Shown: positions 1 through 64,000 of the stretch, piece by piece
Layout of the letters: each line of letters opens with the position of its first letter
Numbering within the stretch: the first letter of the stretch is position 1
Assembly (NCBI GenBank): GCA_963402885.1
Contig: OY727102.1
Span: 2,046,001-2,110,000, forward strand
Direction of reading: 5' to 3'
Source of the DNA: Antedon bifida
Taxonomy: Eukaryota; Echinodermata; Crinoidea; Comatulida; Antedonidae
DNA length: 64,000 nt
The notes under the pieces: model-generated
Seen by the model: the letters and a program-made list of their open reading frames with translations, nothing else
Told to the model about the DNA's origin: nothing
Database searches by the model: none
Made by a program: the position numbers and the translations under genes

Positions 1-381
1 AGACGAACTCACTGGATAATCACATGAACATTTTATTTTTGTCAATAAAATTCATAGTAATTCAGGGATATACCGTAGGCTCTTAAAAAATGTATCGGTA
101 GGTAATACAGTATTTGTTTTGTTAGGGTGGGCACCCATTGATTTTAGATTAATTGTAGAAACAGCTACGAAAAGCTAGATAATATGACAGCTGGATATTA
201 TGTAGGCAGTAACATTATCTAAAAAAAAATACTAGAAAACATGTGTATAATTAATAATTTGAGGAAATATAGAATCTCTTTATAATTACAGAAATTCTTG
301 CTTTAAGTATAATATATATGTTTTATTACTGTACATCCTCCAAAGGATACATTATTCCAAAGTCTAGTAATTGAGTCTTGC

Positions 382-1848
382 TCATTTTACAACAACATCC
401 TTACCATTTTCCACCTCGTCATCTCTAATGAAGTTCTCCTTCTTGGATTCTGGTGCAACTTTTGTAGATGCCGGAGCCTTCTTTGCTTTTGTGGCTTTTT
501 TGGGTTTTACTTCTTTTATTTCGTTTACTTCTTTTGACACCTCACTCAGAACAGGTTTGCTTGTTTCAGATTTCTAAACAAAATCAATTTCAGGAGTCTT
601 AAATTTTTTTTAAACTAGACAAGAGGACCAGTAAAATTACATTTTTACTGGTCCTCCACTGCATTTACTGGTCACAGAATATGGGCCTATAAGGAAGGCC
701 TTTAATTAACTTAAAAAGTCAAAATTCAGTACATTTAGTTCAGGTGTGAAATATCGTGAAGAGATCAATTGATCCTATTATTGAGATTTTATTTGCGAAG
801 AGGACTTGTTTTTTTACTATTTAACTGTCCGCCATGCATTTAACTGGTCATTGGCCGGCGGACCAGTGTTATTGCAAACACTGAATTTATCTAACTGGAT
901 CTACCTAGATTTTGAGACTTAATAGAACATTAATGCTTCTGTGTCCCTCTTGATCAGAAAATATTCTTCTTTGATTCATATGGGCTGTATTTTAATGAGT
1001 GTTTTTTTAGTTCATAAGTTTACCATCAAACCATAAAGTATTTTTAATTTCCAAATAAAGATAAAAATGTTCATTCACACATTATTTCTGTCTTGAACTA
1101 CAGTAGTTTGAATCTTTTGTTGTAAAGTTCAGTTTACATGGTGTTTTTTTTCATTATAGTTCCTGGTGTATTATATATTATTCAGCACCATGGTTACATT
1201 GCAGCTAACAGGATACAATGCTGCATTACGTTCAATTTGGAGTATATATGGGATAATTTGATTGATTGATATTGAAATCCGCCAGCATGGTTTATATGTT
1301 TTTTTTAAGTTATCTAAATGTAATTGTATTTTCTGTGTGTGTTCATCTGGGAAATAAACACAATCAATAAAAATAGAAATTATAAAATATTATTATCAAT
1401 CTTTTAATATCTTTAAAAGATAGCCTAGGCCTAATTATTACAATTTAAATGTTTATTTTATACCTAGGCTAGGCCTAGACTCTAGTCGATTTGATATCAA
1501 ACTTGTATTATTGTAAATAAAATATATATTATTCATTTATAGAGCCTACCTAGCCTAGTTCTACTAGCTTTCTGAACATATGTTTAATATTTACACTTCT
1601 ATCTGGAAAATTAAATATAAACATATGGTAAAATTCGCTAAGCCTAGATTGTACCATACCTTCTTCCGCTTCTTCTTCTTTCCGCCGCCTTGCTGATCGC
1701 CTTTCTTTTCATCATCAAAGTCAAAGCTAGGAGGCTGGCTAGACGACTTGAAACCGAACGCAAAAACAAGACCTAAAAGTAGCATAACACTTACAATAGG
1801 AATTGAAAAATGGAGTGGAATTACATCATTAAACCCTTTCACTTCCAT
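382..1848 (-). CDS. Small lysine-rich single-pass membrane protein, two coding exons
   Basis: I do not recognise this gene. Exon 1 (1848 to 1660) encodes 63 residues: a short N-terminus, one hydrophobic segment at about residues 14-33, then an acidic patch and a run of Lys/Arg. It ends at a GT donor (1659-1658). Exon 2 (573 to 382) follows an AG acceptor in the same phase and adds 63 residues rich in Lys, Glu and Ala, ending in TGA. The joined product is about 126 residues, with the layout of an ER or nuclear-envelope anchored protein with a basic cytosolic tail. LYRIC/metadherin or p180-like proteins share that general plan, but I see no diagnostic motif. A small exon inside the 1.1 kb intron cannot be excluded. 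A poly(A) signal on the minus strand lies near position 35. It is head to head with the BIR gene at 2455. Confidence 0.6.
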
Positions 1849-2454
1849 GCCGGCTGTATGTATTTCAGTACCCCTACGATAGCAAAAATCGGACTACCCA
1901 AAAGTCTAGGCCTAAAAATAACAGCTGTGACTCGGTCATGTGTTCGACGAGCGCGACGGATCGACGAGACGACGTGTTCAATGTCAAAGGTCAGGTAAAA
2001 ATATGTTATGGTGTGCTGAGCGCGCCAACTTAACGATCCTCTCTTCAATATTGATATGGCGGTTACTTTAAATTGATTATACAAAATTATGAGACAAAGG
2101 TGGGGGGTTATTGTCTAAAATAAATAAATAGAATTGTTTTATTTAAAAGAAACCGACAAAGTTGATGGTTCATGTGCGGTTGTGGATTTTTGCAAAGTGG
2201 GCCTTTCATATTGATGACGTAATTAGAAACGTCAAAACAGTTGTGTACACGTAGTTTTTATTTCCTAATTTGTTTTTGGGAGAAGGGAAATTCCCGAACG
2301 AGGAGATTTAGAGCCGACTGAACCAGGAGGCTCACATCAGACCAAACGTCCCTCTATGATGAGCATGGGGAGGACCTACCTATCCATCATTACGTTTTAA
2401 TTTCAGGATTCAGGACCATGAACAGTATTTAATCAATCTTCGACATCGTTTATA
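1849..2454. promoter_or_regulatory. Head-to-head intergenic region, probable bidirectional promoter
   Basis: About 600 bases separate the minus-strand start at 1848 from the plus-strand start at 2455. The stretch 1925-1985 is richer in CG dinucleotides than its surroundings. An AG acceptor-like site at 2404-2405 after a T-rich tract suggests that the plus gene has a noncoding 5' exon. No other gene is seen here. Confidence 0.4.
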
Positions 2455-3033
2455 ATGGCATATCATTACAATGACAATAGCAGTAGGCCTAGGCCTAAGC
2501 AGACTTCAGACGATTTGGATGTGGAAGAAGACGGTTGCCACCCCGGCCTTATTAGTAGCTCTAGTGGCAATATTATTGTAGATGGTATACCTGTGCATAT
2601 TGGATCTGGAAATGAAAGACTGGGAGAATCAAATAATATTTACATAAGTGGTCATCCAAGTAGTGAAATTATTATAAACGGACAGCGTATTGTTGCTGGC
2701 GGTGGTGGTGGTTTTCCCAGAGCTGATCCACAAATCATTATTGAAGATCGGATACCCGAAACTGAAAGCATTACGTCATCAGTGGAATGTGATAATGACG
2801 TAACATTGGTTGATGGAAGGTTAGAAACGTTTGAAGATTTCCCTTCTGGTTGCCCCATGTCACCTGCTCAACTCGCCCGCGCAGGTTTCTTTTACACAGG
2901 GATAGCAGACATGGTACAATGCTTTATTTGTAATGGAAAATTAAGAGACTGGGAAATTGGAGATTCAGCGTTTGGTGAACATTTGAAGTTTTTTCCAAAT
3001 TGTGAATTTGTGCGCAGACAGATGGATGCATAG
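2455..3033 (+). CDS. Single-BIR protein (IAP repeat family)
   Basis: The 192-residue product has one canonical BIR at about residues 122-186, with zinc ligands Cys156, Cys159, His176 and Cys183 (spacing C-x2-C-x16-H-x6-C) and the usual Trp in the middle. BIR domains bind IAP-binding motifs of caspases and their antagonists, or act in mitosis. There is no RING or UBA here. The first 120 residues are low complexity, acidic and glycine-rich, with no recognised domain. The BIR is at the extreme C-terminus, unlike survivin, where a long helix follows. The start is the first ATG after an in-frame stretch without support for earlier coding. Poly(A) signals (AATAAA) sit near 3282. The BIR is closer to the standard consensus than those of the cluster downstream, so this gene is probably an older relative and not a member of the duplicated block. 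Confidence 0.82.
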   Translation: MAYHYNDNSSRPRPKQTSDDLDVEEDGCHPGLISSSSGNIIVDGIPVHIGSGNERLGESNNIYISGHPSSEIIINGQRIVAGGGGGFPRADPQIIIEDRIPETESITSSVECDNDVTLVDGRLETFEDFPSGCPMSPAQLARAGFFYTGIADMVQCFICNGKLRDWEIGDSAFGEHLKFFPNCEFVRRQMDA

Positions 3034-4769
3034 GCTCGGCAATCAACAACAATATATCAATGACACTCTCTTAATAGAAAAATAATCGACAAGAATTGAA
3101 GTAACACCCGCATTAAGTTATAGTTATACTTCTGCTCACAAACTTTAAAAGATTGCTCAATAATTTAATCTTTGGCACCAGATTGTATTTATTTATTGTT
3201 AATGATCTCATTAATTATACTGTACGATAGTGTATTCTATCTGTTGCTTGTGTACACTCTGTAAAGTAAAACAATGTATATTAATAAATAAATGCTTGCT
3301 TATTGTAGACGCAAATACAGATAAGTGTGGATCGAGAGGGGGATGATGAGTTTTTTTAAATAAAAGGGGAGATAATTAAGTAATAATAAACACTAACTAT
3401 AGTATTGATGTGTGCTACTAAAAAAGATGAAATTAACTGACTAAATAGAAGTGATTCAGTTATGCTGACTAGACTATCTACGGGACGAGAGATCGGAGGG
3501 AAGTTTAACACGAATGTCAATCCTTTAAAAGGACACACTTTTTGTTTGGTCCAGAATGGCCCTTTTTACTAGAAATATACATGAAGTGTATACTTGAGAA
3601 GACTTCTATATTTTATGTCAAGAAATTTTCTTTTTAAAACCAAGTAGGCCTATTTACTAATCTTACTGACGTTTATTACTAATTTAATATAGTGGCCAAG
3701 AAACATACTTATTTCAGTACAATACAATTATTGAAAATGCAATTAACAAGATAAATAAGGTATAATTGCTACTATTATACACATTTTCATGCAACATTCG
3801 ATTCCGGAAGAAACCAAATAAATTAATACTGTACTAATCAAACGGTATGCCTACAGTATGTAAATATGGTATATCGATCAAATAAGTTATAAATAAATAT
3901 ATATTATATAGGTCTTAGTTGGTTGCCGGGGTGCCATGATCACGGTCACAAAACACTACTTTATACTTTAGTTAATTTTCGGAGACAGGGTATTATAAAA
4001 CATTTTCAATAAGCATGTTATTAATGATACGAATCGATTCTTATATTTTTGTAAAAGAAATTAGATATTTATGATTTTATTATGTATATTTTATTATTGA
4101 TTATATTCTAATAAAAATAATATGCTGGTTTACTTGGTCGAGTTACCGACGCTTGTGTACAGTATCTTGTACTGTGAATAATACACTAGAGTGTATAGAA
4201 ACAAAAAGTAAGATCATTTATTTGCCTTTCGAAGAAATGTCGATGACAGCAATTTCTGATTAAAAAGATACATATATCTGCATAGGTTACATAAACTAAA
4301 AAAGTATACAGTAAACATAAAAAAAGATTGAATTGTTCTATTTATAGTATAGTTAGGGAAAATGGTAAAAGGCTTCCTACTTTCTAGGATTTTTATCACA
4401 TAATCTATATTGTTTTGACAACTCTTGTAACATGACCACAGTGCTGATTTTGCCATTTTTCCTCTATCAAAATTAATGTAAAATGCATTGGCAGCCAAAA
4501 GCTGAATTGACAATTAATTACAAATATCAAACGTCTAAATGACATCAAAAAGGTAAAATAGACTAAAATATAAAAACATTGATCATAAACAATTCGGTTA
4601 TTGCGTAATTTCATTACTCGCTCATGGTCCCATTTCAGTACCATAACTGAACTGAAACTGTAAACATAGATCGATTGTTTTTTTGTTGTTTTATTTGTAA
4701 ACAGAACACTAGACGGCATTGTGCTTTTCAAAAGATTCAACTGATTGTTATCGATTGAATGGTTCACTT
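3034..4769. other. Intergenic, AT-rich; contains the left duplication breakpoint
   Basis: It holds the 3' end of the BIR gene and then AT-rich DNA with no convincing gene. Two minus-strand open frames at 4214-4767 have no recognisable domain and sit in duplicated DNA. The left boundary of the large tandem duplication is at 4326-4327. Confidence 0.6.
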
Positions 4770-5288
4770 GATTCTATTTTTAGATTGAACGTAAAATCCA
4801 ATACTAGCAACATCCGTTGTATGTACTGACTCTACTTGAATACAACGTAACGTTTTCATCGGTCGTCTACATTTAAAAGGTAAGAAAGCTGTCATGGACA
4901 ATGAAATTACTTAGAAATATATATACCATGACTATTATAGGCGTTGTTTAGGTCACTTAGGCCATGATCATCTGTATTTAGGAGTATCCCGTCCTACCAT
5001 GCATGCCCACGATTTTAGCGTAGGCCTACTAAACTCGTGGTGACGTAGCTAAGTAGCCGATATTTATAGATATTGGTCACGGGTTTGACTGATGTTTCTG
5101 GATGTTAACAATCTGAAACCGTCAGTAAGTGTATGACTAATTAATTCTTCTTAAACTAATTTAGGCCTACTAAAAAGTTGAAACTAATTTCTATTCTATA
5201 AAGCAGACCATAATAACATAAAGAAGAAGAAAAATATGTCATAATTGTCTTATAAATATTTCAACATTTTTATATATAAAGGTCAACC
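4770..5288 (+). promoter_or_regulatory. 5' region and probable noncoding first exon of the block A IAP gene
   Basis: A strong donor (AAAAG then GTAAG) at 4880-4881 and an AG at 5280-5281 just before GTCAACC-ATG fit a 400-base 5' UTR intron. The other three genes of the block show the same arrangement. Confidence 0.45.
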
Positions 5289-6956
5289 ATGCATACAGCA
5301 CTTCCCGAGGATGATCTGGAGACAGACTCAGTTGTGGACAATTATATAGGCGACCTAGACGGTGAAATCACACTTACCCAATCATACCATCACTATGATA
5401 GAAACAACTCATTGCTGCATCTCTTAAAACAACATAAATATACAGGTATCAACGCTAATTTAAATACTACACCAAAGAAAGAGTTCAACAAAAGATGGGG
5501 TGCCAGTACCGTACAAGAGGAAGGCTTCACAGAGCGAGAATTGGATATGACAAATTCGGAAAATCGGCTTTCTACATTTAAGTCCTTGCATAAAGGTTGT
5601 ACTCTTGATGTTTCCATTTTACAGCTGGCAAAAGAAGGGATATTTTATAAAGAAAACATGTTTTCATGTTCGTTTTGTAAGTATACTATTTACGCAAACA
5701 GATATCCTAATGTTTCAGAGTTACATAAAATGGAATCTCCAAATTGTTACTACGTCAAACAGTATCCAAGAAATCCATCAATATCACACCAGTCTGAAGT
5801 AGTCGCTTCTGTTGGTTCAAGCACCCCACGTGACCACGAATTGCCAACTTCTAGAAGCGAATTTCAATCATCCGTTTTAAATCTGGATTTGGAAAGAAAT
5901 ATATGTTCGCCTCAATCCGCAAAAGTCATGGAAAAAAGTTCAAGTTTCGATTGGATGTCTGAACTTGCAGTTGGTCAACATGTTCCTATCCGTGTCAGGC
6001 CTATGTCTTATAAAACTGTAGAAGACGATCTCTCTCTATTTGAAAACAGATTGAGAACCTTTCGTAAATGGCCATATACAAAACCAGACAAGAAGTCAGT
6101 TGCGAGTGCAGGATTCGTCTATAAAGGTGTTGGTGGTAACGTAAAATGTTTTTATTGTGACTTGGCTCTTTTACTGAATCCAAATGACGACCCTTTCATT
6201 GAACATGCTAGACTGCTGTCATCATGTAGATGGTTTGAAGAAATGAAAGGAGATCATTTCATCATTGAGTGCAAAACAAGATGTTATATTAATCAAGGTG
6301 AGACAGAATGTGGAATACGAGATTATATGACAAATGGCAACTCACAACATCTACCGGAAACAACATTTGAAGAAACACCTAGAGGAAGGAGAAAGGACCA
6401 AAAAACCGTATCTAAAATCTCGGGAAGTTTGAATCCATCTGCAGATTCGGAAAAATTGAAACTGGATGCTAATGCAAAATCTAAAATTAAACTTGCACAA
6501 GAATTTGGTTTTAATGATGATACCATAATGGCGGTAGTAACAAAACACCTAAAATATAACAATGGTGTTTTTTCTTTGTCAAACGAAGATATGATTGAAA
6601 AAGTTATGGATGAAGATGCTGCTAATCAAGAGATTAAGCCGGATGCACGTACTGAGATGGAATATCTGATACCAGACCTAACAAACCTTACGTTAAATGA
6701 CACAACAACTGAAAGTCTTACATCTGATACACTGAAGGCGTCCAATGAGGCATCGCAATCTAAAGATGATGTTGCCAAGGAACTAGAGGATCTCAAGGAC
6801 CAGCACGCGTGTAAAATATGCTTGGACCAATCGGCTAACATACTATTCAGGCCCTGTAATCACCTAGTTACCTGCATTGAATGTTCAAAGAACATCAACA
6901 TATGTCCAGTTTGCCGAGCAGCAATTGAAGACCGGATTAAAATTTATCAAAGTTAA
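5289..6956 (+). CDS. IAP family E3 ubiquitin ligase, BIR-BIR-UBA-RING, block A
   Basis: The 555-residue protein has a divergent BIR at about 92-156 (Cys127, Cys130, His146, Cys153, with only 15 residues between second Cys and His), a second BIR at about 250-318 (Cys287, Cys290, His306, Cys313), a UBA-like helical segment at about 396-440, and a C-terminal C3HC4 RING at about 506-545 with the signature CPVCR. That order matches cIAP/XIAP-type proteins, which bind caspases or signalling adaptors through BIRs, bind ubiquitin through UBA and transfer ubiquitin with the RING. BIR2 lacks the usual Trp and has a one-residue shorter zinc loop, so peptide-groove binding may be altered. The coding region is a single exon. 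It heads a row of three genes that share its first BIR. Block B at 17676 is nearly identical, with scattered substitutions and small in-frame indels. Confidence 0.92.
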   Translation: MHTALPEDDLETDSVVDNYIGDLDGEITLTQSYHHYDRNNSLLHLLKQHKYTGINANLNTTPKKEFNKRWGASTVQEEGFTERELDMTNSENRLSTFKSLHKGCTLDVSILQLAKEGIFYKENMFSCSFCKYTIYANRYPNVSELHKMESPNCYYVKQYPRNPSISHQSEVVASVGSSTPRDHELPTSRSEFQSSVLNLDLERNICSPQSAKVMEKSSSFDWMSELAVGQHVPIRVRPMSYKTVEDDLSLFENRLRTFRKWPYTKPDKKSVASAGFVYKGVGGNVKCFYCDLALLLNPNDDPFIEHARLLSSCRWFEEMKGDHFIIECKTRCYINQGETECGIRDYMTNGNSQHLPETTFEETPRGRRKDQKTVSKISGSLNPSADSEKLKLDANAKSKIKLAQEFGFNDDTIMAVVTKHLKYNNGVFSLSNEDMIEKVMDEDAANQEIKPDARTEMEYLIPDLTNLTLNDTTTESLTSDTLKASNEASQSKDDVAKELEDLKDQHACKICLDQSANILFRPCNHLVTCIECSKNINICPVCRAAIEDRIKIYQS

Positions 6957-7172
6957 AATACTTACTACTTACTCAGACGTACTGATTTTATGTGAATTGA
7001 CATCAATTATCCAGACATGATCAATGTCTGGCAAGCAAATGCCATTAACTGTATTAAACAACAATGCTTAGGAGTACCATTTATCATACAATATTTCAGA
7101 AAATATAAATAATAATACGATATCCCTGATAATACGAATATAAAGACGTCAAATTATGAAATTAAAAGTTAA

Positions 7173-7535
7173 GATGTATTGTCCCCCAAAAACATGAAAA
7201 ATGAAGATTAAATAAATCAGGTTTTTTTGTAGTGTTAATAAGATTATTTACTTTCCTAGGAAAAAAACTATAAAAACAATGTTTTTATAGTTATAAAATA
7301 ACATAATAAATGGTTAATTTCAACCATAAATCCTTTGTCAGACAGCTAATTTTACTATTTTTGGCTTTAAATTAGAGTTTTAGAAAATAAATAAAATAGA
7401 AATAAAGAGTTTTTTCAGGTAAATCAATTTTTGTTAGATCCAATTTTTATTAGATCCAATGAATATGTTAAATTAAAATGGTATATTCACCCAAAAAATA
7501 TTTAAGAATTATTTTTTCAGGGGGACAATATGTCT
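7173..7535. mobile_element. TTAA-flanked MITE, block A copy
   Basis: The stretch is bounded by TTAA at 7169-7172 and 7536-7539 and has inverted ends (GATGTATTGTCCC on the left, GGGGACAATATGTC on the right). Block B has the same element at 19570-20085 with about 150 bases more in the middle. TTAA target duplication is typical of piggyBac-type elements. No transposase is present. Confidence 0.6.
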
Positions 7536-7655
7536 TTAAGTAGTTTTTTTTTTTATATTTAATAATATAACAATCCATTTCATTATACGAAAATACCTTA
7601 GATGAACCATCCCATGTAGGTTATTTTTAGTTTATCAAAATTAAGTTACTACATG

Positions 7656-7784
7656 CTTTGTTTGTTTCTTTATTTCTATTCACAAAAACATAAACATATA
7701 TAAATAATCATTACAAACAAAACAAAAGAATGGAAAGGGGGGAATCTCTGAAGCACAGCTTATAATAGTAGAAACCCCCTGCTG
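7656..7784 (-). repeat. Insertion found only in block A, resembling a LINE 3' tail
   Basis: Block B (around 20190) lacks about 125 bases present here. Read on the minus strand the insert ends in an A-rich tail with AATAAAGAAAC-type repeats, as at the 3' end of non-LTR retrotransposons. It was therefore gained after the duplication, or lost from block B. Confidence 0.4.
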
Positions 7785-8369
7785 AAAGTTCATTCGAAAA
7801 AAAAATACATATTTAAACAGAATACTTAGGCCTACGTTGCATTTTCTATAGTGCTTTTTTTCATCTCTTTATATCTAGAAAACCACCGGCGTGCAAAATG
7901 GTGTCAACGATCGGCATTCACCGAGATGCACGCAATTTGGTGATGCCAATACAGTACTACATTATTATGTATTTTAATATAATATAATAATAGCATATGC
8001 TATTTTATAAACACATTTTCTGTACCATATAATTTATTAATATGTCACCTCTGTATTAATGATCATAATAGAGTGTTATGGTAACCGTTTCATAAATATA
8101 GATATAATATTACTTGATATCAATCATGGCTTGCTTCTCGTTATTTGTCAGTTTAGTTTTATACAATATTACTTGATATGTATTTGTAAGATTGTCTTAC
8201 TTTCGTATGCCTTTGTTAAAATAAACTTGGCGGAAAGACATGACATCAACAGGGCCTTGCAAGAGTTGGAAGATATCGGTAGGTGGAGAAGATAACCACT
8301 TGTGGTGGAATGAGACCGTCCTGAATTTTTACACTAACTAAACTGGGAGAATGCACCCATGTTTATCCT

Positions 8370-8905
8370 ACAGGCCTAGTTGTGGAAAACACAAGCCTCA
8401 CGTGATCAGTCATAGCGCTGCAAATAATAGAAAATCGAGGCAAACGTCACATTTGCTAAAATAACATAGGTGAGCCAATTGGAAAAACGATTTATTGATC
8501 ACGACTATAGAGGGTAGGCCTACAGTAATTACAACATCACAATAACCTACATTACAGATTAGGACGACTTGGGTGAGTATACTATTATTACTGTACTAGG
8601 CTACCGTAATTGTCTATGCATTCCTTCCCCCACTTATGTCGATATGGATTATTATTCTTTGGGCTACTCGTAAAATGTAGCGATTTTTCAAAGTTGTATG
8701 TTTGTGATATTTAGTGTGGCAAATTACTGCGCATCAACATGAACAAACGTTGATGTAGATTTTCTATTTAATTATAGGTGAGAAGCGAAAGCTATTATTG
8801 TCAGTTGATTCATTCTTCTGTATACAGAGAAGTACAGTGTAATCTCGTATAGCAACATATTATTTGATTTGTATAAGGGTGTATGTTTCGCTATAGGACT
8901 ACAAA
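8370..8905 (+). promoter_or_regulatory. Promoter and noncoding first exon of the repeat gene, block A
   Basis: A donor at 8573-8574 (ACTTGG then GTGAGT) and an acceptor at 8895-8896 (CGCTATAG), nine bases before the ATG, define a 5' UTR intron. The exon contains CACAATAACCTACATTACA, found with one base change in front of the third gene (12169 onward). Upstream ACGATTTATTGATCA also has a near copy there. The stretch is almost identical to 20810-21335. Confidence 0.55.
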
Positions 8906-11584
8906 ATGGCTACAGGAGGACAAGACGAAGTGATTTCATCACAGGACCTAGAAGAAAACGGATTTAGTCAAATAAACAATAACTATCAGTGTTTGCATTG
9001 TAAGTTTACATTTACAGTTAATATTAATTTCTTAAGATCGTTGCATAGTTTCGAATCTCCAAAGTGTGATTTTATTTCAAAAAGAGAAAACAACACACAT
9101 GGAAACGAAAACAATCCTAAGACCTCTTGCCAAAAATCCGATGTTGTGACTGAAAAAGTCAGTAAAACACGTCCACCTACACCACCTCCAAAACCTCAAC
9201 ATATTGCCGACAAATTCAAATCCAGGATGGAAACAAGGTGTGAAGATTCCAGCCAACACTCGAGGAAGCATCCAGTAATGCAGACAACATCTGACTCAAA
9301 ATCGAATCCAGTATTGCAGACAAGATGCAACACAAATGGAAATGAACACAATCCTAAAACAGCTGACTCAAAGTCGAATGTTGCGATTGAAAAATACAGT
9401 AAAGCAGATGCCATGAAAGTAAAAAGAACACGTCCACCTACACCACCTCCAAAACCTCAACATATTATCGACAAATTCCAATCCAGTGTAAGGATGGAAA
9501 CAAGGCGTGCAGATTCCAGCCAACACTCGAGGAAGCATCCAGTAATGCAGACAACATCTGACTCAAAATCGAATCCAGTATTGCAGACAAGATGCAACAC
9601 AAATGGAAATGAACACAATCCTAAAACAGCTGACTCAAAGTCGAATGTTGCGATTGAAAAATACAGTAAAGCAGATGCCATGAAAGTAAAAAGAACACGT
9701 CCACCTACACCACCTCCAAAACCTCAACATATTATCGACAAATTCCAATCCAGTGTAAGGATGGAAACAAGGCGTGCAGATTCCAGCGAACAATCAAGGA
9801 AGCATCCAGTAATGCAGACAACATCTGACTCAAAATCGAATCCAGTATTGCAGACAAGATGCAACACAAATGGAAATGAACACAATCCTAAAACAGCTGA
9901 CTCAAAGTCGAATGTTGCGATTGAAAAATACAGTAAAGCAGATGCCATGAAAGTAAAAAGAACACGTCCACCTACACCACCTCCAAAACCTCAACATATT
10001 ATCGACAAATTCCAATCCAATGTAAGGATGGAAACAAGGCGTGCAGATTACAGCGAACAATCAAGGAGGCATCCAGTAATGCAGACAACATCTGACTTAA
10101 AATCGAATCCAGTATTGCAGACAAGATGCAACACAAATGGAAATGAACACAATCCTAAAACACCTGACTCAAAGTCGAATGTTGCGATTGAAAAAGACAG
10201 TAAAGCAGATGCCATGAAAGTAAAAAGAACACGTCCACTTACACCACCTCCAAAACCTCAACATATTATCGACAAATTCCAATCCAGTGTAAGGATGGAA
10301 ACAAGGCGTGCAGATTCCAGCCAACACTCGAGGAAGCATCCAGTAATGCAGACAACATCTGACTCAAAATCGAATCCAGTATTGCAGACAAGATGCAACA
10401 CAAAAGGAAATGAACACAATCCTAAAACAGCTGACTCAAAGTCGAATGTTGCGATTGAAAAATACAGTAAAGCAGATGCCATGAAAGTAAAAAGAACACG
10501 TCCACCTACACCACCTCCAAAACCTCAACATATTATCGACAAATTCCAATCCAGTGTAAGGATGGAAACAAGGCGTGCAGATTCCAGCGAACAATTAAGG
10601 ACAACATCTGACTCAAAATCGAATCCAGTATTGCAGACAAGATGCAACACAAATGGAAATGAACACAATCCTAAAACAGCTGACTCAAAGTCGAATAGTG
10701 CGATTGAAAAAGACAGTAAAGCAGATGCCATGAAAATAAAAAGAACACGTCCACCTACACCACCTCCAAAACCTCAACATATTATCGACAAATTCCAATC
10801 CAGTGTAAGGATGGAAACAAGGCGTGCAGATTACAGCGAACAATCAAGGAAGCATCCAGTAATGCAGACAACATCTGACTTAAAATCGAATCCAGTATTG
10901 CAGACAAGATGCAACACAAATGGAAATGAACACAATCCTAAAACAGCTGACTCAAAGTCGAATGTTGCGATTGAAAAAGACAGTAAAACAGATGCCACGA
11001 AAATAAAAGGAACACGTCCACCGACACCACCTCCAAAACCTCCACATTTTCAAATACTAGAATCCGATATTACAACAACACGTCAAAATAAATCCGAATA
11101 TGAGCGACACTGTTATCTTCAAGTGAAGTTAAATAATACTAATTATAGTGTCGTAAACAAAAACATTGCACTTGATAAAAATAGTTATGTTAAAAGAAAG
11201 GTAGGCCTACAGCAGAATGCAGGGTATAGACATTCTAAACAAACAAGGCTTAAAATGGAAGTAAGGGTAAATGCCCTCTCACAACAATTAGGAAGAATGA
11301 CATTGGAACTGAACAAAAAAGACAAAATAATAGAAAATCTTCAAAATGATTTATTGAAGTTAAGACGATCGAGACGCCGTAACGTTAGAGGTAAGACTAG
11401 GGACACAAAAAACAAAGACAGACCAAGTAAATTACAAAGGAAACAAAGCGTGTTACAGCTCGCTGAGATTAGTAACAAGAAATCGAAGGCTGTAAGAAAA
11501 AAGAAGAAATACAGAGAAAAAGTTGCGTCTGATGAAGTTGATGTACTCAATGATGGGGAACTGTACTATGGATATCATGAATAA
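8906..11584 (+). CDS. BIR-like finger plus tandem SH3-type proline repeats plus coiled coil, block A
   Basis: The 892-residue protein begins with a short BIR-like zinc finger (Cys29, Cys32, His47, Cys54; 14 residues between second Cys and His) clearly related to that of its neighbours. Residues about 90-715 are seven tandem units of mostly 89 residues, each carrying RTRPPTPPPKPQ, which fits a class I SH3-binding motif (R-x-x-P-x-x-P). The units are rich in Ser, Thr, Asn and Lys and probably disordered. A basic region and a coiled coil near 790-825 follow, aligning with the start of the ORF1p-like part of the neighbouring genes (LQNDLLKL). The RNA-binding domain itself is degenerate and unrecognisable as a fold. 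No full BIR is present. One unit has lost six residues. I infer a multivalent scaffold; the function is unknown. Confidence 0.8.
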   Translation: MATGGQDEVISSQDLEENGFSQINNNYQCLHCKFTFTVNINFLRSLHSFESPKCDFISKRENNTHGNENNPKTSCQKSDVVTEKVSKTRPPTPPPKPQHIADKFKSRMETRCEDSSQHSRKHPVMQTTSDSKSNPVLQTRCNTNGNEHNPKTADSKSNVAIEKYSKADAMKVKRTRPPTPPPKPQHIIDKFQSSVRMETRRADSSQHSRKHPVMQTTSDSKSNPVLQTRCNTNGNEHNPKTADSKSNVAIEKYSKADAMKVKRTRPPTPPPKPQHIIDKFQSSVRMETRRADSSEQSRKHPVMQTTSDSKSNPVLQTRCNTNGNEHNPKTADSKSNVAIEKYSKADAMKVKRTRPPTPPPKPQHIIDKFQSNVRMETRRADYSEQSRRHPVMQTTSDLKSNPVLQTRCNTNGNEHNPKTPDSKSNVAIEKDSKADAMKVKRTRPLTPPPKPQHIIDKFQSSVRMETRRADSSQHSRKHPVMQTTSDSKSNPVLQTRCNTKGNEHNPKTADSKSNVAIEKYSKADAMKVKRTRPPTPPPKPQHIIDKFQSSVRMETRRADSSEQLRTTSDSKSNPVLQTRCNTNGNEHNPKTADSKSNSAIEKDSKADAMKIKRTRPPTPPPKPQHIIDKFQSSVRMETRRADYSEQSRKHPVMQTTSDLKSNPVLQTRCNTNGNEHNPKTADSKSNVAIEKDSKTDATKIKGTRPPTPPPKPPHFQILESDITTTRQNKSEYERHCYLQVKLNNTNYSVVNKNIALDKNSYVKRKVGLQQNAGYRHSKQTRLKMEVRVNALSQQLGRMTLELNKKDKIIENLQNDLLKLRRSRRRNVRGKTRDTKNKDRPSKLQRKQSVLQLAEISNKKSKAVRKKKKYREKVASDEVDVLNDGELYYGYHE
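9172..11043 (+). repeat. Coding minisatellite, 267-bp unit, block A
   Basis: The proline motif recurs at 9172, 9436, 9703, 9970, 10237, 10504, 10753 and 11020, a period of 267 bases with one 264-base and one 249-base unit. All periods are multiples of three, so the frame is kept. Block B has seven motifs, one fewer. Confidence 0.95.
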
Positions 11585-12060
11585 ACAAAACATCATGCTG
11601 CCTAACTCGGAAAAATCAGTATAACAATTCAAAGTAATGTACAATTCAATTAATAAAATAAACCGTACTGTCGGAATAACTATATTTTTACTAATACTAT
11701 TATTTTTAGTTTAGATTGTCAGACTCTGAAGCATTAGAAATGTAATGATAACAAAATCAGCCTAAAATAAATAACAAGTTGGTTTATTCAATTGTTAAAC
11801 AACAATTTAGATTTTTTAAGGGGTGGCGGGAATGATTAATTTAGCATAATTAGGTTTGATAACAATTAAATGAATCTTAACATTAACTATGAATGAAAAT
11901 GTTGGTGGTGGGGCACTATGTAAATGCAGAACAATCTTTTTCATGTTTTATGTACAGATCACTCCGAAAACAATAAAACATATTCCTGGTGTCACTGAGG
12001 GTTTCTGTTTTAATTTTATTTTATAATTATTATTACACAATAGTAGAATAATATAACATT
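11585..12060. other. 3' region of the repeat gene, block A
   Basis: AATAAA-type signals lie near 11654 and 11971. No further gene is seen. Confidence 0.5.
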
Positions 12061-12580
12061 GATATAAGCGTCATGTGATTATTCATAGCAAATCAGAGCG
12101 TCATAATCGATCACTTAGAACTAACAATAACGATTATTGATCAATATTCTGAAGGTTATTATTGCCACATCACAATAATCTACATTACATCACGGTGAGA
12201 GGTCCAACTTGGTAAGTAGGATTATTTTATTAATAATTCAGTTAATATTCATCACCCACCACCTATATATTGTTAATGAAAAATCATTCAACTTAAAAGG
12301 CGGCCTATGCTATACGTCCCGCTAGCTTGGGATTTCCAAAATCCGAACGCTTGGTGAAGTCTGGACATCTCTGTCGTTGCCAAATCAACGGTATCCAGAT
12401 GGAAACATCATGTAGATTTTTGATTGAAATTCTAGAATACATGCACCACTTGCCATTGGTCACCAACAAATTTGTCTAGCAACGGGTTACACTCAAATGG
12501 CGTAGGCCTATGTGGTTGTTTCACAGGACGTATACAAACTCATTTTCCACTTTTTTTTACAACTGTAGGCATTAATCAAT
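12061..12580 (+). promoter_or_regulatory. Promoter and noncoding first exon of the BIR-ORF1p gene, block A
   Basis: A donor at 12212-12213 (ACTTG then GTAAG) and an acceptor at 12567-12568 (ACTGTAG), twelve bases before the ATG, define a 5' UTR intron. CACAATAATCTACATTACAT at 12169 and ACGATTATTGATCA at 12129 repeat the layout in front of the second gene. Confidence 0.55.
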
Positions 12581-13957
12581 ATGGCAACATCGGCAGATCT
12601 AGGTAATGGGACAGTGATTTCACCACATGAACTGGCAAGAATTGGATGTAGTCTCGATCGCAGACACAATGAACTTCGATGTTTGCATTGTGATTTTACA
12701 GTCAAAAAAAGAAGTTTTCCAATTTATTTGAAGTTGCATAGGCACGGATCTCCAAACTGTGATTTCAATATTGGAAACAACACAATTGCAAATGAACAAC
12801 ATCCCAGCACCTCTGACCTAACATTCCATTCCAGTATCTTGCCTAAGGACGAGAAATGTGTAATACCGCGTATAAACATGGAATCTACAAGTGTACGACC
12901 TCACAAATATCCAGTAGGCCTAATTCAGACAACAGCTACATCTAATAATAACGAAGAATTAAGTATGAAAAGCACCAAAACAACAGCATTGGAATTGGAA
13001 ACAGAAGATGACCGGATGGTTAGTTTTTCCGGTTGGCCACACAGAAAACCAAACAAATGGGAAGTTTCAATGGCAGGATTCTCTTTCCTGGGTGTTGGTG
13101 ATAGGGTCAAATGTTTTTCATGCGGTTTTACAAAAGATTCATGGAAACCAGCTGATGATCCTTTTTATGAACATGCAAAAACTGGAGAGTGCTCATGGCT
13201 TATAGAAAATAAGGAAAGGAGTTTAATTACAACATGTCAACGAAAGTACCAATTAGAGCAGCAGCAGAATTGTCTTCAAAAAGATATTAATAAAAACACT
13301 AACAGTTTGGGTAACAAAATAAACATTTCTGAATTGATGACTGCTAACAAGCTGGATTACAAAGATAACATAAATGCGGTTAAAAGCAAGGTACAGAATA
13401 CTGAGTATGAACAGGCTAAACAAACTGATTCATCATTGCTTAAAATTGAGAAGAAAGTAGAGGCTCTTGCACCACGAATAGAAATCATGGAACTTGAATT
13501 AAAAGAAAAAGATAAAACAATAACAGATCTGCAAAACGATTTACTGAAGTACGAGAGACGATCAAGAAGTAGTAACTTGAGATTTGGAGGTGTAATCGAG
13601 GACAGAAACGAAAACACACTACATAAATTGCAAGGACTAATACAAAGTGTATTACACCTCGACGACATTGAAATTGAGAAGGCGCAGAGAGTTGGAAAAA
13701 AAGTATCTGGAAGTCCACGACACATTATTGCAACATTTAAGGATATACATCAGATGAATACCGTTTTCAGAAAATCAAAATCTTTAAGAAGCGGTAGGTT
13801 TCACGTAATGGAAGATTTGGCACCAACAGACATGAGGGAAAAGCAGAGATTAAAAGATGTTATGGATAAAGCATATGAGGCTGGATATCACCCTGAATTC
13901 CGCCGTGATGGTAAACTATACATTAATGGCAAACCATACGATCCTGAGAAATTATAG
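12581..13957 (+). CDS. BIR-L1 ORF1p fusion protein, block A
   Basis: The 458-residue protein has an N-terminal BIR-like finger (Cys34, Cys37, His53, Cys60), a full BIR at about 143-210 (Cys178, Cys181, His198, Cys204), a coiled coil at about 287-325, and a C-terminal region matching the LINE-1 ORF1p layout. That region has RRSRSSNLRFGGV where ORF1p has its first RRM strand, SPRHIIATF at the RNP1-like strand (human ORF1p has SPRHIII), and a C-terminal domain ending in DGKLYINGKPY. ORF1p is the trimeric RNA chaperone of L1 elements. The BIR is homologous to BIR2 of the IAP ligase upstream (shared GVG, VKCF and DDPF-EHA blocks). No endonuclease or reverse transcriptase frame follows, so this is not an ORF1 in its element. 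I infer a domesticated fusion. Block B differs at residues 9 and 95 only. Confidence 0.85.
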   Translation: MATSADLGNGTVISPHELARIGCSLDRRHNELRCLHCDFTVKKRSFPIYLKLHRHGSPNCDFNIGNNTIANEQHPSTSDLTFHSSILPKDEKCVIPRINMESTSVRPHKYPVGLIQTTATSNNNEELSMKSTKTTALELETEDDRMVSFSGWPHRKPNKWEVSMAGFSFLGVGDRVKCFSCGFTKDSWKPADDPFYEHAKTGECSWLIENKERSLITTCQRKYQLEQQQNCLQKDINKNTNSLGNKINISELMTANKLDYKDNINAVKSKVQNTEYEQAKQTDSSLLKIEKKVEALAPRIEIMELELKEKDKTITDLQNDLLKYERRSRSSNLRFGGVIEDRNENTLHKLQGLIQSVLHLDDIEIEKAQRVGKKVSGSPRHIIATFKDIHQMNTVFRKSKSLRSGRFHVMEDLAPTDMREKQRLKDVMDKAYEAGYHPEFRRDGKLYINGKPYDPEKL

Positions 13958-15300
13958 CCTGTCATAATTATACTGTTAATTATTATACTGTTAATTATTA
14001 TAGGCCCACTTAGTATACTAATAATTTAGATTTATTATGTGTAAGCATATCCTTTGTTTTTAATGTGAATATGTTTCTTTACAATTTGATTCTCTATTTG
14101 ACCGTGACTTTCTTTTAATTAAATGCATAATTCGTGTACCTTTTGGACAACTAGACGTAAAAAGATTAGGTTTAAATGTTAATACTTAAAATATTGTTGG
14201 TAAACTATTCGAACATAAACAAACCAGATGAATACTGTATCAAAGGAAACACAGTTTTAGGTAATGGAGGATTAAGGACTTGGCACCAGCAGTAGTTAGA
14301 TGAACGTAGAAGACACATATTAGGGAGCTTCGATTACAACTGGATGGTATTCGAATTGAGCATACGCATAGGGTTAGGTAGGCTGCATTATTTACATTTA
14401 TAACATTATATTATTTACAAACGGTCATTAATTGTGTAGTACCGGTGTGCTGGCGCCTTTTCTATGCATGATTAATACGTTTAAAATGTGTATGAAATCT
14501 ATATAGGCCTACATTATAAACTTAATCAAGTACGAATGAATGTAACGTTTCCGTCGTATTTATACTTTGTACACATGAGAAGCGTATGAACGGCATAACA
14601 GTGGTGGTACAAATATCTGATAATATAGATCCCCGTTTAGACCACTAACAAAACTAAAGGTTTCTATTCAAATAATCCTTTTGTTCAACAGTAGAAAATG
14701 TATTTGAAAAATGAACTCGCCATTCAACAATTCATTATTCAATCACCGGGTGGTTTTGTTGTCACGTGTTTAATTGTACCAAATGCACAGGATAGAATAT
14801 TAAAGGAAGACAATTTGGCGTAACATAGTGTAAATAATTGTCGCATTCTAATAACTGAATAAGCTACAGAATCTCAGAGATACAAATTGGTAAGTTTGTC
14901 ATATAATCATTATCAATAACTTTCTATGGATCCTATTACGTCCTCTATCGGGTGTTTTTCACTGAAAATCGATTATAACAAAAATACTATTTACTACAAG
15001 AACAGAAAAATGTTTCAATGTAAATTGGAATTTCCAAAATCCAGAGGCTTTATGACGTGTTGAGATAGAGAGCCCCTAAATTTCCAAAGTGCATGAGGCA
15101 TAATCGGAATTTTGCAAAACAACAGCATAAAAATAAAATATTGGAAGTAAATTTTGCATTTAATTCTAGGTGGGACAAATTGAACAAATTGCCAATCAAC
15201 CGTCCCGTACACATTCAGAATAGGCCTACAGTACTTGGGTTTGTTCTCATATTTGACAGTCAAGAAGAAAATACTTCCAGTTACATAAATCGGGTGAAGT
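13958..15300 (+). other. Spacer with promoter and noncoding first exon of the fourth gene, block A
   Basis: No coding gene is seen. A donor at 14890-14891 (AAATTG then GTAAG) and AG sites at 15257-15280 fit a 5' UTR intron like those of the other genes. A CACGTG box lies near 14763. The spacer is nearly identical to 26149-27491. Confidence 0.5.
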
Positions 15301-16719
15301 ATGGCAACATCCACAGGAACAGTGATTTCACAGCAGGAACTGGCAAAAAATGGATTTATTCAGAGAAACAACGAACTTCATTGTTTGTATTGCAATTTTA
15401 CAGTAAAAAGGGGAAAATTTTCAATTTATCGAATGTTGCATAAACACGAATCTCCAGACTGTGGTACACAAAGAGAGAACAACACATTGAGAAATGAACA
15501 AACAACAAACACCAAAACAGGTACAACGAAGGTGAAAAAAACAGGTCCACCTATACCTCCTAAACCACAAAGATACAAAAAGAATGTCCAAATTGACCAA
15601 TCCCATCTCTTGCCTACAAAGACCGACATCAGTGGAAGGCTGGAAAACAAAAGCGAACGACCTCACTCAAGAAATGTTAGGCCTACAATAAGAAATACAA
15701 ATCTTCCAATGTACTCAAAGCTGTATAGACATGAATCGTCTGATGAGAGTGGTAGGCCTATCATTTCAAACGCTAGAGCGAACACGCTTAGGCCTACTGA
15801 AAATGTACAAAAACCAAGCACATCCGATTCAAAATCAAATTCTGGGAAGAAAAAAGAAACCATGAATGTGAAACAAACAACTCCATGTCCGTCTGCTGTA
15901 CGTCCAAAACAACGCAAGAGAAACAAACAGAATGTTCAAATACTCCAATCACATCTCATCCCAAAGCAGCGTGTTATGCTGGAAAATACAAGCGAACGAC
16001 CTCACAAATATCCAGTTGTAGGCCTGAATCAGACAGCAGCTAAATCAAATAATAACGACGACTTCAGTAAAAACAACGCATCGTATGCACAGCGTGTACC
16101 TTCCAAATCATTGGAATTTGAAGATGACCGGATGAGGAGTTTTTCCCGTGGGCCACACAGAAAACCATGGCCTATAGAAAATAAGGGAAGGAGTTTCATT
16201 AAAAATGATGAGTTCCAATTGGAGCAGCAGCAGAGCTGTTTTCAAAAAGTGAAGTTAGATGATATTAACAAAAACAAAAATTGGGGCGAAAAAAGAAACA
16301 TTTCTGAATTGATGACTTCTAACAAGCTAGATTACAAAGATAACATAAATGCGGTTAAAAGCAAGGTACAGAATACCGAGTATGAACAGTCTAAACAACA
16401 AACCGACTGGCTTAAAATTGAGAAGAAAGTAGAAGATCTTTCACCACAAATAGAAGACATGGCACTTCAATTAAAAGAAAAAGACCAAGCAATAACAGAT
16501 CTGCAAAACGGTTTATTGAAGTTAGAGAGACGATCGAGACGTCATAACTTGAGATTTGGAGGTATAAGTGAGGACAAAAACGAAGACACACCAAGTAAAT
16601 TACAAGGTCTAATACGAAGGGAATTGCACCTCGATGGTATTAAAATTGAGGATGCGCATAGGGTTGGTAAAACGGTATCTGGAAGTCCACGACACATTAT
16701 TGCAACATTTAAGGATTGA
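15301..16719 (+). pseudogene. BIR-like/proline motif/ORF1p-like gene cut by the duplication junction, block A
   Basis: The frame runs 472 codons with the same start and domains as the complete gene at 27492: BIR-like finger (Cys28, Cys31, His47, Cys54), a single GPPIPPKP motif, a remnant of the second BIR, a coiled coil and the first two-thirds of the ORF1p-like RRM. At 16715, directly after the SPRHIIATFKD block, the sequence leaves the gene and enters the left end of the duplicated block, giving an immediate stop. The ORF1p-type C-terminal domain (about 66 residues) is missing. The product may still be made, but would lack half of the RNA-binding surface. Block A also has short indels relative to block B in the low-complexity middle. 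Confidence 0.85.
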
Positions 16720-17675
16720 ATTGTTCTATTTATAGTATAGTTAGGAAAAATGGTAAAAGGTTTCCTACTTTCTAGGATTTTTATCACATAATCTATATTG
16801 TTTTGACAACTCTTGTAACATGACCACAGTGCTGATTTTGCCATTTTTCCTCTATCAAAAAATGTAAAATGCATTGGCAGCCAAAAGCTGAATTGACAAT
16901 TAATTACAAATATCAAACGTCTAAATGACATCAAAAAGGTAAAATAGGCTAAAATATAAAAACATTGATCATAAACAATTCGGTTATTGCGTAATTTCAT
17001 TACTCGCTCATGGTCCCATTTCAGTACCATAACTGAACTGAAACTGTAAACATAGATCGATTGTTTTTTTGTTGTTTTATTTGTAAACAGAACACTAGAC
17101 GGCATTATGCTTTTCAAAAGATTCAACTGATTGTTATCGATTGGATGGTTCACTTGATTCTATTTTTAGATTGGACGTAAAATCCAATACTAGCAACATC
17201 CGTTGTATGTACTGACTCTACTTGAATACAACGTAACGTTTTCATCGGTCGTCTACATTTAAAAGGTAAGAAAGCTGTCATGGACAATGAAATTACTTAG
17301 AAATATATATACCATGACTATTATAGGCGTTGTTTAGGTCACTTAGGCCATGATCATCTGTATTTAGGAGTATCCCGTCCCACCATGCATGCCCACGATT
17401 TTAGCGTAGGCCTACTAAACTCGTGTTGACGTAGCTAAGTAGCCGATATTTATAGATATTGGTCACGGGTTTGACTGATGTTTCTGGATGTTAACAATCT
17501 GAAACCGTCAGTAAGTGTATGACTAATTAATTCTTCTTAAACTAATTTAGGCCTACTAAAAAGTTGAAACTAATTTCTATTCTATAAAGCAGACCATATA
17601 TAACATAAAGAAGAAGAACAATATGTCATAATTGTCTTATAAATATTTGAACATTTTTATATATAAAGGTCAACC
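16720..17675 (+). promoter_or_regulatory. 5' region of the block B IAP gene
   Basis: This is the copy of 4326-5288 with the same probable 5' UTR donor (AAAAG then GTAAG, near 17267) and the acceptor seven bases before the ATG. No gene is seen on the minus strand despite a long open frame across the junction. Confidence 0.45.
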
Positions 17676-19343
17676 ATGCATACAGCACTTCCCGAGGATG
17701 ATATGGAGACAGACTCAGTTGTGGACAATTATATACTAGGTGACCTAGACGGTGAAATCACACTTACCCAATCATACCTTCACTATGATATAACAAACAA
17801 CCCATTGCGGCATCTCTTAAAACAACATAAATATACAGGTATCAACGCTAATTTAAATACTACACCAAAGAAAGAGTTCAACAAAAGATGGGGTGCCAGT
17901 ACCGTACAAGAGGAAGGCTTCACAGAGCGAGAATTGGATATGACAAATTCGGAAAATCGGCTTTCTACATTTAAGTCCTTGCATAAAGGTTGTACTCTTG
18001 ATGTTTCCATTTTACAGCTGGCAAAAGAAGGGATATTTTATAAAGAAAACATGTTTTCATGTTCGTCTTGTAAGTATACTATTTACGCAAACAGATATCC
18101 TAATGTTTCAGAGTTACATAAAATGGAATCTCCAAATTGTTACTACGTCAAACAGTATCCAAGAAATCCATCAATATCACACCAGTCTGAAGTAGTCGCT
18201 TCTGTTGGTTCAAGCACCCCACGTGACCACGAATTGCCAACTTCTAGAAGCGAATTTCAATCATCCGTTTTAAATCTGGATTTGGAAAGAAATATATGTT
18301 CGCCTCAATCCGCAAAAGTCATGGAAAAAAGTTCAAGTTTCGATTGGATGTCTGAACTTGCAGTTGGTCAACATGTTCCTGTCCGTGTCAGGCCTATGTC
18401 TTATAAAACTGTAGAAGACGATCTCTCTCTATTTGAAAACAGATTGAGAACCTTTCGTAAATGGCCATATACAAAACCAGACAAGAAGTCAGTTGCGAGT
18501 GCAGGATTCGTCTATAAAGGTGTTGGTGGTAACGTAAAATGTTTTTATTGTGACTTGGCTCTTTTACTGAATCCAAATGACGACCCTTTCATTGAACACG
18601 CTAGACTGCTGTCATCATGTAGATGGTTTGAAGAAATGAAAGGAGATCATTTCATCATTGAGTGCAAAACAAGATGTTATATTAATCAAGGTGAGACAGA
18701 ATGTGGAATACGAGATTATATGACAAATGGCAACTCACAACATCTACCGGAAACAACATTTGAAGAAACACCTAGAGATGCAAAGGACCAAAAAACCGTA
18801 TCTAAAATCTCGGGAAGTTTGAATCCATCTGCAGATTCGGAAAAATTGAAACTGGATGCTAATGCAAAATCTAAAATTAAACTTGCACAAGAATTTGGTT
18901 TTAATGATGATACCATAATGGCGGTAGTAACAAAACACCTAAAAGATAACAATGGTGTTTTTTCTTTGTCAAACGAAGATATGATTGAAAAAGTTATGGA
19001 TGAAGATGCTGCTAATCAAGAGATTAAGCCGGATGCACGTACTGAGATGGAATATCTGATACCAGACCTAACAAACCTTACGTTAAATGATACAACAACT
19101 GAAAGTCTTACATCTGATACACTGACGTCCAATGAGGCATTGCAATCTAAAGATGATGTTGCCAAGGAACTAGAGGATCTCAAGGACCAGCACGCTTGTA
19201 AAATATGCTTGGACCAATCGGCTAACATACTATTCAGGCCCTGTAATCACCTAGTTACCTGCATTGAATGTTCAAAGAACATCAACATATGTCCAGTTTG
19301 CCGAGCAGCAATTGAAGACCGGATTAAAATTTATCAAAGTTAA
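17676..19343 (+). CDS. IAP family E3 ubiquitin ligase, BIR-BIR-UBA-RING, block B
   Basis: This is the second copy of the gene at 5289, also 555 residues because small in-frame indels cancel. All zinc ligands of both BIRs and of the RING are kept, as is the UBA-like segment. Differences from block A include CSSC instead of CSFC at the first BIR, one extra residue near 21, one residue fewer near 366, and two residues missing before the RING near 485. Preservation of frame in spite of indels argues that both copies are under selection or very young. The 3' spacer diverges much more than the coding region. Confidence 0.92.
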   Translation: MHTALPEDDMETDSVVDNYILGDLDGEITLTQSYLHYDITNNPLRHLLKQHKYTGINANLNTTPKKEFNKRWGASTVQEEGFTERELDMTNSENRLSTFKSLHKGCTLDVSILQLAKEGIFYKENMFSCSSCKYTIYANRYPNVSELHKMESPNCYYVKQYPRNPSISHQSEVVASVGSSTPRDHELPTSRSEFQSSVLNLDLERNICSPQSAKVMEKSSSFDWMSELAVGQHVPVRVRPMSYKTVEDDLSLFENRLRTFRKWPYTKPDKKSVASAGFVYKGVGGNVKCFYCDLALLLNPNDDPFIEHARLLSSCRWFEEMKGDHFIIECKTRCYINQGETECGIRDYMTNGNSQHLPETTFEETPRDAKDQKTVSKISGSLNPSADSEKLKLDANAKSKIKLAQEFGFNDDTIMAVVTKHLKDNNGVFSLSNEDMIEKVMDEDAANQEIKPDARTEMEYLIPDLTNLTLNDTTTESLTSDTLTSNEALQSKDDVAKELEDLKDQHACKICLDQSANILFRPCNHLVTCIECSKNINICPVCRAAIEDRIKIYQS

Positions 19344-20809
19344 AATACTTACTACTTACTAATACGTACTGATTTTATGTGAATTGACATCAATTATCCA
19401 GACATGATCAATGTCTGGCAAGCAAATTCCATTAACTGTATTAACAAATAATACTTAGGAGTACCATTTATCATACAATATTTCAGAAAATATACATAAT
19501 AATACGATATCCCTGACAATACGAATACAATACAAAGACGAAAAATTATGAAATTAAAGGTTACATTAAAGATGTATTGTCCCTTGAAACACAAAAAATG
19601 AAGGTCAAAATATTTAAATTGGCCATATCAAAGTAATATTAAAGTTATTCACTTTAAGTCGAAAATTCGAGCCAAAAACAACAAGTTTACGTGAATAACA
19701 GGTAAATTAATTTGATTACATTTCGTCTGGAAATCGTCGCGAGCGAAAGTAAACAAAGATTTCAAACCACGAGTATGCATTATGCATAATGCTAATTAGG
19801 ATTGTTTACTTGAACTCGTCTCGTCAGATCGCGAGGAAGTTTTATGATTATGAATACAAAGTGTTTTCACTTATAAAATAACACAATAAATGGTTAATTT
19901 CAACCACAATTCCTTTGGCTGGAAGCTAATTTTACTATTTTTTGTTTTAAATTGCAGTGTTTTCATGTATTCAATTTTTGTTCGATCCAATTTTTGGTCA
20001 AAGTGGATAACTAATATGTGACATTAAAATGGCATATTCAGCAACAAATATTTACGAATTATTTTTCCAGAGGGAAAATACATCTTTAAGTAGTTTTTGT
20101 TATATTTAATAATTATAATAATCCATCTCATTATACGAAACTACATTAGATGAGCCATGTAGGTGATTTTTAGTGTATTATGAAGTGACTGCATGCTGAA
20201 AGTTCATGTGAAAAAAAAGATACATATTTAAACAGAATACGGTACAGGATAGTACAGTACTTAACGACTTAGGCCTACGTTGCATTTTCTAGTGTGTTTT
20301 TCATGTATCTAGAAAACCACCGGCGTGCAAAATGGTGTCGACGATCGGCATTCACCGAGATGCACGCAATTTGGTGATGCCAATTACATATGTATTTTAA
20401 TAATTAATAGGCATATGCTATTTTACAAACACATTTTCTGTACCATATACTTTATATTAATATGTGTACTGTGTATTAATGATCATAATAGAGTATTATG
20501 GTAACCGTTTAATAAATATACATATAATATCACTTGATATCAATCATGGTTTGCCTCTCGTTATTTGGAGTCAGTTTTATACTATTACTTAATATGTACC
20601 GTATTTGTAAGATCGTCACTATTCTCACATTCGTATGCCTAAATTAAATTAAATAAAACACCGGTATGCCAACAATATAACCTAACCAGGGCATCGCATC
20701 ATCAGGGCCTAGCAAGGGTGGGAAGATAACCACTTGTGGTGGAATGAGACCGTCTCCTGAAAGTGTACCTCAATTGGAGAAGGCATCCATGTATATCCTA
20801 CAGGCCTAG
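19344..20809. other. Spacer after the IAP gene, block B; divergent between blocks
   Basis: No gene is supported. It aligns with 6957-8369 only patchily: about one base in ten differs near the gene, and there are large indels around the MITE. Confidence 0.6.
19570..20085. mobile_element. TTAA-flanked MITE, block B copy
   Basis: TTAA lies at 19566-19569 and 20086-20089, with inverted ends GATGTATTGTCCC and GGGAAAATACATC. It is 516 bases long against 363 in block A; the extra middle part contains an inverted pair around GCATTATGCATAATGC. It is probably the fuller form of the family. Confidence 0.6.
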
Positions 20810-21335
20810 TTGTGGAAAACACAAGCCTCACGTGATCAGTCATAGCGCTGCAAATAATAGAAAATCGAGGCAAACATCACATTTGCTAAAATAACATAGG
20901 TGAGCCAATTGGAAAAACGATTTATTGATCACGACTATAGAGGGTAGGCCTACAGTAATTACAACATCACAATAACCTACATTACAGATTAGGACGACTT
21001 GGGTGAGTATACTATTATTACTGTACTAGGCTACCGTAATTGTCTATGCATTCCTTCCCCCACTTATGTCGATATGGATTATTATTCTTTGGGCTACTCG
21101 TAAAATGTAGCGATTTTTCAAAGTTGTATGTTTGTGATATTTAGTGTGGCAAATTACTGCGCATCAACATGAACAAACGTTGATGTAGATTTTCTATTTA
21201 ATTATAGGTGAGAAGCGAAAGCTATTATTGTCAGTTGATTCATTCTTCTGTATACAGAGAAGTACAGTGTAATCTCGTATAGCAACATATTATTTGATTT
21301 GTATAAGGGTGTATGTTTCGCTATAGGACTACAAA
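20810..21335 (+). promoter_or_regulatory. Promoter and noncoding first exon of the repeat gene, block B
   Basis: The stretch is nearly identical to 8380-8905, with the same donor (near 21003) and the same acceptor nine bases before the ATG. Confidence 0.55.
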
Positions 21336-23639
21336 ATGGCTACAGGAGGACAAGACGAAGTGATTTCATCACAGGACCTAGAAGAAAACGGATTTAGTCA
21401 AATAAACAATAACTATCAGTGTTTGCATTGTAAGTTTACATTTACAGTTAATATTAATTTCTTAAGATCGTTGCATAGTTTCGAATCTCCAAAGTGTGAT
21501 TTTATTTCAAAAAGAGAAAACAACACACATGGAAACGAAAACAATCCTAAGACCTCTTGCCAAAAATCCGATGTTGTGACTGAAAAAGTCAGTAAAACAC
21601 GTCCACCTACACCACCTCCAAAACCTCAACATATTGCCGACAAATTCAAATCCAGGATGGAAACAAGGTGTGAAGATTCCAGCCAACACTCGAGGAAGCA
21701 TCCAGTAATGCAGACAACATCTGACTCAAAATCGAATCCAGTATTGCAGACAAGATGCAACACAAATGGAAATGAACACAATCCTAAAACAGCTGACTCA
21801 AAGTCGAATGTTGCGATTGAAAAATACAGTAAAGCAGATGCCATGAAAGTAAAAAGAACACGTCCACCTACACCACCTCCAAAACCTCAACATATTATCG
21901 ACAAATTCCAATCCAGTGTAAGGATGGAAACAAGGCGTGCAGATTCCAGCGAACAATCAAGGAAGCATCCAGTAATGCAGACAACATCTGACTCAAAATC
22001 GAATCCAGTATTGCAGACAAGATGCAACACAAATGGAAATGAACACAATCCTAAAACAGCTGACTCAAAACCGAATGTTGCGATTGAAAAAGACAGTAAA
22101 ACAGATGCCACGAAAATTAAAGGAACACGTCCACCGACACCACCTCCAAAACCTCAACATATTATCGACAAATTCCAATCCAGTGTAAGGATGGAAACAA
22201 GGCGTGCAGATTCCAGCGAACAATCAAGGAGGCATCCAGTAATGCAGACAACATCTGACTCAAAATCGAATCCAGTATTGCAGACAAGATGCAACACAAA
22301 TGGAAATGAACACAATCCTAAAACAGCTGACTCAAAGTCGAATGTTGCGATTGAAAAAGACAGTAAAGCAGATGCCATGAAAGTAAAAAGAACACGTCCA
22401 CCTACACCACCTCCAAAACCTCAACATATTATCGACAAATTCCAATCCAGTGTAAGGATGGAAACAAGGCGTGCAGATTCCAGCCAACACTCGAGGAAGC
22501 ATCCAGTAATGCAGACAACATCTGACTCAAAATCGAATCCAGTATTGCAGACAAGATGCAACACAAAAGGAAATGAACACAATCCTAAAACAGCTGACTC
22601 AAAGTCGAATGTTGCGATTGAAAAATACAGTAAAGCAGATGCCATGAAAGTAAAAAGAACACGTTCACCTACACCACCTCCAAAACCTCAACATATTATC
22701 GACAAATTCCAATCCAGTGTAAGAATGGAAACAAGGCGTGCAGATTTCAGCGAACAATTAAGGAAGCATCCAGTAATGCAGACAACATCTGACTCAAAAT
22801 CGAATCCAGTATTGCAGACAAGATGCAACACAAATGGAAATGAACACAATCCTAAAACAGCTGACTCAAAGTCGAATATTGCGATTGAAAAAGACAGTAA
22901 AGCAGATGCCATGAAAATAAAAAGAACACGTCCACCTACACCACCTCCAAAACCTCAACATATTATCGACAAATTCCAATCCAGTGTAAGGATGGAAACA
23001 AGGCGTGCAGATTCCAGCGAACAATCAAGGAAGCATCCAGTAATGCAGACAACATCTGACTTAAAATCGAATCCAGTATTGCAGACAAGATGCAACACAA
23101 ATGGAAATGAACACAATCCTAAAACAGCTGACTCAAAGTCGAATGTTGCGATTGAAAAAGACAGTAAAACAGATGCCACGAAAATAAAAGGAACACGTCC
23201 ACCGACACCACCTCCAAAACCTCCACATTTTCAAATACTAGAATCCGATATTACAACAACACGTCAAAATAAATCCGAATATGAGCGATACTGTTATCTT
23301 CAAGTGAAGTTAAATAATACTAATTATAGTGTCGTAAACAAAAACATTGCACTTGATAAAAATAGTTATGTTAAAAGAAAGGTAGGCCTACAGCAGAATG
23401 CAGGGTATAGACATTCTAAACAAACAAGGCTTAAAATGGAAGTAAGGGTAAATGCTCTCTCACAACAATTAGGAAGAATGACATTGGAACTGAACAAAAA
23501 AGACAAAATAATAGAAAATCTTCAAAATGATTTATTGAAGTTAAGACGATCGAGACGCCGTAACGTTAGAGGTAAGACTAGGGACACAAAAAACAAAGAC
23601 AGACATACAAAGAAAACAAAGCGTGTTACAGCTCGCTGA
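21336..23639 (+). CDS. BIR-like finger plus tandem SH3-type proline repeats, block B, shortened C-terminus
   Basis: This is the counterpart of the gene at 8906. It keeps the N-terminal finger and has six tandem units (seven proline motifs), one fewer than block A. Near 23603 an 8-base deletion relative to block A shifts the frame, so the protein ends after 767 codons with KDRHTKKTKRVTAR; the region that in block A encodes the last 49 residues is still present downstream, out of frame. Block A aligns better with the fourth gene there (PSKLQ), so block A is ancestral at this site. The coiled-coil start is retained. Whether the shorter form works is unknown. Confidence 0.78.
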   Translation: MATGGQDEVISSQDLEENGFSQINNNYQCLHCKFTFTVNINFLRSLHSFESPKCDFISKRENNTHGNENNPKTSCQKSDVVTEKVSKTRPPTPPPKPQHIADKFKSRMETRCEDSSQHSRKHPVMQTTSDSKSNPVLQTRCNTNGNEHNPKTADSKSNVAIEKYSKADAMKVKRTRPPTPPPKPQHIIDKFQSSVRMETRRADSSEQSRKHPVMQTTSDSKSNPVLQTRCNTNGNEHNPKTADSKPNVAIEKDSKTDATKIKGTRPPTPPPKPQHIIDKFQSSVRMETRRADSSEQSRRHPVMQTTSDSKSNPVLQTRCNTNGNEHNPKTADSKSNVAIEKDSKADAMKVKRTRPPTPPPKPQHIIDKFQSSVRMETRRADSSQHSRKHPVMQTTSDSKSNPVLQTRCNTKGNEHNPKTADSKSNVAIEKYSKADAMKVKRTRSPTPPPKPQHIIDKFQSSVRMETRRADFSEQLRKHPVMQTTSDSKSNPVLQTRCNTNGNEHNPKTADSKSNIAIEKDSKADAMKIKRTRPPTPPPKPQHIIDKFQSSVRMETRRADSSEQSRKHPVMQTTSDLKSNPVLQTRCNTNGNEHNPKTADSKSNVAIEKDSKTDATKIKGTRPPTPPPKPPHFQILESDITTTRQNKSEYERYCYLQVKLNNTNYSVVNKNIALDKNSYVKRKVGLQQNAGYRHSKQTRLKMEVRVNALSQQLGRMTLELNKKDKIIENLQNDLLKLRRSRRRNVRGKTRDTKNKDRHTKKTKRVTAR
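21602..23224 (+). repeat. Coding minisatellite, 267-bp unit, block B
   Basis: Proline motifs lie at 21602, 21866, 22133, 22400, 22667, 22934 and 23201. Units are all 267 bases after the first (264). Variants such as SSQHS and SSEQS are distributed differently from block A, which indicates unit gain, loss or conversion since the duplication. Confidence 0.95.
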
Positions 23640-24771
23640 GATTAGTAACAAGAAATCGAAGGCTGTAAGAAAAAAGAAGAAATACAGAAGAAAAGTTGTT
23701 ATGGCAAAAACAAATGCGTCTGATGAAGTTGATGTACTCAATGATGGGGAACTGTACTATGGATATCATGAATAAACAAAACATCATGCTGCCTAACTCG
23801 GAAAAACCAGTATAACAATTCAAAGTAATGTACAATTCAATTAATAAAATAAACCGTACTGTCGGAATAACTATATTTTTACTAATACTATTATTTTTAG
23901 TTTAGATTGTCAGACTCTGAAGCATTAGAAATGTAATGATAACAAAATCAGCCTAAAATAAATAACAAGTTGGGTTATTCAATTGTTAAACAACAATTTA
24001 GATTTTTTAAGGGGTGGCGGGAATGATTAATTTAGCATAATTAGGTTTGATAACAATTAAATGAATCTTAACATTAATTATGAATGAAAATGTTGGTGGT
24101 GGGGCACTATGTAAATGCAGAACAATCTTTTTCATGTTTTATGTACAGATCACTCCGAAAACAATAAAACATATTCCTGGTGTCACTGAGGGTTTCTGTT
24201 TTAATTTTATTCTATTATTATTATTACACAATAGTAGAATAATATAACATTGATATAATCGTCATGTGATTATTCATAGCAAATCAGAGCGTCATAATCG
24301 ATCACTTAGAACTAACAATAACGATTATTGATCAATATTCTGAAGGTTATTATTGCCACATCACAATAATCTACATTACATCACGGTGAGAGGTCCAACT
24401 TGGTAAGTAGGATTATTTTATTAATAATTCAGTTAATATTCATAACCCACCACCTATATATTGTTAATGAAAAATCATTCAACTTAAAAGGCGGCCTATG
24501 CTATACGTCCCGCTAGCTTGGGATTTCCAAAATCCGAACGCTTGGTGAAGTCTGGACATCTCTGTCGTTGCCAAATCAACGGTATCCAGATGGAAACATC
24601 ATGTAGATTTTTGATTGAAATTCTAGAATACATGCACCACTTGCCATTGGTCACCAACAAATTTGTCTAGCAACGGGTTACACTCAAATGGCGTAGGCCT
24701 ATGTGGTTGTTTCACAGGACGTATACAAACTCATTTTCCACTTTTTTTTACAACTGTAGGCATTAATCAAT
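23640..24771 (+). promoter_or_regulatory. 3' region of the repeat gene, then promoter and noncoding first exon of the BIR-ORF1p gene, block B
   Basis: The start holds the out-of-frame remnant of the repeat gene C-terminus (to about 23775). The shared first-exon motif CACAATAATCTACATTACAT recurs near 24362, with a donor near 24403 and an acceptor before the ATG at 24772. Confidence 0.5.
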
Positions 24772-26148
24772 ATGGCAACATCGGCAGATCTAGGTAAAGG
24801 GACAGTGATTTCACCACATGAACTGGCAAGAATTGGATGTAGTCTCGATCGCAGACACAATGAACTTCGATGTTTGCATTGTGATTTTACAGTCAAAAAA
24901 AGAAGTTTTCCAATTTATTTAAAGTTGCATAGGCACGGATCTCCAAACTGTGATTTCAATATTGGAAACAACACAATTGCAAATGAACAACATCCCAGCA
25001 CCTCTGACCTAACATTCCATTCCAGTATCTTGCCTAAGGACGAGAAATGTGTAACACCGCGTATAAACATGGAATCTACAAGTGTACGACCTCACAAATA
25101 TCCAGTAGGCCTAATTCAGACAACAGCTACATCTAATAATAACGAAGAATTAAGTATGAAAAGCACCAAAACAACAGCATTGGAATTGGAAACAGAAGAT
25201 GACCGGATGGTTAGTTTTTCCGGTTGGCCACACAGAAAACCAAACAAATGGGAAGTTTCAATGGCAGGATTCTCTTTCCTGGGTGTTGGTGATAGGGTCA
25301 AATGTTTTTCATGCGGTTTTACAAAAGATTCATGGAAACCAGCTGATGATCCTTTTTATGAACATGCAAAAACTGGAGAGTGCTCATGGCTTATAGAAAA
25401 TAAGGAAAGGAGTTTAATTACAACATGTCAACGAAAGTACCAATTAGAGCAGCAGCAGAATTGTCTTCAAAAAGATATTAATAAAAACACTAACAGTTTG
25501 GGTAACAAAATAAACATTTCTGAATTGATGACTGCTAACAAGCTGGATTACAAAGATAACATAAATGCGGTTAAAAGCAAGGTACAGAATACTGAGTATG
25601 AACAGGCTAAACAAACTGATTCATCATTGCTTAAAATTGAGAAGAAAGTAGAGGCTCTTGCACCACGAATAGAAATCATGGAACTTGAATTAAAAGAAAA
25701 AGATAAAACAATAACAGATCTGCAAAACGATTTACTGAAGTACGAGAGACGATCAAGAAGTAGTAACTTGAGATTTGGAGGTGTAATCGAGGACAGAAAC
25801 GAAAACACACTACATAAATTGCAAGGACTAATACAAAGTGTATTACACCTCGACGACATTGAAATTGAGAAGGCGCAGAGAGTTGGAAAAAAAGTATCTG
25901 GAAGTCCACGACACATTATTGCAACATTTAAGGATATACATCAGATGAATACCGTTTTCAGAAAATCAAAATCTTTAAGAAGCGGTAGGTTTCACGTAAT
26001 GGAAGATTTGGCACCAACAGACATGAGGGAAAAGCAGAGATTAAAAGATGTTATGGATAAAGCATATGAGGCTGGATATCACCCTGAATTCCGCCGTGAT
26101 GGTAAACTATACATTAATGGCAAACCATACGATCCTGAGAAATTATAG
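24772..26148 (+). CDS. BIR-L1 ORF1p fusion protein, block B
   Basis: The 458-residue copy differs from the block A product only at residues 9 (Lys for Asn) and 95 (Thr for Ile). The domain layout is BIR-like finger, full BIR, coiled coil, ORF1p-like RRM and C-terminal domain, all intact. I see about three base differences over 1377 bases, far fewer than in the IAP 3' spacer, so this part of the block is either very young or homogenised by conversion. I would expect an RNA-binding, trimer-forming protein that presents BIR domains; that is inference from the two parent families. Confidence 0.85.
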   Translation: MATSADLGKGTVISPHELARIGCSLDRRHNELRCLHCDFTVKKRSFPIYLKLHRHGSPNCDFNIGNNTIANEQHPSTSDLTFHSSILPKDEKCVTPRINMESTSVRPHKYPVGLIQTTATSNNNEELSMKSTKTTALELETEDDRMVSFSGWPHRKPNKWEVSMAGFSFLGVGDRVKCFSCGFTKDSWKPADDPFYEHAKTGECSWLIENKERSLITTCQRKYQLEQQQNCLQKDINKNTNSLGNKINISELMTANKLDYKDNINAVKSKVQNTEYEQAKQTDSSLLKIEKKVEALAPRIEIMELELKEKDKTITDLQNDLLKYERRSRSSNLRFGGVIEDRNENTLHKLQGLIQSVLHLDDIEIEKAQRVGKKVSGSPRHIIATFKDIHQMNTVFRKSKSLRSGRFHVMEDLAPTDMREKQRLKDVMDKAYEAGYHPEFRRDGKLYINGKPYDPEKL

Positions 26149-27491
26149 CCTGTCATAATTATACTGTTAATTATTATACTGTTACTTATTATAGGCCCAC
26201 TTAGTATACTAATAATTTAGATTTATTATGTGTAAGCATATCCTTTGTTTTTAATGTGAATATGTTTCTTTACAATTTGATTCTCTATTTGACCGTGACT
26301 TTCTTTTAATTAAATGCATAATTCGTGTACCTTTTGGACAACTAGACGTAAAAAGATTAGGTTTAAATGTTAATACTTAAAATATTGTTGGTAAACTATT
26401 CGAACATAAACAAACCAGATGAATACTGTATCAAAGGAAACACAGTTTTAGGTAATGGAGGATTAAGGACTTGGCACCAGCAGTAGTTAGATGAACGTAG
26501 AAGACACATATTAGGGAGCTTCGATTACAACTGGATGGTATTCGAATTGAGCATGCGCATAGGGTTAGGTAGGCTGCATTATTTACATTTATAACATTAT
26601 ATTATTTACAAACGGTCATTAATGGTGTAGTACCGGTGTGCTGGCGCCTTTTCTATGCATGATTAATACGTTTAAAATGTGTATGAAATCTATATAGGCC
26701 TACATTATAAACTTAATCAAGTACGAATGAATGTAACGTTTCCGTCGTATTTATACTTTGTACACATGAGAAGCGTATGAACGGCATAACAGTGGTGGTA
26801 CAAATATCTGATAATATAGACCCCCGTTTAGACCAATAACAAAACTAAAGGTTTCTATTCAAATAATCCTTTTGTTCAACAGTAGAAAATGTATTTGAAA
26901 AATGAACTCGCCATTCAACAATTCATTATTCAATCACCGGGTGGTTTTGTTGTCACGTGTTTAATCGTACCACATGCACAGGATAGAATATTAAAGGAAG
27001 ACAATTTGGCGTAACATAGTGTAAATAATTGTCGCATTCTAATAACTGAATAAGCTACAGAATCTCAGAGATACAAATTGGTAAGTTTGTCATATAATCA
27101 TTATCAATAACTTTCTATGGATCCTACTACGTCCTCTATCGGGTGTTTTTCACTGAAAATCGATTATAACAAAAATACTATTCACTACAAGAACAGAAAA
27201 ATGTTTCAATGTAAATTGGAATTTCCAAAATCCAGAGGCTTTATGGCGTGTTGAGATAGAGAGGCCCTAAATTTCCAAAGTGCATGAGGCATAATCGGAA
27301 TTTTGCAAAACAACAGCATAAAAATAAAATATTGGAAGTAAATTTTGCATTTAATTCTAGGTGGGACAAATTGAACAAATTGCCAATCAACCGTCCCGTA
27401 CACATTCTGAATAGGCCTACAGTACTTGGGTTTGTTCTCATATTTGACAGTCAAGAAGAAAATACTTCCAGTTACATAAATCGGGTGAAGT
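26149..27491 (+). other. Spacer with promoter and noncoding first exon of the fourth gene, block B
   Basis: This is the counterpart of 13958-15300 with very few differences. The donor lies near 27081. No gene is seen. Confidence 0.5.
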
Positions 27492-29108
27492 ATGGCAACA
27501 TCCACAGGAACAGTGATTTCACAGCAGGAACTGGCAAAAAATGGATTTATTCAGAGAAACAACGAACTTCATTGTTTGTATTGCAATTTTACAGTAAAAA
27601 GGGGAAAATTTTCAATTTATCGAATGTTGCATAAACACGAATCTCCAGACTGTGGTACACAAAGAGAGAACAACACATTGAGAAATGAACAAACAACAAA
27701 CACCATAACAGGTACAACGAAGGTGAAAAAAACAGGTCCACCTATACCTCCTAAACCACAAAGATACAAAAAGAATGTCCAAATTGACCAATCCCATCTC
27801 TTGCCTACAAAGACCGACATCAGTGGAAGGCTGGAAAACAAAAGCGAACGACCTCACTCAAGAAATGTTAGGCCTACAATAAGAAATACAAATCTGCCAA
27901 TGTACTCAAAGCTGTATAGACATGACTCGTCTGATGAGAGTGGTAGGCCTATCATTTCAAACGCTAGAGCGAACAAGCTTACTGAAAATGTACAAAAACC
28001 AAGCACATCCTATTCAAAATCAAATTATGGGACTAAAAAAGAGAGTACAGAAACCATAAATGTGAAACAAACAACTCCATGTCCGTCTGCTGTACGTCCA
28101 AAACAACGCAAGAGAAACAAACAGAATGTCCAATCACATCTCATCCCAAAGCAGCGTGTTATGCTGGAAAATACAAGCGAACGACCTCACAAATATCCAG
28201 TTGTAGGCCTGAATCAGACAGCAGCTAAATCAAATAATAACGACGACTTCAGTAAAAACAACGCATCGTATGCACAGCGTGTACCTTCCAAAGCATTGGA
28301 ATTTGAAGATGACCGGATGAGGAGTTTTTCCCGTGGGCCACACAGAAAACCATGGCCTATAGAAAATAAGGGAAGGAGTTTCATTAAAAATGATGAGTTC
28401 CAATTGGAGCAGCAGCAGAGCTGTTTTCAAAAAGTGAAGTTAGATGATATTAACAAAAACAAAAATTGGGGTGAAAAAAGAAACATTTCTGAATTGATGA
28501 CTTCTAACAAGCTAGATTACAAAGATAACATAAATGCGGTTAAAAGCAAGGTACAGAATACCGAGTATGAACAGTCTAAACAACAAACCGACTGGCCTAA
28601 AACTGAGGAAGTAAAAGATCTTTCACCACAAATAGAAGGCATGGTACTTAAATTAAAAGAAAAAGACCAAGCAATAACGGATCTTCAAAACGGTTTATTG
28701 AAGTTAGAGAGACGATCGATACGTCATAATTTGAGATTTGGAGGTATAAGTGAGGACAAAAACGAAGACACACCAAGTAAATTACAAGGTCTAATACGAA
28801 GGGAATTGCACCTCGATGGTATTAAAATTGAGGATGCGCAAAGGGTTGGTAAAAAGGTATCTGGAAGTCCACGACACATTATTGCAACATTTAAGGACAT
28901 ACGTCAGATGAATAAAGTTTTAACGAAAACAAAGGCTTTAAAATGCGACTGGTTTTACGCAAAGAAAGACTTGGCGCCAGCCGACCTGAGCGAAAAGCAG
29001 AAGTATAAAGATATTATGGCTAAAGCATATGCGGCTGGACATCACCCTTCATTCCGTGATGGAGTATTATACATTGATGGCAAACCATACTTCGGAGATC
29101 TCGAGTAA
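27492..29108 (+). CDS. BIR-like finger, proline motif and ORF1p-like protein with deleted second BIR
   Basis: The 538-residue complete form has an N-terminal BIR-like finger (Cys28, Cys31, His47, Cys54), the motif GPPIPPKPQ at about 82-90 (one unit of what is amplified in the second gene), a long Ser/Asn/Lys-rich middle, a remnant of the second BIR at about 273-296 (DDRMRSFSRGPHRKP joined directly to WPIENKG), a coiled coil at about 375-408, an ORF1p-like RRM at about 409-470 (RRSIRHNLRFGGI, SPRHIIATF) and a C-terminal domain ending DGVLYIDGKPY. Against the third gene, 48 codons holding all four zinc ligands of BIR2 are gone in frame. It lies last in the block and is the ancestral form of the cut gene at 15301. 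Confidence 0.85.
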   Translation: MATSTGTVISQQELAKNGFIQRNNELHCLYCNFTVKRGKFSIYRMLHKHESPDCGTQRENNTLRNEQTTNTITGTTKVKKTGPPIPPKPQRYKKNVQIDQSHLLPTKTDISGRLENKSERPHSRNVRPTIRNTNLPMYSKLYRHDSSDESGRPIISNARANKLTENVQKPSTSYSKSNYGTKKESTETINVKQTTPCPSAVRPKQRKRNKQNVQSHLIPKQRVMLENTSERPHKYPVVGLNQTAAKSNNNDDFSKNNASYAQRVPSKALEFEDDRMRSFSRGPHRKPWPIENKGRSFIKNDEFQLEQQQSCFQKVKLDDINKNKNWGEKRNISELMTSNKLDYKDNINAVKSKVQNTEYEQSKQQTDWPKTEEVKDLSPQIEGMVLKLKEKDQAITDLQNGLLKLERRSIRHNLRFGGISEDKNEDTPSKLQGLIRRELHLDGIKIEDAQRVGKKVSGSPRHIIATFKDIRQMNKVLTKTKALKCDWFYAKKDLAPADLSEKQKYKDIMAKAYAAGHHPSFRDGVLYIDGKPYFGDLE

Positions 29109-31808
29109 ACGTGGGTACCAAACGAAGATATCAATTCTATTTTTGAATGTGATCTGATGTCTTTATACAAGGAACATACCTTTTGGATAAGCAGTTTGCC
29201 TATTCATCAATTGCCTCACAATTTTTATTTTAACCCGAAAGTTTGGTGGTATCATACATGATTTATCTAATAAGAGATTAGTTTCAAAGATTTGTAGCTG
29301 TAAATGTTAATGCTTTTATAATATAAGAATATACACCAGAATGTCGTTTTAAAGTTGTTGTAAAAACATAGACGAAAAGATGAATATGGAAATAGCAATG
29401 CGTCTGTAGGCCTAAATCACTTTACATTTGTTTTATTAAGACTATGTTAAAAAACAATTTGTTAACATATTTAAAAATCATGGGTTGAGGAAGGATGAAG
29501 CATAGAAATAGAGTATTAAAAGGTTTTCTTAGGTTGCGGCGCCCGGATTTTTGTTTTCTATTGAGAATCAAGCTTAAAGTAGGTTATTATTGGCAATGAT
29601 GTAAATAACGATTATTATATTTATATATTATTTTTAAACAATATTTCAAATCAGAAAAAAAATAGGCTTAAAAATTGTAGGAATACATGATAGCATAATA
29701 TAGAAACAAATAATAAAAAAATAATAATAATAATTAGATAATAATATTAACTCCGTCATAAAGGTTAAATATTGTTCTGTCTATTTTGTTTTTACTATTT
29801 CATTTTACTTGTTTTTAATTTTTGTTTTTATATTGCCTTGTAAATGAACATGTGCCGCTGATACAAAGCTGTTGTTCAATATAGAATAAAAAAAAATAAA
29901 TAAATAAATCGACCATAAATCAACCTTTAACATTAAATATATGGAAATGTTTAAACTTCCTTGTGTAATTGAACTAGCTATCTACCTTTCGTAAAATGAT
30001 TGCCTGCTACAGTGAGACACAATATTTCATTCTAGATTATAAATAAACAGATCGATCTGTGTGTTATTTAGTTTAGTGAGACATATGACAATAGGCCTAC
30101 ATATTTTGAAAAGAAATATCTAAAATACATGCGATAATGCATCAGATTTTATCACTACCTGTATGTTTGAGGACAAAGGAACCTGATGGTTGGATAAGTT
30201 ACACAAACACAAGGTTTATGTTAATAAATGTGTGTTATTGAAATAATCAATATTGTATTCACCATAATTTTCTAGTTTACAAAAATAGTTGAGGTCAGGT
30301 CATAGTAACATAACAAGGAAATAATACTCAGACAATCACAAATTCCCAAACAATCACATGTTTGGAAAGAATATGAATTGACAAAAATCCATAGATTTGA
30401 AATAGAAATTGAAAACCACTGATAAATGTGCCGTATGATGAAGATATACCAAAATACAACAATATAACTGAAACAATTTTCTGTTTAATATTTGATTGTA
30501 ATTTGTTATTCACTTTGACAACAAATTATTGGTTTAAACAAATATTTGCCTGAAAAAACTATAATACAAAGCTAAAAACAGTCGATCAGAATGTTGGAGT
30601 TTAATTGGACATTTTGTCTTTTTGTAAGTGAAATAATTAATTTGTTTTTTTTCTACAGAAGTGAATAAATTTAACTGAAAAATGGCATATTCAATGTCTG
30701 ATTTTATTAATCATAATTGTTCATATTGTTGTTCGCGACATGCTTCATACATCTTTACTATAACTATATGGACAAAATTGAATCTGAATAGATGCCTACA
30801 GATTTTAAAGTGTTTATCATGTCATCCGCTTGTTTTTAATTCTCGCACAAATTGAACATTCCTGAGCTATTTGATTGGTTAGCCATTACCTACATCAACA
30901 CTTTGCGCGAACAAATGTGACACCAGCTTTAAAAATCAGAATACAAAGAAAATCTAAAGATTTGAAATTGTGATTCATTTTATTGTTAATGTTGTCTTAT
31001 AATGCAATATTTTAAAATGGTGTGCCGATTAGCTCAGCTACACAATGCTGTTATAGGGTTATCAACAAACTTTTAGTTTGCAGGTGCTAAAAACCAGGGA
31101 CGAGTGAATTCACTTTTCCCTGCTAAAAAACAATAATACCCGCAGAGAGGATCATAAGGTGTGAATCTATGGTATTGCAACATAAACTAATTTAAATATG
31201 ATTGTCAACTTAAAGTCCTAATAAAACAAAATATCTAAAAACAATATTAGGTATTATGGTATTATTTAGTATTACTGTGACATTTAATTTATAGAAAATG
31301 TTTTAGAATTTCTGATGTTTATAGTGAAGTTTGTGACTGATCATGGAGAATAACTTGTTTCTTCATGGACTGAAAGAAAAATAATTTATCTAAAACTAAT
31401 CTACTTTATATATTATTATATTTATACAATACTAACTAAACTAATCAAATCTGTGATTTATTTGAATATTTTGCAGTGTTATGACGTTATACGTCTACTC
31501 GTAAAATGCCACAAGTGGCAGTCGACTTGGGCATGCGCATATCATAAAAATTATGTCATAAGATAGCAACCGACAAAGTTGACATGAAAATCTAAAAGTC
31601 CCTATTACTTGAATGTGAACAAGCAACTGTATATTGGTTTTAATTAATTAGTTTCTATTATCAGGCCAAGAGAAAAGATTGAAAGAAATCACAAATTTGG
31701 GCACCGCCGTCTGGCCCAAAATTTCTGTTTTCTATAAAATGGTATTTTAATAATATTACGACCATAAGAAAATTCTTGGTTTGTCAGAATATGAATAATT
31801 AATTTTTG
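29109..31808. other. Intergenic between the BIR-ORF1p cluster and TMEM214
   Basis: AT-rich, no gene supported. It contains an AAT-rich simple repeat (29703-29740), a LINE-type tail (29760-29909) and, near 31022, a sequence resembling a Pol III A box with no matching B box. Confidence 0.6.
29760..29909 (+). repeat. Probable 3' end of a non-LTR retrotransposon
   Basis: A T-rich stretch ending in AATAAATAAATAAA after a run of A is the typical tail of CR1/L2-type LINEs. No coding part is attached. Confidence 0.4.
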
Positions 31809-34800
31809 TTAAAAAACATTTTTGACAAAGGCAATGACAGCATCATATGCTTGGCTAACATATGGCTCAACAACATTATAAACAGCAACAAAATAAGGAG
31901 CAACGAATACCCAAATAAGTCCACAATAATATGCTACAAATTCGTACACAATTTGCAGATATCTTGAAACCTCTGCCAATACGATTGGTGCCTTGGCTTC
32001 AACCTATAGAAGGAATAATTTATATGATTTTGTAAAAGTGATCGTATTTAGACATTATTTTACATATTATTTCACATATTCAAATATGAATTAATCTCAT
32101 AAATAAAAGATGAACTGTAGTATGTTATCTATGGCAAGATAACAAAGGAAGACAAAGGAATTATGATAAAAATAAATTATGAAACAAAATTAAATTGAAT
32201 ATTAAATGAGGTCATGAAGGCTTTAAAGGAACTGAACAAATACGCTGTCAACATTTATTATTACTTTTTAAATTTTTTTTTACTACAGTTGTGAGAAATA
32301 ATATTTTATCACCAGGGTTAATTTTCCATAAATTCAATTTTTTTGAAGATGTATGCGTAAAGCTCTGTCCACACTATCAAACTACTTTGACAAACAAGGT
32401 GTGATGTGCCCAAATATGGTAGTATTATGATGTCATCGTGTCCATATATGGGCACCACATCATTTTTTTGTCACAAAGTTCGATAGTGTACACAGAGCTT
32501 AAACACACTTGGTCAACCGATTGTTATGAGCACAACCTCTATCTTTGGGGTATACAAAATTAACCAGCCAAATAACTTTGCAGGTCAAAGGTAATGAAAT
32601 AATAAATAGAATTCTTACCCAGGCTATTACAATTGGGATATATTCCTTAAACCATAATTGTATCGGTTGAGTTACTTCTAGGAAGTAGTTGCAGCTGTAT
32701 GCCATATATTTAAGTAGCAGTTGCAGATAAGGAGCACAGAAGTTGCAGAATGTACTGTAATATTTAGGTATATTTTCAAGAAGCCACCTAAAGAACAAAC
32801 ACAAATTAATGGTTGAAGTTTGCGGTACACCACGTATATTAGTTCTGAAAAGAACTGTTGAGTTTCTTACTCAATATGCTTTGATTGTCCTCAGGAGTGA
32901 GAATGAATAAAAAATAAATATATTTTTTGACCTAATTTTTGGTCAAAGTTGATAACTATTATGTGATATTAAAATGGCATATTCAACAAAAAAATGTTAA
33001 ATAACATTTTTTCAGGGGACAATACATCTGTAAATTACTTTAAAAAGGGATGATGCAGGTACTATAGCTAAGACTTACTTGTTTGCAATAGATGAGTAAA
33101 AGGTTATTTTGCTCCAAGCCTGTAATAGTACAGCTGTCACACCAGACTTGTTGCCAAAGGCCACTAACCGAGAATCTAACACAAAAAAAAAGTAAGTTTT
33201 TAAATATTCAGGAATTTTTTTTTTTCCAGATAAACTCCAGATAAAATAAGAATACTATTTAATTTCTATTACAAATAAAATGATTAAATATTTTATACCT
33301 GTAAATGATCCTGATGAGTAAACATCAACAAACAACAGAACACCAACACTCAAGAGGGCAGTAAATATAGCTAGTTTCCATGGAAACTCAAACCCAGTCA
33401 TTCTTACTAACAGTTCCTAAAAGGGAAACAAAATCAATATGAATTTTTTTTAAACCAACTCAACTTACTGATTTTACAAAATTTGAAACCAGAAATAAAA
33501 TAGAGATGAGATACCAATACCAAAAAAAATATAACAATTTACTTTTTCTATATACATACATTTTACATTACTTATATATATTTCTATATCTAGTAGCTTT
33601 AATTCATTCAAATTCATTGAATTCATTAACAAGTAGCTCTTGTATTTTGTGTCATTCATGCTTTGTACATTACCAGATGAGTGTGGCCAGCTTTGCTGGT
33701 CATATGAAACAAATTTGTAGTAATAAAGCACCATGAAGTAACCAAGTTCATAGTTTTTATTTTATTGTATTAAGCTCTACCCATGCTATTGAGCACTTTC
33801 TCCAGTTGATCTGGCTTTCTACTTAGTTATTTCCATATCTATATATTTTTGTAAATCCCAAGCAATTCAGTTTTCGCTGTGATTTTTGGATATTTTAATA
33901 AATAAATAACTAATTAATAAATTATATTTACAAATATCATTTTGTTAACATGTTTTGCATACTGTTTTTAAATGCAATTACAGTTGTGAAAATATTACTA
34001 TAATGTTGTTGCATTAAACAACATATGATCAACCTACCTGACAGGTCTTCTTGCATTCATCCACTTTATAGTCACTAGAAAGATCTTCATTTGTGATGCT
34101 AAAAGCGTGAACTGTCTCATGTAGCCACGATTTTGGGATCTAGAATCAATTATCATATTAATATTTCAAAATGTTTTTCTAATCAAACACAGTAGGCTAT
34201 CCTTTCTCTTTAGGTTTCTTTTACATTGATTTTTGGAAAGGTTCCAGTTGAAAAAGAAAATAACACTGACAGGGGGAGCCATATTTCGGTCTATATTGAA
34301 GAGGTCATTAATATCAAACCAATAAGATTTTCTGTCAGTATATCCTACAAACAAAATACAAAAAAACCCCAAATATGTCATTGCGCAAACAATCAAAAAA
34401 CAAAATTTTGTGCCAAGTAAAAACATGATATGCCTACATATACAGATCATAGTATCTTATGTGATTTCAGTCTTAAACTTACAGTTTTGGTTTGTCCGTC
34501 CCAATTGTCAAGTAGATGATTAAGAAGTATTGCAGACTGTTGTAAGTGGGATACATAGAGAAGACGCCAGCCACTCAGACACTGCCTGTCGTTAGACAGA
34601 CATCGGACAAGACACAACAGCAACTGAAATTGTAAAGTAAATAATAACAATTGGTTAAATCATGATAACCATAAATACGATGTGAATTACAATCGATAAT
34701 GTTGAAATTGAAATTATTTTCCATGATGTTTTGGTGGAAAAAGCAAGCACACAACAGCAAGAAAAAGAAAAATTATGTTTTAAAAATATTGAACAAAAAA

Positions 34801-37800
34801 TTGAAAAATCTGCAAATCTCAATAAAAAACATAACATTTACAATAATTAATAAATAAAATTATTACACAAAAATTGCATGATGTTGGTGATAGATATATT
34901 TGATAACTATAGATAACATAACATGTATCATTTTAGTGATATATTCGATGTATTTGTTCTGATAAATACTGTACTGATAAAGTGTATGTTGTTTATTATG
35001 ATAAAAACAATAGTATTGTTGCAGCTTACTTCATCCTTGTATTTTGACGAGTTGTGACCTGTGAGTCTGGTAAGAAGAGAAGGAAAATAGTGCCTCAGAG
35101 TCTCTTGTGGATCCACACCAAATGCCATTTCCTATAAAAACAATCGCACATACAATGTCATTGGAAACATTACATTCAGATCAGCAAGTTCACCTTTGAC
35201 CACGATCAAAGATCTAAGGTGAACTTTAACCCGATCAAAGATTTATGGATCGTATTCAGAGACATTTTGTGAAAGAGAAAAGTACATATTTCATCTCTTA
35301 TACAATTGACCTCCTACATTCAAGCTGACTTGGTGCCCTTCACTATATTTGGTACATGCTGGTATTATATATTCTTGTCTTTTTTAATTCTTTGATAATG
35401 TGTGTCGTCTTGTATTGTTGAGGGTCACATAAAATCAGCTCAAGCTGGCTGGGTTACCCTCTTGAAATATGGTTAAATAGATATTCATCTTAAGTTAATA
35501 TCCAGTGTGAAGTCCACACAAAATCAATACAGTTAAAGATCTTATGTTCAAATTGTTGTGTGCAGACTTGTATACAAACTATTCATTACCAAGATTGACA
35601 TGACCTAAGATTGACATGACCTAAGAAGGACATGACCTAAGATAATTTGATCTGAGGTCAATGCACAAAATGGATTTGTTATCATTTAAATCTAAAGTGT
35701 AGTACCTTCAACTTTGGATATAGATCTTCTAATTTCTTTTGTAAACTGAAAAACAAAATAGACATAATATATAATTTATTATATATTTACTTGTATACAA
35801 CCTGATAATGTGTTACATACAGTATCACCAATTAAATAAACAAGAAACCAAAACAATCGGCGGTTGTGAAAAAAGAGCGACTTACTTTTGTGGAAGTGAC
35901 TGATTAGGTGTGAAGACAAAATCTAAAATTGGGAAGAATTCACTTGGCGTTATGTGCAACCTGGCAACTTTCTGCTTTTTCATTCTTCTGAAAACAAAAT
36001 ATTTGAGAGAAAGTATATTATAAATATATTTTAGACAGTGAAAAATAGTTAACTAATTGATGGATCACCAAATGAAAACAAATATTTAAACAATCAAATT
36101 ACTTACTGGATTATTTCCTCAAGATAATTAATTGAAAACTGTGAAAAAGCCTTGTAGCCAATAAGTGGAAGCATCAGATCACTCCAAACTAATAAAAAAA
36201 GATCAGGTGGATTTCAGTTAGCAATGCAATTATTATAAACAATACATAAACTAGACTTTAAAACAAAATGACATTGAAAAATGGTAATAAGCACAACAAA
36301 TTACTGTACATTACAAACAATATGTAGCGCTAATTAACTCAAAAAAATAAGGCAACTTAACTTTAAATGAACCTTGAAGGTAAGTTTAGTTTAGATTTTA
36401 AGTAACAGCTTTGGTCCCCATTTCCATATATTTGTTTCATTAGCATTTTGATTTCAAAACTCAAATCACAAACTGACATAGTAACCTCCACACCTCCCCG
36501 CCCCCTACATTTAAATGCTAGGACAACCTCATCCAGCCTAAATACAGACTTGCATCACAAACTAACAATATTCCTTTCTGTACGTTGTAATCAACCATGA
36601 TTATATGTGTCAACAACTCAAGTTCAGTATACCTCGGTTGTACACGTAACAATAAAGTTTAATTTATCTTATTTTACCTTTAAATGCTATGTGTACATCA
36701 TCATTACCCGCCTGACTGCAAACCCACATCACAAACTGGCATTGCTGTTGCATCCCCTGTTTCTTTTTTATAAACTCTAAATTCTTAAAAATAAACAAAA
36801 TGGGTATTTTAACAAACAAGATAGTGAATACTGTTTAAATTTCACTGATACACTTTTGATATTAAAATCCAAATATATTAACCAATGCTTCTGAATTATA
36901 TTCATTACATTTATAGAAGGTAAATATACTACCAGTCATAGCTATTTTATAGTTTAACTTTTAACTATTCTGTTGTAAAAGTTCTGAAATATTGGATTCA
37001 ATTTCATTAATTATTTTTACTTACTAATTTTGTTGACTTGGTAACAAATTGCGGGTAGTTTCTAGCAAGACACTGGAGTGTAATTCTGTAGCCATAGTTA
37101 GGACCAGCTGTGAATACAACACATTAATAAGTATTTGAGTCTTTAATTATGTTTACTAACAAATTAAAACAAATATGAACTGTGTTTTGCATGCAATCTT
37201 GACATTGATTGAATATTTGTAGATTACTACACCTTATATGCTGGGAATCTTTGAGTAAGTATAGATTGTTTCAATCGATTTCTGAGCACATAAAAATTCC
37301 GCCCAGAAGAATGCAATTATTTTGGGTTATGCACTTTTTAGGCACTGGTCCTGATGCGCCACTGGTTATATTCACGCAAGATCTATTCTTTTTACAGTAC
37401 AGAAAGAAATTACTGCTTTGTATCTACGCGTAACCTTTCGTAGCCCTACACGTAAATAGATCGTAGGTCATTGTTCTCCTTGGTTGGTGGGCCTTCCGTA
37501 GTAGAGAGACTGATTAAATTATCACAGTGTTTGATAGGGAAAACACACCTGACTTCAATTTGAAACAACTCGCACAAGCAGACGATCTTGTCGCGCTATG
37601 CGCGACCTATTCTAATTCTTTAGTCGCAACCAGAAAAATGAGGTCGCAAATGACCAAATACCCCTTAGTTTGCAGCCCTGGACATCTGGTATAAACTAAA
37701 TTTGCTATTTGGTCTGGTATTAAAATCAGAGAATTATAATTAAATCCATGAAATTAAAAACAATAATTGATCAATTGTACTTTTTTCGGAGTCTTTCTTC

Positions 37801-40078
37801 ATCTCCGTCATACAATAAGTAAAAAACTGCTCCAACATGGACTCATCAAACTGCTTAAAAGTTGCCACTAAGAACTCCAATTGGTTTTGATTTAATGCAC
37901 TCAGAGGGTAAGCTGTGAAAAATAAGGCAAGAATAAAGCTGTATTAAATTTAAGTCAATTTTATTTTCATAAGATACATTATAACATAAAAATGAGAGTA
38001 AAAAAAAAAAGTCAAAATAGCCAATTGCTGATGAGCCTCATCTAGTATCAGCAGGCAAGGCCCAACATTTTCTTAAGCCTTGTCTACACTATCAAACTTT
38101 AAGAGACAAAAAAAATGTGATGTGCCCATATATGGACATGATGTCATATCACTACCATATTTAGGAATATCACTACCATATTTGGGGCACATTACACTTT
38201 ATTTTTGTCAAACTAGTTTGATAGTGTAGACAGAGATTAATGAAATGTATGAACATTAATTTTACAAAACAATGATAATAATTAATAGTGGTTATTCCAG
38301 TGTTTTCTAATAGCTTGTTGGTTTTGCTAACAACATTTACAAGAATAAATTGGCTAAATAGAGTAAGAGATTTGACTTTTTCATATTAGATTAGGTAAAT
38401 TATGCTACGATATTAACATGCTTAATTGGCCAGAATGTAATTCTAAATTGGGAGAACACTGGATGATATTAGTAGTAGTTTATAAGAGATGATGATGTGG
38501 ATTTAAAAAAGCAACAAAGATGCTGTTGCGATTGCCGTTATACTGATACTGAAAACAAATTTATTATAAATTCAAAACAATACCTGGTGGTTTTTCTAAG
38601 AAGAAAGGATCTGTAATCTTGGTAGCCACATTCAATTTAACATTCAAGAAGTTGACAAACTCTCCAAGCCACAGCTGAAAAAAAATGTTAGTTTATTTAT
38701 ATCTTAAATAATAAATATTAATGATAAAATTATGGAGTTTGTAAATATAAGCACATATCGCTTTAATTTCAAGTGTAAATTACTTCTGAAACTGAATACT
38801 GATTAAAAGTGAATACTAACAGTGTATGGTAAGCAAGACAACTTGTTAACAAAGAGCCTGCAGAACTTAATACTATATGTGAAAAATCATCATACAGATT
38901 TTTTTTAAATAATCTAAAAAAAAGATCGCCCTAGGTTTGGTTCCATAAATAAAAAACAAAACAAAATATTTTAACTCACAGAGGGAGCATTGCTTTTGGA
39001 TTTGATTTCATTGAATTGTTTTTTCATATCATTACAACTCAATGTTTTCAAAGCATCTTCTAAACATGTTACTGGAGCTGCCTTCTTTTCTTTCTTCTTT
39101 GTTTTTGCTGCTTTGTCTCCTGCTTGTGTTGGTTTCTTTCCCTGTATTCCATTAGAGGAGGAGCTTATCGTCGAACTGTTCACAGGACTTAATGGTTTCT
39201 TTTTTTTATCCAAAGCTTGATAAATGGTTTTACTGGTTTCCAATGGAGCTTTGAAATGAAAGTCAAGAAAATTTTAAAACTTTTTCAATTAAATTCTGAT
39301 ATTTATTATAATATATGAAGAAAAAAAAATGATATAAAATGATTTGTTTGTTGGAATAGTAATTACTATAAATCTTCTTTAAGATACCTAAATGGAAAGT
39401 GTATGAAGTTGATCTTTAAGTTGGATCTATCTTTATTTTAAGTTGGATATTTCGGTTGCGGAACAACCAAAAATCTAGTTTATGTATAGGTCTAGGCCTA
39501 CCACGACCAGACTAGGCCCTAGCCTAGCTAGCTAACTGCTAGGCCTAGGCAAAAACAAAGTAAATTTATATTTATAATAAATATTTAAAAAAAACATTTT
39601 AAAACTAATTTATATAAAATAGGCCTAGGCCTAAGGCCCTAATAATCAATGAATAGCAGGCTACATTATGTATAAACTAATGATTATAAGTTTATAAATT
39701 ACATTAAAATTAATCAAAACCCTAAAAATATGAAGGTCGCGCATGCACCATATGGTACACAATCTGTACACAGTACAGTCAGCAGATTGCTAGCCGTATG
39801 CTTTCTTTGTCAGTCAACCCGGATGCCAGTTCATTTCTCGGCCAACAGTAGCCTAGTCGACTGTCTTCCATACGAACAGACCACAGTCTAGCCTAGACAT
39901 TTCCTAGTAAAACACCAAGTAGGAGGCCATTTCATGCCTTTATTTCTTTCAATTTAATACTAATAAACATACCAGAAGTATCGACTATAGTAGCGTTTTC
40001 AATAAACGCTTTCTTTGACGTTTTCTTATCTTTTTTCTTTCCATGAGATACGACGTCCCATTTCGCCGGCGAAGCCAT
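31809..40078 (-). CDS. tmem214: TMEM214, ER transmembrane protein, 16 coding exons
   Basis: TMEM214 is an ER-anchored protein linked in mammals to ER-stress-induced apoptosis through caspase recruitment. Exons (high to low): 40078-39973, 39248-38980, 38674-38584, 37912-37781, 37107-37025, 36783-36678, 36188-36107, 35987-35886, 35745-35706, 35131-35030, 34623-34483, 34139-34038, 33416-33299, 33175-33079, 32787-32619, 32003-31809. All have GT-AG borders; the sum is 1935 bases, 644 codons plus stop (human about 689). Diagnostic matches: the start MASPAKWDVV, PSEFFPILDF in exon 8, LRHYFPSLLTR in exon 10, and WRLLYVSHLQQSAILLNHLL in exon 11. Hydrophobic segments lie in exon 13 and in the last exon. 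The first exon starts about 440 bases below the DHX36 stop. Confidence 0.94.
32360..32500. mobile_element. Palindromic MITE, copy 1 (TMEM214 intron)
   Basis: Ends AAGCTCTGTC and its complement CAGAGCTT enclose a nearly palindromic body with GTGATGTGCCCAAATATGG. TA is a likely target duplication. The two halves can fold into one long hairpin. Confidence 0.7.
32816..32897 (-). repeat. Dispersed repeat with possible hammerhead-like core, copy 1
   Basis: Read on the minus strand it matches 51431-51520 over about 80 bases, including the tail ending GTGGTGTACCGCAAACTT. It carries CTGAGGA followed 20 bases later by GAAAC. It is the likely end of a retroelement such as a Penelope-like element. Confidence 0.5.
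32938..33032 (+). repeat. Right-end fragment of the TTAA MITE family
   Basis: It matches the right part of the elements at 7173 and 19570, including ATTAAAATGGCATATTCA and the end GGGGACAATACATCT. The left end is missing. Confidence 0.55.
35591..35638 (+). repeat. Short tandem repeat, 16-bp unit
   Basis: Three copies of AAGATTGACATGACCT, the third with one or two changes, in a TMEM214 intron. Confidence 0.75.
38075..38239. mobile_element. Palindromic MITE, copy 2 (TMEM214 intron)
   Basis: Same family as 32360, with end AAGCCTTGTCTACAC and its complement. The inner part has a small duplication of the ATCACTACCATATTT block. Confidence 0.65.
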
Positions 40079-40519
40079 TTTGACAAGAGAGATGATGTGT
40101 TGATTTTATGAATATGGAACGCCAAAACTGCCATTTTATATTGATCAAAATTTTACAAGTTAAAAACACCCTAAAGAACAATACTTTGTATACAGTTATG
40201 GCTTTATACATCATTTAAACAAAATTAACACACACATTTTGAAAAAGCACTGTATTTTAATTTTAAAAATCTAGTACTTGCAACGTTTTCACATGTTTTT
40301 TAATCATTTTTTAAAACCTTATATCAATCAATTGATATTTTACATACGAGTGTGACTCTGTTTTTGCTGAGTAAGTAATTATCATTTTGTAAAGCACAGT
40401 TTGTTTTACACATGTTTATTCAGAAGATACAATATTTTATATAAACAAAAATATTATTTAAAAAATACCCAAAACATCAACATTGAAGTTTAACGTAAGT
40501 TTAAATACATTTATGCAAC
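40079..40519 (-). promoter_or_regulatory. Short DHX36-TMEM214 intergenic region
   Basis: It holds the DHX36 3' UTR with an AATAAA signal (minus strand, 40415-40420) and the promoter of TMEM214. Tail-to-head spacing of about 440 bases leaves little room for a separate distal promoter. Confidence 0.5.
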
Positions 40520-42821
40520 TTAAAATTCATCGTCGTCATCATCTTCATCATCTCTTGCGATCTGATCTCGTTTCGGACCGTACATGGTCAACAAATCAAC
40601 AATAGCATTCATTATCTTCCCTTCTTTTACGGTATTGCTCCAATTGGTCAACCCTGGACGGGTTATCTTTTTTTCCAACAGTTTGTCTAATTCTTTGCGG
40701 AGATCCTACAAAAAAAAACAAATTAATCCAAAAGTTTTGATTTTTTATTTAAAATGCATGCATGCAGTAGTACAGTTATCCAACACAAGGTCTAAAGCTC
40801 TGTCTACAATATCAAACTTTATGTGATGTGATGTGCCCATATATGGACATGATGATGTCATATCACTACCATATTTGGGCACATCACACTTTTTTGTCAA
40901 ACTAATCTGATAGTGTAGACAGAGCTTACAGCAATGTTCCACAAACTATGAATGATTAGGACATTATAAATGCTAAGACTTAAACTTTATCTACACTTTC
41001 AAACTAGTTTGACAAAAAAATGTGATGTGCCCAAATATGGTGGTGATATGCCCAAATATGGTAGTGATATGACATCATCATGTCCATATATGGGCACATC
41101 ACATTTTTCTGTCATACTAGTTTGATAGTGTAGACAGAGCTTAAGTCAATAAACTTATGTAAGTGAACAAACTCATTTAAACCAATACTTACCTTAACAA
41201 TAGCTGCAATGCTTTCTTGGGACCTAAAAGTAATTTGATTGTCTACCGATATGATCTCAAGACCATCGTCATCAACTCCAACGTGGAGATCACCGCCAAA
41301 GAACAGCAAAGGGTACGGCTCTACTATTGTGGTATCGTGTAGGTACACCTTGAAAGAAGTAACAAAAATAGTTTATGGTCAAATATTGTCAAATCCTTCA
41401 AAACGGTTTTATTGGAATATGTATTGTTTATGTATCATATTTATTGTTGCATCTTATCTAAGGAGTGTCCTGTAAGTGAAATAAACAAACTAAAAAAAAT
41501 AAGGGATAGTAATGTGATATTTTTAAGCAAAACAAAGTTTGAAATGGTGGTGTAATGCAGCGAGCAAAGGCCACTGGTTTAGCACTCCTAAGGGGCCATC
41601 CATGCTGGATTTGGGCTGCTCATGCTCTGGGCACCTTAAGTTCTGGGGCCTCTGGATTTAGCTGGTGAGCACTCATAGCCGTTTGGTTGAAAACAAACAT
41701 TATTTCTTGCATTTTCAACTTCCTTAGAGGGAATACCATGTACATACAAATGTCTTTGTTGACTTACCCCGGTTGATTTCATTTTCAAGTGATACAACAG
41801 GTAATTGCTTGCAAAGCTTGTCTCCTTTGAGTTGATGGACTTAGGGTGTATTTCCACTTTGCCATCTTGTTTGGTATAGCACTTTACACTGAAACAGAAA
41901 ATATAGTAGAACTCCTTATTAAGGACAACCATCTTGAGTGTAAACCTCAATACAGGGGAAACCCCTATTTAAGGGACAACCTTGTTAAGAGCACACTTTC
42001 TAGTAAACCCATGAAGTTCCTCCATGGTAAAACGATAAATATTTTAGCACCATATGCAGTGTAAACCTCATACAGGGGAAACCCCTATTTAAGGGACAAC
42101 CTTGTTAAGAGCACACTTTCTAGTAAAACGAATGTATGTTTTAGCACTATGGCCAATCCATCCTCCAGGTACTGTATCTCATTAATAGGGGTACTACTGT
42201 ATCTACAAGAAGCATGTTTCAAACAGTACCATAGTAATATTGGGCAGAAAATTGTCCCATTCAAAGTGAAAGGTAAACGAAAAACTGACATAAAACATAT
42301 GTCGACTTTAAGTGAACTGATATGTGTTAAGAGTAATATTTTTCTATTTTTTACCGAGAAATTTGCTTCTTCTTTGAGAATCTTGATTTCACTTGTGCAA
42401 CATTAGGATACAGTCCAGCGCACAAGACGGCTTTTATCAGCTGCTCATTGTCTAATAGCAAAAACAAGTATACAGATTTACATAGTAAGTAATGATGTCT
42501 TTCTGAGCTCTGTCTACAATATCAAACTAGTTTGACAAAAACAGTGTGATGTACCAAATATGGTTGTGATATGACCAAATATGGTAGTGATACGACATCA
42601 TCATGTTTATATACACAACACATTTTGTTGTCACATAAAGTTTGATAGTGTAGACAGAGCTTTATAGACAAGTATTGTGGTCTGCAAAGTGATTTACCTG
42701 AGTGAATATTAGCCTCATCCTGTTTACAGCTCTTATTAAGTACAAAACCAATGTTACACAATAGCTCACAAAACTGTGTCTTCATGTTATCCAACATCTA
42801 AAGGAATAAATATGGATATAG

Positions 42822-42852
<31 letters not shown>

Positions 42853-45800
42853 ACTTAAACAAACAAATTCATATGCAACCATTACAGCAAAAGACTCTCT
42901 AAATATTAGTTTTCTCGAATTATTATTTTTTTTATTAGAGGCTTAGGGAGTGTAGTAGAAAGAGTCGCGACTGAGTTACAGTCTTGACACTAGGTCAGGA
43001 TTGAACCCTAGACCATGGGATTGGCAAACACCACCACGTTGTCAGATTCACAGAAATGTGTATGTGTGCTTTTATTTGTGTTCTTTTATCTGCATGCTTT
43101 AATTTGTGTTCTTTTATTTGTGTGCTGTATATGTGTGCTTTTATTTGTATGTTTTATATGTGATCTTACTTACATGCTGTATATGTGTGATTTTATTGTG
43201 CGCTTGCCTTACCTTTAAAGTATTCATGGACATAAAGTTATCCCAACAGTACGCCCTTTCAGCATGGGAACCCATTGCACGTGCCTCTTCCCAACCACGG
43301 AACGCATACACCATCATCAAATGATCACTTTTAGATTCATAAGACAACTTCACTTTCTGGGCATCTGCCTCCTTTTCTTTACCCTAGCATTAAAATCAGA
43401 ACACACTAGTAACACAATCAACAATATCATACAACTTTGACAGATATGGATTAGTATTGAGAACAATATTTAATAATATATAAAGCTTACTGTACACTTA
43501 CCAGTGGAATAAAAAATGGATCTTTGAAGCTGAGAGAAGCAGCAATTGTAAGAATCGGATCCAGACAGCAAAACATTGCTCCAAAAAGGATTAGACGACC
43601 AATTCTTGGCTGGACGGGGAGTCTAGCAAGATGGTAACCAAGTGAGGTCAAATTCTCCGTCTCATCAAGGGCATTCTTTAAATCAAAATAAAATTATGAT
43701 TTTTTTGTTATCATTATGTAAATAATATTATAAATCAATAATAGTTGAAATATTGGCACATATTAAATATTGTTCTTACCATTTGTTTTAGAGCAGTCAG
43801 AGCTAATTCAACTGAACGATCTTCAGGTTTATCCATGGCTTTGTCTAGAAAATTCCTCACAAGTCCAAGTTTCAGGGTCTGTATAAAACATAAAAAGAAA
43901 AACAAATGCATTCAAGTATGGCAAATGTAATGGAGTTGTTGACTAAACTCAATCAAATTCATGCTTTGAGAAAATCCATTTATTAATAACAGTACTTCGT
44001 CCCAATTAGTGTTGATGAGTGTAATCAGGATCTTTTAAACTGGGAAGCGCTAACTGTGAGTTAACTTCATTGAGGCTTTCAAGAGGTGTGCGTACCTAGT
44101 GCTACCTTCCTCAATCTGCTTGGTAAACATAAAAATAAAGGCATTTTATGTTGCTCCAAGCAGCACACATAAACACTCAAGTAATTGTTCTCTGATTCTT
44201 ACCTTGATCTGTAAAGCAACTTCTTCCAAAGGCGTCCTTTGCATTTCTGGCAACTGGTAATCAGTCATCAGACTCTGACGTAGTGTGGAGTACAGATGAT
44301 AACATTCACCGGGTTGAACCCTTCCTGCTCTACCCCTCCGCTGCTTAGCAGCTGCCAGACTAGTCCATTCTGGTTGTAGGGTACTAATATTGTTCTTGAC
44401 ATCAAAATTCTTTTCTTTAACTTTACCAGCGTTTATGACAAACACCACGTCTTCTATGGTGATACTCGTTTCAGCAATATTGGTAGCTATTATAATTTTG
44501 CGGACACCTTTTGGTGGTTTTTGAAACACCTGTGTTGAAATACAAAGAGAAAACATCAATCAAAAACATGGTAGATTAAAATACATCAAAATTAGTAAGC
44601 TCTGTCTACACTATCAAACTAGTTTGAGAAAAAAAGTGTGATGAGCCCAAATATGGTAGTAATATGACATTATTGTGTCCATATATGGGCACATCACATT
44701 TTTTCATAAAGTGTAGACAGAGCTTTAGATAGTTTTCTTATAGAGTTCTTACTTTCTGTGGTGGACTGAGGGAAAGGTACTCTCATAAATGTAAATAAAC
44801 ACTTGAAATGTGTTATATTTAGAATGTTATGAACTGCTTACAACAGTACATAGATACTGGCTGCTGCAGTAACTGTAGTAGAATAATGTTGACATAGTCC
44901 CTTAGTATATTACCTCATGCACCCATATATGGACATGATGATGTCATATCACTACCATATTTAAGCATATCACTACCATATTTGGGCACATCACTCTTTT
45001 TTTTGTCAAACTAGTTTGATAGTGTAGACAGTGCCTTACCTCATGCTGGTTGACGGTAGGCATCATTGAATGCAAAGGAATAATACGATAGTCTCTTGAC
45101 TTGAACATTCTTTGAGTCATCAATTTATCATTCAATTTACTTATCTGATCCCAACCAGGAAGAAACACTAAAATAGCTCCATCCTATAAATAGAATAAAA
45201 CAATGTAAATTTATTTTAATTGTACTTGAATGTTAAATATTTACCATACAGTAGAGCCCCTACCAAGGATACACAGGTCCCAAAAAGTGTCCCCTGAATA
45301 GGGGTTATCCGTAGTGGTAAAACATATCCTTCCCCTTGTACTTTTGGAAAGTGTTTTTATGTAATAGGAGTGTCCCCTGAAAAGGGGTTATCCGTACTGT
45401 TAAAACATATACATCCCCTTGTACTTTTAATTGGAAAGTGTTTATATGTAATATGAGTTTCCCCTGAATAGAGGTGTCCCAAAGTAGGGGTTTCACTCAA
45501 GTATTCAGTATAGTATTAACTGTAGTATTTGTGGAATTTATTCATTATTTTGCTTCTAAATTCTACACCTACTGTACATTTATTCATTTCATCTTTAATT
45601 CGGAATAATTTACATTCATTTAGTTACACACTAGAAACTGTTATAATATACAAATACTCCTTTCGCACTTGGATACAAATAAGTATAGTTTAATGAACTT
45701 ACGCCTTTCTCTCGCACAATGTATAAAATGGTTTGCAATATCATGTCGTAATCTATAACATCATGGTCCATATGCATAAGGCTGTTGACGGTCTCCTCAT

Positions 45801-48800
45801 CCTTTCTAAATAGCAAAACAAAACAAACAAATGTATAAAACTTTACACTATCTATATATCTATACACTACTGTATACGTATATCTTTAATTTACTGGTAC
45901 TGGTACTGGTTCAAATAACCGTCTCACAGAGACATCTGGTAGCCATTGACTTAAAGTTGGCATTTGGATGTGTTACTTTTAAATGTACAGTACGAGAGTG
46001 ACTACTACCAAATTGCACAGTCACAAAACAACTTATAAAACAGTTCATATATACAGTTAAAACATTGCTGGGAATTATAAATTTCTGTTGAAGCAGGCTC
46101 CAATGAAGTTGCATCTAGTAAGTTGACTTTGTTGTACAACTCTATCAAGTACTGATGGTATCTTCCGACCTCTTCGTTTATTTTGTGTTGTGTGAAAAGT
46201 AAGAATTTTTGTAGGATCTTCATTTTCTTTTCTAATTACATATCTGATCCAGTTGAATTGTTGCTTGTAGACATATTCTTCTTTACAAGTGGAGATAAAT
46301 CTTATATTTCTAAATACATAATGTGCTGTAGTTGTATTTGTTAAATGAAATATTTGAAATAATTATGATTATTATTTATATTTAATATTAGCTAGTGCTA
46401 TATCATGTAATTGTTTATTTGTCTTTTTTCTGTTTAGAGGTGTGGTTAAGACAAGTTCTTTTACTTCTAATTTCGATCCCTGAAACAGTCCCTTTTATTG
46501 TATAATTTAATTTACTATAAATTCTTGTTATTTTTTAACTGTTTCAAACAATAATGGAATAATGGATAAAGAAAGTCTACATATATTCTCTTATTTTATG
46601 AAAATGTTAAACAGTATACAAATGAAACATATCTGTTGAAGAGTATAATATAGTATAACACACAAATAAGAACTTACAGTTTTCGTTGTTGAGCTATATA
46701 TTCATCAAACATTTCCTGGTAATCTTGTTGCTTTTTCATTTCTTCTTCTCGTACTTGACGTCCTTTACGAAATTTGACCCAAACAGGCTCAAAGCGTTTG
46801 GTCTTCTCCGGAGGAAAGTATCTAATCATTCAATTGACAAACATAATACAGAAACTATCAAAGGCAATTTTAATTTTAATTAACAATATTAGCAAAAAGA
46901 GGAACAGTTTTTAATTTTATTCATTTCTTTTATTTGTATATATATTTAGGCAAATTTCCAAGGATAACCATAAGCGAATTCCTTCACTATCCTTCATAAA
47001 GGTGGCAATCCCATTCACAAGACAAAAGTATACACAAGATGCTCTACATAAACAAAGTCTTATACAAGTCTTTGGGAGTAGAGTTATAGTGTGTCATTAG
47101 AAAAAATCCTGACACTGACAGGACTTAAACCCAAGACCCTTAGATTAGAAGCCAATGAATTTTAAAAAAGTAAATCTGCTGTACCTAGTGAGTTTCAGTA
47201 CATCCTCAAGAAAATATTCTTGTACTGGAAATGTAAATCCTGGAATATTTAACATCGGACAATTTCCAAAATACTCTGAAAACTTGCTTGCGTTCAATGT
47301 TGCACTCATCAAGATAAGCTTCAAATTGGGCCTAGAACACATAAAATGTGAACACACATAATGTGAATACAGAAAAAGTGAACACACAAAATGTGAACAC
47401 ACAAAATGTGAATTCTAAATTCTTCAAGAGTATTAGGAAATGTATATGTATTGTATCCTATGTAAAAAAAAAATTGTGCTTACCGTTTAGGAAGGATATC
47501 TCTTAACATAATAAGAAGAAAGTCAGAGAGAACATCACGTTCATGAATTTCATCTAGTATCACATGACTTGTACTATTCAAATCGCTGGGAAAAAAGGAA
47601 AAAAATTAATTTTCATACAAACAAAATTCCTTTGGTTAAGTTTAGTTCCTTTAAGATACTAACCTGTCACATTCCATCCATTTCAGTAAGATTCCTGTAG
47701 TACAATAAATGATGCAACCTTGTTGTCTAGGAAACTCAACTTCCAATCGGATTTGGTATCCACAACTGTTACCACGGCCGCAGGGCTCTGCTCTTTCTGC
47801 AGCTACACGTTGTGCAACCTAAGAAATGTTCAACAGAGTAATGTTAAATAGAGGAGCTTTAGGATAAATATTTTATTTTAATATAAGTTCAACATTTAAT
47901 CAAAATAAGAATAATAATAATAATTAAATTTTCACTTACAGATATTGCACTTATTCGTCTAGGTTGTGTACAAACAATTCTGCATAATGAACCTTGACCT
48001 TGCCTTATTTGGTCATCAAGGATGAACTGCGATACCTGTGTTGTTTTTCCACAACCGGTCTCACCACTTAGTACTACCACCTGATTGGAGTTGACGACAT
48101 CTAAAATTTCCTGGAAAACATGAATTACTTTTTAATGCCTAGTGTCAACCAGATGTTGACAAAGCATTTTTGTATTGTCTTGTGAAGTGAGTACCTACTC
48201 ATCTAGTACCCTTTTCACATCTGCATAAATTGTTACAACTTTTAACAACTTGTAACCTGGTTTGAGCTCCTGATTTACGAACCCCGCGAAATCTCGGAAG
48301 GAATGCGTAGTTGCGCGCTATTTGATTGCTAGGATTGGTCGGTTTAATACCAGGGCAATACACGTGCGCGCAGTAAGAACTCGGAACAAAAACATGCTTT
48401 TTATCATTCTGTTTTTCTCCCGAGATTTCACAGGGGTTCCCAGTGAAATCTCGGGAGATTGTATTCACACTATGCAAACCTAGTTACAGCTTGTTACAAG
48501 TTGTTACATTTTGCAGATGTGAAAAGGGTATAAGCCAACAAGCAGTGCTTAGCAACAACACTCATTTGTTGTGCGCAACAATTTTTTAAAACATGATCAT
48601 ACAAGAATTGGGCAAACAAAATCTTGCTTTTCAACAATCATTGACTGCTTCAAAACTAGAATACCTGTTGCATCTTGTAGCTTGGAAGCTTCTGTCTAAA
48701 TTCCTGCATACGTTTATAAACCAAATTATTTTCTTTCGATTCCAACTCCTTCAGGAACATTTCATTTAGTTCTTGATTGTCTCTCAGCTTCTGCGAGTAA

Positions 48801-50022
48801 AATGCTTTATTGCTGTCTGCACTTTTGCTGTTATCTATAGATACACAACCAAGTAATATATTCTAAAATAATTTATAGAATTAAAAAATATGTATATTAT
48901 ATAAATTGAATGTAGATAGTTAAGTAATAAATTAAGATCATTTTATAACTACTGCAAAGTAGCTTTGTATTATGTCTAGTGTATCTAGAAGTGTGATGTG
49001 CCCAAATATGGTATTGATATGCCTACATAATGGTAGTAGTATGACATCATCATGTCCTTATATGGGCACATAAACTTTGACAGTGTAGACAGAGCTGATT
49101 GGTCAGATGTTTTGCCCAACTTTTACTTGCAAATTGTTTTACTGGTGTTTTTAGTATACATTCTGCATGGTATAAATTACAATTTACATCAGAGTAAAGA
49201 AAATATATGACCAATTACTAAATACATTAAACAGTCAATAAGTGTACAATTATTATTATTAAACAGAGAATAAGAAGCTTCTGTGTTTTAAAGTCCACAA
49301 CATAAAATAAGTTGAAAAATCACAAACTGTGCGAGTCTGAAAGGTCATCTCTTGTGTCGTCTGACTTGACATCTGACAACAGACGGTTGATGCGGTTTAT
49401 ATGACTATTCTGCATCACTACAGTCGGTTCCTAAAAAAGAAGGAGGCAGCTTGTTAGAGGGAGCTATTGATTTTTTCAACAGTTTTTATGGATTCTAGAT
49501 CCAAACAATGACCAATGACATTGACACAATACATATCAGGTTTTGGGTCGTCTGGACTAGAATCTACCAAAATTGTGTCGAGAAGCTACAATGAGCTGGC
49601 AAAAAATTAAAAAATTATTAGACAGTCATTGCATCATTTAGGGCGAGACTGAGAGAATAATATTTTTTATGATTTAATTAAACAATTACCCGGTCTATTT
49701 GCTTTTGTTGTGCTTTCGCTCTTTGAGCATACCACATGCCAATCTCTCGACCTTTTAAGCCTGGAGGTGGACCACCTCTGCCACCTCGTCCTCCTCTACC
49801 ACCTCTTCCCCCTCCTCCGCCACCTCTTTCCCCTCCTCCGCCACCTCTTCCCCCTCCTCTGCTGCCCCTTCCTCCTCTGTTACCCCTGTAATCTGCGTCT
49901 CTTCTATCTTCAAATCCTTCAGCTTCACGTCCATAGTGTCTATACCCTCCGTAGCCACGGTTTTCCCTTCTTGGACCACCACCTCCACGTCCTCTCCACG
50001 ACCCATGGCCCTGTTCGGCCAT
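40520..50022 (-). CDS. dhx36: DHX36 (RHAU), G-quadruplex resolving DEIH-box helicase, 19 coding exons
   Basis: DHX36 unwinds DNA and RNA G-quadruplexes. Exons: 50022-49690, 49430-49328, 48834-48665, 48110-47940, 47818-47664, 47585-47484, 47331-47185, 46821-46678, 45805-45703, 45183-45040, 44529-44203, 43878-43780, 43675-43502, 43383-43213, 42797-42698, 42451-42355, 41888-41768, 41348-41193, 40705-40520. The sum is 3003 bases, 1000 codons plus stop (human 1008). Exon 1 has an RGG-rich tract and [12 protein letters not shown], the DHX36-specific quadruplex-binding motif. Motif [10 protein letters not shown] is in exon 4, DEIH in exon 6, [14 protein letters not shown] in exon 7, and motif [10 protein letters not shown] in exon 11. 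The OB-like and C-terminal parts follow, with an acidic end. The exon 2 donor (GTTTGT) is weak. An alternative in-frame ATG lies at 50106. Confidence 0.96.
40795..40927. mobile_element. Palindromic MITE, copy 3 (DHX36 last intron)
   Basis: Same family, AAGCTCTGTCTAC at the left and GTAGACAGAGCTT at the right. TA borders both sides. Confidence 0.75.
40981..41142. mobile_element. Palindromic MITE, copy 4 (DHX36 last intron)
   Basis: Same family, only about 50 bases from copy 3. The inner CCCAAATATGGT block is doubled. Confidence 0.7.
41905..42203. repeat. Partly duplicated repeat in a DHX36 intron
   Basis: A block of about 70 bases (ACAGGGGAAACCCCTATTTA and following) occurs at about 41953 and again at about 42072. 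ATAGGGGTACTACTG near 42186 may be the inverted end of the same element, related to that at 45250. Confidence 0.5.
42505..42662. mobile_element. Palindromic MITE, copy 5 (DHX36 intron)
   Basis: Same family. GAGCTCTGTCTACA on the left and TGTAGACAGAGCTT on the right, more diverged inside. Confidence 0.7.
44597..44725. mobile_element. Palindromic MITE, copy 6 (DHX36 intron)
   Basis: Same family, bordered by TA on both sides; the right arm is shortened. Confidence 0.7.
44919..45037. mobile_element. Palindromic MITE, copy 7, abutting the exon 10 splice donor of DHX36
   Basis: Only part of the left arm is present. The right end runs into the exon 10 donor: on the minus strand the exon ends GAG and continues GTAAGGCACTGTCTACAC, where AGGCACTGTCTACAC is the MITE terminus. 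Confidence 0.65.
45250..45497. mobile_element. MITE-like element with internal tandem copies (DHX36 intron)
   Basis: Ends AGTAGAGCCCCTAC and GTAGGGGTTTCACT are inverted. The body has three related copies of a block beginning GTCCCCTGAATAGGGG, about 80 bases apart. Confidence 0.5.
47337..47413 (+). repeat. Short tandem repeat, about 15-bp unit
   Basis: About five imperfect copies of ACACAAAATGTGAAC, starting just upstream of DHX36 exon 7 on the minus strand. Confidence 0.6.
48207..48530. mobile_element. 324-bp MITE with TACCCTTTTCACATC ends (DHX36 intron 3)
   Basis: The left end TACCCTTTTCACATCTGCA and the right end TGCAGATGTGAAAAGGGTA are perfect inverted repeats. Subterminal parts (GTTACAA blocks) are also inverted. 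A perfect 15-bp hairpin (CTCCCGAGATTTCAC and its complement) occupies 48417-48457. The end sequence resembles that of the 3.3 kb element at 57421. Confidence 0.8.
48961..49096. mobile_element. Palindromic MITE, copy 8 (DHX36 intron 2)
   Basis: Same family; the left end is diverged and the right end GTGTAGACAGAGCT is kept. Confidence 0.6.
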
Positions 50023-50849
50023 ACTTAAAGTTAGACTTCGTCTAAAAGTAGTTGATGATGTAAGCCGACAGTTTCTTAGCAGTGCCAGTGACAAAATATG
50101 TAACATTCGTTGCTCATTCTGAAAAAAATACCAATTTATGATTATGCAGTATATTACAGTAGCACTAGGCCTAGATCATAATGATCAGATTAATAAAATG
50201 GCATAAAGTTTTTAAGATTAAATTAATAATGGCATCAAAATTATTAATTTATCGCTGTACTTTTTTAGGTTTTATAATGCATGAATGGATTATTATTGAT
50301 TGCGTTGGTGAGTCGTTACTTTCTTGGGCGAACTTGACCCCTCAACCTACTATACCACTGCAGCATAGCCTAGTTACCACAGCATAGCAAATAGGCCAGA
50401 CCAAGCTAGGCCTCTCCTTTTAATCTCGCATACAAAATACAATCAACCATGATGGCCTTCTTTTTGCCCTACTTTTAGTTAGTTTACTACCAGCCATCCA
50501 TGCATCATATCTAGGCTAGTACTAGCTAGGCCTAGGCCTACCCTTTATTTCTATACAATTCCATTTACCTCTTATTTTAAACAGTATTAGAATGTTACCA
50601 CAACATAATACGGCGTAGATAGGGTGTGGGTTTAACAGATTTGGAGCATTTCGGTACAGTATCTACAAATTATTTGACAAGTGATTTGGACATTTTGTTA
50701 TCATTAGTTTTTGTGTACTTTTTGCAGCCGGCCACGTTCTTCTAAACGCAATAGCCCGTGACGATTGACCTAAATAAAATACTTGAGTAATACTTCTCTA
50801 CGGAGCGCCATTTATGCCTTTATTTACTTTAGAAATAGTACTACGGTAA
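50023..50849 (-). promoter_or_regulatory. DHX36 5' UTR and upstream region
   Basis: An acceptor-like TTTTTTTCAG on the minus strand ends near 50120, so at least one noncoding 5' exon lies further upstream. Between it and the chosen start lie an out-of-frame ATG at 50118 with a 12-codon frame and an in-frame ATG at 50106. The rest is AT-rich with several AGGCCTAG palindromes and no visible gene. Confidence 0.45.
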
Positions 50850-51433
50850 CTGGTCCAGTGGATCAAATTTGGCACCGGTGGAGCACAGTGATATAGAATT
50901 GAAATAAGTCACTCATTTTATATTTTCGTATGTTAATACACTGAGCTCAATGGACTCAATTTGGCACGAGCGGAGCACAGTGGTATAAAATAAAATGTTA
51001 TATCTCATTCGTAACACTGTGCTCAAGTGGACCCAATTTGGCGCCAGTGGAGTACAGCGATATAACAGAAATAAAGTCACTAAATATTAATATATTTTCG
51101 TATATTAATAAACTGTGCTCAAGTGGACCAAATTTGGCGCCAGTGGAGCACAGTGCTATAAAATAAAAATAAGTTACTGAACTTTAATATCTTTTCGTAT
51201 GTACTGTGCTCAAGTGGACCCAATTTGGCGCCAATGGAGCACAGATAACATGGAAATAAAGTCACAAGTTTCTATTATTTCATTCGTATTAATACACTGT
51301 GCTCAAGTGGACCCAATTTGGTGATAGTGGAGCACAGTGATATGAAATAAAATAAGTCACTGCATTTTAATATTTTTTTTGTATGTACACTGTGCTGCTC
51401 AAATGGACCCAATTTGGTGAACCTATTTGGCAC
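50850..51433 (+). repeat. Degenerate tandem array, about 77-97 bp unit, forward orientation
   Basis: Roughly seven units, each with CTGTGCTCAAGTGGACCCAA, then TTTGGCGCCAGTGGAGCACA, and an AT-rich linker ending in TTTTCGTATG. CTGTGCTC and GAGCACAG form inverted arms, so each unit can fold as a hairpin. Confidence 0.8.
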
Positions 51434-51520
51434 CAGAGGACGATCAAAGCATATTGATCGAAACGTCGAGAAACTCAACAGTTCTTTTCAGAACTAATAT
51501 ACGTGGTGTACCGCAAACTT
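51431..51520 (+). repeat. Dispersed repeat with possible hammerhead-like core, copy 2
   Basis: It matches the minus-strand copy at 32816. It contains a perfect stem CGATCAA/TTGATCG around AGCATA, followed by AAACGTC. Confidence 0.5.
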
Positions 51521-51935
51521 GATATCAACATTTGATTTCGCCATGCAAACCTTCAAACGATATAATATCCTTTGTGTTCCCTTTAGCAGAGTCAATGTTT
51601 AAAATGTCGATGTTGTTAATCTTTACATTAGAAGATTGTTCAAATCATGTAAATAAAACATTTTCCGGGCGGGAACCTAGCTTCCTCTTAGTTTGCAAAA
51701 GTAATCTCGAAAAGAACTCCATGTGGAAAAGAAGCCCACCCAAGAGTACTAAAAATGAAGGAGCACCTCTTTTCGAGATTTTATGGCATTCTATTTATGG
51801 AAAATAATGCCATGCAACTTTGTTTCTGATTTTTTTTAAAAGTCCACTTGTTTAGGCCTAAAATTTACAACCCTCAAAATATCTCTCTTTCAAAAACAAT
51901 ATTTATTTTCAATTCCCAAAAAAAAAAAAAAAAAA

Positions 51936-52013
51936 TCCGTAGAGATTCGAACCCAATCTGCTAGAGCTGAGTGCACCCCAACCTGAGCATTACCCGTTAC
52001 GCTACAAAGTAGT
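51936..52013 (-). repeat. Degenerate tRNA-like sequence, probably a SINE fragment
   Basis: On the minus strand there is an A-box-like D arm (TAGCGTAACGGGTAATGC), a good T arm (AGATT-GGGTTCG-AATCT) and then a long run of T. The acceptor stem does not pair well and the anticodon region is too long. Confidence 0.35.
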
Positions 52014-52109
52014 ACATGACTGAACAGCTGATAATAGTCTATTTATACGTGTATTACGTAATTCATCATTACGTCATAAATATCCTATTAACCTTGTTAA
52101 AACCAAAAT

Positions 52110-52182
52110 GACCAGTTAGCTCAGTCGGCTGAGCGTTGTGTTGACAACACGTATGTCGTGGGTTCGATTCCCATGCTGGTCG
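52110..52182 (+). tRNA. tRNA-Val(GAC)-like cloverleaf, probably a SINE head
   Basis: 73 bases fold with a 7-bp acceptor stem (GACCAGT with GCTGGTC), a D arm GCTC/GAGC, the loop TTGACAA reading anticodon GAC, and a T arm GTGGG-TTCGATT-CCCAT. The anticodon stem has a T-T mismatch at its base. No poly-T terminator follows closely; a SINE-like body does. Confidence 0.35.
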
Positions 52183-52374
52183 GTGGAATAGAGTTAAAGG
52201 TATGCGACCACTGTGTTTGGGGTTCACAGAATTATACGTCCCCCTTTCCACCACACATCATGAGGCGACAACATCAATGCATCTGGTGATGTGCTGGAAA
52301 CGACCCCAAAAGGCTGTGGCAGGGCCTTAGTGCTGAGGCAGGGAGAGCACATTTAACATCTTTTTTTTTATTAA
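52110..52374 (+). mobile_element. tRNA-derived SINE
   Basis: The head contains Pol III A box (TAGCTCAGTCGG) and B box (GGTTCGATTCC) sequences. An unrelated body of about 170 bases, ending GGCAGGGAGAGCACA and a T-rich tail, follows without a gene. Confidence 0.55.
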
Positions 52375-52984
52375 TTTTTTTTTCAACCTGTATTGGATCT
52401 CGTAAATGTTATGTTTGTCGCCCTCAATTTTAAAAGAAATTGAATTTATTTTTATGTGTGGGTGTACAAAACGGTTTGGTATGCCGTGCGTTGTTATGCA
52501 ATGGCTGTACAGGTGTAGTGGGAAAGTGTTAGTCATTCGCGGTCAACACGCGCCACACTGCTAAATTTTGATTTTGTTAATCAATGTTGCTCTGGTAGCG
52601 AATGTCCGATTCATGCAAGATATTGTATTGTAATATGAATAACGTTTATGGTAGTTGGTGTGTATGGCCGCACCGTCCCAAAATAAACATCTTTTAAACA
52701 GATAGTTTGCCTAGATGGTTTTTTATGGTGTTAATTGAGAGTGAAATAAAATAAATTATAGAACATTTGCAAAGATGCCGATTTCTAGATCAATTTTGAA
52801 GCTTAGACTAATTCCGCCGCCGGACTAAGCCTTAGGCATACGAAGTCGAGTTAAAGTAGTAACCCCACCTAAAATTTGAAGTAGCACCTGGATAGTTGAA
52901 ATTTTAACATCATAATTATCATAGGTGATTATGTATATTAATAAGTATAAGTAAAGATATTAACATTCAGTAACTTATTTCTAG

Positions 52985-53245
52985 TTTATATCACTGTGCT
53001 CCACTGGTGCCAAATTGTGTCCACTTGGAGCACAGTGTAACATACGAAAAGATATTGAAACTTAAACGACTTCAAATTAGGTCCACTTGAGCACAGTGTA
53101 TTAACATACGAAAAGATTGAATCTTAAGTGACTTTATTTCTATTTTATATCACTGTGCTCCCCTGGCGCCAAATTGTATCCACTTGAGCACAGTGGTGTA
53201 ACATACGAAAATATTAAAATTGAGTGACTTTATTTCTATTTTATA
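52985..53245 (-). repeat. Degenerate tandem array, reverse orientation of that at 50850
   Basis: About three units with CTGTGCTCCACTGG, then CCAAATTG and CCACTTGAGCACAGTG, the reverse complement of the units at 50850-51433. It abuts the integrase fossil. Confidence 0.75.
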
Positions 53246-54222
53246 TCTGGTCGTGGCCATCTCTTAAGAAGGAAGTATCACGCTATATTGCCGTTTGTGC
53301 CACATATGCCAGGTTGTGGGAAAGCCAAATAAGAAAATTCCGGTAGCACCGCTTAATTGCCAATACCCGCTTTTGGGGAACAATTCAGCAAAGTCATGAT
53401 AGATTGCGTTGGTTCTTTGCCAAAAACAAGGTCCGGAAATCAATATCTCCTCACTATATTATGTGCTGCTCTACGCGTGTTCCCGAAGCGGTCCCACTTA
53501 GAAATATAAAGGCAGCAACGATGGCCAAAGCTTTGATTAAATTATTCACGTTAGTTGGTCTGCCTACATCAATTCAATCTGACCAGGGCACTAATTTTAA
53601 ATCAGGGTTATTCCAACAAATTATGTTACAACTGGGCATAGAACAATCAACATCTAGTGCATATCACACAGAGTCTAAAGGTGCTATAGAAAGATTTCAC
53701 CGCCAAACGTTAAAAAACATGTTAAGGTCACTATTGTGTAGAATTTCAAAGGGAATGGGACGAAGAGGGGTACACTCATTTCTTTTTGCAGCCAGAGAAT
53801 CTGTACAAGAAACATTAGGTTTCAGCCCGTTTCAGTTGGTTTTCGGTCACTCCGTGCGGGGACCATTAAAATTGCTGAAAGATAAGTGGCTCCAGGGAGA
53901 ACTAAATAATTTGTTGGATTATGTATGTGATTTTAAGCATAAGCTTAACAGAGCGACCGTCATTGCAAAAGCAAATTTAGTAAAAGCACAAACTAAGATG
54001 AAAACTTGGTAAGATAAAAATGCAAAAAGCAGGGTTTTTAAACCTGGGGACAAAGTTTTCAGGGAAGCCCAATGCAAGCGCAACTCTACGGTCCATATGA
54101 AATCGAATCAAAAATAAATGATCTAAATTATGTCATAGAGATACCAGGGAGACGGAAGAGTAGACAGTGTCACATTAATATGCTTAAAAAGTATGCCGAA
54201 AATAAAAAAAAAGCGATGTAAA
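53246..54222 (+). mobile_element. Ty3/Gypsy-type LTR retrotransposon fossil, integrase region only
   Basis: The stretch holds remains of an integrase: a zinc-binding part, the catalytic core (with GLPTSIQSDQGTNF and ESKGAIERFHRQTLK as family signatures) and remnants of the C-terminal part. No gag, protease, reverse transcriptase or LTRs are seen on either side. It is broken, with several breaks, and is clearly an old fragment. Confidence 0.8.
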
Positions 54223-55198
54223 ACCAATAGTGATTGACTTGTTTCGTTCTTATTTGAGTAATTTCCAAGCTTTTTAAAATTCGCTGTTTAAAGAGTGAGG
54301 ATATCTTCCACTCCATAATTCTCTATATACTTCTGTGCAGAAATTGTTTTTGGACATAGAGGCCTACGTAATCAAAAGGTAGAGGCATTACACCCTGATA
54401 ATTTAGACCAAATTGGCTTGGTAATTGACAGTTGGTATTGTAACTATAGGTTATTTTCTGTTTAAAGCACCCAGAAGTCACCACTTTGAAATTAAGAGAT
54501 GATGAGAAGGGTTGTTTAGCACCCAGGCCCAGTCATAATTGATTTTTCCTTATTACAACATTGTACCATAGTAGTTTTGTATTTAAGATTATCTCAGTGG
54601 ATCTCTATGTAGTATGTCATAGTATCTTTATTTGTCCATTACAAAGAATAAACAGAAATTTGTTATGAAAACTGGCATATCATCATATGTATGTAAATAA
54701 AACAGTAAAAAATGAATTTTTTTTACTCCCTAGTGTTAAAGTATGTATTCTTATTACTATATATTTATTTTTTATTATTCTTTTATATGTTTGAGTTTGC
54801 TACTAAGATTTCATCAAATTGAAAGTGATTGTGTTTATATGTATATTTAAATGCATATTGTATATAAAATATACTGTAGTGAATTATTAGTTTAGTTAAT
54901 ACAGAATGATACATTTTAATAAATTAGAATCTGAATGCTAATTCTTAAATGTTGTAATTGTTATATTGAGTAAACATGTCAGTTTCAAGAAACCAGGCCA
55001 CGTAGGTAGGCCTACTGTCGCACTTTGTAATAATGGTCGTACTTTGTCATAAATTCTGTATGCTTATAGCAAGAGGAATTTTATGGGTAGCAAGGTAAAC
55101 ATTATGTGTCATTATTCAAGTCTTGGTGTCGAAAAACAAAAGCATAAAGTGGAATTTGCTAATTAATATTTATGGAAAGTTTGTTTGCATTGAAATAA
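54223..55198. other. Intergenic, AT-rich
   Basis: No gene or clear repeat structure. A short stretch near 54630 (TTTGTCCATTACAAAGAAT) resembles retroelement ends. Confidence 0.5.
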
Positions 55199-55544
55199 TC
55201 ATTTAAGGTTCTTCAATTCCATATTCAAAGTTTTAAAAATAAAGCAAAATCTGTGTGTGAGAATAAAACATGTTAGTGTCATCAGCATAAATATAGAAAG
55301 AAAGGATGTCAGCATTAGGTAAACCATTGATATAAGAACGACAATAATATAAGAACGACCTAATACAGACCATTGAAGTGGGCCTACACCGCAAACATTG
55401 GGTTTTAAAAGCATAACAGACATTGTTGATATACTGTATGTGCACTGAAGTCAATTGGACATATATAATCTTTGAATAGGTCAAGAGTAATGCCAGGATA
55501 TTACCATTAGTTAAAGAGATTTGAAAGTAAAATAGTGTGATCAA
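55199..55544 (-). mobile_element. LINE reverse transcriptase relic (CR1/L2/jockey type)
   Basis: On the minus strand, YINGLPNADILSFYIYADDT is the RT palm block with the YADD catalytic motif, followed in another frame by LNMELKNL, a downstream block of the same domain. Frames shift between blocks and the GxPQG block that should precede is scrambled, so it is dead. Confidence 0.7.
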
Positions 55545-55635
55545 ATTGAGTCTAATGGAGCATAGTGTACATCGAAAAGATGCTGCTCCCGCTGTGCCAA
55601 ATTGGATCCACTGGAGCAGTTACACCGTAGTACTA
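55545..55635 (-). repeat. Fragment of the 77-97 bp hairpin repeat, reverse orientation
   Basis: CAAATTGAGTCTAATGGAGC, the ACATCGAAAAGAT linker and GTGCCAAATTGGATCCACTG match the array units at 52985. Confidence 0.6.
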
Positions 55636-57303
55636 TTTCTATTTTAAAAGAAATATGCATAAATGGCTCTCCGTATATAATAAGTAGACAATGCCAGTTG
55701 CGTCAACTCAGCATGACGATTTACACTATTTACCAAAAGAAAGAAAGGTGTAGGTGTGTTGTGCATTCTTTGGTGCAAAGGGATTAACACACCCGGAAAT
55801 AACTACCGCCGCTTAACAATCTACCCATGAAATCAGAAATTTCGTTTTAAAACTCTTCATGGTATCTTCTATAAGATAGAATGGAACAGTAACTACTGTT
55901 ACTCAATCTAAATTCTACGGAACTGCATGAGACAGATAGGATAAGGTAGGTACCACATGGAGGAGATCAGTAGAAAAGTTCTTGCATTGTGCAGACACAA
56001 AGTTGTGCAGCCGATGTTCGTACTGCTGCTGCTACAGAAGCCATCTTGCAGCTCTTTATCTAGAGATCAAAGAGGCGATTAATGTTCCCACACTTTCATT
56101 GGTAAAATGAAAAAATCACACTCCCATTATTCGTATAGCGTGCGCACTAACTATGAGAGGAAATTAATATTTTTAGCGATGTAAAGTAGGGTTACAACTA
56201 GGACGCAACGCAAGCCCAAATGTTACTGAATCTCTTCCTCATCTTTTATCATCTATTGACTCTTTCCTTCATGATAATTATCTTTAATTCTTTTTTTTTG
56301 TATATTTAATTCAATTAAATATTTACCTTGCTACGTTTCGTCCTAATATTCAGGGTCCTCGTGTATTTCCGTAGGATTTTAATGCCCAAAGTGAGATATT
56401 TCACTTGATTTCACTTTATTATGGTGCTAGGATACCAAAAATGCTAGGTAACAAATTTTCACGATCTCGTAACCATGGTAACAGCCCCAAGTTCAAAATG
56501 GCGACCAAATGGCCATATCTCCATAACCCTTTTAAAACTTAGAAATTAAAATTTTACATTTTACAGTAAATTTTATTTTATGTGGGTTCTTCCCACTTTT
56601 ATTTCCATATACATGTTCCTCTTTACATAAATTCAATAACGATAAGTAAAACAGCCAGAAAAGTTAGCAGAGCTTTCGGGCAACATTAGCCCTTCCTCTT
56701 TACATATATATTTTTACTCTTAAACACATTTTCATTTCTATACACTATATATATTATTCTATTATTCTATTTGCAATATTTGTTTTTATAATCTGTTTAC
56801 ATTACATACAATTTTTAAAAAATTGGATTCCTTTCTTTACATATTTATCACTCTTTCCATTATTTTTTCATCTGTTTAACTTGTAAATTTTACTAATATT
56901 GCATTCCTCTTTTTATACATATAATTTTTTTAACTTATTTTCGATTAAAAAACAAACATATTATTTTCCTTATTAACATAGTTCTTTTTTTACATCATCT
57001 ACATACATAATTTATACTTGTATACATTTCTTAATACAGATTATCTAGTAACCCATTTTATGTTAAATAAATCCATCCATTTTAACATCTCCTCTGGGTT
57101 TGTCCCATTCTATGTTTTATCTGTACAAATTTGGCTTTGGATTTATATATAGGCCTATCTATGCTTTATTTGTACTTTGCATAGCACCCTCATTGAGTTT
57201 GTGCACTCTTTGTGTTCATAATCAGTGTACCATGGCATGTCCCACATAACTGACTATACAGGTATTGTGCCAGTTCTTTATTCTTTATTTCATTCCAGAC
57301 AAA
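55636..57303. other. Intergenic, AT-rich repeat land
   Basis: No gene. Near 56665, GAGCTTTCGGGCAACATTAGC resembles the conserved ends of some non-LTR or Penelope-like retroelements. 56690-57060 is T-rich and low complexity. Confidence 0.5.
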
Positions 57304-57420
57304 CAGCGAATCATTGCCACTAACAGGCTTGTTAGTTAGTTAGTTCAGCGAATCATCACCACTAACAGGCTGGTTAGTTAATTAGTTCAGCGAATCATCG
57401 CTACTAACAGGCTTGTTAGT
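57304..57420 (+). repeat. Tandem repeat, about 42-bp unit
   Basis: Nearly three copies of a unit beginning CAGCGAATCATC and ending in GTTAGTTAGTT. The last copy is interrupted by the 3.3 kb element and resumes at 60715. Confidence 0.8.
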
Positions 57421-58608
57421 TATACCCTTTTTACACTATCGACTGGGAGAGAAACACGAGTTGAACTCTGGGACAATTTCCATTTACACTAGCCAAAAAA
57501 ACTGCGAGATGAACTCAAGTTGCGCCCATTTACACTACATCAAAGAATATAATATCACAAGAATGAGTATTCCGCGATTTTTGCATGAGAAATTTGTAAC
57601 AGAGAGCTCCAGAGAGTGATGCCCGCCCTCATAAGGGCGGATGTATACATACTAAATAAGACTTGATTTAATAGATATTATACATGTCACATTAAATAGA
57701 ATTATGATAATATATTTTGCAATTGTAAACTAATTTATAATACATATTTATTAACAAACTAGTGTACATTCACTTTTACAGACAATTATTTACTAACATG
57801 CTAAGTTAGTTCACAAAAAACACCAAAAATCAATGAATCGTTACTCAGCACGGCCTATTCTTTACCATTGCCGTGTACTACTCTACGCCCGGTAAATTAA
57901 GTATTGTTTTTATGATATAAATTAGTATAAAATACATGTTATTAATAGGACAAAATGTTAAATATTATTAACATTTATTTGTTTTACCAGAAACAAGTTA
58001 AATATAGGAATATTATTAAACTATCGTTCGTGAAAACGCGTAAACACCAAGACGCCCGGTCACGCTATCGTAGCGCCCGGTTGATAAAGCAAACTGTTTA
58101 TACGGCAGTTTTTACTAAATAAATTGCATAAAACGAACAATTAAATATCCAAATAGTATTTAACATGATGTTGGCATGTAGTTGATAACATTTTTATCAT
58201 CGAAAAATACTCCGGTGGTCCAGCCTTTGATTAGTGAAACCTTCACAAAAAGTTGTATACATCCCAGATACATCCACACTTATGACGGCGCCCTACCACA
58301 TGGACAATATTACTGTTACAGGGAAAATCGCGGATTACTCATTCTTGTGATATATATTCTTTGACTACATCGATCACCCCGGTGTTGTCAATCAAATCGC
58401 CATTGCGAGCGCACACGTGCAACTTAACTGACTATGGTTTAAACGTTTAAACACTGGAACATATCGACAAATCTCATATCAAAACATAATAATCCGAATT
58501 TACACACAATTTATTTAATTTTGAATGTATTCCAGTGTTAAATTTTCTTTGTGGCTATTAAGATTATCATTTATTATTTTAAACATTAACAATTATTTTT
58601 CTTTTTAA

Positions 58609-60063
58609 AGTGGAGCTCCACCCAGAAAATTGCTATTTTTCATACATTTCAACTATTCTTTAAAAATATCATCCCTCATACTTCATATTTTTTTGAAAAT
58701 TTTTTCAATGAGTATGATTTTCTTTAAAATCACGCCTTTTTGCGTTTTGGGGGGATACCTTGTAATTTCCTATTCTTTTACATGCAAAAGGGGGGTATAT
58801 TTGAATATTCCTAAAAAATTAATTTCTTCACTAAAAAAAAAATGTAAAATGTTTTTATATGTAATTTTTCCAGATCTTTTTATTTCTGGTATTGTTATTG
58901 CGTATACATTGCGCAATTTCGCGTAAATAGACACTTTCCCCCGTTGGGTCCAATTGGGTTTTTTACTTTGCTAGGGAGTATGATCACGTGACATTTCTCA
59001 CGACATTTTTCACACTGCAGCTGGCGATCTGCTGTTGTTGTCGCGATGTTAATTTTGACGGGCGAAAAGTATATTAAAACATTCTGGATGTGACCCTATC
59101 ATGTTTCACAGTGTAATAAGTGATTATGAGATTATTACTAAAATGTCAAATTTAACGAGATTTGAGAAAGACGTGGCTATATATTCAATAAAGCTAGGCC
59201 TAGGCCTACTAGCGTCTAGGTATGTAACGATGCTGCTTGGCCTCTAGCTGGCTGCCTGATAGCCTTACAGCAGTGAAGTTTGTTCTGGCACCCAATCTCG
59301 GCTTACCCATGTGCCATGATAGGGTGCCTGAATAGTTGCTTTTCAGTCAGACATAAGCTTCCACATCCGTTACTATTCTTTACTATTCTGAGCAATACCA
59401 GTCTTGTTTTGTAGAGAATTTTGTGTTTCACAATTCTTAATGTGCGAGAAAACCCAGGAACGATAAATGGGACGAAACGACCAAGCATTTTCGAACCCAT
59501 GACTACAGTCCTACCTAGACATGAATTCAAGCCTAGCTAGCTAGGCTGAGCAGACGATTTAGCTAGGCCTAGCTTAAAATTAATAAGCAATTTGATTAAG
59601 ATTATTATGCTGTTGTTGTACAGTGCAAATCATGATGTTACATGTAAATTATGCTGACATTTTTATCGGAAATATTACTTGGGCCTAAACAAATCGTATT
59701 AATTGTGTGTATAAACAGGGAGTTGTAAAAATTATTTTACAACTCCCTGGGGCCGTATAAAATTGATTCGCCATTTTCCAACACATAATTTACCAAAGGG
59801 GAGACATTTCACCAACGCGTTCACCGGCGACTAAAACGCGTCAGTCGCTAAGTGTAACGCGTTTTGCGACGTGTTGTAAACTAATAACCCCCAAGTTACT
59901 GAAAAAGTGTAATGTAGTAAAAAACACTATTTTCTGACCGATTTTTTAGAAATTAGTTTTTGGAAAATATTGCCATATCTTCCCTGTTTTTTGTATGTAA
60001 TCACTTTCAATTAAACATACTTAAACATAATATAAGCTGAGAAAGTCTGAGTGTAGCTCCACT
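58609..60063. mobile_element. 1.46 kb TTAA-flanked element nested in the 3.3 kb element
   Basis: TTAA lies at 58605-58608 and 60064-60067. The ends AGTGGAGCTCCAC and GTGTAGCTCCACT are inverted. TTAA duplication fits piggyBac-type elements. A 75-codon minus-strand frame at 59303-59530 has no recognisable domain, so it seems non-autonomous. Confidence 0.65.
59716..59749. repeat. Perfect 15-bp hairpin
   Basis: CAGGGAGTTGTAAAA, a four-base loop ATTA, then the exact complement. It lies inside the nested TTAA element. Confidence 0.9.
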
Positions 60064-60714
60064 TTAAAATGACTGCATTTCCGCCTTGTAGACTGTACAT
60101 ACATTAAATAGGCCTTAAATTGTTAGGTTGGCGTAAAAATAGGGTAGGTACGGTAGGTATTTAAAGTAAAAAATGTATTTGTTAATTAGCATAACAATGT
60201 ATCAATAAAGGAAAATTAATTATTGTATGGTACGTTTTCAGTTCCTAAAAAAGATATCATTTTCATCCATTGAGACGTTAGTATTATATATTTTTTTCCC
60301 TTTTTCAATAATTAGGCCTACATAGAATCGGCCAGGGTAGAGTTACACCAATATTACATTATTTTAGGCCTTCTGGTAAGGTAGAAAGCACACGAACAAT
60401 TTCAATATTTTCAGCAGAAAAGAAAATAACAAACAGCACAATATCGTACAATTATTATTTTAAGCAAAAAAGGGTATTTTAAGCAAAAAACCTATTTTGT
60501 TTGCATAATATATTGTATTTCTGTGACAACATGTTACATTTTCACGTCAATGACCTTTAACAGCTTCGTTTTCACCCCGGGGAGAGCACACCGGGGTGGT
60601 TGGATTTTCCCATTTACACCAGTCAATAAAAACCACAACACCGGCGTTTAACGGCCCGGTGTACTAACAACTGCGGGGTTACACCGCTGTTACGGTAATA
60701 GTGTAAAAGGGGTA

Positions 60715-61250
60715 TTAGTTAGTTCTGTGGTACTGTACATATCATTTCAAAACCTGAGCTGCACTCACGAGATATAATAAGATCCAAACAGTACTGTCTG
60801 CACATTGGTTATTAAATATTATATATAAAAAATTCATATTTTCTACTAATTGCATTTGTTTTAATCAAACATATATTTAACAATGCATTGCTCTCTTTTC
60901 TATAAAATACCATTTTTCACCCTTTAACATAAATTGTATTTACTCATCAATTCTATTTACAAAACATATTTCCACAAATTACCTTTTTTTTCAAAGCGTC
61001 TATTTACAATTTCTTAATAAACAATTACAAAGCATATTATCTCCATTTACAGTACAAGTTATATTCAAAATCATCTATTTACAAGGAAAAAATAAAAATC
61101 CCACTTTTCAACAAGGTATTTTTTTCATCTTTTTCTAGTAGACTTATAATCATTACTTATAGATACAGAATGCTTCTAATGTGTATAATTTATTGATGTA
61201 ATTGTTGTCAGTTTCAAATAAAAGCTTTTTAAAAGAAAAAAACTGGAAAA
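60715..61250. other. Intergenic between the TIR element and the satellite
   Basis: AT-rich with no gene. Confidence 0.5.
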
Positions 61251-62558
61251 TGTATGTTTACTGCTTTAATTATTCTGTTTACCTCTTTCCATAGACATAC
61301 TGTATGGTTTACAATGTCTGTTTACTGCTTTAATTATTCTGTTTTACCTCTTTCCATAGACATGCTGTATAGTTTACAATGTATGTTTACTGCTTTAATT
61401 ATTCTGTTTATCTCTTTCTATAGACATACTGTATAGTGTACAATGTATGTTTACTGCTTTAATTATTCTGTTTACCTCTTTCCATAGACATACTGTATAG
61501 TTTACAATGTATGTTTACTGCTTTAATTATTCTGTTTATCTCTTTCTATAGACATACTGTATAGTGTACAATGTATGTTTACTGCTTTAATTATTCTGTT
61601 TACCTCTTTCCATAGACATACTGTATAGTTTACAATGTATGTTTACTGCTTTAATTATTCTGTTTACCTCTTTCCATAGACATACTGTATAGTTTACTAC
61701 AATGTATGTTTACTGCTTTAACTATTCTGTTTATCTCTTTCCATAGACGTACTGTATAGTTTACAATGTATGTTTATACTGATTTAATTATTCTGTTCAC
61801 CTCTTTCCATAGACATACTGTATAGTTTACAATGTATGTTTACTGCTTTAATTATTCTGTTTATCTCTTTCCTTAGAAATACTGTATGGTTTACAATGTA
61901 TGTTTACTGCTTTAATTATTCTGTTTACCTCTTTCCATAGACATACTGTATAGTTTACAATGTATGTTTACTGCTTTAATTATTTTGTTTACCTCTTTCC
62001 ATAGACATACTGTATAGTTTACAATGTATGTTTACTGCTTTAATTATTCTGTTTACCTCTTTCCATAGACATACTGTATAGTTTACAATGTATGTTTACT
62101 GCTTTAATTATTCTGTTTATCTCTTTCCATAGACATACTGTATAGTTTACAATGTATGTTTACTGCTTTAATTATTCTGTTTACCTCTTTCCATAGACAT
62201 ACTGTATACTGTAGTTTACAATGTATGTTTACTGCTTTAATTATTCTGTTTACCTCTTTCCATAGACGTACTGTATAGTTTACAATGTATGTTTATACTG
62301 ATTTAATTATTCTGTTTACCTCTTTCCATAGACATACTGTATAGTTTACAATGTATGTTTACTGCTTTAATTATTTTGTTTACCTCTTTCCATAGACATA
62401 CTGTATAGTTTACAATGTATATTTACTGCTTTAATTATTCTGTTTAGCTCTTTCCATAGACATACTGTATAGTTTACAATGTATGTTTACTGCTTTAATT
62501 ATTCTGTTTACCTCTTTCCATAGACATGCTGTATAGTTTACAATGTATGTTTACTGCT
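61251..62558 (+). repeat. Satellite array, 64-bp unit, about 20 copies
   Basis: The unit begins TGTATGTTTACTGCTTTAAT and contains CTCTTTCCATAGACATACTG and TATAGTTTACAA. Copies differ at a few positions, with small indels near 61695, 61770, 62210 and 62290. The same indel-bearing variant (GTTTATACTGATT) appears twice 512 bases (eight units) apart, which suggests block-wise amplification. The period is not a multiple of three, so it is non-coding. Confidence 0.97.
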
Positions 62559-63667
62559 ACTGCGGAAAACTGCGTACTTATCCAACGTATCTGTATCTAT
62601 CCTTAGCGGAAACCCCCCGTCCGCTCTGCGTTGTGTGTAAATGGTCAAGGAATAACATAGATTCTATATTTTTATTACCATGACCGCTCATCTGTGTAAA
62701 TTGGCCTTTAGGCGAAAGAATATATAGTACCTCTTTTGTACCATACTAAAGGTTACTTACAGACAGTAGTAGTTTTTGCATTGCTTTTTGGTTTGATTCA
62801 GTAGGCCTATGACAAAAGTTATTTGTTAACAAATGTCGTATGTCATAAATATTTGTATATGTGGTCAATCTAGCAAAAACTGAAAATCAGTAACCCTAAA
62901 AAATTAGCGTTATGGATATGAAAATTACAGAAAAAATAATTGATTATAAAGTAAAACAATTTAACTCTTAAAAACTGAACTGATGCCTAAAAAGTACCCA
63001 GAGAAGAATTATTCAGAGAGAAAATTAGAAAAAGAAAAGAGTTTTATCAGAAGAGATTACATAATGTTCACCTTGCCTTTCCTATTTTTTTTTTCTAAGT
63101 CATTGGCACGAATAATGGTAAATGAAGACCCACTATGTCTTTAAATGAGAGGTCTACTAGGTATGTTGTTTTTATGTTGTTTTTATTTTTTAATTCAAAT
63201 CAAGCAGACTCGATGTATACACTAACATTACAAAATATAGAAATAATTAAAACTTGAATTTCATTACACTAATCAGAATAAGTGAAATGACGGATTTTTA
63301 AATTTTATTATAAATCCATCATCTAGTATTCATTCTCAAATGTTATGTTGACATGTATAAAGAATTAAAAATTAACTAAAACGTTTCAGCATTTGTTTTT
63401 CATTGAACTAAACTATTATATTTTTAATGTTTTCTTTTGTGTTATTATTATGTTTTATTTATGGTTGTGTCTGAAAATCATCCTTGGCTGAATCAAGTGT
63501 AACCATGAATAATTATTTCAAAGATTAAAATTTAAAAAAAAAACACTAGGGTATGATGTTCATACGTTACACTAAAAATAAAAATTATAAATATTACTAT
63601 CAATATCATGAACTGTTATTCTCATCAAATCTACGGTAATAATGCATTATTTCTTATGTTTTGACAG
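62559..63667. other. Intergenic or intronic, AT-rich
   Basis: Nothing recognisable. It may be an upstream intron of the gene whose exon lies at 63668. Confidence 0.5.
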
Positions 63668-63761
63668 GAGCAATTTGATGCAAGCTATTAAAAGGAAGGA
63701 CTTGAAAACAATTGAACAAATTTGCAGGGAACATCCAAATCTTTTGAAAACTATTGATGAG
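63668..63761 (+). CDS. Single exon of a gene leaving the window, ankyrin-repeat-like
   Basis: An AG acceptor after a T-rich tract (63666-63667) and a GT donor (63762-63763) bound 94 bases. The open frame reads LMQAIKRKDLKTIEQIC followed by a short stretch ending NLLKTIDE. The pattern of A-I-K-x-x-D-L, a second helix and L-L resembles the start of an ankyrin repeat array, in which repeats pack as helix pairs for protein binding. The exon alone does not identify the gene. The remaining exons would lie beyond 64000 and perhaps before 63660. Confidence 0.5.
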
Positions 63762-64000
63762 GTATATAAAAAGAATCATACATTGTTCATAGTTTAGATT
63801 TACAGAGAACGTTTTCTTTTTACACACACATTGAATATGGTTATTGTGTGAAATCAGCAGCATTACACTAGGCAGCAGATCAATGTTCACAATTATACAT
63901 CACCATAAAATCATATTATTTTCATTATTATCACATTTTTGTTAATTTGATCAACTTCATTAGTAACATTTTAAATCTTGTAAATTCACTTTGTATTCCA

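Follow-up and report, generated by a model that had tools for sequence, protein, structure and literature searches.

What is an open reading frame that begins as an IAP and ends as the ORF1 protein (ORF1p) of a LINE, and does it belong to the host or to a retroelement? The question is raised by a gene in the crinoid Antedon bifida, lying in a 64,000-nucleotide stretch of contig OY727102.1 that was analysed as a whole (hereafter the window). A sequence-only reading had proposed that one frame joins a BIR-like half finger, a complete BIR, a coiled coil and an RRM with a C-terminal domain (CTD), and all of these modules are present at 12581-13957:

12581..13957, + strand: BIR-ORF1p fusion gene copy a (BOa), 458 aa, ATG start, with BIR and ORF1p matches
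12680..12760, + strand: BIR-like half finger (BOa residues 34-60), CX2CX15HX6C, to which the fingers of the IAP, repeat-protein and finger-ORF1p paralogues are homologous
13013..13198, + strand: BIR domain (BOa residues 145-206), CX2CX16HX5C, PF00653 at E 2.5e-17, XIAP BIR3 (3hl5) at E 1.2e-14
13430..13954, + strand: coiled coil, RRM and CTD of LINE ORF1p type II, identified with a LINE-only profile

The BIR had been placed at residues 140-212, and the match to the Pfam model falls within that interval with a score of 63.6 bits, against a cut-off of 22.9. The corresponding E-values in the two copies of the gene, BOa and BOb, are 2.5e-17 and 2e-17, and the C-C-H-C ligand pattern is retained in BOa. 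The half finger has the same CX2CX15HX6C spacing in BOa, in the neighbouring IAP and in the finger-ORF1p gene, while that of the repeat-protein gene has X14. Many IAPs, but not all, carry a RING E3 domain; a Pfam scan found a RING in the neighbouring IAP and none in BOa. When the BOa BIR was aligned with that of XIAP, Trp188 and Asp192 fell opposite Trp310 and Glu314, and Thr201 fell opposite Trp323, these XIAP residues having roles in the groove. The zinc spacing of the BOa BIR is HX5C instead of HX6C. Together with the replacement of the groove Trp by Thr, this spacing makes canonical peptide binding uncertain, and judging from these residues the BIR of BOa may have lost it.

Single-sequence scans against Pfam did not place the C-terminal half. 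The whole BOa protein had no Transposase_22 match at E<=1, and its C-terminal 208 aa had no match to ORF1p families at E<=10, while a single-sequence search of the PDB with the C-terminal part ranked LINE-1 ORF1p (2ykp) first, weakly, at E 0.022. As a control, the same Pfam model was applied to four LINE ORF1s of the same genome, none of which passed the Transposase_22 cut-off, with two sub-threshold matches (E 0.0075 and 0.075). A profile was then made from 11 LINE ORF1 modules of this genome, with no window sequence included (the LINE-only profile). Run against 351 window frames, it picked out four genes, two copies each of BIR-ORF1p and finger-ORF1p (E 7.8e-50, 7.8e-50, 2.2e-48 and 1.3e-27), the next frame standing at 0.064. 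In BOa (E 7.8e-50) the match spans residues 296-454, with the RRM and CTD starting from about residue 325, and none of 1000 shuffles of the module reached E<=0.001. With a joint profile of 13 rows (11 LINE, 2 window), human LINE-1 ORF1p 2ykp was matched at E 3.2e-15; the match covers profile positions 2-143 of 169 and leaves out the extreme C-terminal end. These two profile results bear out the earlier suggestion of an ORF1p-like C-terminus; the profile check proposed with it gave a negative answer with Transposase_22 of Pfam and a positive one with the LINE-only profile.

Other properties of the module agree with those of LINE ORF1s. A tree was built from 22 modules, 2 from the window and 20 from LINEs. 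Rooted by our choice on L027, it groups the window pair of BIR-ORF1p and finger-ORF1p with the LINE ORF1s L011 and L012 at an ultrafast bootstrap of 93; deeper branches are weakly supported, several of them below 60. The basic character is kept, with a module pI of 9.73 and 9.59 in the window genes and 9.72-10.28 in the 20 LINE ORF1s, although the window genes are somewhat less basic in net charge (+7 and +8, versus +8 to +14), and in BIR-ORF1p other residues stand in place of the RPQR segment found in most LINE ORF1s. The coil of BOa is rich in heptads, its hydrophobic a/d fraction of 0.9 over the best 35 aa being matched by 0 of 500 shuffles; in the same test, the coil of the finger-ORF1p sister was matched by 4 of 500. 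An AlphaFold 2 model from four window sequences was poor (mean pLDDT 52.6, below 50 in the RRM region), and the fold of the RRM and CTD therefore rests on homology; the coil helix of that model reached a block pLDDT of 72-80 over 30 residues. A protein-database search with residues 235-458 gave none of 1268 candidates at E<=0.001, a result that is uninformative about other species, and 75 pattern matches in viral contigs, obtained with patterns drawn from the stretch before the RRM, included no relatives.

Where do the two parts meet? Copy a of the neighbouring IAP is homologous to BOa residues 22-242 (E 4e-21, 27% identity), and the LINE ORF1 L016 is homologous to residues 217-453 (E 4e-38). 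Since the two homologies overlap in a weakly alignable stretch, the joint between IAP and ORF1 probably lies near residues 220-256. It is very probable that BOa originated from an IAP fragment (half-BIR finger and BIR) and a LINE ORF1 (coil, RRM and CTD) that took the place of the IAP RING half. The sequence-only reading had called this ORF1 domesticated. The part of that proposal concerning origin stands, given the LINE ORF1 C-terminus, the IAP-homologous N-terminus and the RING at the corresponding place in the neighbouring IAP; domestication is a separate step and depends on the locus.

BOa lies within a cluster of four gene types, all of which share the finger, and the cluster has been duplicated in tandem as a 12.4-kb unit. 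Its order is IAP (5289-6956), repeat protein (8906-11584), BIR-ORF1p (12581-13957) and finger-ORF1p (15301-16719):

4323..16715, + strand: tandem unit, first copy
16711..28897, + strand: tandem unit, second copy
5289..6956, + strand: IAP paralogue copy a, 555 aa, with finger, BIR (E 4.2e-20) and RING (zf-C3HC4_3, E 8.7e-13)
17676..19343, + strand: IAP paralogue copy b
8906..11584, + strand: repeat-protein paralogue copy a, with finger, eight TPPPKP motifs, coil and decayed ORF1p start
21336..23639, + strand: repeat-protein paralogue copy b, with seven TPPPKP motifs
24772..26148, + strand: BIR-ORF1p fusion gene copy b (BOb), near-identical to BOa
15301..16719, + strand: finger-ORF1p copy a (FOa), no BIR core, RRM interrupted by the duplication junction with loss of the CTD
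27492..29108, + strand: finger-ORF1p copy b (FOb), 538 aa, whole ORF1p module but no BIR core

The two units are 97.5% identical between 4323-7212 and 16711-19609 and 97.4% identical between 9328-16715 and 21521-28897; the intervening blocks are less alike (92.8% for 7780-10783, 74% for 7269-7657). BOa and BOb differ at 3 nucleotides over 458 codons (1 synonymous, 2 replacement). The finger-ORF1p protein has no counterpart of BOa residues 158-205, the BIR core being cleanly missing with the frame intact, and FOa has no CTD because the duplication junction at about 16711-16715 cuts its RRM. Neither BOb nor these BIR-less sisters, FOa and FOb, figured in the earlier reading. The decayed ORF1p start of the repeat protein falls below significance with the LINE-only profile, and its proline-rich TPPPKP motifs, mostly 89 aa apart, differ in number between the tandem copies. 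Just upstream of the cluster, at 2455-3033, is a separate BIR frame (192 aa, BIR E 9e-23), perhaps one exon of another IAP.

To ask how ORF1-like sequences are arranged elsewhere, we searched the window's own genome (315.6 Mb), which yielded at least 90 matching rows. As read from the table, 90 rows comprise 12 in the window, 5 BIR rows outside it and 73 outside rows for the ORF1p-like part, the latter with up to 48% identity to the window module. Regions of 9.4-9.9 kb were retrieved for 20 of the 73, a sample that is not random, since it is mostly high-ranking and includes several near-identical copies of one family. All 20 retrieved ORF1-like loci have ORF2 (endonuclease/reverse transcriptase) sequence downstream on the same strand, detected in 18 by a reverse transcriptase (RT) motif in a frame of >=120 codons and, for L011 and L012, in tblastn searches with ORF2 proteins; Pfam identified RVT_1 and Exo_endo_phos in all four LINE ORF2s scanned. 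One of the genome's LINE ORF2s (L022:3170-6427, - strand) starts with a cysteine-rich stretch that by eye is PHD-like, a kind of start described for some L2-lineage LINEs in a passage of PMC4120745.

The sequence-only reading had named, as the case that would tell against it, a full LINE always attached to this ORF1. In the window, nine ORF2 protein queries found nothing at E<=1e-3. Their best matches, at E 0.015 and above, are scraps of a short RT relic on the - strand near 55236-55334, at a distance of 41 kb from BOa; the relic carries a YADDTNMFY motif (best E 0.015). The genome contains at least 19 BIR matches, at least 14 of them outside the window, and each of the 14 listed outside matches lies about 30 kb or more from any listed ORF1p match. 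In addition, a query made of the BOa finger and BIR found nothing at E<=1 in L011-L030; its matches were confined to the BIR loci L031-L036, one of which (L032) is the BIR gene at 2455 in the window itself.

Upstream of BOa lie two further probable features of the gene:

12167..12211, + strand: probable untranslated first exon, its end inferred from the donor at 12212, its left limit undefined
12212..12568, + strand: probable 5'-UTR intron, with a GTAAGT donor and a pyrimidine-rich AG acceptor read by eye

Within this exon, the 23 nt at 12167-12189 recur with a single mismatch ahead of the repeat-protein gene (22 of 23 positions, E 1e-6). By an approximate score the donor at 12212 comes 39th among the window's 3384 GT sites, and a GT 17 nt upstream of it scores more strongly, which makes the evidence suggestive rather than conclusive. 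On these signals BOa probably has an untranslated first exon.

We then compared BIR-ORF1p with its sister FOb. Across the RRM and CTD, dN is 0.207 and dS 0.418, giving a dN/dS of 0.50 (0.31-0.80, 200 bootstraps), and everything after the BIR gives 0.54 (0.36-0.83); for the coil and post-BIR segments taken alone, the bootstrap intervals extend above 1. The RRM comparison with FOa, over 63 codons, gives 0.49 (0.23-1.17). For each of the four genes, comparison of its two recent tandem copies gives a value within 0.51-0.80, from few changes. The linker was left out of the argument because its value shifts with the alignment (0.60, 0.63 and 0.91 in three pairings). A dN/dS near 0.5 is relaxed constraint. 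LINE ORF1 lineages themselves evolve under constraint, and dN/dS alone therefore cannot separate a host gene from an element; selection by itself being insufficient for domestication, it is the evidence from the locus that carries that step.

In light of these data, three other accounts of the gene have to be weighed. A family of non-LTR retrotransposons could have acquired a BIR in its ORF1, in which case BIR-ORF1p would be this ORF1 and the copies would be element remnants. The BOa module is a near-complete ORF1, and the ORF1s of CR1/L2-lineage LINEs differ in the domains they carry, PHD and esterase among them, as described in part of PMC4120745. However, the window is devoid of any ORF2 trace at E<=1e-3, the listed BIR and ORF1p matches outside it keep their distance of about 30 kb or more, L011-L030 hold nothing like the finger and BIR at E<=1, the copies multiply as a 12.4-kb tandem unit together with IAP genes, and a 5' exon and intron appear to be present. 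A BIR-carrying LINE was accordingly rejected on the lack of ORF2 matches in the window, the separation of the listed BIR and ORF1p matches elsewhere, the tandem unit and the apparent 5' exon, and we regard it as highly improbable.

A LINE might instead have inserted into an IAP duplicate by chance, leaving a functionless fusion whose frame has yet to decay. FOa is indeed truncated by now, no more of ORF1p is left in the repeat-protein genes than a decayed start, and the ratios of 0.51-0.80 between recent copies could be taken in the same sense. Yet BIR-ORF1p and FOb stand at a dS of about 0.35-0.42 with both frames open, while no similarity at E<=0.01 is seen between their 1-kb 3' flanks, which are unalignable. 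In neutral simulations at this depth, with substitutions only, a mean of 11.5 stops accumulated and none of 2000 runs kept both frames open; the bootstrap interval for the RRM and CTD also stays below 1. A chance fusion thus seems quite unlikely. The remaining account would have the ORF1p module under selection, as an RNA chaperone or as a LINE inhibitor that poisons trimers, with the BIR as a passenger. It draws on the retention of ORF1p in finger-ORF1p, from which the BIR core is cleanly absent in frame, and on the departures of the BIR-ORF1p groove and zinc spacing from XIAP; against it, both BIR-ORF1p copies retain a BIR that Pfam recognizes at the E-values given above, with C-C-H-C ligands. 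We consider this account rather unlikely.

Taken together, the best reading is that a domesticated LINE ORF1 was fused to an IAP fragment. Host-gene status is supported by the cluster context, the lack of ORF2, the likely 5' exon, constraint, and duplication in tandem rather than by retroposition; BOa occupies a fixed locus, has no ORF2, and has a frame kept by selection, as is asked of a domesticated ORF1. The reading in full, a host gene made of the N-terminal part of a duplicated IAP and a near-whole type II LINE ORF1, with a mechanism included, appears reasonably probable.

The nearest known system is L1TD1, which to our knowledge carries no BIR. It is mammalian and L1-derived, whereas the source of BIR-ORF1p was a LINE with a type II ORF1 and its partner an IAP. 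Like BIR-ORF1p, it is a host gene with a coiled coil, RRM and CTD from LINE ORF1p (described in parts of PMC11925450 and PMC4161310), and sections of PMC11925450 report that it has two CTD copies, that it associates with ORF1p independently of RNA, that L1TD1/ORF1p heteromultimers on L1 RNA are proposed, and that the effect seen there is promotion of retrotransposition, with no restriction. Part of PMC4120745 reports type II ORF1s (CC, RRM, CTD) from four clades, L1, CR1, L2 and R1, and proposes that LINE ORF1s undergo domain shuffling. The BOa module resembles these ORF1s in sequence, order and basic character but differs in standing behind a BIR, in a host gene cluster, with no downstream ORF2. 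Compared with the IAP/BIRC proteins (XIAP, NAIP, cIAP, oyster BIRC9-12), BOa shares a BIR with C-C-H-C ligands and adjoins an IAP with BIR and RING, but has ORF1p in place of the RING half, Thr in place of the groove Trp, and HX5C spacing. Some bivalve IAP genes carry retroposition domains inside translated ORFs, according to a section of PMC8917759 in which no BIR-ORF1p fusion protein is described. Nor was such a fusion found in the literature searched by title and start of abstract, which covered few subscription papers.

The mechanism that could follow, taken as a whole, is tentative. The coil of BOa would form homotrimers, perhaps also mixed trimers with the sister gene product or with LINE ORF1p, and the RRM and CTD would bind RNA. 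The resulting particle would display BIR modules and so might bring BIR-binding partners to RNA or to LINE RNPs, with the ORF1p-only sister (finger-ORF1p) as a possible partner or BIR-less counterpart. As L1TD1 associates with ORF1p, BIR-ORF1p may by analogy enter LINE particles, either restricting or helping LINEs, although we hold this to be doubtful. More speculatively in scope, BIR-ORF1p and its BIR-less sister might co-assemble with the genome's LINE ORF1p, coat LINE RNA and put BIRs on the particle, so that the load of retroelements would be coupled through the neighbouring RING IAP to cell-death or ubiquitin signalling, a possibility that we raise with reserve. The most likely role would be that of a retroelement-tuned immune or restriction factor.

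If this is correct, the family is an independently arisen counterpart of L1TD1. With LINE ORF1p captured a second time independently, here fused to a cell-death/immunity domain beside an IAP, it would be clear that host proteins can reuse non-LTR ORF1p, and a direct molecular connection of retroelement RNPs with IAP signalling would be suggested. The natural BIR-minus sister gene offers a ready-made comparison.

Outside the cluster, the window holds a probable multi-exon DEAH helicase gene on the - strand at about 39000-50175 (extent judged by eye from open frames), of which the fragment 44149-44559 matched DHX36 structures at E 4e-50. A frame with an integrase core (rve) lies at 53404-54012 on the + strand (PF00665, E 1.6e-7, just below the cut-off) and probably comes from an LTR or similar element, and a 64-bp tandem repeat array occupies 61215-62678.
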